Part shown: positions 1 to 64,000 of the stretch, one piece after another
How positions within the stretch are numbered: position 1 is the stretch's first letter
Layout: each line of letters starts with the position of its first letter
Origin: Antedon mediterranea
Lineage: Eukaryota > Echinodermata > Crinoidea > Comatulida > Antedonidae
Assembly: GCF_964355755.1 (NCBI RefSeq)
Contig: NC_092672.1
Coordinates: 10,536,501 to 10,600,500 of the forward strand
Length of the DNA: 64,000 bases
Direction: 5' to 3'
Notes under the pieces: model-generated
The model's input: only the letters and a program-made list of their open reading frames with translations
Database searches by the model: none
What the model was told of the DNA's origin: nothing
Program-made: the position numbers and the translations under genes

Positions 1-280
1 AATAGGTGTAATTTTGTAGAAATTGGAACTGATATAAAAATCAATTAAGTATTTGTATTGTAATCTTCAAATGGATAGTTTCTATTCCTCAGAATAAAGA
101 AATATTTAGTTTTTCTGTTGAAGTAGAATTACTTACAAAAGTGTGTTTTTCTGTTCAGTTAGAATTGCATCGTCATCCTACATCAATCGTGCAATATACA
201 TTTACAGTAATTCGAGCTTTTTACTATATTGTTAATCTCGCTTTATCTTTGTCAATATTCGTAGTAATGAAATAAATTAA

Positions 281-5619
<5,339 letters not shown>

Positions 5620-8600
5620 TCAGACTTATCCCCTCCCCTTCTCACTAGCAATTGTATTATATTTAGCCTAACTCATTTACTATGATGGGTTCTGCCCTGC
5701 CCTCAAAATGTAGTGAATTGTGCTCTCAATTGGGCTGTATAGGAGAAGACGGGCTTTAGTTGTCTTATCTAGTAGTGACACAGTGTACAAATGCTCAGAT
5801 TTCAAACTTTAAAAAAATCTTTGAAAAAAAATAACGAAGAAAAAAAAAGACCTAGGAAAAAAATTGTCAAGTCAGTCATTTGTTTTGAGTATGTTTTAGG
5901 CATGGAATCTGTCGTGAGAGGAGTGCTGGATTGGTTACCCCACCCTCTCGTTGTGTTCACATTACTGACGGAGCATTTTTGATCCCGGCACAATATTGCA
6001 ATTTTTCACGGTTTCAGATTTAAATGGATTGACTTCTCCCGACAGCGTTTATGAACTCTTGTACAGCGAGCACCCTTTACGATTGAGGTACAGCGCGGGA
6101 CTATGTGTGTATAGCATGTAAGGATGCCAGTATAATCACAGTGATATATCAACTCACTGGGCATGCGTGCACACGTTAACACACACACATAGTTGTCCCG
6201 AGTTCTCTGATCACCGTCAGACATTGTGCGTATAGTTTCACTGTTAGCTTTCTCGCATCGACGACTATTGCTGATCAGAGCGAGGTTAAAACTGTTCATT
6301 AGTGCTTGATAAATGAAAATACACAATTGTAGTGTGAATGTGGAATATTATGTTCTGCATATATTAGTGTAACTTTAATAGTTTCTTTTTATCAAATTCA
6401 CTGGCATTTTTTATCATGCCATGGAACACAGATTATTTCCCTTGTTTGATGTAAATGATGTAATGTTTATATTTTTGTTTTTCTCTAGTCCAGATATGTT
6501 TTTTGATTATCTTTTTTCTTAATTGTATTTTAAATATTCAATACACATTTGATTATAATATGTGGGTAAAATTCTCTTGACCGAGAGAGAATTTTCGTAG
6601 TTTAACATTACACCCACCTAAAGCATGGCGTATTAATTCTTGTATATTACTCGTAATTAGGCTAGGTTAGACTAAGTCCCATGTACGTGTATGTTATCGT
6701 GGACGTGCAATTCCTATAGTAGCACATTCAAGTTTTTCACGATTGACAGGTTTTGAGAATTTGTTTGTCAATCAGGTAAATGGCTATATTTATGCCAGAG
6801 AAAACAAACACTGCGTGTTTCTGTCCTGACAGAAATTCATATTGTGTTTGTCAACTTTTTAAGTTTATTTACGGACAGAATTTAACTTGCCCCAAAATAA
6901 GCTGGTAAGGTACTGCACTACGTACGTTTGAACAATCGTGCGCACTACACTCGCAATGTTTATGGTAACTGGAAAAATTCATCCTTGTAGGATTGTGTAT
7001 AGAAAGTGTTTTTCTCGACAATTGATATATTAACGTGAAGTTAACCCTCGCTGATCTTGTTGGGACAGTGTGAGCAACAAAAACCAGTGATGTCAATTCT
7101 GTACTTGGTGCCATTTATTTTCACTGGGTTTATATTTGTTCAATCTTTAGTGTTTTAGAAGGTGCTAAATCAGACTTCACTTTTTCAACTGAGCATTTTA
7201 GTTATTTAAATCATGTTCGACAATATCTTAATCAGCTTATTTTTTTTCTCCTGATTGGAAATTGTATATATTATATATTGAGAGCATATGAGAGCGTCTT
7301 TAATGGTTCGTAGAAACGATTAATTTAAGCATTAATACAGAATAAATGCAACGTGTACAAGTGTCGTCGTTGCAGGCGTTTTCTAGTAATATACAAACAA
7401 CCGTTTAAGCTTTTAAAAAATCACTAGTTTTTACTTACTGTTACATGTTGCCTATTTTTAATTGTATGTAACTGTTTCTGTTATCTCTCTCGTCAAGTAT
7501 ATAGTATGTATCCATGCACACAGACTTTTGAAAAACATTGACTTCAATATACAGTATACAGAACACACACACACACACTGATTGCAGGTGGCTATTGCCA
7601 CCTGGATAGTGAATGCACAGTAATGTTGTTTTCAATTGACTCGTTGAATCTATTTTCTCTAGTAGCAAATTGTATACTAAAAAAAAGTTAGCACATGATC
7701 GTATAAGAGAATTTATTTATTTCTGAATGATGTTATTTCAGAATAACATTAATTATAATATATCAAAATATATACATTAAACTAAAGGGTGACTTATTTT
7801 ATAAAATATCATAATATACTGTAATAATGTAATAAATGATTTTTTTAGGGTGAGTTACAATATAGTAATCAACTACTATGCTTGTTTCTATCGGTACAAG
7901 CAATATCTTGTTTGTCCGCAATATAGAGCATCGCCATCTGGTATTTTATACCATAGATAAAAAATTGTTACGAATTCATTGGAATAGAAAATTAAATTAT
8001 CTCTACAAGGCCCATTTATTTGGTTACTTCTACTGCATTTTCAATAACGAATAAAATTCTGAAAAATTACTTAAAGTATATAAATATATAATATATAAAT
8101 AGGTGTTATTTCACTAAAACCTGTAATTGGCTTCATGATAATTGTGAAATTTAACATGTTGAGATTCATTTATGTTGCGTTAATCTCTAGGAATGAAAGT
8201 AAATTTAATAAAAACCAAAACTGAAGCTGTTTACATCAAATACGCTTCACTGATGACACAATAAAAGACATTCCGATTGAAGACGAGATCGATACAATTT
8301 AGTACTGGAAAATACAGTCGTTTTTGTTCTCGATTTCTTAAATTCTGGGTCCGAGTCATGACCATTTAAGATTACAGGTTTAAGAATATAGTATAAACTA
8401 ATGTTAACTTTGAGATTGGGGCCTTTTGGTGCCATTGATAATGTAAGGGCAAATATCACTTGGATTCAACGAGAGCCCATGTGTGTTGCCTAACATTAAA
8501 CGTGTTAGCATGCAAATTGGGTCAAACATAATGGACGGTGCGTTTGATAGCTTTGATGTCAGAGGGTAAAAATATTTGTACAAAGTGTTTAAATGATGAT

Positions 8601-10733
8601 GCATTGTGTAGAACTGTTGTTGGCATCCTGGGGGTGAAATTTAAAGGATGCTTTGTATCTCTTAGCGGAGAAATCGGTGCATATGTTATCAGATTGCGCA
8701 CAGTTCAGTAATATTCATGAGAGAAAAATTATGATTTTTGGCTTTGTACCGTAATTCCATTATCACAAGTAATACTATTCCATTTTATAGATGAAAAGTA
8801 GTAGGTTTTAGAACACACAGATAGTTAATACTTCTGATAAGTATCTGATTCACGTTCTATTGGTGTATAACTTTTGAATTGTAGAAATTTAGGTCATCAA
8901 TAACCATGTTGTCATGTATTATCTATTTACTTCGTGACAAAAAAGGGGGGGCGTAGATTTCAAAAGCTTTTTCTTCTTTTCGGGACGAAGCTCTGAAAAC
9001 CACGTCCCCCTTTTGGGGGTGGAGCTTCGAAAAGCTATATCCCTATTTTAGGGGTGGACTCTATGAGACGTACCCCACTGGGAAAAAGCTTTTGTCACAT
9101 TTCCCACTTTCGAAAGGAGTTTTTATTAACGTCCTTTTGGTGGCGCTTCTATGAGCCACATCCCTACTTTGGGGGTGGAGCCATGCCCCTCTTTTAGTCT
9201 TTTTCTCACGCTGATTTTGTAAGTTGGTAAAGCTAGCTATCTTATTAAAATGTGTAAGGTGTTTTTGTGTATCGGACAAGGCTAGACAATATTTAGTAGC
9301 CTCTTGTGACCTTTGGTGTGGCAGGGTCCATTTAAAGGACATATGCACTCCTTATCGATACATCTTGTGGACTTATGTATGATGTGATTAAGTTGTCAAT
9401 TAAATGTTCCCACAGTAGAAAACAATGTTTCCTTGTCTTTTTTTTTTGTCTTGTATGTACACAATGTTACCAGAATTTTCCAAACACTGCCTTCTATGTA
9501 TTTGCAGGTAGGAAGACTATTGGTACTGTATTTCTTGGAAGGCATTATGCAACAGTATCGCGTTCAATGCAATTCCACATAATTATAAAATATAAAAAGC
9601 CAGATGTAGCTGATTTGCGTTGTGTGTGCACTATGATCTACAATAATATATAAAATTATATTTATTATGTATATTATCCAAGAAGCTCGTGGTATATAGG
9701 ATTAGGCCCTCTATGTACCCATTGTAGCTGCAGTGCAGAAATTCCAGGTCCCATAGACATTTATTTTTGTGTGCACATGCTTGTTCTTCAAGCAAACCAA
9801 CGGCATTATTACTCATCCAAAGGACAAGAGCAACTTGCCCAAAAGAATGTGTACAGTATAAATAGTGGTCTTTTTTGGAACTTGTATTCTTCCTGGATCA
9901 AATCACTTCAAATAATATTACATATTTTGTCACTCAAATTCAATAATTATTACAAAACAATACATAGCTGTTTATTCAATTTTTATTTTGTATAGCATAC
10001 ATTGGGCCACAACTGACACAAATTAACCAAACTATAAAGGAAATGTTCATGCTATTGTGATACTGTACTGCATTTTAGTATAGTATCACCCTTAAGCAAA
10101 GTAATGTCCTAACAGAATTGAATTCCTGTGTACAAATTGTATACTGTAATAGTTTTACCATAGACTAATAGATCCATGGATTTGATAATTAAAAAAAAAG
10201 ATTAAATTGACAATGAAGTATACTCCAAAAAATAATATCACTCAAATATATTTTTGTTTTTTTTTCTTCTCGCTTTTAAGTGCCATGCAAGGAATAAATA
10301 TATATTTCTATATTTTCAAATATGTAATATTCTAAAAATAGGGTATTGCACTATTATTACCAAAAGTGCAATAATCAAAAGTACATTAGACTACTAAGCA
10401 ATATACTATATAACAGATTATGTTGTTGGTATATAGCATATGCACAGTACTGTAGAATAGATTAATTGCTATTTATTTACACAGATTTCATCTACACTAC
10501 ATATCCAGTTTAAAACTCCACATACAGTACAGTACTTAAACCTACAAAAATATAGTAGCATTATGCCTGTTTTGTCATCATCATCACTCTATTTTTATTC
10601 TACATTTCACTGAAATTAGAAGGTGCCTCCACCGTACCATTATTAAATAAATCAATAAAAATTTTAAAGTGTAATACTGTAAAAACATTGTCTATGTTCT
10701 CTCTAAATCGGGCACCTCTGTTCGACACTAGGA

Positions 10734-11190
10734 ACTTTACGAAACACGACGGGAGGCCACAGAACGGTGCTCATGAATCATGATAAAGTTGCCATTTTCC
10801 CCGACTAGAAATAATGTACATATAACCTTAAATATACAGTTCAAATTACACTTAAATGTGAAATTTTAAAAACTCTAAACAATATTTGAACTTCTAATTT
10901 GTTTAATGAAATAACATTTTTATTGGGTTAAAATGGCTGTGTTAAAAGCGGCGTCTGAATGCAAGGCCCTCAGCTAGGAAGGCTAGGCCTATATGTATCA
11001 CCAGAGCCAAGCGATTCAGAAGGGACCGCGTCACGAGACAGGGGAGGGATCGGAGAGAGATACTGCCAGTCGTTATCTTCGCGCACGGTTTCGTAACTAA
11101 TAAAACAGCTGTGCCGACTGTATATGATTTTATGCTCTTGCGAACACAGGATATTCGTCGTCCTCTCCGAACCGTCGTGTTTCGTAAAGT
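10734..11190. repeat. spaced 19-bp perfect inverted repeat
   Basis: ACTTTACGAAACACGACGG at 10734-10752 recurs as its exact reverse complement at 11172-11190. The arms are about 420 bp apart. Similarity fades outside the arms. The enclosed DNA is more GC- and CG-rich than its surroundings and has no credible gene. Confidence 0.7.
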
Positions 11191-11526
11191 CCCTACTAAC
11201 TTGTCCCAAGTCTCTAGTTATTTTTTTTTTATGTTGTTAGTATTCCAATTGGCTTTTTATTATACGCATGAAAATTTGCCAAAATGTCTATCTTTAAACA
11301 ATACTCAATCGCCGACGCAGACTAGAACCTAGATTAGTTGGGCATTTACAATACATCTATAGTATGAATTGGGTTCTTGTTGTATGCGAAATTTGGAGAA
11401 GTAGTAGCCTAATATTACAAAACTTTATTAATAGAATAGTCCCGGAAGACCCAACATACACCAAGTGTTTGGCTAAACAGTTTGCATTACAAGTCCTTCG
11501 TATTAGTTTCGTGCAACGCAACTTTA

Positions 11527-11592
11527 CAGCTCACTATGTCGGTAAGCAATAACTTGGGCACGCGACTGCAGCCATGTATATGGCCTTGTTTG
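11527..11592. repeat. dispersed repeat, copy 1 (second copy 51310-51392)
   Basis: It shares CAGCTCACTATGTCGGT, GCACGCGACTGCAGCC and TATATGGCCTTGTTT in the same order with 51310-51392, where the first block is followed by extra CGGT units. Class unknown. Confidence 0.6.
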
Positions 11593-11954
11593 CTTCCTAT
11601 CATAATGATTTCTTCAGGCCTACTTATACCTTAAAAAATAAAAGGTTATTCTAATAGGCCTCCACTACTCAATTAATGCCTTCAAATTATTTACACATTT
11701 TTTTAATTTACATTTTTTTACAATCATACTTTTTTATACAAAAAAAAATAAAGTGCATTGAGCTAGCCTTTACAGTGTAATGCACTACAATATACAAGCC
11801 TAATTATTATTATAATGAAGGTGGTTGGTAAAACTAATTCAAGAATTATCTAGCTTGAAGTATAATTGCTAAATGCTTGAAGTTATAGACTCTTGCAACT
11901 AGCATAATATGTCCAGCTGCTGGTATATATAACCATACCATTAAATAAGACCAC

Positions 11955-14900
11955 CTATCTTCCTGGAAAAAAGAAAACTTTTTTCCTGAGCATGGTGACG
12001 GGTGCTGGCATTTGCTTGTGTCTCCCATTTGAAGACTCGTACGCATACGCTACTTTTTGGTTCACCTGAATAAAAGAAAAAATTATTTGATGAATTATTA
12101 TGAAGTTTTTATTTCTTGGCCCTCGCTCACAAATTCAGATTTTTAGGAGAAATTAGTCTGAGATTTCCGATGTCAGGGAACTTAGATGTTTGTCAGAAAA
12201 TTCAGATGTTTGTCAAAGAACTCAGATGATGTTTGTCAAAGAACTCAGATGTTTGTCAAAGAATTCATATGTTTGTCAGGGAACTCAGATGTTTTTCAGG
12301 AAACTCAGATGTTTTTCAGGAAACTCAGATGTTTGTCAAAGAACTCAGATGTTTGTCAAAGAACTCAGATGTTTGTCAAAGAACTCAGATGTTTGTCAAA
12401 GAATTCAGATGTTTGTCAGGGAACTCAGATGTTTGTCAGGGAACTCAGATATTTGTTACAAATCAATTTCTTCTCTGGGAACTTTGATGATTGATAAATC
12501 GGATCTATTTTAGGGAACTTGTATCCGTGTCTGAGACCCAGTGCCACTGTGGTACAAGAGGTCCTGAAGCAGAAAGTCTTAAGCCTGGTTTCCATAAAAT
12601 CGCTACACGACAGAGCGTAGCGATTCTACATTAGGTGTACATCCCCATTAGAACTTTTTGGTCAAAATCCTTATCAGATAAATCAACTAAGCAGGTGATT
12701 AATGACCTGAATCCTATTATACCCCTGTGATTTTATTAGCTCTCTTGTAATTGATTGATTAGGAAAAGGTACATTCTTCAGTATGCAAGGTCAATGGTCA
12801 GGCAAAAACTAGCAGAAGTCGGCGATGATCAAAAGGTTTAACGACCTGTCTATCAAAGTTGGACTTATATAAACACATGTCACAGTAGGAGGTTAAGTGA
12901 CATTTACCCGAAGTTTTGAAAAACTTCGGGTCAAAATGAACACATTCTCTAATGGGGCTGTACACGTAATGTATGGAAACGCTAGAAGTTATCGGGGATC
13001 TAGTACGCGAGCGCTAAATATTCTTTGGTACGCGTATACGATTCATCACGGACAAAATCGGCAAAGTTGAACATGATTAAACTTTGCCGATTTGACTGCG
13101 ATGAATCGGGGAGCCTTCCCGATTGCATCGGCAACATCTACGCGTGTAGCGATTTTAATGGAAACTCTGTAACGATTTTATGGAAACCAGGCTTTAACTT
13201 ACCATTGTCATCATTGAAAGCAAATCCTCTGTACTTGCATGCTGTAGCAGTACCTCACATAATGCTTGTATAAACCAAGACCCACATTTTGAATTCCTCC
13301 ACGACACAAATCCTAGTATAAGAAAAGAAAACAATTAGTACATTATTACTCTGTATTTCATTCAATTTAAACATTTGTTAAATGCAGCAAACAAGACTAT
13401 GTAAACATCGCGGCAGTGTCATCTTTCAAGTTTAGAACGTAACAGACGAATCACTCACCACATTCTAACAACTCCTCAAATCCCACCTTTTTAATTTTCA
13501 CTTTTAACAATTAATTTTTTGCTTTTTACATTTTCTGTTGATTGTTACTGTTAGCGCTTAGAGGGTGCCCTGCATTTTGCGCTAAATTGAACATTTCAAG
13601 CAAATAATGAATTCAGCTAAATTGAGATTTTAGGAGTAAGTGTATGTATAATTCTGAGAAAGTTTGTTTTCAAGTTTATACATTTGGGCTCGTCATGAGT
13701 AAATGCAATTTCCCTAAGAAATTTTGACTAATCCTTGGATAAGTGACTAACAGTAGTACTATAATATTTAAAAATTATTTACCTGGAACAGTAGCATATG
13801 CCAGCAGCATGTCACTCTGGCTTGGTAATTTATCGCGCATAGCATCAACTAAATCTTCACCCATCTCTGGCTGACTGCTAAATGCGGAATCACTCATAGG
13901 AGTAAGTGACGATTGAAAGTTGAATTGTTGAGGGGTGAATTCTTGGCGAGCGGCGTGAACATTTGATTGATCAATAACGGAAGCGCCATCTGTTGACTCA
14001 ATTCCGTTATCAACACTCTCTTTAAATGAAAAAAAAAATTAGTTTACTTTTTTTATTTGTATCATACAAAGATTTGTCTTGGGAAATAGCGCCAAATTAA
14101 AAACCTAGGTGCCCCGTCGGGTAGGGCAAAAATTTCAGTGTTCAGACCAACATTTATCAAGCGTTAATAGAAAAGTTTTAGCAACATTGAACAGGGAATT
14201 CTAAGAGAAGGCATGATACATTAATCTTGTGTATTGGATTGACAGCATTAGAATACCTTTAGTACTACCAGTATTAAAATCCAAAAACTAAAACACAATT
14301 AAATATATCTTTACGATTTGATTGGTTGAATTCCAACAGGTCATCTACCATTGTACAAGCCTGTTATTCATCAACAAACAATAGTTGGTAGCTTTTGATT
14401 TGCGACGACTGGAAACCAACCTAGGTCAGGTCATCAAACCTGTGTCAGAACACACGGCCCACAATACCTCCAAATGCGCACAATGAATTAACATATTGCT
14501 CTTACCCCCTCTGCAAGCTTGTAGAAAAAACAACTTGGGTTTTCCAGCTAATGTTGGACACTTGTTAGCGTGAAAGCAGTTGGTTAATTCTTCAATACCT
14601 ATAATACCCTCATCAGTGCCAAACAGACCGCCATTTGTTCCATGCGTTAAAATGCAAACAACCAAACAATCGAACTTTGAATGGTCAAACGCGCTTAGTG
14701 CCTGAAATAGTGCTTTAATTCCCTGAAAAAAAAATTTCAAAAAAAGAACATGATTTGTTGTACATACCCATATCATTATGCAAAGTTTTCAATGAGTTTA
14801 TGTGTGGTGTTTTCACAGTTTATAGTATACGTATTGTGTTAGTGAGATATGACTTTCCCTCTTTTATTTCTATGGGAAATCTTGGAAACATAGTTTTAAC

Positions 14901-17754
14901 TTTTATTACCCTTTTTACACTGCCAAACTAAGCTGTGTCTGGTCCGAATATACAGTATTTCCTCTTTACAGCTGATTAGTAACCCAGGGTTCCAAACTCA
15001 TTTTTTTGATTAATTGAATCTCTCAAGCATGAAGAGACCATGGACTGTACCTATCACAAACAATAGAACCCATCCCTTAGGACACCCCTAATCAGGGGAA
15101 ACCATATTTTAGCGCAAACTTTCCTATAAAACAAATGTGAGGAAATATGTTTCAACACTTATTCAGAGGATGCCCTTATAAAGGGGCCACTTTGTCAGGT
15201 CCTGAAGGTGTCCCTTAATAGGGGTCTGCAGTATGTATTGAAATAAAATACATAAAATCAATACTTACTGAAGCAGTTAAATTTTCATTTTTCTGAACAT
15301 CAAAGCCGAGTCTACTAAAAACGTACTGAAGATTACGAACATCATATTCCGTACCTAACCTTTGTTTCATGGTTTTAAACTTGTCATTATTGATAATTAT
15401 AGCCAATCCACGCGGACTTGTACACATTTTATAAACCTTAAACAAAGAAAAAATGACTTATACAGTGATACTAGAAAAAATCATACACAAATTATACACA
15501 AAAAATAAAACATTAATTCAGAATAATTACTTCACAATGCGTTGTGTACATTAATGTCAATGTGGTTTGTGTGATACAAACTATGTTGGTTACTAAAGTG
15601 TAAACAATTCTTTTTATCAAATCAATTACGAGAGATTAGATGGTAAATACCTTCTTATCTTGACAGTTTCGTTGTTCGTCAGAAGAATGAATACCTTTAA
15701 TTAGACAGACTGACCTCTAGAGGGCCAGGTCTGTCTAATGACATGGTCATATACATGTGACTCAGTTGGTGTGCGCTTTTGACTCAGTGTTTTATCTTCT
15801 TCGTATTCAAATTGCCTGTTTAATGCACCTGTCACATATATTCGTAATTTTTAAATAGCAACACAACAACAGTAAATAGAAAATAACTTACCCTGTCTGG
15901 ATCAATGTTCGGAATCACTGTTGATGGTTGCGAAACAGGCATACCCGTCACATCAGGGTTTACGCCTAACTGCAGATGATCTAAAATGAAAAATATCCAC
16001 TTTAAATGTTTGTTTGGATCAACTTTATTTAGGCCTACACTCAGGATCAGCCTAAGTGTAATCCATTGGTACAACAGGGCCAAAGTCAGCATGAGGAAGA
16101 CGAGGTGCTTGCCTCAACTAAATTTCAATTTTCACCACCCACCCCATTCCTCATATTTTACATTAATAATTATATTTAAAGCATTTTTGCCTCCCCTGTT
16201 TTTAAACTCTCACTACGGCCTTGGGTACGGTCAAATTATTAGACCGTTTACCATGCACTGATTTTCTGAAACACTTGCAATTGACAATAGTTTTCACACC
16301 AAATATTTATTATTGGCATTGTAAATACTAATTTACATGCATGTTGGGGGAATAGAAAACATTAAATGGTTGGCTGTGCCTATAAAGAACTACAACATTA
16401 CAAAGCGAGGGAGAGACACAATTATAATACACAATATAACATAATAATAAGCTAACCTCCTGATATTTGATTTGAAATATTTCTATGATCTGCTTGTACA
16501 TATCTCGCTGTCCCATTCAAATTCCCAGCATACCCATTTCCCACATGTTCTTGTTTGATTGGCACTGCTGATGATTCCTGTTCCATAGGTACTCCTCCCG
16601 GATAAGCTTCTTCAGTTCGATCAGATATCACATTGCGTGAAATACCGGGAATTAAATTATCGGCCAAGTGCCCGTAACCAGTTTCCACAAGCGACTCGGC
16701 AAACGCTTTGTACGCCTTTGGGCCACGTGTTTCAATGTCATTTAGAAGAAAGTTTGTAATCCTTTGCTTACTGCCTTTTGACTAGAGTACACAAAAGTTA
16801 AAAAACATAAATTAATGTATACTGTACATGTAGTATAATAGCCACATAACAAAGAACAAATTCTTGTCAGAAATAGGACTGTATGGTCAAAACTGGCTGA
16901 TAAAGGTCTCAGTTTTATCACATGAATTATTCATTATTTTTAAGTACAAGTCAGTAGCATATTGGGTATAATACTGTGTTTTGCATGTCATGGCCTGGGC
17001 TCGGGCCTCATGAAAATGCGGTTTTATTTTTCAATTGGAAGAAGAGATTATTTGAAGAGCTAGGTAGAATATTTAGAGGTTTAGGTAGATTATTTTGAGC
17101 GACGTTAGGCAAAAAGATTTAATATTTAAACACACAACAAACAAAAGCTGTGACGATACCATATTTTTTTCAAAAGCTTGGATACAATACCATATACAAT
17201 ATTATACTACATTATAGCATATTTTTCTATGTATTTTTCAAAATTTGTTGTTATTATCTCAGTTTTATTGTATTTTCCTAGTTGACAGTGGCTGGTCAAG
17301 CACATCACAAGATGACAGTTTTATTACTTTTGCTTTTCCGCTACTCCCCTGTTATACTTATATGTTTTTTTGTTATGTAGAAAGATTGAAAAAAAAACAA
17401 AAAATTATTAATAAATAAACATATTCTTTTGAAGATTGCATATGATACCATGATATCTGTTTCGCAAAGCAATATGAAATGACACAATTTCTACCTAGTT
17501 TTAGCCTTGTGGTCGTAATACTGCACTAAAGAAAATTTATTTTGGTTAGGCACTATACAAAAGACAATTATTATACCATATTCTTTACCACAGCGAACGT
17601 TCTTTATAGGACAAGGACTTACCAAAATGTCTTCCATTTTTCTTGATGAATATATCATTCTGTCTACTAGTTTTTCCAATACATCTATGGCATCTATACT
17701 TTGAGCTAAAGCAACACGATTCATCCGCAGTGTCTTTTTATGTTTAGGGTCCAT
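11955..17754 (-). CDS. CASP2: caspase-2-like initiator caspase with CARD, complete (462 aa)
   Basis: Minus-strand exons are 17754-17623 (ATG), 16781-16457, 15980-15892, 15436-15269, 14722-14506, 14019-13783, 13312-13203 and 12065-11955 (stop TAG). The total is 1389 nt, and all phases join. Residues 1-90 are a CARD (start MDPKHKKTLRMNRVALAQ, later RGPKAYKAFAESLVETG), close to the caspase-2 CARD as I remember it. Residues 93-182 are a spacer. The p20 part begins at VYKM (183). R191 lies in PRG, the catalytic histidine is H265 in LTHGT, and the catalytic cysteine is C308 in QACRGE. A linker with several Asp residues (D314, D321, D327, D354) precedes p10, which has FVSWRNS (R395) and ends MLRKKVFFFPGR. 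Known role: a cysteine protease cutting after Asp, activated by CARD-mediated clustering. No broken residue is seen. An inverted-repeat element ends 7 bp from the exon 7 donor. Confidence 0.95.
12180..12460. repeat. 20-bp minisatellite, about 13 copies
   Basis: Tandem units of the type GAACTCAGATGTTTGTCAAA, with GGG/AAA variants, in the last caspase intron. Several frames stay open only because the unit lacks stop codons. These are not genes. Confidence 0.9.
12581..13195. mobile_element. 615-bp PIF/Harbinger-like MITE, AGCCTGGTTTCCATAAAATCG ends
   Basis: The left end AGCCTGGTTTCCATAAAATC is matched inverted at the right end (GATTTTATGGAAACCAGGCT), followed by further inverted blocks (ATCGCTACAC). 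TTA precedes the left end and follows the right end, fitting the 3-bp TTA/TAA duplication typical of PIF/Harbinger elements. It has no transposase. It lies in caspase intron 7, and its right end is 7 bp from the 5' splice site of the exon ending at 13203 (minus strand). Confidence 0.7.
15698..15738. repeat. imperfect 40-bp palindrome in a caspase intron
   Basis: ATTAGACAGACTGACCTCTA is followed directly by its near reverse complement GAGGGCCAGGTCTGTCTAAT. It can form a hairpin with almost no loop. Function unknown. Confidence 0.6.
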
Positions 17755-18120
17755 TGTACCTATAGTTATATTGAATGAAAATTTTTTAGCATAGTTTATT
17801 GGGGATTTGTTACAAAATTGTGAAGACTGCTCAACAAATGCCAAATGAAACTCTTATAAATCACATGACACATTACATTTTGTGATCAAAATTTTAATGT
17901 GTACTTAAGTTTTCTTACCACATTGGTACATCTATGCTCTGTAACACACACGATTGACCAATTTCCTATGATAATGGAATTTATATTTATGGGAAATACC
18001 CTAGCTAGATTGAAATGCATAATGTGTTTATTGTTGTTTTCAAAACGCTGTCTGTTTTGTCACTTCAGCAGTCAGTCAGGGCAATGACGTCATTATTAAT
18101 GGTCATCAACATGATTGAAC

Positions 18121-18190
18121 CATGGAGGTATAAAAATATTTTTATACCTCCATGATTGAACCATGTATGGAGGTATATTTATACCTCCAT
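18121..18190. repeat. pair of adjacent palindromes built on CATGGAGGTATA
   Basis: Positions 18121-18154 are a perfect 34-bp palindrome (CATGGAGGTATAAAAAT and its reverse complement). After CATGATTGAAC a second, shorter copy follows at 18166-18190. A related short version (CCATGGAGG...CCTCCATG) is at 22439-22464. Confidence 0.8.
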
Positions 18191-18319
18191 GATTGAACGA
18201 AGTTATAAAATATAAATTATTAGTTTTTAGGGGCATATCCCTAACAGCTAACTTATCTAATTAATCCGGCCTCTAGATCGAGGGCCAATAGGATTTCTTC
18301 CTAGAGTAAACTTTCTACT

Positions 18320-18440
18320 ACTAGGCCTAGGCCTAGGCCTAGGCTAGGCCCGGCCTAGGCCTAAGGCTATTACTAACTAGTACTACTAGGCTAGAGGCCT
18401 ACTAGGCCTAGCTAGCTAGCCTAGGCCTAGGCCTAACTAA
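18320..18440. repeat. AGGCCT/CTAGGC-rich low-complexity patch
   Basis: Dense runs of CTAGGCCTAGGC, a self-complementary word, mixed with TACTAGG and GCTAGC. A larger patch of the same kind is at 58930-59490. The word is frequent across the whole window. Confidence 0.8.
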
Positions 18441-19091
18441 GTCCAGATGCCTAGCCTAGCTATCTTTTTTATGTGAAATCAATCATACTAACAAATGTAT
18501 GCTTTAAAACACAGTAGGGATCAGGTGCCGTTTTCGGCCACCTCGACTTGTATGGACTATACCATTATAAAAAGATGGGAAAATAGGGGTGTCCCATTTA
18601 TTAATTGAGTGTGTTAATGTGTTAAAATACTGCTCTTTTTGTTCTTTTGTTTTTCTTGTTGTGTCAGCAACAAAGGGAAAACAACTACGCCCTGCATGCT
18701 GTAGAATTAATTTCAGTTTTCAAGTTAATGCAGTATATTATGGCTCTTTATTTCTATATAATTTTTACAGATTTATAGATACAGAAAGTATATAAAGAAA
18801 GTTTTTATTCCAGTTACAAATAAAAAATATAATTTACCTAACGATAACACAGTAGTACATTTAATAAAGATGACAGTAGTACATTTATCACATAATGATT
18901 ATTAGGTAATCAGTAAAACAAATAAACATTATAATTTTGTCAGTGAATCTGTACCATTTTGTTCCCAGAAAACACAGCGTTTGACATTGCATGTTTTTAG
19001 GTTTGGTCTTTCTAAACATGTTTTAAACACGTTTTTAAACGTTTCTGTGTGGAAATACATGTTTTAATTGAACAACGTTTGCATCAAAACG

Positions 19092-19337
19092 TTATAATAG
19101 CGAATGTAAAACGGAGCTGATAATGTCGCCATGAAGAGGATGATTGGTGTCTTCCAATATAGCATGGAATACATCGGCAAGCTGTTCGCTGTAGAAGGAG
19201 TCAAGCATTTGCATACTAGACAAACCAATTACTTTCCACGCTCTACCCAGCACCTTCTCAATTCGGTCTTTATCCCCCTTACATTCCCTTACTGATATTC
19301 CTAGCCCAATATACAATATGCCCAAATAGAACATCAC
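19092..19337 (-). pseudogene. LINE ORF2 C-terminal remnant
   Basis: An 81-codon open stretch contains RAWKVIGLSSMQMLDSFYS followed by EDTNHPLHG. It resembles the C-terminal tail after the reverse transcriptase of many LINE ORF2 proteins, where a similar leucine-rich stretch is followed by DPSHPL. No RT core motif is near. Old fragment. Confidence 0.5.
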
Positions 19338-20449
19338 TGATTAGTAAAACATAAACATTCTATAATACAAATATCCTGCTTTACCCCAAAGAACCGAGTT
19401 TCCTAGCTCAAGCAGTACAGCCTTGTATTTAACTTCTTAACTACGATCAACATGTCCACCCATTTAGCTTTAGTCAAACACTACTGCCAGATACTTATCA
19501 ATAATTGTTAACAATCTCTACTTCCTTTACTTTAATTAATGTATACTGTCAGACCAATTATGTTTTCGAAAATCAATCCTTATTTCTTTCGTTTTATTTA
19601 TGTTTAGTTCAAGAAAATAAAAAATATGATTTATCTACTGATAGGATTGGGCCGATTAGAATGCATTTGCCAACATTCTTTTACATATTTCACAACATTA
19701 TAGAGTTTAGGTAATTTAACCGATTGTAATGTAGTATTTAGGATGTTTTAATTCCGATTGTATTGTAGTATTTAAGATTTTCTAATTTCGAATCCGATTG
19801 TACTAAAATTTAAAGTGTTTAAATCTATATAGGAATAACATAGGCCTAGTATTTAATATGCTTTAATTTTGATTATACTGTAGTGTTTAGTTTAGTTTTT
19901 ATATATAATAAGTAAGTATACCTACTTATATAGTTTTTATTTATTTATTTATTCATAGGAATCACCTTTTCATTCATTCATTTCATTTATCTTTTTATTT
20001 CGGAATATCATGGTGACATAATATAATATCCATAGCAAAATAGAGAAAAAAAAATCTTAATCTTTATATCGGCGTCACACATTTATCAGTTAATGGTGCA
20101 TCCAATTTACAGACAAAATTACAAATAACATAAGCCACAAAGTTCTAAATACTATAACATCAAAACAAAATGTAAACTAATTAATTAGATCTGTATGAAA
20201 ATACATAATACGTATATTGTACAATATATATAACTACAAAAATAAAAACAGAACAACAAAAATACAGGATAGGCCTAAGAAATAAATAAAACTTACAGAT
20301 ACATCCTCATAGAGATGTCTGTAGCTTGTTTACTATATTAATCAATTAGTTGAGAGAGGTAATGTTGATAAAATTGTAGATCTAGTAACCCATGCTTTCA
20401 TTAAATATGTTTTACAATAAAAATCAAAGATTTTTCCTAATGTTTCATT

Positions 20450-20962
20450 TTCAGTGAATAAATTGTCTAGCATAAAGTGGTGTTTTAACTGAGGTCCACT
20501 GATTAAAATTATCCCGGTACAAACTTAATTATTGTCTAACAGAGTTTAATGAAGGACATTTAAATAAAAAATGGTTTACTGTTTCTTTTTCGTTTGTACT
20601 GTACACATCTTACATAATCCTGTGTTATGATTTGACCATGATTTTCTACGACCCTCAAGATCTAGAGAGTTTGATCTTGCTTTAAATTTTAAATGGATAC
20701 TCTTAAAATTAGTTTTATCTAACAAATATTGTTCAAGGTTTGGTTCCTTTATACATAGTATATTCCGTTAACGTTGTTTTGCATGGAATTTTGTTTTGCT
20801 TTGGGCCTTTGAAAACCACTCGTTATGATCAACTTGTTTATTATTTTTCCTAAATGGCTTTATCCAGTTAGTAGATGGTTCTTCATTAAATTTGTCTATA
20901 CAATTTGTTTTATATAAAATATATTTAGTTAATATAGTAATATTGTTACAAAATCTTGGCAT
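20450..20962 (-). pseudogene. LINE ORF2 remnant with RT-associated zinc-binding region, frameshifted
   Basis: Read on the minus strand, the pieces NLEQYLLDKTNFKSIHLKF, LCKMC and, after a frameshift, KETVNHFLFKCPSLNSVRQ follow one another. The CxxC...NHFLFxCP arrangement is the zinc-binding region found after the reverse transcriptase of many LINEs. Stops and a frameshift break it. It lies inside the 18517-21193 element. Confidence 0.6.
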
Positions 20963-21779
20963 TCCCTAACACAGTAGGCCTACCTAATAATAACATGCCT
21001 TTTTAACATGCTAGTTTTTGATGTTCTGTATTGTTCCTTGTAGTTTGTACTGTACGTTACATAACAGAACAATTGTATTGTCTTCCCATTCAATAGACAC
21101 CCTTCTCTACATAAAACATAATACACCACACCCCTATCATAATAATGGTATAGTCCATATAAGTCGAGGTGGCCGAAAACGGCACCTGATCCCACAGTAG
21201 TACTACCTTTTCAGCATTCGCGAAATACAATAGTAACCTTATTAAAAGGAAAATACTTTTGAATCAAACAGAGGATATTTCTAATTTCTGGAAATCACCA
21301 TAACATTATTTTTAGAATTTTGTGGTTTTACGACATTCAAATATTAGAACCCATTTTGTGTCCGAAACTGGAACTGCGCCACCAATACGGTCTCTCTCTC
21401 CCCTCTTTGGCGGGTATTTATTTGATTGAACACCCAAACAAACACCCCAGGCGAATTATTCGAATAAAATAGTAATACGGTATATACCAAAAAAGTGACC
21501 TGGTAATTAGCCACTCGTCATCTTAGAGGTTTTTTTTATTCTGTTCTCAAAAGACTCAAATCATATACTATGTACAGATATTTATCTTGATCATACATTA
21601 TTTGGCAACCTATATAAACTCTACTGTATATGGGCCGGGGCTATACTGCCTATACAGTATTATGATAAAATGATATTTCCGTGGGTGTTATTAATTTTGA
21701 AACCGTAAAAGCATTTTTAATATAATATCATTTAACAGCGGTGAGAGCGAGCGTCATGAAATAACTCCATAGTACTGTA

Positions 21780-22410
21780 GTATGTCTTTTTTCACGCTGC
21801 TGCTCTAGCCCGCTACGTCCCATTAGGACTACTCAATCAGAAGCTGAAGCAAGCAGCAATTATAGTTCTAAGGACAACAGTTTTGCGAAAATGGAAACTC
21901 CACTATAATTTATAGATTTCCAGCTGCTACTGTAAACCCAAAACGTCTGGGAAAAGGGTCTATTAGGACATGTCATGCTAAAATTCCAAATCCCAAAAAA
22001 AGCATTTCTGGTATTTATGACTTTTGACTGTAATTCACTGTCAGATATTCATTGAATTATCATCGAAACAGTCCATTAAAGTTTGTGTTTGTAATAGGAT
22101 ACTTCACACTTGAAATATCTAGGGTGATGAAGTGACCCTCAGACTTGACCTTAGGAATTTGAACTAAAGTGACAGAAATTGAGTATTCACTTCTGTAACA
22201 AAAAATAATATTTATTCACATGTAAAAAGAGAAAGAAACCCAAAAACCATTGTCTGACACACAATTTAAGTATTTGCTTTAAATTACATTTTTTAAGGTA
22301 AAATAATTATGTGAAAATAAAATGACACATTCAAAAACATTTGAAATAAAAAATATTTTTCAATAAGCGAGCAGCGTTTTTTGTAAGAAATATTTCTTGT
22401 TTAAAGTGTT
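21780..22410. repeat. dispersed repeat, copy 1 (second copy 62150-62790)
   Basis: It shares in the same order with 62150-62790: TTCACGCTGCTGCT, TACGTCCCA, AAGCAAGCAGC, CATGTCATGCTAAAATT, TGATGAAGTGACCC, CAGACTTGACCTTAG and GCGAGCAGCGTTTTTTGTAA. Both copies have the same orientation and similar length. It is an interspersed element of unknown class, without a coding region. Confidence 0.75.
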
Positions 22411-22781
22411 TTTAGTATTAATATTCAATTAATATACCATGGAGGTTATTTTTTCCTCCATGTACGCGCTTAAGATGGACTAAATTCATGACACTCATGT
22501 TTTTACTGTGTGGGGTTATAATCAAAATTGTTTTAAACAATTTAAAGAGTAAAAACCACTTAATTGTTGCAATTAATTGTTTTTACAATAAAAATGTTAA
22601 CACCGGAGCTACCCTTTAAATGAGTTTGATACTGTGCTGCTGTCAGAATGTGTTTACGCCCTCTATCATTATTTCAAACCACGTGTGTTACATCAGCAGA
22701 ATTAGAAAAACACTTGCGGCACGGGTGAAGTTTTTGAAAGAATTTTTTGGTATTATTGGAGTAAAAAATATCTAAATAACA

Positions 22782-25700
22782 ATGTCTTGGTTATTTGGTG
22801 TTAAAAAAGATCCGGCACCATCAGATCTTTCACTACCTCAGCTCCCAGAAGGGTTAAACTTGCCCGGTGCCCCGGGAGGAAGTGGCAGCGATGATGGCAA
22901 GAAAGGAGGCGGAGACGAGGCGAAGAAAGTCGCGGGTAGCTGGTCAAATTTTGATCCTACTGGCCTGGAACGTGCGGCTAAGGCTGCTAAAGAACTAGAT
23001 AAATCGGGTAAGTTTAAAGGGACAGGGCTTCATGTAACCGAATATCTGAATTCACGAAGGTTATTATTTATAATAATTTAGAAATATAGAAAGATAAATC
23101 CACAAACTGGAAATGATTGAATTAATTTGTGAAAAGGCGAGTTGAGAAGCCAGCAAGCCAAGAAGAAGGGGGCAGGGAAGAACAAGCATGGATGGAAGAT
23201 CAGTACAAGTTGGCCTCTCCTCCTCCTAGCTAGGGATAGGGAGACACTTGCTGATATTAGAAGATCTAGTTTACATGCATGAAGGTCGACTGTGCCTAAT
23301 TTAATGCTTTATTTGTCGCGCATTTTGAATCGTTAACATTATACTCTCAGTACATGAAATTAAAAACTGAATAAGCTATCTTGGTCTGGCCTAGATAAAA
23401 TTTTCAAAGATTTTTGTTTACAGGAAATGCAAAAGGAGCACTTGAATTGGCAAAACTGCAGGAACAAACTACACACCTTAATAAACAAGGAAAAATTAAG
23501 GTACACAAAAGAATAATATATATCGCAACTCTGATTAATTTACAGCAATGTTGTTGATACTGAAGTAGGCCTATACAAGATTCTAATGACAAAAAATGAT
23601 AGTGCTAAACTTTAACTGCATTAAAAGGAAAAAAAGAGATTAGCATTATATAAATTCCAGAAGTTTTTGTTCGAAGGGTGTGAATTTTCAGTGGGTGGGT
23701 TTACTTTTGATTGGTTTTAATACCTCTCGTAAATCACACATTTTTTGGGGTTTGATTAGATACACTAATTATCCAATCTCAATATTACCTCAGTAAGTAC
23801 ATACACAAGCCAGGATCAGTATGCAATTAATTTTGTGCATCTTATTTTTTACTTAGTCTTTAAATGTGTAAAGATTTGTTATTGTTTATGGAAAAAAAAA
23901 CTTTGATTCAGTAGTACAACCAAAAACAATATAAAAGTATATCAATATTTATGAGTTCAACGGTACAGTTAGCAATATATTCCAAATCTGTATTTATTTT
24001 TTGTTTTTCACTCATTCAGGAATATGAGACTGCTATAGAACAGTATAAAATAGAACAGATACGTGTCCAACAAGAAGAGAAACGAAAGACACTGGGTCAG
24101 GAAACGCAGCAACATCAGCAAAGGGCACAGTACCAGGATCAACTAGCAAGGAAACGATATGATGATCAGCTTGTTCAACAGGTTTGCTAAATACAGTACT
24201 AAATTGGTACCAACTTTTCAATTTTACTTGCAATATTTTGGCAAGTACTTCACCCAGTTTCTGAGTGCTTTCATTTGTTTGTTACCATGATAGCGTTCAT
24301 AATTTTCAAGTTACCGTCCAGAATATTTGGGTGTTAATGGGTATACTTACAGAACAAGCCTATTGATTTTCAGAAAATTGATTTATCTGTGACGTCACAA
24401 TAGCATGCCCTCAGTATTCTTTTTAACATAGGCTGAAATATGAAGTAGTGAGTCCTCTATCTCTCTCTGAATATAGTTTTCACTGATATTTCACCAAGTG
24501 CTTCACTCAGTTTCTGAGTGCTTTTATTTTTATATTCATGGTATAGGTGACATAGGGAGGGTGTACACCAACAATGAAGAATGTGGTCAGTCGGGATGAT
24601 GTTAGTTAACCTCAAAGGAAACACAATGCTCAAAGCACTCTGTTAACTATGTACTGAACGGAAAAACTTTACTCTAAATCGGATGTACTAGTTGTCTGTG
24701 AGCACTTATATATCCGAATATCTGACCTATACACAAAATACAGTTACAGAGCACGGATTCATTCCCCTATTTGTGTTTTTATGACTTGTTTAATTTGATT
24801 AGTCGAAATTTTAGGGTGACATACCACATTACAACAACTAAAAATTGAAGGCTAAATGTTGTTCTACAGTCATTGTCCCACACCTCACCACCAAAGTTTT
24901 AATTTTATTCATGTCTCTAGTAGTATGGCATCGTAAATCTTTCTTGTGCCTTTCAATGCAATAGCCTATGTCAACCAGGTTGATTACATTATTTTTTAGG
25001 CAAATAAATAAGCTTTTTTTATTGGTTTTTAGAAAAGAATGAATGATGAAAATTTAGCCCGTCAAGAAGACTCTGTTAAGAAACAAGAAAATATGCGAAG
25101 AGGTAAAGTAATTAAACAATCATATCCTGCTTTATATACTCCAGCTAGTAATATAATCTGTTTTTGCATTGGAAAATCATATTGCACATCCAAAGGGTCA
25201 CTGTAAAATGTAATGTAGCCAAAGAAAAATCTTGCATATTGTTTTACTGTGGTAACTCAGATAAAAAGGAGCTTTGTCGTTGCGATGACTGACAACTACA
25301 GTATGTCATGTTAATCCACTGTATGCAGGGATATTGGGACGTGTTTCCTCACTCCCCACTTCGACATTTAAACTAAATGTAAGCAACCTGAAATAGATTT
25401 GCCAGCCCAAGATTTGGCATTTGAAAGGACTCTTATATACTGACTATTTTTTCTCAACCTAGCTACAATTGAATATGAAGCTGAGCTGAGACATAAAAAT
25501 GAAATGACGAAATTAGAGGCTGAATTGAGAGGGAAAGCAAAGGTTGAACGAGAAAATAAAGATATCAGAGCTGATCAGATTCGATTGAAGGCTTCAGAAC
25601 ACAGAGAAACGGTTCTGCAGGGTTTGAAGTAGGATTTCTTACATTTTTTAAAAATTAAAATTAGTAAGACAGATGGCTTGCAACGATATGTACGATTGTC

Positions 25701-28700
25701 TTGGTTTGAAATTCATGATATGATAAAGCACATATTTAGTCATATTTTTGTTCGGTCCAAGTTAAGCAGCAGCGCTTTTATCTTGAACAATAAAAACAAT
25801 ACATTTTAAATTTTGGGAAAAAAAATTAAGAAATACACTTTTAAAATTAATACTGCAAATATTTTTGGCTAAACCCATGAATAATCAAACTGTGATTTTC
25901 TTTTTAATTTAAAATGTATTTTTGCAAAAATTGAAGATTTACATGCATCATATCTTTCAGAACTGCTGGTACAATAATTGGAGACGGTTTTAAGGGATTC
26001 ATTTCAGATTGGGATAAAGTATCGGCGACAGTGAGTGATATTTTGATAGTTTGAAGGTGCTTGTATGGCGATGATCTGTTTAAATGCTAGAAAACAACAT
26101 AGATTTGATGCTGTTATATGCAGAGGTCCCAACTTAAAATTATGAATAAACCTAATTTTCTTTTTTTTGCAGTTAATATATATATTATATAATAATATTA
26201 GGTTTCAAAATACTAAACTGTTCTTTGTAGGCAGCTGGTTTGACGTTGCTAGCCTTTGGAGTATACTCTGCCAAGATGGGAACAGGAGTTGCAGCACGCT
26301 ACATTGAGGCTAGACTTGGGAAACCATCGTTGGTTCGTGAAACCTCGCGTATAAACTTTCTTCAGGGATTACGGCATCCAATCCTCGTTGGAAAGCGACT
26401 CTTCACAAAGGCAGAGGACGCTCTTCAAGGCGTAGTTCTTAAAGTAAGCCAGAATATCTGTATTACTTTATTATTTATATTAATTATTTATAAGTAATAA
26501 TTATTTATTTAAATTTTGCATGAGGCATAATAGCCCATTTGATTTCTAAATGTTTTTAAACTCTGTCTACACTTATCAAACTTTATGTGATAAACAAAAT
26601 TGATGTGCCCATATATGGGAATTATGATGTCATATCACTACCATATTTGGGCATATTGCTACCATATTTGGGCACATCACAACTAGTTTGATATCTTTAT
26701 ACATATTTTATTATGATTAATTTCAGCCAACACTGGAAGAGAAACTTAGAGAAATCGCCATAGCAACAAGAAACACAAAAGCAAATAAAGGTTTATATAG
26801 GAATATATTAATGCATGGCCCACCAGGGACTGGTAAAACATTGTTTGCTAAGGTCAGTTTGCTTACATATTGTATTTAGCTCCCCTCCCCTTTTCTGATT
26901 TTGACAATAGCAATTAACGTGAATTCTGAGTTTCATAATTTAGCGGTGTCTCGACTACACTCATTTTGAACAATCAATTTGAGGCAGAAAGCTAATTTGT
27001 TGCTCTGTTTTATAAATCAATGTGAGGACCAACAAAACAGATTTGCACAAAAAAGGGAAAAATATTTGATTAAAATCCATTATAGTGTCTGTTTAATAAC
27101 CACCACTGAATCCCTTATTAATTAATGTTTTTATTTTAAAATTAATCTAATTTCAACAGAAACTAGCAATAACGTCAGGAATGGACTTTGCCATAATGAC
27201 AGGAGGTGATGTCGCCCCCATGGGGCGTGAAGGTGTAACTGCTATGCACAAGGTTTTCGATTGGGCCTCAACAAGTCGACGAGGGTCAGTTTTAGAAATA
27301 AATTATTCATTATTCTGTTTAGATATGCTAATATTCGCATTAGCACTGATTGAATTTTGACTATTTCTCTACGTGGAAACGTTTTAGATATATTAATACC
27401 GTAGTTCAGTTTATTAGGCCAAAAAAAATGTCATGTTGCCTAAAGGACAGTGTCAATTGAAAAACACTTTTTGTTGATTTTATTCTACTTACAAATTCAA
27501 TACTTAAGAATTCAATAATGCATGCATGCAGTTTAAAAAAAATGATAATGCTCAAGAAAATAAAAAATAAAATCTGAACCACATTTTTTGCCTTATATTG
27601 AGCACAACATTTTCTTATAATAACAAACACATTTTTCAATTCATAGTATCAAGATATTTGTTCTAAACTTGATTTCACTGTTTAATCCAAGCTTGAATGT
27701 TATGAAGCTAGATGTAGTAGATCTTATATATTGTTTTTTATTATATTGGATGAAACTAAAAATTGGGTATTTCTCTCTTTTTCTCCAGTGTTCTCTTATT
27801 TGTGGATGAGGCTGACGCATTTCTTAGAAAGAGGAGCATGGTATGTAGAAGTGTATAATTAGCATAAAAAATGAATATTCATGATACAAAGAAATAATTC
27901 ACAATAAAATAAGGCACACTTATGTATTATACAGTGTGTGTTTATGCAATTAGCATTGTTGAATTCAGGGAGTTATGTATAGTGTCGGACGGGCTCCGAA
28001 TAAAACATAGTTGACGTTTTTTTCATTCATTCAAAATGTTTTTCTACTTTTTTCAGTCATTACCATATTTATATATTTGTTTTATTTAGAGGTTCAGACC
28101 TAAAGCCAATTTGGCTTATTGCAATTTCCACACACATTTTATTATTATTTATATAAAAAAATGTATTTACTGTGTTATATTTTTGTAAAATAAATCTGAA
28201 ACTTTTTAATTAATGGAGGCTGAAAAACTTGACAAGAAAGCAATCAATGAAATCCTCAAAAAGACTCCCTAGTTTGCTTGCCTTTGATTAACTATTTATC
28301 ATTTTAGCAACAATAGAAGACTCCTTAGTTTGCTTGCCTTTGATTAACTATTTATCATTTTAGCAATAATAGAAGACTCCTTAGTTTGCTTGCCTTTGAT
28401 TAACTATTTAACATTGTAGCAATAATAGAAGACTCCCTAGTTTGCTTGCCTTTGATTAACTATTTATCATTGTAGCAATAATAGAAGACTCCTTAGTTTG
28501 CTTGCCTTTGATTAACTATTTAACATTGTAGCAATAATAGAAGACTCCCTAGTTTGCTTGCTCTTTATTAACTAATTAACATGGTAGCAATAACAGTCTG
28601 TTTATCTTTTGCTTTTCTTTAGGAAGTTATTAGTGAAGATTTACGTGCGACTTTAAATGCATTTCTCTACAGAACTGGAGAACAATCAAACAAGTATGTA

Positions 28701-31700
28701 TTATTAGTAGCTTAGATGTTTTTAAATAGCACCATCTATGTTTGAATATTTTATACTTAGTTGCACCTACTAAATCCAGACAGACATTAAAACTTATTAA
28801 AGACTGATTAAAGATGTATTGTCCCCCAGAAAAAATAAAAACAATTTTGTTGTTGAAAATGCCATTTTAATGTCGCATAATAGATATTCACTTTGATCAA
28901 AAATTGGATTAGAAAAAAATATATATATTTACCTGAAAAAACTGTAATTTAAAGCAAAAAACCAATGTGTTTTTGGTTGGAATTAACCATCTATTTTGTC
29001 ATTTTATAAGTGGAAACATTTTTTTTTTTTTTTCTATGGAAGTGAAAATTACAAAATGGCCTATTCAAAATCTTATTTTATTAACCTTCATTTATCATGG
29101 GTTTTTTGGGGCATCCCAGAATTTTTGTAAATGTGCCCTAACTATGAACGTTGAAGCATGCAGAATGTTGTGTTTATTGTTTCAGATTTATGTTAGTGCT
29201 AGCTAGTAATCAGCCGGAACAGTTTGACTGGGCAATAAACGACAGATTAGATGAAATGGTAGAATTTAGATTACCGGACCTTGAGGAACGTGAGCGTATG
29301 GTTCGACTGTACTTTGATCGTTTTGTATTAAAACCAGCATCGGAGGGTAAAAAGTGAGTTAGAGTTTTATAAAAATAACATTCTTCATAATTATGTTTAT
29401 GAATTTCATAAACCTCGGCAAACTAGTTTGTCAAAAAATTGCACTTCCTTAACTTCTGGAACCTAGATTCTGCAGTTTTACTAGCAAACTTTCTACAACT
29501 TTCTTGCTAAACCCAGAGTTTATTCCAATAGGCTAGGATTAATACCCTTTTCACATCTGCAAAAATGTAATCAGATTTGCATAGTGTGAAGACAATTTTA
29601 TGGATAAATTCCCGAGATTTCACAGGGATGCCTGTGAGAAAAAGCCTGTTCTTTCCTTAGGAGATGTCCCAAAGTTTGTATTGCGCATGTGTGTTGGCCT
29701 GAAATTTAACTGACACTAATACAGTACACTAATAATTAAATAGCGCCCCCAACTATGGAATGACAATACACCCCCCCCCCCCCCATCTTGTATGCGTTAA
29801 AGACCCCTTCCCTGCAATTTTGGACGTTTTTTGGAAAATAATACATATACAGTAGAACCTCCATTTTACGTACGGTACGGGACCGATAGCCGTACGTAAA
29901 ACACAGGATTCGTAAAATCAAGGTTGACCTTAAATTGACCTCAAACACGTAGAAATCCTATAGATAACATAGGCTAGGCTAGGCAGTAATGTTTTGTTTA
30001 CATTTACAGCTTCCAGGGCCTGGACAAGTCACGGGAGAGACGGCACGCCGTGCGCGATGCTTAAATAAAATCAGTGTACAGCTGTATTTGTTTTCTTTAT
30101 TTATGTTCATTATTCCTTAAATGTTAAAAATTAATTAAAGAATAAAAACTATCGCCGCCGATATTCACCATACAACAACGTGCTGGGCATCGCACATGGC
30201 TTGTTGTTAGATTGCGTCCTCATGGCTGTAAATATGCAATTAACTTGTTGCCTGCTCGCCCGCCACTACAGTACAGTACGTCGTCGTACTGATTGAATTT
30301 AATGCGAGGCTTGCGTGCATAAGTTACAATTTATACCTAATATACAGTATCGTAAACAAAAGGCAAAAGCTATTAAATCTCTTTGAATTTTGTTGGCCCT
30401 GAAAAGGGCCTTTTGTTTTGATATGTTTTTTTTTTTTTTTCTTTTTTTCTTTCTCTCCGACTTGTTCTACTCAAAGAAGTTTGTTATCTTTGTCTGATTC
30501 AATGACGCTGCTCTCATTTGTGCAGCTTCATCTCTCCACCGACGAATCTGTCTTACATGACATGGATCTTTCTGCATTTGCTCAAACCATTCCACCACAA
30601 CTCCCAATGCCTCAAATGCTTGTTCTGGCTTTACTCGTCTAGTATTTTCACCTTGCTCCTCTTCTTGTTCTTCTTCGTCCGATGATACCGACGAAGTGCC
30701 AAATTCATCAACAATTTCTTCGTCTGTTAACCACTGGTGCCCAGGGTCTTCAGCATCTTCAGCCAACCACTCATCAACACTCATCATGTTTTCAGAGGCT
30801 CCCAGTTCTTGAAACATAGTTTCGAAAATGTTCCTATCCTCTACTTCGTCTGGAGCTGTTTGATCATCTGCTTCATTTTCTGGTTGTTCGACCCTTTCTT
30901 CAACATTTTTCAATAACTTGTTCCATGATCGCTTTAGGTTTTCTTCAGTTGCCGATTCCCACGCATCAGCAATCCAATAGACCGCATCTTTTATAGTCAG
31001 TTGTTTGACTGCCTCAGGAATTGGAGTGTCTATCTGACAAAGAATGTGGCGTAAAAGATTTTTCTTATATCGTCTTTTCAACGGTTCAAGTACCCCCTGG
31101 TCCATCGGTTGGATTAAAGATGTTGTGTTTGGCGGTAAAAACATGACAAGAAAAGCTCCATCTTCTGTGGTTAATACTTCTTCCGATGGATGGGCCGGAG
31201 CATTATCCAAAAGCAACACGATTTTTTCGGGAATGTTGTTTTCGCGGCAAAAGCAGCGCGCACGTGGAACAAAGTTCTCAAAAAACCATTTCTTAAAGAT
31301 AGTTGAGTCCATCCAGGCATTCTTCTGGCTGTAGTAGTCGACGGGAAGACGATCCATATTAATATTTTTAAAGCATCGTGGTTTTGCCGGTTTGTGAACG
31401 AAAGTTAAGGGTATTTTACATGTTCCGCTTGCGTTAGCGCAACCCATAACGGTGACACGATCTTTTGCCGTCTTGAAATTCTTAGCCGTTTTTTCGCCAT
31501 GTAGGACTAGTGAACGGCTGGGCATTAGTTTCCAATAAAGGCCTGTTTCGTCAGCATTGAAAATTTGGTCCCTGGTTAGATTTTCAGCGTCCATCAACAT
31601 CTTTAATTTTGCTTGAAATGGTTCAATCGAACTAGCATTTGCGGACAATGATTCGCCTTGCATTGACAAAGAATGAATTCCATGTCGTTTTTTAAAGCAT

Positions 31701-33810
31701 TCAAGCCATCCATTACTGGCCTCGAATTTGTTATGGCTGTCAGGATACAACTCCTTGGCAAAAAGAAGAGCCTTCTCTTTCAAAAGAGGACCAGAAACCG
31801 GCACGCCTTTTCTCCGCTGTTGTGTCATCCATGCATAGGAAGCCTCGTCTACCTTGGCATATGCGGCTTTTGATAAGTAGGATTTCTCCAAAAACAGACT
31901 GGGTAACTCGCATTTCGAAACAGAACTTTCTATTTCGCCACGTTTTGCCCAGATAGTGGACACAGTCGACTTGGATAAGCCAAACTGAGTTGCTACCACA
32001 AGATTCGAAAGACCTTTCCTTCGTGCTGCAATAATTTTTAATTTAGTATCAATAGAGACACTTTGACGTTTTCGCGTTGGAGCCATGATTATGAATGAAT
32101 TGATGAGTTTAAAACGGTCTTATAAACATAAAAGAATGATAAGATTGATCGTAATTTATTTTCAAATAAACGTCATTAAGGTTTTAATTCTAAATGACAA
32201 TGATGATGTTTATTCTTTGCGGCGTAATATTGTGTGTCGGCATCATTGCTGTACAGGAAGTTTGTTATCGCCGCTGTTAGACGCACAGCTACTCAATGTA
32301 GGCGGCGATTTCTTGATGTCAACAGCGCGTCAAAAGGAATGTTACAAGATAAACAACGAAAGAATGGTGATCGTTATGTTACGTTTTGCGATCTAATTAG
32401 CACTGTTAAATGACTCATACTAAGTGAAACACAAAGATTAAAACGTAAACATGTTTAATGAATAGAAAATACATATAAAGCAACATGCTACTAGGGCCTT
32501 TAATGTATCAAAATATTTTAAAATTATGACGTCATCGGTAATTTTTTACCGTACGTAAAATCGAGGGATCGTAAAATCAGGGTACGTAAAATGGAGGTTC
32601 TACTGTATATCACTTTAAAAACATTAAACCATGTCATTCCTTGTCTTAAATGTACGTTTTATGGTAAATTATGATAAAAAGTGAGAAACAATGCACTACC
32701 TAAGTAGCTCGCGGCGATCGACCTCTCGTGGACGGTCTTAGGCCTAGCCTAGCTAGGCTTAGTTTTGTAGGCCTAGCTGGTAAACTTCGGTAACGTACGA
32801 ACATCGTACGCGAGCTATATACCTAGCCTGACGTTGTATAGTTGCTGCATTAATTGTCTTTCTATTTTTGCCAGACTCCGTTGATACAAATTGGGGAAAA
32901 CCCGGTATTTTCGCTGAAAAGTTAGGAGTCTTCCATTTGTTTTGGCCCCACGATCGATCGAAAAGTGGGCGAATTACAGGTGAAAAACAAAAATATCAAT
33001 CCGCGCGCAATGCATTTTGGGATTTATAGCGGGCCGCTATAATTATTAGAATCGACTTATTTTTCACATTTTTAACCGTTTAAAGACGAAAAAAGTTATC
33101 GCAATAGGACCATATAGTATTATTTTTACATTAAATATAGTTTGTGATCTTAAATTAGATCTAAAAAACGTAGGGAATGGGGCTTTAAAATTCTTTCACA
33201 TTTGTTTTCTTTTCAGACGTTTGAAGCTTGGTGAAATGGATTTCAGTGTTAAGTGTTCTGAAATTGCTAAAGTTACTAGGGGTCTGTCTGGACGTGAGAT
33301 CTCTAAGCTTGCTGTTGCTTGGCAGGTATGGTGCCAACACTTTGATTTTGTTCTGTATGTTTTAGAATATTTATTCCCCTGCATGTCCAGCTGATTCTTG
33401 CATTGGTACTGTCCAGTGTCATAGCCAACTTCTGTAATACATTATCATATGTGTATCACATGTTAGTCCTGTATCATATGTCCTAAACTAACCCTTAACC
33501 TAACCTTCTACGATACAGGTGTCGCATGTAATACACATGTGACGGTAACACTGTATTAAATAAGTTGCTTATGATAGTAGACTATTACAGTGTGGAGAAT
33601 TGTGTAGCACATTCTAAATAGGAAACAAATGAAACATTTTATTTCGTTTTTATTATCTAGGCTAGTGGTTTTGCCTCGGAGAATGGCACGTTAACATCGG
33701 AGATGATAGACGCGCGTGTAGAGGAAGCAGTAAAACAACATGCACAGAAGGTTGAATGGCACGACAACGAGGAATCGAAATGGGAGAAAATACGACAGAC
33801 AAAAGCTTAA
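22782..33810 (+). CDS. ATAD3: ATAD3, mitochondrial AAA+ ATPase, complete (594 aa)
   Basis: Fourteen exons: 22782-23007, 23424-23500, 24020-24181, 25033-25102, 25463-25628, 25961-26030, 26231-26443, 26727-26852, 27160-27284, 27789-27840, 28623-28693, 29186-29353, 33217-33325 and 33661-33810. The total is 1785 nt, and all phases join. The start [11 protein letters not shown] and the block [19 protein letters not shown] match ATAD3 from memory. Residues about 80-240 form a charged coiled coil. Residues 258-275 are the membrane segment ([15 protein letters not shown]). The AAA domain has Walker A GPPGTGKT (359-366), Walker B LLFVDE (414-419), sensor-1 N461 and R473. Length is close to human ATAD3A (586-634). 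Known role: anchored in the inner mitochondrial membrane, linked to nucleoid and cristae organisation and cholesterol transport. Intron 12 carries a Tigger transposon and intron 10 a 56-bp tandem array. No coding defect is seen. Confidence 0.97.
26561..26695. mobile_element. MITE family A, copy 2
   Basis: In ATAD3 intron 7. It opens CTCTGTCTACACTTATCAAA and contains GATGTGCCCATATATGGG and two copies of CCATATTTGGGCA. The right end is shortened to AACTAGTTTGATA. Relatives are listed under 2065-2223. Confidence 0.75.
28260..28597. repeat. 56-bp tandem array, six copies, in ATAD3 intron 10
   Basis: Six head-to-tail copies with an exact 56-bp period (AGACTCC at 28262, 28318, 28374, 28430, 28486 and 28542). 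The last copy is degraded. Each unit ends TTAACTATTTATCATTTTAG or a close variant, which resembles a branch point plus 3' splice site. The array stops 25 bp before the true acceptor of exon 11 (28621-28622). Confidence 0.95.
29650..29770. repeat. dispersed repeat, copy 2 (first copy 570-756)
   Basis: Shared blocks are given under 570-756. It is followed by a C tract (29769-29784) and then, 65 bp on, by the Tigger element. Confidence 0.55.
29850..32605. mobile_element. Tigger/pogo-type DNA transposon, apparently full length (2756 bp)
   Basis: The left end CAGTAGAACCTCCATTTTAC and the right end GTAAAATGGAGGTTCTACTG are exact inverted repeats of at least 23 bp. TA flanks both sides (29848-29849 and 32606-32607), the duplication made by pogo/Tc1-mariner elements. 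Further inverted GTACGTAAAA blocks lie just inside. The element contains one intact transposase gene on the minus strand. It lies in ATAD3 intron 12, antisense to the host gene, and splits no exon. Confidence 0.95.
30467..32086 (-). CDS. Tigger/pogo-family transposase, intact (539 aa)
   Basis: A single uninterrupted ORF starting [18 protein letters not shown]. It encodes the enzyme that cuts and pastes the surrounding element. Residues 1-52 are a CENP-B-type helix-turn-helix. Residues about 75-140 are the second DNA-binding fold (GNGWL-type motif [14 protein letters not shown]). Residues about 170-390 are the DDE endonuclease domain. The catalytic aspartates are all present: D179 in [11 protein letters not shown]294 in [10 protein letters not shown] and D329 in [10 protein letters not shown]. 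The tail is acidic, and the last residues QTKITNFFE fit the PCNA-binding PIP-box pattern QxxIxxFF, a feature known from pogo transposase. No stop or frameshift is seen. The lack of decay suggests recent activity or a recent arrival. Domestication is less likely, because the inverted ends are intact. Confidence 0.96.
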   Translation of the reverse strand: MAPTRKRQSVSIDTKLKIIAARRKGLSNLVVATQFGLSKSTVSTIWAKRGEIESSVSKCELPSLFLEKSYLSKAAYAKVDEASYAWMTQQRRKGVPVSGPLLKEKALLFAKELYPDSHNKFEASNGWLECFKKRHGIHSLSMQGESLSANASSIEPFQAKLKMLMDAENLTRDQIFNADETGLYWKLMPSRSLVLHGEKTAKNFKTAKDRVTVMGCANASGTCKIPLTFVHKPAKPRCFKNINMDRLPVDYYSQKNAWMDSTIFKKWFFENFVPRARCFCRENNIPEKIVLLLDNAPAHPSEEVLTTEDGAFLVMFLPPNTTSLIQPMDQGVLEPLKRRYKKNLLRHILCQIDTPIPEAVKQLTIKDAVYWIADAWESATEENLKRSWNKLLKNVEERVEQPENEADDQTAPDEVEDRNIFETMFQELGASENMMSVDEWLAEDAEDPGHQWLTDEEIVDEFGTSSVSSDEEEQEEEQGENTRRVKPEQAFEALGVVVEWFEQMQKDPCHVRQIRRWRDEAAQMRAASLNQTKITNFFE

Positions 33811-35966
33811 CAGGGACGACCGGTACATAGTAGGTTTGATGGTTAGAAGACTGCCGTCCAAGATTAGATTGCACAGCTGATGGAGGCCTAGAGATATTGC
33901 AAAGTTAGTGTATTGAAATCATGGTATTCACATGGAGTACTCTCCTATGTAGACATGACCAAGGTCAGTGACCTTTTACCAAATTTTGTTTTTGTACAGC
34001 CACAAAATGTCAATGACAACTAATGCGCTGTCTGATGGACTTAAAAGGCAACATATTTGGAGGCTGATCGCCTTAGTTTGAAATTTACATTTTTAGTGAC
34101 AAAAAATAATCATTACCATTTGCGATTGTTACAATTTGCCAAGATGTTTAATTTTGCAGTTGAACATAATTTATCCACTGATTCACTGAATTGAATATGG
34201 AATGCATGAGATTGAGGGATGTCTTGTTTGGTGATGAATTAATATTTTATTCACTTTTACATCATATTGATGGTTATCAGATTGTTTGAATAGAGGGAAT
34301 ACTTTAGTATGGCCGCTCTACTATTAATGCTTGCCACTCAACCAATATCTGATTTGTATATTACTATATTGAAAGGTAGGATTTTTAAAATTAGCTACAG
34401 AGCTTATTATAGTTGAAAAGCAAGAAAAAGTATCTTTATTCAGAGTCTATAGAGATATGCAATTCAACCAGTATTAAGAATTAATCTTTTATTTATGCTG
34501 CTTTTACAGTCGTGATTCGATTACACTTGCTAACAGTAGGCAGGATTTTTGTTAAGGATCTAGATAAGAGAAAAATTGTAAAGACTACTAAGTATGCACA
34601 TGAAAGAAAACACTGTAGCTGAGACCAAAACCAAAAAAGACAAAATAGTCTGCCTGAACAAAATCCTTGAGTGCTGTTCACACTAGCTGTGGTGAACACC
34701 AGTTATTACACTTTTTACTTAATGCAACGTATTCATGGGATGCATTATCAAACAAATATCTAAACATAATAAATTATTATAGATACTTTGTGCAATATTT
34801 AAGATAACATTTTATCAAAAACATTGTCAAAGTGATCGTTTGAATAAAAGAAATTATATAAACTAAAAATGATTTCGTGAGATCTGTGATTCAATCGAAA
34901 CAAAATGCTTACAATTTGTTTTCTTGATTCCCACTAAGAAAAAAAAAACTCTTGTCATTTCCATTTTGCAAGTAGTTGAATCATCACTGTTGCGATGTAA
35001 AAAGGAGATGTTGAATATACGTCTGCAGCACTATGCTTACATCGTCTGTTCCCACGTATGACACGGCAGGTTATGTTCTCACTGCACTTTGCATCCACGT
35101 TCTTGCGTGTCAGTGGGAACCAAGCTTTAACTTCGAGTATTAACCAACATATGGACACAATTGCTTAAAACTACATAGACTTTGTGTTCTTTTATGGAAT
35201 GCTATTTTTATTTCTTTACATCAATTCCGGATTGCATTCATCCAGCATAGGTGTAGTTATGACACGCTATGTGTGCCAAAATGCTTTTCATTTTATTAAT
35301 ATTAATACTACTCGCTGTCTAGAACCTACTGCCCATAATGACAGTGTACGTCAGTCACTCTGATTACATTTTTATATGAATTTAAAGAGTTATTTCTGAA
35401 ATCAAATAAATGAATAATTTATTTATTTGACATGTCCATAAGGCAATAACTTACTAATGACCTTTGAAATGTGAAAACACATACTGCATGTGCATTATTT
35501 ATTACATACTATCTTTTAAGCCTCTCCATGGTTGTAGTACCCATATCTGATCAATAGATATAGAAAAAACACATTACCAGATATCATTACATACAGCAGT
35601 ATAATGCTAGAATGTATACAGTACCTCTATGATTATTCCAAACCCATTTCTGATCAAATAGAACAAACATATTAGGTCCAGATATATTATCACATACAGC
35701 AGCATCTATGATGATTGCATTACCCATATCTGATCAAATAGGCAGAAATGAACACATAACCGTGCATACAATTCATTTTGACATAGGCCTACTAAATATT
35801 GCTAAATCGTTTCATGTCCGCCATGGATATTATTAATGACACTAAATTGCTATAGTGGTGTAGAACACAAAGGATAATAGACAAAGATAATAACTAATGT
35901 TATATATACAAAAATATAACATACATAAAGAATCTCTGCGTGAACAAAATCCTTTTAAAAAAGGTG
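33811..35966. other. ATAD3 3' untranslated region and flank
   Basis: No coding exon was recognised. Possible AATAAA signals lie at 34768-34773 and 34843-34848, which would give a 3' untranslated region of about 1 kb. This is not proven. A piece of foldback family B (GTGTCAGTGGGAACCAAGCTTTA, ending near 35129) follows. Confidence 0.5.
34843..34848 (+). promoter_or_regulatory. candidate poly(A) signal for ATAD3
   Basis: AATAAA about 1.0 kb after the ATAD3 stop. Another lies at 34768-34773. AATAAA is common by chance in this AT-rich DNA. Confidence 0.3.
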
Positions 35967-38900
35967 CTATTCATAGCTGTAGTAATTATTTGTTATTAAA
36001 TTCATGAATGTAAATCCCATTATAAACCAGGGACTCTTCCCTGTGTAAACTAACACCTTTGCCGATTTATTTCCGAATTCGGCACACATAGGATAATGCT
36101 CAGTCCTAAAAATGTTTGTGCTCCGAAGCATGCCGATCATGGATATTGCTGTGCATCATACGGGTTATGACAAGGATACAACAATAAGCCGCTAATCAAC
36201 AGAAAGAGCACTTGATTTTAGTAGACTTACTTCTAACAGACATTACTGTACGTTCCATGCATGTCTTCATCTGTAATAAAAACATAACATTCACTTTTAA
36301 GTGGATTGCTTTTTATATAAGTGTTGCCTGTTGCCACTAAGAGATTGTATTATATCTGCATGTTTATTATAATAACGGAAGTGACGTGTGTAGACCATCG
36401 ATCGTCTCCATTTTGACCATTTATCAGTCGTCATGACATCTTTTTGTCGTCTTCGCCATTTACGAATAATCACACCATAATATGATATCACTGTCGCCAA
36501 ATTTTGTTTATGGAACAACAATCGTCATAATCACGGTCGCCGTCTAATGCAAAGTATTACCTGTCGCATCTTTGCCTAATCATGATCAACGTCGTCGAGT
36601 TGACCATGAAGTATTAAACAGCAGTCGTCACGGCGGGACACTGTACGACGTCGGGGAATTAACCATTCACACCAGATAACCGTCGTCTTAATCTTTATGG
36701 TCGCCAATGTCGTCACCTTAGCCACTATCATAGTCACCGTCGTCGTCATAATTAGCATCGTCGCCGTCTTTACAATTACCAACCAGCTGTCATAATACCC
36801 TTTGTCGTTACCAGTCTTAATCATTATTAGGAATCTTTCGATTTGCGACGACCACCGAAGACCGACGACGAACCCAGGTCAATCGGTTTGTCGTGTTGGT
36901 CGTCGCCTGACATAAAAACCACCAACCGTACGCACACACACGTCCACACACGTCCACACATTCCCGCATGTGCTGATGTACTAACATGTCGGAGTAAGCA
37001 TTCGTTTTCAATTCATTTTCATTTAGTTTATTATTAAAGCGTGGTTCCCACTAGAACGCAACGCAGCGATGTATCGACGCAAAGTGCTGTATTGCGTCAC
37101 AAGTGGGAACCGACGACGCAACAGTGCTGCAAACATCACAAGTTTGATTTCATTTCACGCAGGCGGGGGCAAACACAATTATTGGAATGGTATTTTCGTA
37201 GGTTTCGGTACGTTGCGTCGCTAGTGGGAACCAAGCTTTACCTCGTTTCGGAACGACAGACGATTATCAACACAAACTGAATGTTATCATTAGTTCAAAC
37301 GTACCTTATTTCTCCAATTTCTGATGCAAGCTAAAATACAACTACCGGTGCCGACGAGAATCACCATGGTGATGATTATCCAAAACCACCATCGTCGGAC
37401 ATCTGCAAAAAAAAATATCCCCAAAATGTAACAAGTAAACTATTAACATCGCCTATTGACCAAATTTGACTTTTGCTTGTGTGATTTTCATACCATTTGG
37501 TTAGAAGATTAACGTCACGAAGAAGTACCCATTTACTGTACGTATGTCGTGGGCGTATCCATAAAGTGCTATTAAAGCTTGGTTCCCACTAGCAACGCAA
37601 CCTATGCAACGTAAGAAAATGCCCTTCCACTCATTGTGTTTGCCCCCGCCTGCGTGAAATCAAACCTACGATGTTTGCAGCACTTTACGTCGTCGGTTCC
37701 CACTTGTGATTACGCAATAGGGCACGTTCCGTCGATACGGCGTTGCGTCCTAGTGAGAACCACGCTTAAATTACATGTTCCAAGAATAAATAATAGTCGG
37801 TAGCTCTGCCTAGTAATAATATTGAAACTGTAAAGCTTGGTTCCCACTAGAACGTAACGCAAGGACGTAAACGCAACGTAAGCGTGTTGACCAATGACAA
37901 GCGAAGTTATAGACAGTTAGCAATCACAAGCGAATAAGACATCGCTTGTGATTGGTCAATTCACTTGCGTTGCGTTACGTCCTTGTGTTGCGTCGCTAGT
38001 GGCAACCACGTTTAATTAAGATTTTATATTTTTTATTAACTTGTTGGTTTGGCGGACCGACGATGAGATGTCCGAACCAATAGAAATAAATGTTACCCTC
38101 CTTAACCGCCCTTGTTATATTTAGGCATCAGCAGACATACGCGAATGTTGACAATGTGAATCATCTTCACTACCGTATTTCAACAAAATCAAGCCTAACC
38201 ACAACAACTGCCCCACTTTCATCGCCTTCCTTTTGCCACATCCAAACCATTATCTAATTACCATAACAGTCGGTCATTAGATATGGATCACCATGAAGGA
38301 AATAACAATGACATTAGTATACACTTGATATTGATTCTCCGGAAAACGCCCTTTTCAGCATTGTTTCTTTTAATATCCAAATCAAATAAATGCTATACAA
38401 TGGTTGCATAAATGTAATTATCTTTATACCGCCATATCATGCATCGTATAGAGTTCTACATGGTTTCTAGGAAAGACTTCCAATGTATTTTAAAACATAG
38501 GCCTAAAGTACAATACCAGTCATTTTGATACCGCACTATCAACCCTCCCCTTCCGAATCTAACACCCCCCCCCCCCCCCATTAGTGCTTCTCGGTTCGAT
38601 TGAAATGTAGTTCAGTTCCAGTCATTTTGATATAGGGTCTATAGGCCTATGTATGTAGGACTATGTATGCGTGCAATAACCAAAATGTGTATAGCGGACC
38701 GCGAACATACGTGCAAACATTCTCCTTCAATAAGATGCATATTAAACAAACGTCCTCTAGAGAGATCGAATGTTGGGGAAGGGGGGTTAAGAAAGATGAA
38801 GTGGAGTCCTCAAGATTAGAAAACCTTTCCAGAAAGCCCCTCATGCATGCGATGCACATCAGTACAGTACTAAAGTATAGCCACCACAACACCAGTACAT

Positions 38901-39082
38901 TTATATATTGCAATCTAAATTGATAGATTAAAACAGTAGCCTAAAATTTGATAATAGATTGATAAATTACCTCTTTCACTGATATCTGGAAGGGAAACAC
39001 CGAATATAGGTGGTGGATAAACACACGTACACTCCACATTCCTGATAGTGTTCACGTCCCAGCACACACCTGCCTGAGTCAT
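35967..39082 (-). CDS. probable small single-pass membrane protein (unknown family)
   Basis: Minus-strand exons are 39082-38971 (from ATG), 37402-37305, 36270-36231 and, with doubt, 36148-35967 (stop TAG). The first three have good AG/GT borders and matching phases (1, 0, 1). The first encodes a short region with three cysteines and a proline run (VECTCVYPPPIFG). The second encodes RRWWFWIIITMVILVGTGS, a clear membrane helix with aromatic residues on one side and CIRNWRNK basic residues on the other, which suggests the C-terminal side is cytoplasmic. The Cys-rich stretch, WWFW and helix order recalls small type I proteins such as the WBP1/VOPP1 group, but no PPxY motif is seen, so I do not assign it. 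The reading frame stays open upstream of the ATG to about 39153. A signal peptide exon further upstream is possible. The last exon lacks a good pyrimidine tract. Confidence 0.5.
36400..36830. repeat. GTCGTC/CGTCGT-rich degenerate tract
   Basis: Many GTCGTC, GTCGCC and CGTCGT words are spaced every 10-25 bp among AT-rich DNA, inside the intron between the 37305 and 36270 exons. No exact period was found. It is probably a decayed simple repeat. Confidence 0.5.
37037..37240. mobile_element. foldback MITE family B, copy
   Basis: It opens AAGCGTGGTTCCCACTAG and closes CTAGTGGGAACCAAGCTTTA. Inside, GCGTCACAAGTGGGAACCGACGACGC gives a second set of the same motif. It ends 65 bp before the membrane-helix exon (37305). 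Confidence 0.8.
37575..37768. mobile_element. foldback MITE family B, copy
   Basis: It opens AAGCTTGGTTCCCACTAGC and closes CTAGTGAGAACCACGCTTAA. It has the same internal block as the 37037 copy in the opposite orientation (GTCGTCGGTTCCCACTTGTG). Confidence 0.8.
37833..38012. mobile_element. foldback MITE family B, long-stem copy
   Basis: It opens AAGCTTGGTTCCCACTAGAAC, continues with GCAACGTAAGCG and ACAAGCGAAGTTATAGACAG, and closes with inverted counterparts (CGCTTGTGATTGGTCAATTC, TTGCGTTGCGTTACG). TAA flanks both ends, fitting a 3-bp duplication. Confidence 0.8.
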
Positions 39083-39807
39083 GGGAATATCTTGCGTCTT
39101 CGATAAATAGCTTACCGTTGCTGCAGTCTGATTTTCAGACTGTATATACCACAGTAGGCTTTACTCAGTCGGCGACTATTATTATTTATCGGCGCATTTA
39201 ATCAATATTCATCGCATTCATTCATGACATTTCTTCCCCTCGTTTTCACAAAATTGATGGTAGGTGGATAATGAAATTGGCACTCCACGCGTAATTTGAA
39301 CGTCTGAATTTACACTCGTAGTATTAATATATACTTAGACCAAGCAAAGCGGTTCGACACAGCGGTAGGTCGTCTCTCGTCTGATGACGTATTTAACACA
39401 GCCACAGGTTTCTTTTTGCTCTACTACTCTTGGCGTGTATGATATTTGAATGAAAATTAGGCCTATATAGGCTACTTGCAGTAGTACTAGTAAAATAGCA
39501 ATTTTAATATGGATTCTTGTGCGTAGGTCTATAATGACCTTTCTTTCGTTTACATACAGCTTGCTCAGCTATTGTGTTCTATACAGTTTGAATAAGATTA
39601 GCATAATGGTTAGCTCATTCATGTTCTTTTGTGTGCGATTAAATACGAGTTATAGCAACGTACGTACGATTACAAAGAAGATGAATTCCACGAAGGCTTT
39701 TAAATTAATAATTCATAAATAAAAACGGTTGGAAAACAATAATAAATACTGGCCTGTTCAATAGACAACAGCTTGAATTTATTTTTATTTATTTGCATTA
39801 ATATTAA

Positions 39808-39844
39808 CTAGATGGCACGCTCGCTTCGCTCGCGTACCATCTAG
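39808..39844. repeat. 37-nt hairpin CTAGATGG...CCATCTAG
   Basis: CTAGATGGCACGC and GCGTACCATCTAG are inverted with one mismatch around an 11-base CG-rich loop (TCGCTTCGCTC). It is compact and isolated in AT-rich DNA. Confidence 0.75.
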
Positions 39845-40383
39845 GTCGTGCCCACAGATGGTTCTCGAATACACAGTATTTCCAGCGAGAAAAAAATGGA
39901 GATTTCAAATGTACGTACCGCAGGACTATAACACATTGTCGTTTACAGAAACGAATAAATATACACAATGATTTATGTAGTCAACCAAAATTAGCACCCT
40001 GGGAATTACTTCCGAGAGAGAAACAAAATGAGTCAAATTTTTTTATTTGGACTCATTTAAACAAACCCAATTTGTGTTTTGTATGTAACATTAAGGGTTG
40101 AGGGATGGGGGAAGAAGATAGGTACAAAGAGGAAACATTTTAAAATATATTCTTATCCACTCAGTAACGAAATATTGTTTTTAATGTTTTATAGGCCTAT
40201 AAATAATATACCACTAAATACAGTAAAACATTTACGATTTAATACGGTACTTTGTTAAAACTCTCACTGTCATAGTCGATTGAAATAGTAAAGTACATGT
40301 AACGATACACCACTACGACGTTTATATATTTTTAAATTATTAATTAATACAAACGTTGAGAAGCAACTGTCAGTAATAACGTT

Positions 40384-40915
40384 TATTTATTTGTATATTA
40401 TATGTTTATAATCTAACAGTAGGGCCTACCCACACTCACAGTAATAAAGTTTATTTTTATATATTTTTATATTACATCTAACAGTACCAACACTCACAGT
40501 AAGAAATTTGCGATTCAAATTGCGATCAAAAGTGGTTAATACCTTAACAGTATTGTACAGCATTGCAATACTATTCATGTTTATTCTCCAAGGGGGCCCA
40601 TAAATCTAAATCTAAATCTATACCTCATGGTTAAACCAAATAATTTGGAATGTTTATTTGTATATTATATGTTTATAATCTAACAGTAGGGCCTACCCAC
40701 ACTCACAGTAATAAAGTTTATTTGTATATATTTTTATATTACATCTAACAGTACCAACACTCACAGTAAGAAATTTGCGATTCAAATTGCGATCAAAAGT
40801 GGTTAATACCTTAACAGTATTGTACAGCATTGCAATACTATTTATGTTTATTCTCCAAGGGGGCCCATAAATCTAAATCTATACCTGTATGGTTAAACCA
40901 AATAATTTGGAATGT
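40384..40915. repeat. tandem duplication, 267-bp period, two copies
   Basis: TTGTATATTATATGTTTATA at 40391 recurs at 40658, and the following sequence stays nearly identical to TAATTTGGAATGT. Each copy also contains an internal repeat of TCTAACAGTA...CACTCACAGTAA. The high identity points to a recent event. Confidence 0.92.
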
Positions 40916-41533
40916 TCCATTCATCACAAATCAATACATTTCTAAAAACGTATATTAAATGTATCAAAATAGTATTTTTTAAAGAAAATCGGCCTGTCTT
41001 CAACATTATGATGCTGTACTCGAACTGTTCAACCGGTTTTCAGCTATTAAAAACAATTATCGTAGGAGGAGATAGGAAAATGCGAAGCCTCCTCGCATTT
41101 TTGTGGCGGGTATTTTTCAAGATGGACATCCATTAGACAGTGTATACCACGATCGGAAAACACCCCTATTTGGGGCAAATCGTTGAACCTAAATTCGTTT
41201 TAATCGTCAATAACTAATTATCTAACTTAATTTAATTAGTAAACAGGGTTACATCAGGTGGTTAAAATCAGTACCGAAAGTACGAACCAACTTTATATAC
41301 CATCGAGTAAAAATTCTAGAAGTAAGGCGCGATTTACCGAATTTTGCCCTTACGTAAATTTATATATAGATATATATAGATTCCGAGGTCCTCTTAACAT
41401 AACAAAATTAATCTTACGAAATTATGCCTAAATGGTAGCTTCGGGTTTAAACAATCCATTGTTTATATCCTTTTGTAAATATCAACCTTTGCAACAACAT
41501 TGATAATACACTAACAATTGGTTTAAACTTAAT

Positions 41534-42561
41534 AAAGCTTAGTTCCCACTTGCGACGCAACGTAACGCAATCTACGCAACGTAATAAAATGCCCTTCTAA
41601 TAATTGTGTTTTCCCCCGCCTGCGTGAAATCAAACCTGCGATGTTTGCAGCACTTTTATTTTGCGTCGTCGGTTCTTCCCACTTGTGATTACGCAATACA
41701 GCACTTTGCGTCAATACGTCACTGCGTTGCGTTCTAGTGGGTGCTTTAAAGCTTGGTTCCCACTAGAACGCAACGCAAGGACGTAAACGCAACGCAAGCG
41801 TTTTAAAGCGTGGTTCCCACTAGCGACGCAACACAAGGACGTAACGCAACGCAAGTGAATTGACCAATCACAAGCGATGGCTTATTCGCTTGTGATTGCT
41901 AACTGTCTATAACTTCGCTTGTCATTGGTTAAAACGCTTGCATTGCGTTTACGTCCTTGCGTTATGTTCTAGTGGGAACCAAGCTTTACCAATGACAAGC
42001 GAAGTTATAGACAGCTAGTTAGCAATCACAAGCGAATAAGCGTTGTTCCCCTAGCGACGCAACGCAAGGACGTAACGCAACGCAAGTGAATTGACCAATC
42101 AAAAGCGATGGCTTATTCGCTTGTGATTGCTAAAGCGTGGTTCCCACTAGCGACGTAACGCAAGGACGTAAACGCAACGCAAGCGTTTTAACCAATGACA
42201 AGCGAAGTTATAGACAGTTACTTGTGATTGGTCAATTCACTTGCGTTGCGTTACGTCCTTGCGTTGCGTCGCTAGTGGGAACCACGCTTTACTGTCTATA
42301 ACTTCGCTTGTCATTGGTTAAGCTTGGTTCCCACTAGAACGTAACGCAAGGACGTAAACGCAACGAAAGCGTTTTAACCAATGGCAAGCGAAGTTTTTAT
42401 AGACAGTTAGCAATCACAAGCGAATAAGCCATCGCTTGTGATTGGTCAATTCACTTGCGTTGCGTTACGTCCTTGTGTTGCGTCGCTAGTGGGAACCACG
42501 CTTTAAAACGCTTGCTTTGCGTTTACGTCCTTGCGTTACGTTCTAGTGGGAACCAAGCTTA
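41534..42561. mobile_element. cluster of nested/tandem foldback MITE family B copies
   Basis: About 1 kb is built almost only from family B modules in both orientations: AAGCTTGGTTCCCACTAG, ACGCAACGCAAGGACGTAA, CAAGCGAAGTTATAGACAG, CACAAGCGAATAAGCC, and their reverse complements. CTAGTGGGAACC and GGTTCCCACTAG ends appear many times. This means at least five partial or complete units inserted into or beside each other. Several long stems could form. Non-coding. Confidence 0.88.
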
Positions 42562-43420
42562 AGAGTTTATGTCTGTGAATTTAAAGGTACTGTATCTCTT
42601 CGGAAATCCAGCCTAGAGCGTCCGTACATATATAAAGCAGAAAGTTCCGAGTTCGAATCTCGGTTGATACTAATAGCGTAATATTTACCATATACATTAT
42701 TAATAAATTAATGTTCAGTATCACTGCGTTTCTCTATTAATGTTGAGTTCTGGAATAGTGCGCCCTCAGGAGGTGACAGAGAGCACAAACTACGTCTGCA
42801 ATAGGCCGGAACATAATATATTATTATAATTTTATATTACAGTATTAATATTAGTACCAGGCTAGGCTAGTTGTTTAACAAGCCTTTATTCAATTAATGG
42901 AAACTTGACCTATGTAGGCATTGAGAGTACAATCGTTTTAAAATCACAATTCTGTATTTCTACCACCACTATTTGCATGCGCAAGCTGACTTTTCTAAAC
43001 TTTATTTGTGGAATAACAAAATGCATTCTTCATAGCACTATTTTTAAATTTATCGCGCTTATATATTTATGCGAGGTAATTTACCTCATTAATTAAATTG
43101 ACGAAAAGACACTCAAAATATATTGATTAGAATATAATTTTAGAAAAATGATATCGATTAATGTAAAGACAAAATATACAAATGTACCCATATTGATGTC
43201 GTCTATCATTAAGTTCTGACCACTTAACTATAAGTGGTCAAACTGTATATTTCTGCAGAATAACAGTGTTTCAAACGTTTAACATATTTCGAAATTATCC
43301 ATTGATGAAATTCCATCCATCTGCAAACAAATATATTATATATTTTTACTTTCTTTCTTTGGAAAATCCAAGAAATAATTATTTATTATTATGGCCATTG
43401 GCCCAAAAAATATACAATGT

Positions 43421-43542
43421 AAATCTAATTTGACAAAAATGTGTGATGTGCCCAAATATGGTAGTAATAATATGAAATCATCGTGCCGATATATGGGCAC
43501 ATATCATTTTTTGTCACATAAAGTGTGAAAGTGTAGACAGAT
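43421..43542. mobile_element. MITE family A, copy 3 (left end truncated)
   Basis: It begins inside the left repeat (CTAATTTGACAAAAATGTG) and has GATGTGCCCAAATATGG and ATATATGGGCACAT. It ends TTTGTCACATAAAGTGTG...GTGTAGACAGA. Confidence 0.75.
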
Positions 43543-44834
43543 TGTAACATAAATATAAAATTAACATTTAGGGTTAAAAGTATGTCTGTAGTAGTAGACA
43601 GTAGATGAGTTATTCGTATAAAAGGACAACATATATTTAGTTGTATAATCTGAATAAAGTGGACAAACTAAAGTGAAGTTAAAAAAAGTATACAGTATTT
43701 ATAATACTGTATATTTATTTATAATACTGTATACTATTATAAATATTGTTATAATTGCCTGCCTTTGAAATTATTGTTCATTCCTGATGATGATCAAATC
43801 AAGATCGAAACGTTGAATCGTGGCTTGCCTCTCGTTATTTGGAGTCAGTTTTATACTGTTATTTATATATAGGCTAATCAGTGCATTTTTTTGGTTTTAT
43901 AATATAAATTGTTGTAGTTCTCTACACTATATAGCTTGAAAACCTGTACTTAATGCACAGCTATCGCTAACCCTAAGTCTATGATTGCTTTAGGCCATTA
44001 TTGGTCCGATTTTGTAGATAGTAGATACAGTAAAATGTTGTGTACAACATAATTAAAACAAACTTGAATTTTCCTCTACTACATAACCAAAAAAATTTAT
44101 GATATTCCGATGTTGATTTCTGACTGCGCATGCGTGTCGAAACAAACCGTCTTCCGAGAACGTTGCGTCAAGTCAAATCTACTACTGCATAATGTTCTGT
44201 ATAGTTTAAATAATTTATTGTATTGCATACGGTTAACTCATTCATGTGTTTTGTGAAAGACGAATTGTAGGCATATAGCAAAGATTTCACGGATTCTTTT
44301 CAATGATTTATATAAATTCGTCATTTTGATAACACGAAGTGGTTAAAACGCATTTTTCGAAGCTATAGGCCTACTAGGCCTATATAATATTTTCGTGCGC
44401 GTTTTAATGTGTGTAATCCACATAATCGGTATGAATTTTGTGTTTTATGTAACATTTTCTATTTAATATCATTAATATTTCAACCAAAACTTAATTTAAA
44501 AAATATAGGTCTATTTGATTCATTTATGCAATAGTGTGGGCCCATTTTTTTTTCTAATTCTAATCCTCTTAATATAATAAATAGAACAAGAAATCATTGC
44601 ATAATACGTTAGGTTTAACTTTATGAATTCAATTATAGCATAATTGTGTTTTTGTAATCAATAGGATATATTGGCAAAAATGTTTGAATAAAATATAAGG
44701 CCTAGCATGCAATATGTTTTTGAGATTGTTCTATTAGTTCTTATAAATCATGCAAATGTACAGAACGACAACAAACGAATGATCACATGTTTAGATAAAC
44801 ACACCTTAGTGAAACCAAAAAGAATGCATCTCAC

Positions 44835-45434
44835 TCTTGATTAAAAGTGTTTATTTTCCATTGATTAAAAGTGTTTATTTTCCATTGATTGACAGTGTTT
44901 ATTTTCCATTGATTGAAAGTGTTTATTTTCCATTGATTGACAGTGTTTATTTTCCATTGATTAAATGTGTTTATTTTCCATTGATTGAAAGTGTTTATAT
45001 TCCATTGATTGAAAGTGTTTATTTTCCATTGATTAAAAGTGTTTATTTTCCATTGATTGAAAGTGTTTATTTTCCATTGATTGAAAGTGTTTATTTTCAA
45101 TTGATTAAAAGTGTTTATTTTCCATTGATTGAAAGTGTTTATTTTCCATTGATTGAAAGTGTTTAATTTCCATTCATTGAAAGTGTTTATTTTCCATTGA
45201 TTGAAAGTGTTTATTTTTCATTGATTGAAAGTGTTTATTTTCAATTGATTGAAATTGTTTATTTTCCATTGATTGAAAGTGTTTATTTTCCATTGATTGA
45301 AATTGTTTATTTTCCATTGATTGAAAGTGTTTATTTTCCATTGATTGAAAGTGTTTATTTTCCATTGATTAAAAGTGTTTATTTCCCATTGATTAAATGT
45401 GTTTATTTTCCATTGATTGAAAGTGTTTATATTA
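44835..45434. repeat. 24-bp minisatellite, about 25 copies
   Basis: The unit is CCATTGATTGAAAGTGTTTATTTT with AAAAG, GACAG and AAATT variants. Because 24 is a multiple of three, both strands show open frames (repeating FPLIESVY or NTFNQWKI). These have no start context or neighbours that would make them genes. Confidence 0.95.
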
Positions 45435-46227
45435 CGAAGTGATATCAGTGTACAGTATTATACCAGGGAGTTGTTATCTAATAACAACTCCCTGATTATA
45501 CTATTTACTAATTTAAATATGTAGGCCCATTGTCCCCAACACTTGAAAATAAAGATGAATAATATTAAACTTTTTAACGACCATTTTGTAGTTACCAGTT
45601 CCGCAGTAAAAAAGTAACAAAAGTAATGATTCAGTTATCTGACAGATTTCTGGTTGAATTTTTTTGTCTTGAAATTACAGGTCCTCATGTAAAACTGTAA
45701 CAAAAATATTTTGTTCCATGTTTTGATCAAAATTAAAAAACTATTGTGTGACTTTAGAATCACATATTCAACAACTTAATGGTTTAATAAACCTTTTTTT
45801 TAAGGGTGACAATTACATTTCTATTTGTCTTTTTTGTGGATCATGGCACTTGTATAAACCATCACAGATAAATATTACATAAACAAAAGATAATTACTCG
45901 CCTATCACAAACGGTGCAATTATAACGTGCACATGCGTCATCCTTTACATGCCATTTGTTGATATAACAGTTACTAATCTTTTATTAGTAAGTTTTAACT
46001 GCTACGGAATAATAATACGATCCCATTTATATTCACATTGTTTTTTTTCTTCAAATTATAGGCCTAATTATAGTTTTTAGTTTCCTTTTCATGTCGACCT
46101 TTGGTGGTCAATGCTTAAAGTAATTCCTATTTATTTTGATCTACTTTCATACATTGTCTTCTTTTTATCTTTTTTCCTAAAATATGAATATCTGTTCTAT
46201 GTTGTTGAATATGTGGAAAATAAATGA

Positions 46228-46627
46228 AACAAACAACACAAACGCAGTATCGAGAGTCTATCGTTAGCTGAAAAGCAACAAACAACACAAACGCAGTATC
46301 GAGAGTCTATCGTTAGCTGAAAAGCAACAAACAACACAAACGCAGTATCGAGAGTCTATCGTTAGCTGAAAAGCAACAAACAACACAAACGCAGTATCGA
46401 GAGTCTGTCGTTAGCTGAAAAGCAACAAACAACACAAACGCAGTATCGAGAGTCTATCGTTAGCTGAAAAGCAACAAACAACACAAACGCAGTATCGAGA
46501 GTCTATCGTTAGCTGAAAGGCAACAAACAACACAAACGCAGTATCGAGAGTCTATCGTTAGCTGAAAAGCAACAAACAACACAAACGCAGTATCGAGAGT
46601 CTATCGTTAGCTGAAAAGCAACAAACA
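46228..46627. repeat. 49-bp minisatellite, eight copies
   Basis: Eight head-to-tail copies with an exact 49-bp period (CAGTATCGAGAGTCTATCG at 46245, 46294 and so on). Only two or three base differences are visible, so the array is young. Confidence 0.95.
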
Positions 46628-46990
46628 ACTTAAATTAATTTAAAAAACATGAGTTTTGACCATTACATTACTTATTTCTTGTTTTGTGGTGCTGATATAA
46701 TGAGAACATAATATTAATAATGAGAAATTAACTGTAAAGATTATGTAGACCTATAACGCCAGAGTTAAAACCGTTCTGTTTTGTGGATCAAATAAATTTA
46801 AACGCCATCATTTTCAGTTGATGGTTAGTAATTTTACAATTACTTAATTAATTAATTAATTTTACAATTTTGCAGAAAATTGGATTATGTTGACTCACGA
46901 GGTCGTTTATTGGCAAAGATAAGATATATATATATATATATATATAAATTAATTTGAAACGATAAAGATGAGGAAATCTGTGAGAATGAG

Positions 46991-46995
46991 AAAAA
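46991..46995 (-). terminator. candidate Pol III terminator of the tRNA-like gene
   Basis: A run of five T on the minus strand, two bases after the discriminator base of the tRNA-like sequence at 46998-47069. Confidence 0.5.
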
Positions 46996-46997
46996 GT

Positions 46998-47069
46998 CGC
47001 CCCAACCGAGACTCGAACTCGGACCGCCTGCTTGATATGCAGATGTCCTAACCATTAGACCACTGGGGC
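46998..47069 (-). tRNA. tRNA-like gene, anticodon read as ATC (Asp codon GAT)
   Basis: Read on the minus strand it folds into a complete cloverleaf. The acceptor GCCCCAG pairs with TTGGGGC and a G discriminator follows. The D arm is GGTC TAATGGTTA GGAC, the anticodon stem TCTGC pairs with GCAGG, and the T arm is CCGAG TTCGAGT CTCGG. The seven-base loop is ATATCAA, giving anticodon ATC. Animals normally read Asp codons with GTC, and the body does not resemble tRNA-Asp. It may therefore be a tRNA pseudogene, the head of a SINE, or an unusual tRNA. No CCA is encoded. A T5 terminator follows. Confidence 0.6.
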
Positions 47070-47194
47070 TTTCATGGTATTGTTCGAACTCGATTGGATA
47101 GCGACTTTTTAACATTCTCGGCGTGGTACGGCGGAACAGCACTAGTCCTCAGTTGTACGCACGTGCACCACAGATCAAATTGATACGCCCTCAT

Positions 47195-47382
47195 CTTACA
47201 GTATTTTTATTCACGAGGCGGGATCTCCGAATCGTGAAATTAATTAATTAATTAATCAAATTAATTAAATAAATTTCAGTATATCACCGGGCGGTTTAGA
47301 ATTAATGTTCTTTGCCTGATTTGTTTATATATATAAAAGTATCTCTTCGGAGATCCCGCCTCGTGAATAAAAATACTGTAAG
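47195..47382. mobile_element. 188-bp MITE-like unit with perfect 37-bp inverted repeats
   Basis: CTTACAGTATTTTTATTCAC... (47195-47231) is repeated exactly as its reverse complement at 47346-47382. The core contains AATTAATTAATTAATTAA and CACCGGGCGG. No ORF. No target duplication is obvious. Confidence 0.85.
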
Positions 47383-47384
47383 CA

Positions 47385-47545
47385 AATTACTGAAAAAATT
47401 GACAATGCTGTGGGTATCAGTGGCCAGTGGCTGGATCTCAATGGAGATACAAAAATAAAAAGCGAAAAGCTAAATCAAAACGATAAAGTAAACAGCCAGA
47501 AAAGTTAGCAGAGCTTTCGGGCAACACTAGCCCTTCATCAGTGCA
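47385..47545 (+). repeat. dispersed retroelement-end repeat, copy 1 (inverted copy 53300-53425)
   Basis: It contains ATTACTGAAAAAATT, GTGGGTATCAGTGGC, ATCTCAATGG and GCAGAGCTTTCGGG, followed by CAACACTAGCCCTTCATCAG. The last block resembles a string that I remember at the ends of Penelope-like or similar retroelements in marine animals. The class is not proven. Confidence 0.55.
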
Positions 47546-47767
47546 TATATATATATTTATTCGTCCAATGATTTGTGGAAGTTTGCTTTGAATTGTCACA
47601 TTAAAATATACTGAGCTCATAAAAACAGTTACATACACGAAACAGTAAACATTTATATAAATTAAAAGTACAAACTCAAAATATTGATTCGTCAAGTTCA
47701 GAATTTAATTTCAATTAATTGGGAATAAAAGAATTCATACATATCAAATGTGATAATCCTGACTTAA

Positions 47768-47966
47768 ACTCTGTCTACACTATCACACTTTATATGACAA
47801 ATAAACATATGATGTGCCCATATATGGACATGACGATGATATATTACTATAATATTTGGGTATATCACTACCATATTTGGGCATATCACTACCATATTTG
47901 GGTATATCACTACCATATTTGGGCATATCACACTTTTTTTTGTCAAACTAATTTGATAGTGTAGAT
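47768..47966. mobile_element. MITE family A, copy 4 (expanded centre)
   Basis: It opens CTCTGTCTACACTATCACAC and closes GTCAAACTAATTTGATAGTG TAGA. The centre is a tandem run of four 20-bp units of TATCACTACCATATTTGGGC, which explains its greater length. Confidence 0.8.
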
Positions 47967-48440
47967 TTACACTTGACATCGTCGATCTAGTAATTTAATA
48001 TAAAACAGTGTTATAGCATTGTATTCCTTTGTAAGTTATTTATTTCTTATTTGGTTGTTTCGTTGAGATCTGAAGTATCTGTAACCAGGTTTGTGCTATT
48101 TTTCATCCAATATTTGGCGATCTTTATTTGAAATCTTAATTTTGGCAGCCTGCTCTTTGATTTCAACCTATAAGCGACCACTTGAATGATGGGACCAAGA
48201 AACACAAGAGATGCAAACGAGACTCAAATTTCTGCATAATAAATAATACATATTACCATTATCATTTATATTTCCACCGTGAACAACTTCTGGATATGAC
48301 ATTAAGATCTGCCAAGAAGTACATGATTTATTAATTTTAACAAGACAAAACAATGAATTGAAATTAAACAATTATAAGTTCCTTTTAAATATTCCACCTC
48401 TTGGATGCGATGTTCAGTATTGAGGACCAGCCTGGTGAAG

Positions 48441-51400
48441 ATGGCCATCTTGAAATTCCTCTTAATTTTTGTTGTGTTTCCGTTATACTGTAGTTCTGCA
48501 GACGTTACAGGTAGGATTGAGTTAAATTGTTTGTTGAAGTTTAAGTTTGATTCCTATTTAGATCAATTTTCCAAGTAACATTGAACAAAATTAATATAAA
48601 CTAAGGAAAAACATTGCTAAAATCCAAAGGTAGCAAATGAAAACGATAAAGAAAATTATAAATAAAATACATATTGTTAACATACTTTTTATAAATTTAC
48701 AAGTATACATATTTGTCAGTCACGTTTCTCGGGTATAATATTATTTTAAATATGTTATTTCATTTTACTGATGATGTTATTCAGCACAACAACGAAACAA
48801 ATAAGTCTTAAATTTCTTTCATTTTATTGTTTGGAAGTATTATTATCATGACATTACTTTAAACACTCTGGTGAGTACAGGATTTACGCAGGTGGAAAAA
48901 CCTTCGAATAAATCAAAGCAAAGTGTATACAGTTTATTTTAATTGTTAAAATTTACATGTTACAGACGCAAAAAATGCCGTATGCCCAAACGATTGTTCC
49001 TGTAGGCCTGACTATCGCCAGTGTAAGAACTTTGTCTCTTGTGGTGGATGGAGTAATGACACCTCTGTTAAAGTAAACGCATACACACCAGCAATAGACT
49101 TCTTGTAAGTATTTACTATGGTTGTGTTCAGATCCATATAGACTCTAGGTGTGATTCACTACTGCTTTTAATAGTAAAAACCGCAAGGAAAAAAATAATA
49201 ACATAGGAACATCCCGTCAAACTTGTTTTAATACTAATATCTTCCGTAAACGTTTATTTATATTATACAGTTTATTTAGGGTTATGTTTCTGTTCATGAT
49301 CTCCCTATTGCAGCAACCTGCCTTTGAAATAACTGTGATTTGGTGTTTTCAAATTCTCAAACAAAGACCCAACGATATTGAGAAGTTTTATTAGTGGTGT
49401 CTGTTTGCGAGATTTCTCGAAACAAGAAACCTCAATAGAACTTGCTGTTGTGAGTTGTTTTAGTTGAGTTTTCGTTTTCTGGATTCATGTCTGGTCACAT
49501 TTACGTTCGAAGTCTTTTTACCAACGGTTCACACTTTTAACTACAATAAATTAAGATTAAATGAATGTTGCCAAAATACACAACAATACTATATTTCTCC
49601 CCCCCCCCCCCCCCATTTTTTTTATTAGTCCTTTTTACTTAATTTTTTCTTGTATTATTTGTTTTTCTTTCTTTTTTCTTCCTTTATTTATTTTTGTAAT
49701 TTGTTTCTACTATTTTTTTTTCTTTCTTTTTACTTCTTCTTTTCTTTCTTCTTTTGTTTTTCTATTTTCTCCTTCTTTATGTTTTATTATTTCTACTTTA
49801 TATTCTGTTTACTTTTCTGCTGTCTTCTTTCTATTTTATTTTTACTTCTACTACTTTTTCTTATTTTCTCTTTTTCCTTCTTCATATCCAACAAAAATGT
49901 TAGAAACTCTGACATTTTCAGGATTAATTTTGAGTTTCGAGGTTACAGAATAATATTTTATTAGAAATATTCCAATCCAACAATTAGTATTAAATCTCGA
50001 ATTTTCGCACTAGGCAGTAAAAAACTATATTACAATTGTAAGTTAAACTAAAAGTTAATTTTGTTACATTAAACTGGCAAATTAAATTTTACATCTGTAT
50101 TTTTTTTCTAGGGATTTGTCCGGTAGCAGTTTAAGTAGATTGCTAAACAATGCATTCAATAGATTGACTAAATTGATAATTCTGTAAGTATCAGATATTG
50201 TTTAAATAAAATTTTGCAGGCGAATGAGCACTAATGCATTTAGGTTTGCGTTACACTATGTGTTTCCAAATAGTTCAGAATGTCTTGGCGTTACGGTTGT
50301 TATGTTTCAACCGTGTTCTATGTCTTCGTTCTCAGGAATCCTTTTGCCAGCACGTGGTGTACCACGAACTTAATACATGTGTAAGAATCAGACCTCCCAA
50401 CTTGGAAAAATGAAATATTGGGATGTCTTTTTGAAATTATAGAGGGTGCTATAATACTACATTACACCATAGAGGGCGCTATGAAAAATCTAAAAAATAT
50501 AGCCATCTTATATAATACGTGCCAAAGGCGAAAATTGCATTATTTCACTTACTGAACAACACATGAATAGATTATAGATATTATATGGACCGATATTTGT
50601 ATGTTTCTATGCTTTTATCAATATCTAGAGTTAGTGGAAATTATAGATTTATACATATTGGGAAAATGTTTCCGTTCATCCAAAATATCGGGAGAAATTG
50701 CATTTAAGCGGAAGCAGACTTAAAATATTGGGGAACTCCCGCCATTATGGGGAGAGTTGGGAGGTCTGAGGAATTATTTTGTCGCCTTAAGCCTAGACAA
50801 AAACCCAATACCACCACGTACACCTTAAAAGTACCTGGTATGCATACCCATCGTATCAGCCGATTCTCAGTACTTTTGTTGGACAAAGTAAATAACCCTT
50901 AGCCTAACCTTAACCGTCTATGACGCAGGCACCAAATAAGCTGTGAACTTGCTTATAATTATAGGAAAATCATTGTCGTCATAATGGAGCCAGCAATGAA
51001 AATGTATCTTACATAGCGAGTTAGGTCTATCCTAGTTTATGTGATTGGTTGGTATTATAGAGTTTAGTTGTATTTTGAAAATTCCACACTTTGGAATTCT
51101 GAAGTATCAAATAGGCCTACTATACATACTGGGTATATCATTATACGTAACAATACAATTGAAGTATTGTATTCATTAGCTAAATTCTCAATAAGACGGT
51201 TACATATTTTCTTTCCGGAGAGGCACCCACTAAGCACTTATAATAAGACAAACTTAGATGACAGAAAACATTGCATGTTTCTAGAATCCCGTTTTTTAGT
51301 CACGTGCAACAGCTCACTATGTCGGTCGGTCGGTCGGTAAACACCAACTCAAATTTCAGCACGCGACTGCAGCCGTCTATATGGCCTTGTTTTAATTCTG

Positions 51401-54400
51401 CAATGTTTTTATGCACTTTTAGGGATTTGTCGTGGAACGCTATTACTAGCTTGCCAGCCGACGCATTTACTGGATTGGAAACATTGTTAATTCTGTAAGT
51501 CCATTCATACAAAATACGTAGGCCTGCATACTACTTTCAACTTCATTGAAATATTTTTCTTGTGATTTTACACAATGTGTGCATGCTTCAATGAATGTAT
51601 TTCGTTTGTAAAATTATTAAAACGTCCTTTGATGAACTTAAAAGTATAACATAATGAAACACTTCTTTTTCTTAGGGATTTGTCCGAAAACGACATGATG
51701 ACATTGACACATAACTTGTTTTCTGGATTATCAGCTTTGAAAGAACTGTAAGTTATCGTGTTTTCACGCCTGATTGTTAAACGTTACAAACTAATAGTGA
51801 TCGAGTATATGGAGCAAATAAGCGGACATTTTAACAAATATACAAAAAAACAATGTTAAGAAATGCAAAACTATTCACAAGGCCGTGTTTCCGCAACCCA
51901 TATAAAAATCGATAATTAGGCCTACTCCGCGTCTAAATCTGTAGCACTGCCTTTTTTAATGGCCTAGCTTCCCGGCCTAGCAAAAGTAGGTGTGTATGAG
52001 TGACAAAATAATCAATCAATGTTTTGTATTCGTTAAAGACATAAATAGAGTAGTCAATCTCACGAAACGACCAAATCACGTAAACGACAATATCTTGTAA
52101 ACGGTCACATCCGTAAACGACCACACCCGTAAACGGCCACATCCGTAAACGACACATCCGTAAACGGCCACATCCGTAAACAACCACATCCGTAAACAAC
52201 CACACCCGTAAACGGCCACATCCGTAAACGACCACACCCGTAAACGGCCACACTCGTAAACGATCACATCCGTAAACGATCACACCCGTAAATGACCACA
52301 TCCGTAAACGGCCACTTCTGTAAACAGCCACATCCGTAAACGGCCACATCCGTAAACAACCACACCCGTAAACGGTCACATCCGTAAACAACCACACTCG
52401 TAAACGGCCACACTCGTAAACGGCCACATCCGTAAACGACCACAACCGTAAACGACCACACTTGTAAACGGCCACATCCGTAAACGACCACACCCGTAAA
52501 CAACCACACCCGTAAACGGTCACATCCGTAAACAACCACACTCGTAAACGGCCACACTCGTAAACGGCCACATCCGTAAACGACCACAACCGTAAACGAC
52601 CACATCCGTAAACGACCACACTTGTAAACGGCCACACCCGTAAACGGCCACATCCGTAAACGACCACACCCGTAAACGGCCACATCCGTAAACGGCCACA
52701 TCCATAAACGACCACATCTGTAACGGCCACATCCGTAAACGACTACATCCGTAAACGGCCAAACTCGTGAACGACCACATCCGTTAACGGCTACATCCGT
52801 AAACGACCACATCCGTAAACGACCACATCCGTTAACGGCCACATCCGTAAACGACACAGCCGTAAACGACCACATCCGTAAACGCCCGCATCCGTTAACT
52901 GCTACATCCGTAAACGGCCACACTCGTAAACGGCCACATCCGTTAATGGCCACATTCGTAATCAGTTTTCAGATTGTGTTAATCAATGATTGATCAATTG
53001 AAAAAGTTATAAAAAATATATTTCAATTTTTAGAAAAAAAAATGACATAGTTATATTACTTGTTTATATTTAAGGTATTTGTCCAATAACAGAATAGATA
53101 CATTAGAAGGAAATGACTTATTTACTGGATTGAAATCATTGAACAAACTGTAAGTTTTGGGTAGTTTCTTTTTTCATACTTGTTTAACAATAAACACCAT
53201 TTTGGTGTCAATAGAGTAGCCGGTTTGTTTTAAGAGAATAATAATGATAATAGGTCTAATAAAAATATATATTATAGGGCATATCACTTGCAAACAAGGT
53301 AGGGTTAGTATTACCCGAAAGCTCTGCAATTTTTTGTTGTTGATTTAGTTTATTTTACTTATATCACCATTGAGATTCAGCCACTGATACCCACATACTT
53401 GTAATTTTTTCAGTAATTTCTCCTTTGAACAATACGAATTTTATGTAATTAGATTTTAAATCAATCCGTATGTATGTATCGGCGTTTTAACTTAAATTTA
53501 CTCGTTTATATAGTGTGTGAATGTGGGCTTCATTCTTGTATTCAATCAATTCAGTTTATTGTGAAGATGATTAAAAAAAAATATCATTATGATGAATGAT
53601 CGGAATAAAAAATGTGACCCAAGGTACTTAATTTACAATGGTTTTATTTTCCTAAGGGTCTTTTCCGAAAACTACATAACTAAATTGAAGGTTAACTTCA
53701 CTGAATTGTCAGCATTGGAAGAACTGTAAGTTGTATTGCTTGTAACTGATAATTATAGGCCTACATTACGCATGAACATAATTAATATCAAATATTGAAT
53801 TAAATATATAACTAAATTGTACTTTACTATAATACAGTATACTAAAAGTTATAACGTAAAAGTCAATAACATCGTATAGTTTAAGTTTATTTAAAGTTTT
53901 AAAAACCCGTGAAATTGGAATTAACAAATAATAACAACATATTAATGTACTTTGGTTTCTTGTTATTTAAGGGATTTATCCCAGAATCTATTGCCTAATT
54001 TGAAAACCGATACATTTACTGGGTTGGTGAATCTGACAAATCTGTAAGTTGTTTCAATGCTTTTTAATTGTACAGTAGTTTGAGATACCTGGCTCTTGTG
54101 TTGCATTTGCTCTGTATCACAGGAATATTTGGTAGTACAGCACTCATTTGTATCACATGGTGCCTGTATCATGTAAGGTTTGGTTAAGGAGATACATGTG
54201 AAAAAAAAATATTAACAAATATTCCTACTGAAGAAATCTAGATGCATTAACAAGGAAGAAAGAACGCATGGTGATATACAGGCCAACATAATGTATTTTA
54301 TCATGTTTTTGTTTTCCTAAGGGATTTGTCCAAAAACAAAATAAAAACATTGGAAGGTAACACTTTTAATGGATTGTCAGCGTTGAAAGAACTGTAAGTT

Positions 54401-57400
54401 ACTTAGTACTTGAATAGTCTGGTATTAAGTTAAGCTTATATTTACTCATTATTAAAGGCTTTAATAGAAATGTTATATCTGTATATACCTTAACAAAAAA
54501 CAGGTTATCTGTATTAAACTTTAGGTAATCCAATAACTAATTATGATTACTTACGGAAATTTGTGTGGAATAATAATGTATAGAGTTTTAATCAATAGAC
54601 CTGCGGATAATTTTTCTTTGAATAATTAATAAACTTCTTGAAAATCTAACAAAATTGGCAGAGAATTAAGTATAATCCTTAATATACAATGTTGTTTATT
54701 TTTAAGTGATTTGAGCGGAAACAGTATAACTAAATTGGTAAGCAACACATTTATCGGATTGGACGTGTTGACCAAACTGTAAGTTATGCTTCTAGTCCAT
54801 TACATCATGGATAAAATTCAAGGATATTCATCGACGGTGAGATCAAAAGATTACCCAACGCGCTAGCCCACTGCAAAAAGCACGCTAATCTCCGTCTCTC
54901 TTGTCGCGGCACTCTGTGAATCAACCGTTAAAATATTTTAAATCAGGATCAATAACAAAACGTAGCCATGTACAAATCGTATGCGCAGTCTGATTGTTCT
55001 ATTGACATGTCTGCGCCGAGGATTAATTGACAACACAAAAATATATTGCTGAACAGCTATTTTTAATTTCATTAAAATCGGACTACGGAAAGTTCACTTT
55101 CTTACGACAGTAGTCTTAAGTACTTAAGTTTTTTATATTTGAATTATCATATTGTTCCGGAAATCTCCGGATATTAAAAATTACGTTATATAGACTACAG
55201 TATTAAATAATGCATTTTAACAAGTATGTCTTTGTGTGCGGTGGTGTTCAGTGAAATAATTTTGTTTTAACTATAAGGTTATATGAATCTCCTAATAATT
55301 GATCGTTGTGAATATATTTGTATTGTAGTGTCTGGTGATTGGCTAGTAGTTATGTCATCTACGTCACAGCCAATAACCGTGGTCCCTGGTCTGATTGCCG
55401 CCATACCACAACGGCTAAAAGTATTTTCTATAAACTTCTTGGTTGCGAATTCATGTGCTTGTCGGAAAGAGGGATGGAACGATTTATATTACCCCTGATA
55501 CATATCCTTGTGTTATTTTATCCATGGTACATAATGGAACGAGCTTTCGTTTCCGGGATATATTCTTATTTTGCTAAAGTGGTATTATTTCTTGCATATC
55601 ATTGAAAGACTGAATGAATAAAAATTCTTATATTAATAAGTTACCGGTAGCTAATTTGTATCGGATACTTTGTCCTAAATGTTACCTAACTTTTGGTATA
55701 ATTACCAATTATATTTAATTATACCAATTAATAATTACTTTCAGAACTCTATGCTAATTGGTCCTGTTCAGTTCCAACCAGTAAAGTGCTTGACAAATAA
55801 TTTACTTTCATTCTGCATTTTTTTTTCATTTGTAAGGGATTTTACTGGCAACACTATAAATGCATTGGACACCAACGCATTTACTGGATTGGCAAAATTG
55901 GAACATCTGTAAGTGTGTTAACGTTAAAAGTGAAATTAATTGTTTGTAAACTGTCAACGGTAACGCTTGGTTCAATTCCCACTAGAGATGCAATACAAGG
56001 ACGTAACGCAACGTAAGCGATGGATTACTCGAACTGTCGCTTGTCATTGGTTAACACGCTTGTGTTGCGTTTACGTCCTTGCGTTACGTTCTAGTGGGAA
56101 CCAAGCTTAAGGGAGTTATTTACCGGGGTAAGATGGTTTCTACCCACCAAACTTACCGATAAAACCAATATTCCCGGGTATATCTAAACCTGAATCAATC
56201 AATCAATCAATCGTTCGATGTATATAGCTAAACCTGAATGAGTTCTTTGTAATCTCTTACAGTCTACTCCATTAGCCATTTTAATTGTATTTTTAATAAC
56301 GCTTCATGACTGTAATTTTGATTTGAAGGAAGTTGAGCGATAAAGGGATAACTAAGTTGGCGTCCGGGACGTTCACTGGTATGGATTCATTGAAAATACT
56401 GTAAGTCATTTGCACTTTGAAGAAGTACAAAAATTCTACTTGTTGATAATATATTTCTTTCGGAAAGTCATATAAAGTAAATTGATCATAGTAAAGGTTC
56501 CGTATGCACAAATAGGACGCCATATACATTGCAGCACAGGTTCGCAATCCATATTGACAGTATTTAAGTAATTAATAATAATATAATAATAGTTGATTTG
56601 AAATGCACGTTGTTTCTATCGGACACACACACGCGATACAGTATCGTCAAAAAACGAAAGCTCTGTCTACACTATCAAACTAGTTTGACAAAACAACAGT
56701 TTGATGTGCCGTAATAATGGTAGTTATATGACGTCATCGTATCGATATAGTTGAGCACGTCAAAGTTTTTTTGTCACATAAAGTTTGATAGTGTAGACAG
56801 AGCTGATGTGTTGTTGTTGTTTGATTGTTAAAAAGGGCAAGGAACACCTTTTATATAGGCCCATATTTCAGGAAAAACATTCTTTTCGTTCCTTTTTTAA
56901 GGACATTTACTTTTTTATAATAGTTACTCCAATCAGCACAAAGATCCAATTGACATACTGTTTTTTATTTTCAGGGAATTGTCTAACAACAAAATAAGTA
57001 AATTACCAGGCAATGCATTTTTTGGTTTGAATAAATTAGAAAAATTGTAAGTATTGTTGGAATCTATGTCATTGTTTTCCTTATTTATGAGATAGGAAGA
57101 CTCAATGCGATTGAATCTTTTGGCTTCAACTAAACTAAATTTACTATTGATCCATTATCATAGGACTACAATACTTGAGCATAGTGAAACATTATTACAG
57201 CTTTTATGAGATGTGAAAGGACCAACATAGCCATATCTATTTTAAAACAAAAAGTAACAGTGAAACATTTAATGTATTTAAACTATTTTCTTTGAAGGGA
57301 TTTGAAAGATAATGAAATTGAAACGTTGGTAGCCACTGTGTTTAATGATTTGGGAGAATTAAAAGAATTGTAGGTATTTCGCCATCATTCTTGTGAAAGT

Positions 57401-60400
57401 AATGGTTAATTCATTTAAAAAAATGCATTATGTAATTATATAACATTTTAATAATAGTTTATAGATTAAAAATTAAACTAATTATCTTTGCCACATAATC
57501 AAAATGAGCCTGTTTTTGCAAGAACTAATACAGTGTGCTCCACCATTTAACTCTAGTAAAGTTGTCCCTCAAAAACATTAAAAATGAAGATTAATAATAT
57601 CAGACTTTATAATATACCATTTTGCAGTTCTAATAAAGTTATGCCTAATCACTTCCACAGAAAAGGGGATAAAGATTGTCAAAACGACAATTTTACTTTT
57701 TTCCATTTAAATTACAGTTTTTCAGGTAACTTTTTTTAAAGATCCAATTTGTGGTCAAAGTGAATAACTATTATGATTTAAAAATGAACTAGTTTATTAA
57801 AAAAAATTGTTCCTGCAGGGAGACCATAATCTTTAATTAATGTATTTTTTCTGAACAGATATTTACAGAACAACCAAATAAACATCATAGCTCAGAGAGC
57901 ATTTGAGCCGTTTGCTGCATCGCTTACAGATTTGTAAGTATGTCCATACACACTAAAAAAAAAAGGTGCAAATCTCTACCTAAAAAGGTGCAAACCGATG
58001 CAACAATAGCAGCTCCCTTTAAGGTGCACAACTGCACCTTTGACGGAAGGTGCAATTTTGAACCCTGATAAAGGGTGCTATAATGCTCCTTTGGAGTTCA
58101 CATTTGCACCATATAAGGTGTAATTTTCTACCCTAAAAGGTGCAAACTAAATGCAACAATAGCAGCTCCCCAAAGGAGCAAAATTCAACCTCTAAATAAA
58201 GGTGCAACTTTACACCCTAATAAAAGGTTCAATAATGCTCCTCTAAGATTCCAATTTCTGTTAAAAAGGTGCACAAATAAAAATCACTAAAATACAAAAA
58301 ATATTGATTAAGCTTTGTATAATTTTATTCAACTTTAAAACATTACATTATTCAATTCAACTGCTGAATTAATGGATGGCAATTACCAGTCTCTGCACCT
58401 TAAATAGAGTGTGGCCATCTCTTCTCAAACCAACAATAGGCCTATTGTTAAAATTATCTAATGATGACATCTTTGGCAGTATTCTCTTCGTATCCCCATA
58501 TATCTGAAACAGTGTTCTTGATGTCTGGTTCACCTTTTCCGAACATTTTCACCTGATTATGTACTTTCCTAAAAAGCATGAAATAGGAAGGGAAAATATT
58601 ATATTAATATTATCATTAATATGACAACATCATACAATACATTATTGACATTGTTCTGATTTTTAAAGTAAAATTACCTTGACCACATGCTTCACATACT
58701 TTAAAGTATGTTCCTCTCCCTTTCCTCAGCTCGTAGTATAGTAGGCCCTATTATATACTAGAGTATTAGAGTACATGTGGTCACATTTCTTTCTCCTTTT
58801 CTGAACATCTTTTTTGCTGCTGATTAGAGCAGAGGTGCTCTTTCATGTTTTAAACTTATTTTATCCCTCCATGACATCATGTAGGCTGTAACTATAATTA
58901 AAAATAATGATAATGTGTATAAGAATTTAATATAGGCCTAGGCCTAATAATACCCAGCTACTGTAATAACTAATATTAATAACTAGGCCCCTGGCCTGCC
59001 TAGCTAGGCCTATTATTAATTATAGGCCTAGCCGGCTAGCTAGGCCTAGGACTGCTTTTAATTAAGTTTAAGGTCTAGGCCTACCTAGTAACCTAGGCAT
59101 AGCTAGCCTATTATGCCTAACCTACTAGCTAGACCCAGGTAAGTAGGCTAGCTAGGCCTGGTCTAGGACTAGCCCCCGCCCGAAAGGCTACTGTAGGCTA
59201 AGTAGGCCTCTAGACTGCCTACTTTAGGCTTAACCTAGCCTAGGCCTAGGCCTAATAGAGGCCGCCTAGATAGGCTAGGTAGGAGGCCTCTAGCTAGCCA
59301 TATTTATTTATTTAGCTATCATTTTTAAGTTTTAGGCCTAGCCTAGGCTTATAGGCCTATACAATAATTAATCTAATAAAAACAACCAAACTACATGCCT
59401 ATAAAGCTTCGTTACTTACTTTTAACAGCTATCCTACACCGGAGAGGTGTGGGAGCTAGGCCTAGCCTAGGCCCTAGTTTAATTTTATAGCCTGATTTTT
59501 TGGGCGCAAACTCCTCAATTCAAACTGCATGTTTAACAACCGCACGCGCTTAAAATTATTGTTCAATTCCTGTTTCAAATAAATTTAGAACAGATGCCTA
59601 CATTATGATATTAGATATTCTAATAATATTGTTAAATATGAAAGAAAAGTTTACTTATTCTAGACTTAAGCAAACCAGAGTAAATAACCTCTGAAATTCA
59701 ATATTTTAACAATTGTTTACAGACATCTTGCGTGCGCATACGGTACGAAAATTGTACAAAAATTGTACAAAAAGGTGCTATTATGCACCTTTTAACTGAT
59801 GTTAAACCTTATAGGGTGCCCAGTTGAACCTTTGAATTTATCATGTTAAAGGTATAAAACTTTAATTTTCAGTTACAAGCCAGCGACTTTCTAATGTTCC
59901 GTAAAAAAAAGATTTGTTCGAATTTTGTATTTGTCCCCACAAACCTATCTATATTATTATTAATCTTTCTTATTTTTGTTTTAACTTACCACAATAATGT
60001 CATTCTAAAAAAATTGTCCTTATCATCACCTTTTAAGCTTTTAGAAGCCCTAAGTTAAACATATCAAGAAGCGTTCATTAATCTAATAGGTCTTATTTGT
60101 CACACAGTCACCATGGCCTACTTGGGCCTTTGCGGTGCAGTTCTGCACCTTTTTATACTTGTCTGCATTTTTCGATATAAAAGGTGCAAAAATAAACCTT
60201 TTATGAACTCTGCACCATTTTATGAGAAAAAGGCGCAAATTAGCACCCTTTTATAGGTTTGCACCTTTTATTGCACCTTTAGTTTTAAGTGTGTATAGAC
60301 AGATTTTACGCCTGTATTCAGTATAATGTTAGGGCAATAGGGAACCGTTTGCGCCACAAAACAACGAATGTAAAATGTTGGTAATTGTTTTCAAATCTGG

Positions 60401-61300
60401 AAAGCATGTGAACGGTTCATATGCGTTCGGAAATTTAGTATATTAAATTTTAGTAGATTAATTATAAGTGTTCGTCAAAATCAAACTAGATCATACCATT
60501 AATGAACCGCGTGTATCGACATGAATACGCCGCCGCGGCATTTAAAATCGGAACTATTTAGGAGCTTTCGATTTGCGACGACCAAAGTACGTCATGTTAA
60601 TTCATTGTGCGCATGCGGGAATAGGAAGTGTTACTTGCTCCCCACCTCAACACATTTTGATAGTTTTTAAAGGCTAACTCAGAAAGCGTCATATGACGAG
60701 GCCCGAAGTAAGGTCTTGACTCGTCGGTGCTGTCTGAGTTGAATCCCAACGAGATACAATCGGGCGTAGTTTTTAGGTTAATGGAAGAACTTTATGTTTA
60801 ATTTTCTCCCGACGAGACGACACGTCGGGCATCGTCGTACGATCTGTCTGAGTTAGCCTTAAGCCCTCCAGGTGACGACCGATTGATTGACCACTTGACC
60901 AAGTTAGGTAGGTCATCTGTCGTTGCTGTGAGATTTTTAAAACTAAACAACAGGTGTTTGATTAATTCTAATATTTTACCCATATTCGTTTTTGGCTCTA
61001 TTAAAAAAAAAAAATTAAACCGAGTTTATACGACCATTTATGGAATGGTTTCGTTGCGATCTATGATCGCATCCCAATTATTTCATTATCATCTAGGAAA
61101 TCTAGTTGGTATGCATTTAAAAAATAGTTATATTTCTAATCGTACCCTACAGTATCTTTTATAATAAAAAATAATTTAAAATTATTTTATACTTATCTGT
61201 ACGTATCTTATTTTTTTTATAGACAACTACAAGGCAAAAAAAACACCTTACAAGATTATAGAGACAACACATTTTACGACCTGATAAGCCTACAACGATT
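48441..61300 (+). CDS. secreted/surface leucine-rich-repeat protein, 16 exons seen, 3' end not seen
   Basis: Exon 48441-48510 starts MAILKFLLIFVVFPLYCSS, a signal peptide. Exon 48966-49104 has a cysteine cluster (CPNDCSC, RQCKNFVSC) like an LRR N-terminal cap. Fourteen LRR exons follow: 50112-50183, 51423-51494, 51676-51747, 53075-53149, 53657-53725, 53972-54043, 54322-54393, 54707-54778, 55837-55908, 56329-56400, 56975-57046, 57298-57369, 57859-57933 and 61223-61300. Ten are exactly 72 nt, the others 69, 75, 75 and 78. Each encodes one repeat of the form LxLSxNxIxxLxxNxFxGLxxLxxL. Every exon starts with one base and ends with two bases of a split Leu (or Phe) codon, so all are phase 2-2. In total 1226 coding nt are seen. 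Role inferred: extracellular protein binding, perhaps recognition or adhesion. No LRR C-terminal cap, membrane helix or stop was found before the window ends. Some LRR exons may have been missed in long introns. Confidence 0.88.
49599..49895. repeat. poly(C) run and ~280-bp T/C-rich tract in an LRR intron
   Basis: A C run near 49601-49614 is followed by almost pure pyrimidine (T-rich) sequence on the plus strand. Apparent ORFs rich in F, S and L are products of this composition. Confidence 0.85.
51310..51392. repeat. dispersed repeat, copy 2 (first copy 11527-11592)
   Basis: It has CAGCTCACTATGTCGG with three extra CGGT units, then GCACGCGACTGCAGCC and TATATGGCCTTGTTTT. It ends about 30 bp before the LRR exon at 51423 and may supply part of its pyrimidine tract. 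Confidence 0.6.
52075..52965. repeat. 16-bp minisatellite, about 55 copies, in an LRR intron
   Basis: The unit is CGTAAACGGCCACATC, with GACC/AACC and CACC/CTC variants. Long minus-strand open frames of 265 and 229 codons run over it (repeating VVYGCGRLRVWPFT). The unit lacks stops in those frames, so these are repeat artefacts, not genes. Confidence 0.95.
53300..53425 (-). repeat. dispersed retroelement-end repeat, copy 2 (inverted)
   Basis: On the minus strand it reads ATTACTGAAAAAATTAC, GTGGGTATCAGTGGCTG, ATCTCAATGGTGAT and GCAGAGCTTTCGGGTAA, matching 47385-47545. Confidence 0.55.
55961..56109. mobile_element. foldback MITE family B, copy in LRR intron
   Basis: It opens AACGCTTGGTTCAATTCCCAC and closes TCTAGTGGGAACCAAGCTTAA. 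Inside are AAGGACGTAACGCAACGTAA and the inverted TTGCGTTTACGTCCTTGCG. Confidence 0.8.
56659..56804. mobile_element. MITE family A, copy 5 (best-preserved ends)
   Basis: It opens AGCTCTGTCTACACTATCAA and closes with the exact inverse TTGATAGTGTAGACAGAGCT. The outermost AGCT is itself palindromic. It lies in an LRR intron. Confidence 0.88.
57949..60293. mobile_element. 2345-bp DNA element with AAGGTGCA subterminal repeats and TA duplication
   Basis: The left end CACACTAAAAAAAAAAGGTGCA and right end TGCACCTTTAGTTTTAAGTGTG are inverted. TA flanks both ends (57947-57948, 60294-60295). Both sides carry many copies of AAGGTGCA/TGCACCTT within about 350 bp of each end, including a 150-bp internal duplication around TGCAACAATAGCAGCTCCC. 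The middle holds a large AGGCCT-rich patch and no recognisable transposase. It lies in the LRR intron after the exon ending 57933, starting 15 bp after that exon. Confidence 0.8.
58930..59490. repeat. AGGCCT/CTAGGCCTAG-rich low-complexity region
   Basis: Dense self-complementary words CTAGGCCTAG, GCTAGCTAGGCC and TAGGCCTA inside the 57949-60293 element. Similar to 18320-18440. Confidence 0.85.
60669..60864. mobile_element. ~195-bp MITE, AAGGCTAACTCAGA ends
   Basis: The left end AAAGGCTAACTCAGAAAGCGTC is matched inverted by GATCTGTCTGAGTTAGCCTTA. The interior is CG-rich (CGTCGGTGCTGTCTGAGTTG, ACACGTCGGGCATCGTCGTA) and could form an imperfect hairpin. Confidence 0.65.
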
Positions 61301-61634
61301 GTACGTAAGACCGTTTGATACTTGGTCAGATGTTTGCCCTTCTCTGACGTAATTGTGCGCTTCTCTGACGTAATTGTGCTATTTAACTTCCCTGACGCTA
61401 CTTTAGTAGTTATTATTATGCGTACATTATTGCATACAGACCCGCTGCTTCATTGGGCCCAAGCTATCATTGCCATCAGCACAAACTCGGTACGAACGCC
61501 AGGCTGTGATAACCGGATAATTTTCGCAAGAATTCTTAAAAATACTTTAAGTATACCGTACAATTGCGCAAAAATATATGGCAACCAACCTGACGCAACA
61601 GAGAGTAATGGTGTTATGATAGAGGAATCGGTCT

Positions 61635-61880
61635 AGTATCGTCCTTCGGATGAGACGTAAAGCCGTTGTTCCACTGTACATAATACTTCTATCTTTACTT
61701 TTAAGAAATATCATTCAGTTTGAGATAATTCGAACAAGGAAATATAGTATCGTCCCTCGGGTGAGACGTAAAACCGTAATGGTCTCCTTTACATATTATG
61801 CGCGTTAAAGAAATAATAACCTCTACTTTTAAGAAATATTATTATCATTAGTTTGAGATAATTCGAACAAGACAATCTAA
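61635..61880. repeat. 111-bp tandem duplication with SINE-like motif
   Basis: AGTATCGTCCTTCGGATGAG, then ACGTAAAGCCGT, at 61635 recurs slightly changed at 61746. After each copy follows ACTTTTAAGAAATAT...AGTTTGAGATAATTCGAACA. The GGATGAGACGTAAA motif is common in marine invertebrate SINEs from memory. Confidence 0.7.
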
Positions 61881-62149
61881 CAAGAGGATTGGATCCTGTC
61901 TTGTGATTGGCTGCGAACAATTATCCAAACCTTTGTGGAAGCCAATGCCGGCTTCCGTTAGACCACCTCTGGACCTAGTAAAATTGCAGTAATACTGTCA
62001 AGGTCGTAAACATGATCTGTTTGAAAGAGTCCATGATATAACGCCTGCTTACGCAGCGAAGCAAGGATAAATTCGGGACATTTTCCTTGATTGAGAAAGA
62101 CTGTGGCAATTATTTTAGGCCAAATTATTAGATTATATCAATATATATA

Positions 62150-62790
62150 TTTTCACGCTGCTGCTTTAGCCCTCTACGTCCCAAGAGGATGACTCATTTA
62201 GAAGCTAAAAGCAAGCAGCTGTTATAGTACTAGAGGCTGACGTTTTTAGGAATTTGTAAACTAGGACAGGTCATGCTAAAATTACAAACCCCAAAGCACA
62301 TGTGGGAGAAGAGAGTCTATGAAAAAATTTGCTGATAATACAGTATTATATAGATGCATGTAGACAGTAATATGTAAAATCTTGTTCAATAAATAATGAA
62401 TTTTCTGTTAACCTAGGCCAGTATTATAATAATTCACTGTCAAATAATAAAAACATTATTTCTGGTATTTACAGTCCCATTTGACTGAATAGCTTACTAC
62501 TGAAATTCGCTGTCAGATAATCATTGAATTATTATCAAAACAGTCAATAATAGTAAAGTTGTTGTTTGTAATAGGATACAGGTTTGATGAAGTGACCCCC
62601 AGACTTGACCTTAGCAATTTTGTTTTTTATCAAAGTATGAATTCTTGTATTTACTTCAAATACATATATGTGACAATAAAATGACCATTCAAAAACAAAT
62701 TTGAAATAAAAAATAAAATATCTTTAAAACTTTTACGTCAGCAAGCGAGCAGCGTTTTTTGTAAGAAATATTTCTTGTTTAGGTTATAGG
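62150..62790. repeat. dispersed repeat, copy 2 (first copy 21780-22410)
   Basis: Shared blocks are given under 21780-22410. This copy differs by several short insertions. Confidence 0.75.
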
Positions 62791-62895
62791 CTAGTCAATC
62801 TAGCAAAAAAAAACAGCCCAAAGTGAAACAAATTGCAAACAGAGATTTTTCTTTTTTTAAATAGTCATATATGATGAGGAGATTAAAATTTGAGC

Positions 62896-63960
62896 ATCAC
62901 ACCTCTGTCACTCATCCCGATGATATGCAAATTAGCTTAAATATGCTAATTATGGTGAAATTACAGGGTTACCATATTATCTCAAAAACTAATAGTCCGA
63001 GAGAGTTGATTTTTTCACTGATCTATTCAAAATGTATATATTTATATTTACTATAATGAAACATTTTACGAAAAAATGACCGGAAATACAACATTTGACC
63101 TTCGACCCCATTTCTCAACGTTTGCATATACAATGTGACTAAAATGTCTGTAGAGACTTTATTTTGCCCTCAAATGACCCAGACATAGGTTCCTAATAGC
63201 CAGCATAGGATCACTTTGTAATTCCCAAAATCACACCTTTGTCACACACCTCGAAAGTATGCAAATTAGTAGTACAATTTAAATAAAATATACAAATAAG
63301 GAGAAAAAAATTACAGTTGTCCTTTATCTCGAAAACCACTAATGCTAGAGAGCTGATTTTTTCACAGCCGTATGCAGAATGTACATATTTCTATTTGCTC
63401 CAATGAAACATTTTACAAAAAATTGACCGGAAGTATGACATTTGACCCTCGACCCCATTTCTCAATATTGCATATATAAATGAAACTAAAAATGTCTGTA
63501 GAGACTTTGTTTTGCCCTCAAATGACTCCGATACAGGTTTCTAATAGCCAACATAGGACTGTTTAGTAGATCTCAAAATCACACCTGTATCACTCACCTC
63601 CAAAGTATGCAAATTATTAGTACAAGTTACATGAAATATGCAAATTAGAGGGTGAAATTAAAGGTTCCTATATATCGAAAACGACTAAGGCTAGAGAGTT
63701 GATTTTTTCAATAACTTGTTCAGAATGTACATATTTATATTTACTCTAATGAAACATTTTACGAAAAAATGACCGGAAATACAACAATTGACCCTCGAGC
63801 CCATTTATCAATGATTGCATACATAATGCGACTAAAATTTCTGTAGAGACTTTGTTTTGGACTCAAATAACTCGGATACATGTTTCCTATAGTCAGCATA
63901 GGACCGCTTTGTAATTGCCAAAATCACGCCTTCGTTTTGGCATGGTTGGAATTCTTTTTT
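62896..63960. repeat. satellite-like tandem repeat, ~345-bp period, just over three copies
   Basis: ATCACACCT starts near 62896, 63230 and 63578, and a fourth, cut-off copy (ATCACGCCT) starts at 63923. Shared landmarks are ATGCAAATTA, AGAGAGTTGATTTTTTCA, GAAACATTTTACGAAAAAATGACCGGAAATA, TTTGACC, CGACCCCATTT and CTGTAGAGACTTTGTTTTG. The copies differ by roughly 10-15 percent, so the array is not recent. Confidence 0.9.
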
Positions 63961-64000
63961 TCGTATTAGTTTATGTACAGCGCTTAGAGGTTTCACAACA

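Follow-up and report, generated by a model that had tools for sequence, protein, structure and literature searches.

Type C LGRs (RXFP1/RXFP2, LGR3/LGR4 and GRL101) combine an LRR ectodomain, a hinge and a class A 7TM domain. The Antedon mediterranea gene described here has the same arrangement and, like the ambulacrarian LGRs in the available portion of PMC8286064, single-repeat exons; unlike type C LGRs, it has no LDLa module. That portion of the survey also gives one ortholog of each type C LGR per ambulacrarian species, against 64 near-complete 7TM exons in the present genome. Some RXFP/LGR3 genes carry phase-1 introns in TM2 and TM5 (PMC11863921, in extract), whereas the 7TM domain here lies in a single exon. 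The GRL101-like cluster SudRes2 of Biomphalaria sudanica is likewise a tandem LRR-GPCR expansion (12 genes in 440 kb) but has LDL and C-type lectin domains in 10 of the 12 genes; in the accessible passages of PMC12297450, the region is associated with schistosome resistance, and the top resistance variants fall in a neighboring non-GRL101 gene.

According to the excerpted text of PMC11378527, which cites Zambounis 2012, brown-algal LRR-ROCO genes also use 72-bp, phase-2, one-LRR exons and show exon shuffling and positively selected concave sites, comparable to the paralogs that we find on contig C8 and at C7:5.72M. They differ from our gene in lineage, which is unrelated, in carrying a ROC-COR GTPase in place of the GPCR, and in their shuffling, of which no recent trace is seen here. 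Ciliate LRR genes share tandem LRR exons of fixed length, phase-2 introns and clonal expansions, but their exons measure 90 bp, the genes number in the thousands, and the partial accounts at hand mention no GPCR domain. The VLRs of lampreys and hagfish are assembled somatically from germline LRR cassettes; some paralogs of the present gene resemble them in keeping the LRR scaffold nearly identical while the concave positions vary, but the gene here is a complete germline gene with a 7TM domain.

Gene anatomy

The window, a 64,000-nucleotide stretch of A. mediterranea DNA, contains all but the final 4.3 kb of a gene spanning 48441-68328 (window numbering, + strand). Its 17 exons, joined at AG/GT sites, give a gene model with a single open frame of 744 amino acids, in the order signal peptide, LRR N-cap, 14 LRR exons, and then hinge and seven-helix GPCR domain in one exon. 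Exon 1 (48441..48510, phase 0 to 1) provides the start codon and a signal peptide (MAILKFLLIFVVFPLYCSSADVT), recognized by eye from its hydrophobic core. Exon 2 (48966..49104, phase 1 to 2) encodes the LRR N-terminal cap, with a CPxxCxC motif that we take to be an LRRNT; the Pfam search of the 744-residue protein returned no LRRNT match.

The LRR exons occupy 50112-61300 on the + strand, each flanked by AG and GT. Ten are 72 nt long: exons 3 (50112..50183), 4 (51423..51494), 5 (51676..51747), 8 (53972..54043), 9 (54322..54393), 10 (54707..54778), 11 (55837..55908), 12 (56329..56400), 13 (56975..57046) and 14 (57298..57369). Exon 6 (53075..53149) and the penultimate LRR, exon 15 (57859..57933), measure 75 nt, exon 7 (53657..53725) 69 nt, and the last LRR, exon 16 (61223..61300), 78 nt. 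Exon 15 has a 75-nt counterpart in the paralogs read on contigs C8, C6, C7, C9 and C10. The description in an earlier note on this DNA, of 14 exons in phase 2-2 with one repeat apiece and mostly 72 nt, is borne out by all 14. Donors read GTAAGT in 12/14, the remaining two being GTAGGT and GTACGT.

The earlier note lacked the two 5′ exons, and the last exon lay beyond its view; with these three added, the gene is complete. To the right, where a C-terminal cap or membrane helix had been anticipated, we found exon 17, encoding the hinge and the 7TM domain (67320-68328 in window numbering, i.e., L001:3320-4328 or G000:C3:10603820-10604828; + strand, 1009 nt), with the stop at 68328. Pfam matches LRR_8 in seven stretches of the protein and 7tm_1 with an E value of 6.8e-31.

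Receptor class

The proposal that the gene encodes a surface protein is upheld by the gene model, Pfam and comparison with PDB, which agree on a GPCR with an LRR ectodomain. Among the PDB matches listed for the 7TM exon, relaxin receptor 1 is the best (E value of 1.1e-51, 179 bits), followed by the FSH receptor (4.1e-32, 115 bits) and LGR4 (5.6e-16, 62 bits). The LRR part alone best matches the IGF-binding acid-labile subunit (2e-61) and then LGR4 (6.3e-55), and on these matches would not by itself indicate relaxin receptors. A secreted or Toll-like LRR protein is set aside, as the 7TM exon follows the LRR exons.

The single gene model thus joins an LRR ectodomain to a class A 7TM domain and devotes an exon to each LRR, with phase-2 introns, both features of LGRs, and its 7TM domain is nearest, among the PDB matches listed, to the relaxin receptors, a feature of type C. 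The LDLa module that precedes the LRRs in type C is absent: the LRR cap directly follows the signal-peptide exon, Pfam finds no LDLa in the protein, and a pattern scan of 104 kb on both strands found none, so that an LDLa hidden upstream is set aside; in the C3b paralogs, the same pattern gave four matches. LDLa matches do sit upstream of several paralogs with 42-61% 7TM identity (assigned by position only). Since the 7TM domain is a single exon, the phase-1 introns inside TM2 and TM5 of the RXFP/LGR3 type (C1) are absent; so are the multiple LDLa repeats of the GRL101 type (C2), both in the gene and, by pattern, around it. GRL101 does not appear among the best 60 PDB matches listed for the 7TM domain, so that subtypes C1 and C2 are not separated. 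The ROC-COR GTPase domain, the mark of brown-algal LRR-ROCO proteins, has no Pfam match in the 744 residues. Taken together, the sequence comparisons identify the 14 exons as the predicted LRR horseshoe of an LDLa-less LGR-family GPCR whose 7TM domain is nearest the relaxin-receptor class.

A large family with duplicated exons

The gene belongs to a greatly expanded family in the genome, here read from a single assembly. Its 7TM domain has 119 matches, on contigs C1 to C11, from which near-complete copies were counted by hand: 65, including the gene itself, cover at least 298 of the 313 residues without an in-frame stop, at 42-100% identity. Subtracting C8:24429632, which is truncated, gives 64 near-complete, uninterrupted 7TM exons, three of them at one locus (C9:16.72M). 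Near-full-length matches at 65% identity or more number 48, the gene itself and one match with a stop included. Paralogs were scanned for LRR exons with a profile from the window gene's exons, which diverged exons may escape; at C10:13.24-13.26M it found only one LRR exon before the 7TM exon.

The LRR exons of several paralogs are duplicated as exon-plus-intron units. Similar intron pairs inside genes number 243/297 in the C8 cluster (summed over eight genes), 28/36 at C7:5.72M, 21/21 at C1:24.25M and 10/15 at C7:22.43M, with none at the contig C6 locus (0/3) or in C3b (0/1). Ahead of the last LRR, the eight C8 genes, at C8:24.37-24.49M, have 10, 12, 8, 9, 6, 10, 13 and 11 LRR exons. Of these 79, 69 are 72 nt long, encoding 48 distinct peptides; this set omits eight 75-nt exons, a 69-nt alternative-acceptor call (24465017) and an exon called too short at 60 nt (24427018). 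A signal-peptide-like start lies upstream of all eight genes; similarity to the window gene's N-cap found no cap there, and a splice-phase search found an N-cap-like exon end upstream of seven. Three of the eight, retained in the exon counts, are damaged: one 7TM domain contains a stop, another is truncated, and one last-LRR exon has stops. Decay may thus be under way in part of the cluster.

In the window gene, 0/120 intron pairs resemble each other, so recent exon exchange is not seen. Its ten 72-nt exons share a mean nucleotide identity of only 59%, the nearest relative lies within the same gene for 6/10 by DNA and 4/10 by protein, and the concave positions are not its most variable ones. 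A separate exon for each LRR, with phase-2 introns between, is an established design of LGRs, so the pattern is ordinary for this gene, and the exon row looks old and stable. The earlier idea that exons are gained or lost by unequal exchange thus finds support in the sister paralogs, with their like introns, and none in the gene that inspired it. Likewise, the repeats said to favor such exchange are present in the introns (a minisatellite of 56 copies of 16 bp at 52065-52961, among others), but exchange in this gene is not evident.

Variability of the concave face

Entropy and pN/pS were computed on the 49 C8 exons left of the 69 after identical ones had been merged. Of the 23 positions, the five that vary most are exactly the five that we take to be the concave beta-strand positions of the LRR, an outcome with a chance of 1 in 33649. 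Codons were compared with flanking introns after the removal of identical exon-plus-flank copies from C8 (69 to 56) and of pairs whose flanks could not be aligned over 80% (851/1540 in C8, 7/28 in C7, 20/28 in C1). Concave codons differ 4.7 times as much as flanking introns in C8 (bootstrap, 4.2-5.4), where scaffold codons differ 0.74 times as much, and 5.9 times at C7:5.72M (4.1-9.3). At the C1 locus, where units are also duplicated, the excess is absent (0.77, from the 8/28 usable pairs). Pooled pN/pS at C8 concave codons is only 0.97, which we put down to saturation. The suggestion of a diversified recognition surface therefore fits two paralogous loci and neither the window gene nor the C1 locus. 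Compared with PDB, the C7:5.72M array has VLRA 2o6q as its first VLR chain, at rank 17 among the best 60 matches listed, behind LRRTM, designed LRRs, SHOC-2 and others.

Alternative explanations

That the exons are chance reading frames or remnants of a dead gene, as their repeat-rich introns might suggest, is extremely improbable. Besides the single open frame with AG/GT sites shared by 17 exons, the 7TM domain is 72-74% identical to paralogs on contigs C6 and C8. An LRR profile was built from 13 of the 14 exons, which makes it circular for detection but not for phase or strand. Along the 22-kb gene region, it picked out 13 phase 2-2 exons, none overlapping, on the + strand and none on the − strand; all 20 first-order Markov resamples likewise gave none, and chance exons are set aside accordingly. 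Among stop-free AG..GT candidates of 60-87 nt, the profile matched 15/92 in phase 2-2 (overlaps counted), 0/71 in phase 0-0 and 0/80 in phase 1-1. The concave hypervariability of the paralogs could, for its part, stem from mutation or conversion targeted to these codons rather than from selection on binding. Variability at third positions of C8 concave codons (0.435) is roughly on a par with that at first and second positions (0.552 and 0.383), and the flanks stay similar, as expected of conversion. However, variability at synonymous sites between the concave codons is low, averaging 0.113 in C8 (single sites, 0 to 0.26, against 0.38-0.55 at concave codon positions) and 0.062 at C7:5.72M. A targeted process would need to spare single bases, and we regard it as unlikely; the same sites favor selection over regional hypermutation.

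For the window gene itself, an ordinary peptide-hormone LGR, with inherited exon structure, one conserved ligand of the relaxin/insulin kind and no role in diversity, has a probability that we place just short of even, and is compatible with our reading of the family. Gonadotropin receptors have phase-2 introns and LRR exons of similar size (PMC11378527, in part), ambulacrarian LGRs have single-exon repeats (PMC8286064, in part), and neither recent exon exchange nor concave hypervariability is seen in this gene. Against it stand the lack of LDLa, without which an RXFP2 splice form binds but does not signal (according to the available text of PMC4561518), and the group of 48 at 65% identity or more, far from the single ortholog per type in the ambulacrarians of the PMC8286064 extract. 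Subsets of the 14 exons might instead be joined, as in Dscam, into many receptor isoforms. All 14 are frame neutral, isoforms are reported for brown-algal LRR exons in the portion of PMC11378527 at hand, and single-repeat LGR exons are sometimes skipped, which the corresponding portion of PMC8286064 mentions as a cause of wrong assemblies. Such a repertoire is nevertheless improbable, as weak donors are not evident (GTAAGT in 12/14) and the exons are too diverged for interchangeable cassettes.

Interpretation and significance

We consider it probable that this LDLa-less LGR family has been partly turned into fast-evolving recognition receptors, with the window gene as a stable member. The concave face of the LRRs would bind ligand, and the 7TM domain would signal through G proteins. 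The fast paralogs may recognize varied or coevolving targets (microbial, chemosensory, or self/non-self), and the window gene, as an older member, may have a ligand that changes less. With phase-2 introns that match, repeats could be gained and lost in the germ line while the frame is kept; diversity by splicing is possible, but this reading does not require it. The copy-number idea therefore fits the family, the window gene itself being without such signs.

A bolder reading, which we advance tentatively and hold to be somewhat less probable than its opposite, is a germ line VLR-like repertoire built on GPCRs. Dozens of LDLa-less LGRs would have had their exons multiplied by unequal exchange and their concave residues renewed by strong diversifying selection. 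A hormone-receptor family would in this way have become a repertoire for immunity, allorecognition or chemosensing, which exon skipping may have widened, with the window gene as a slow member.

Because all LRR exons are in a common phase, DNA from different individuals would suffice to establish their number and order. On the best reading, the design of the fast paralogs would resemble that of lamprey VLRs and brown-algal LRR-ROCO genes, and, if true, this would be a case of convergence. The 64 near-complete 7TM exons, some of which follow LRR exons that duplicate and renew their binding faces, would then show a hormone receptor becoming a recognition repertoire.

Results

The gene containing the repeat exons begins in the window (G000:C3:10536501-10600500), on contig C3 of a 354-Mb assembly of 18 contigs, and its 17 exons form one open frame of 744 residues. 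Two exons come before the LRR exons, one for the signal peptide (48441-48510) and one for the LRR cap (48966-49104). The earlier note had claimed at least 14 single-repeat LRR exons, mostly of 72 nt and all in phase 2-2; this observation is correct, and we count 14, each entering and leaving in phase 2, with lengths of 72 nt (ten), 75 nt (two), 69 nt (one) and 78 nt (one). Scanning the gene region with an LRR profile built from 13 of them gave no match to the opposite strand or to other phases, and 20 resamples of the region gave none either. Extension to the right, suggested as a way to find the C-terminal cap or a membrane helix, reached a 1009-nt last exon that encodes the hinge and seven helices and carries the stop (L001:3320-4328, outside the window), 6 kb past the last LRR exon. 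The proposed surface protein is supported by the gene model, which joins LRR and 7TM parts in one open frame. Downstream of this gene, another stretch of the same genome carries a 731-aa single-exon 7tm_1 GPCR frame (L002:862-3054, minus strand).

Because Pfam places LRR_8 in seven stretches of the protein together with 7tm_1, and among solved structures the 7TM exon matches relaxin receptor 1 best (1.1e-51), followed by the FSH receptor (4.1e-32) and LGR4 (5.6e-16), the gene is an LGR. For the LRR part by itself, the best matches are the acid-labile subunit (2e-61) and then LGR4 (6.3e-55), which does not discriminate. The LDLa module is the mark of relaxin receptors and GRL101. Here, the LRR cap comes directly after the signal peptide with no LDLa between, and an LDLa pattern found none in 104 kb around the gene; the same pattern found four in the paralogs at C3:7.04-7.05M. 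Since LDLa is missing from both the exon order and the 104-kb scan, we classify the gene as an LGR that has relatives in type C but no LDLa, and as neither RXFP nor GRL101.

The single-repeat phase-2 pattern is not special in itself but is ordinary LGR structure for this gene. Gonadotropin-receptor introns are likewise all phase 2, with LRR exons of similar size, according to passages of PMC11378527; the same passages describe a parallel in brown-algal ROCO genes, with 72-bp phase-2 LRR exons, shuffling and positively selected concave sites. Tetrahymena LRR exons are also phase 2, though 90 bp long (PMC6564038, in part).

The ten 72-nt exons of the window gene share a mean identity of 59%, no similar pair occurs among its 120 intron pairs, and the concave positions are not the most variable ones; the array looks old. 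One LRR intron contains a 56-copy 16-bp minisatellite (52065-52961) and the last intron a 347-bp satellite (62977-63931). The intron after exon 15 holds a stretch of ~2.3 kb (57950-60300) with, by eye, apparent inverted copies of an AGGTGCAA-rich sequence at its two ends, perhaps a DNA transposon.

Gain or loss of exons by unequal exchange, as the earlier note envisaged, is not seen in the window gene, where 0 of 120 intron pairs are similar, but it fits the sister genes. The analysis covered 296,500 bases of the same genome outside the window. Upstream of the last LRR, the eight genes of the cluster at C8:24.37-24.49M have 10, 12, 8, 9, 6, 10, 13 and 11 LRR exons, and similar intron pairs within them number 27/36, 47/55, 16/21, 23/28, 6/10, 28/36, 57/66 and 39/45, respectively. 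Introns are thus alike inside each gene, so each exon was duplicated together with its intron. Two C8 genes carry repeated blocks: in one, a block of four exons is present in two copies, which agree at 2181 of 2315 bases in an ungapped comparison, and in the other a block of two exons is present in two copies, agreeing at 1163 of 1175. Similar pairs also occur at C7:5.72M (28/36), C1:24.25M (21/21) and C7:22.43M (10/15); none was found at C6 (0/3) or among the C3:7.04-7.05M paralogs (0/1). The nearest exon by DNA lies in the same locus for 49/49 exons at C8, 8/8 at C7:5.72M, 8/8 at C1 and 6/6 at the C3 paralogs, against only 6/10 in the window gene.

Diversity of a recognition surface, also raised earlier, appears at C8 and C7:5.72M and is not seen in the window gene or at C1. 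When the 23 positions are ranked by variability across 49 different 72-nt exons of C8, the top five coincide exactly with the five that we take to face the concave side of the horseshoe. Concave codons differ 4.7 times as much as flanking introns at C8 (bootstrap 4.2-5.4; 689 of 1540 pairs usable), where scaffold codons reach 0.74 times, and 5.9 times at C7:5.72M (4.1-9.3; 21 of 28 pairs). C1 is a clear exception (0.77 times; 8 of 28 pairs usable). Variability at synonymous sites between concave codons is low, averaging 0.113 at C8 (single sites 0-0.255) and 0.062 at C7. The pooled pN/pS at concave codons, 0.97, is taken to reflect saturation; the intron comparison is more telling, and conversion may have kept the flanks alike.

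A genome search with the 7TM of the window gene gave 119 matches. By hand count, 65 of them, the window gene included, have no in-frame stop and cover 298 or more of the 313 residues, with identities of 42-100%. The one at C8:24429632 is truncated, so that 64 near-complete uninterrupted 7TM exons are left; these are exons rather than proven genes, and three of them lie behind a single LRR array at C9:16.72M. Near-full-length matches with at least 65% identity number 48, one carrying a stop. Adjacent copies occur on C8, C7, C1, C9, C10, C3 and C5. Several of the more distant paralogs (42-61% identity) have LDLa matches ~4-22 kb upstream, judged by position with only 150 of 954 candidates scored; by pattern, none was found in C8, C7:5.72M, C1:24.25M, C6 and C9, the loci examined from the closer group. 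The simplest reading would be that the expanded group lost LDLa.

Signs of decay are visible at C8, where one 7TM has a stop, another is cut short and the last LRR exon of one gene contains stops. At C9:16719001-16739000 (L005 and L006), tandem 5.13-kb units, each with a 7TM exon, come after a single short array of LRR exons; the three read are 98-99% alike, and a fourth, known from the genome-wide 7TM matches only, is damaged by a stop. These units are possibly alternative last exons or a very recent duplication.

Elsewhere on C3, LRR_8 matches are numerous on both strands of G000:C3:5547639-5659532, where they fall within open frames ~210-440 aa long; this is apparently an LRR gene cluster without introns. 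In the window, an open 550-aa transposase frame (30470-32119, minus strand; DDE_1, Tc5-type HTH and HTH_23 domains) sits between ATAD3-like exons, with ATAD3_N at 22776-23078 and a later exon near 33050 recognized by eye only, with no Pfam match. A caspase domain (14429-14788, minus strand) and a CARD-like stretch under the Pfam cut-off (16455-16781, minus strand) perhaps form one caspase gene.

Discussion

In PMC8286064, every ambulacrarian species studied had one ortholog of each type C receptor, and no paper on the present expansion was found in the open-licence literature among the matches listed. The LGR-family clusters have a parallel in Biomphalaria, where a GRL101-like cluster lies within a region that has been associated with resistance to schistosomes (PMC12297450, in part). 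Expression of a starfish GRL101-like receptor is higher in sensory tentacles than in tube feet, according to part of PMC6267866.

Judging from the family, the concave face of the LRR would bind ligand and the 7TM part would signal. In the fast paralogs, repeat number would shift by unequal exchange, which the common exon phase would render harmless, and selection would drive change in the concave residues. The interest is in the family surrounding the window gene rather than in the exon pattern of that gene.
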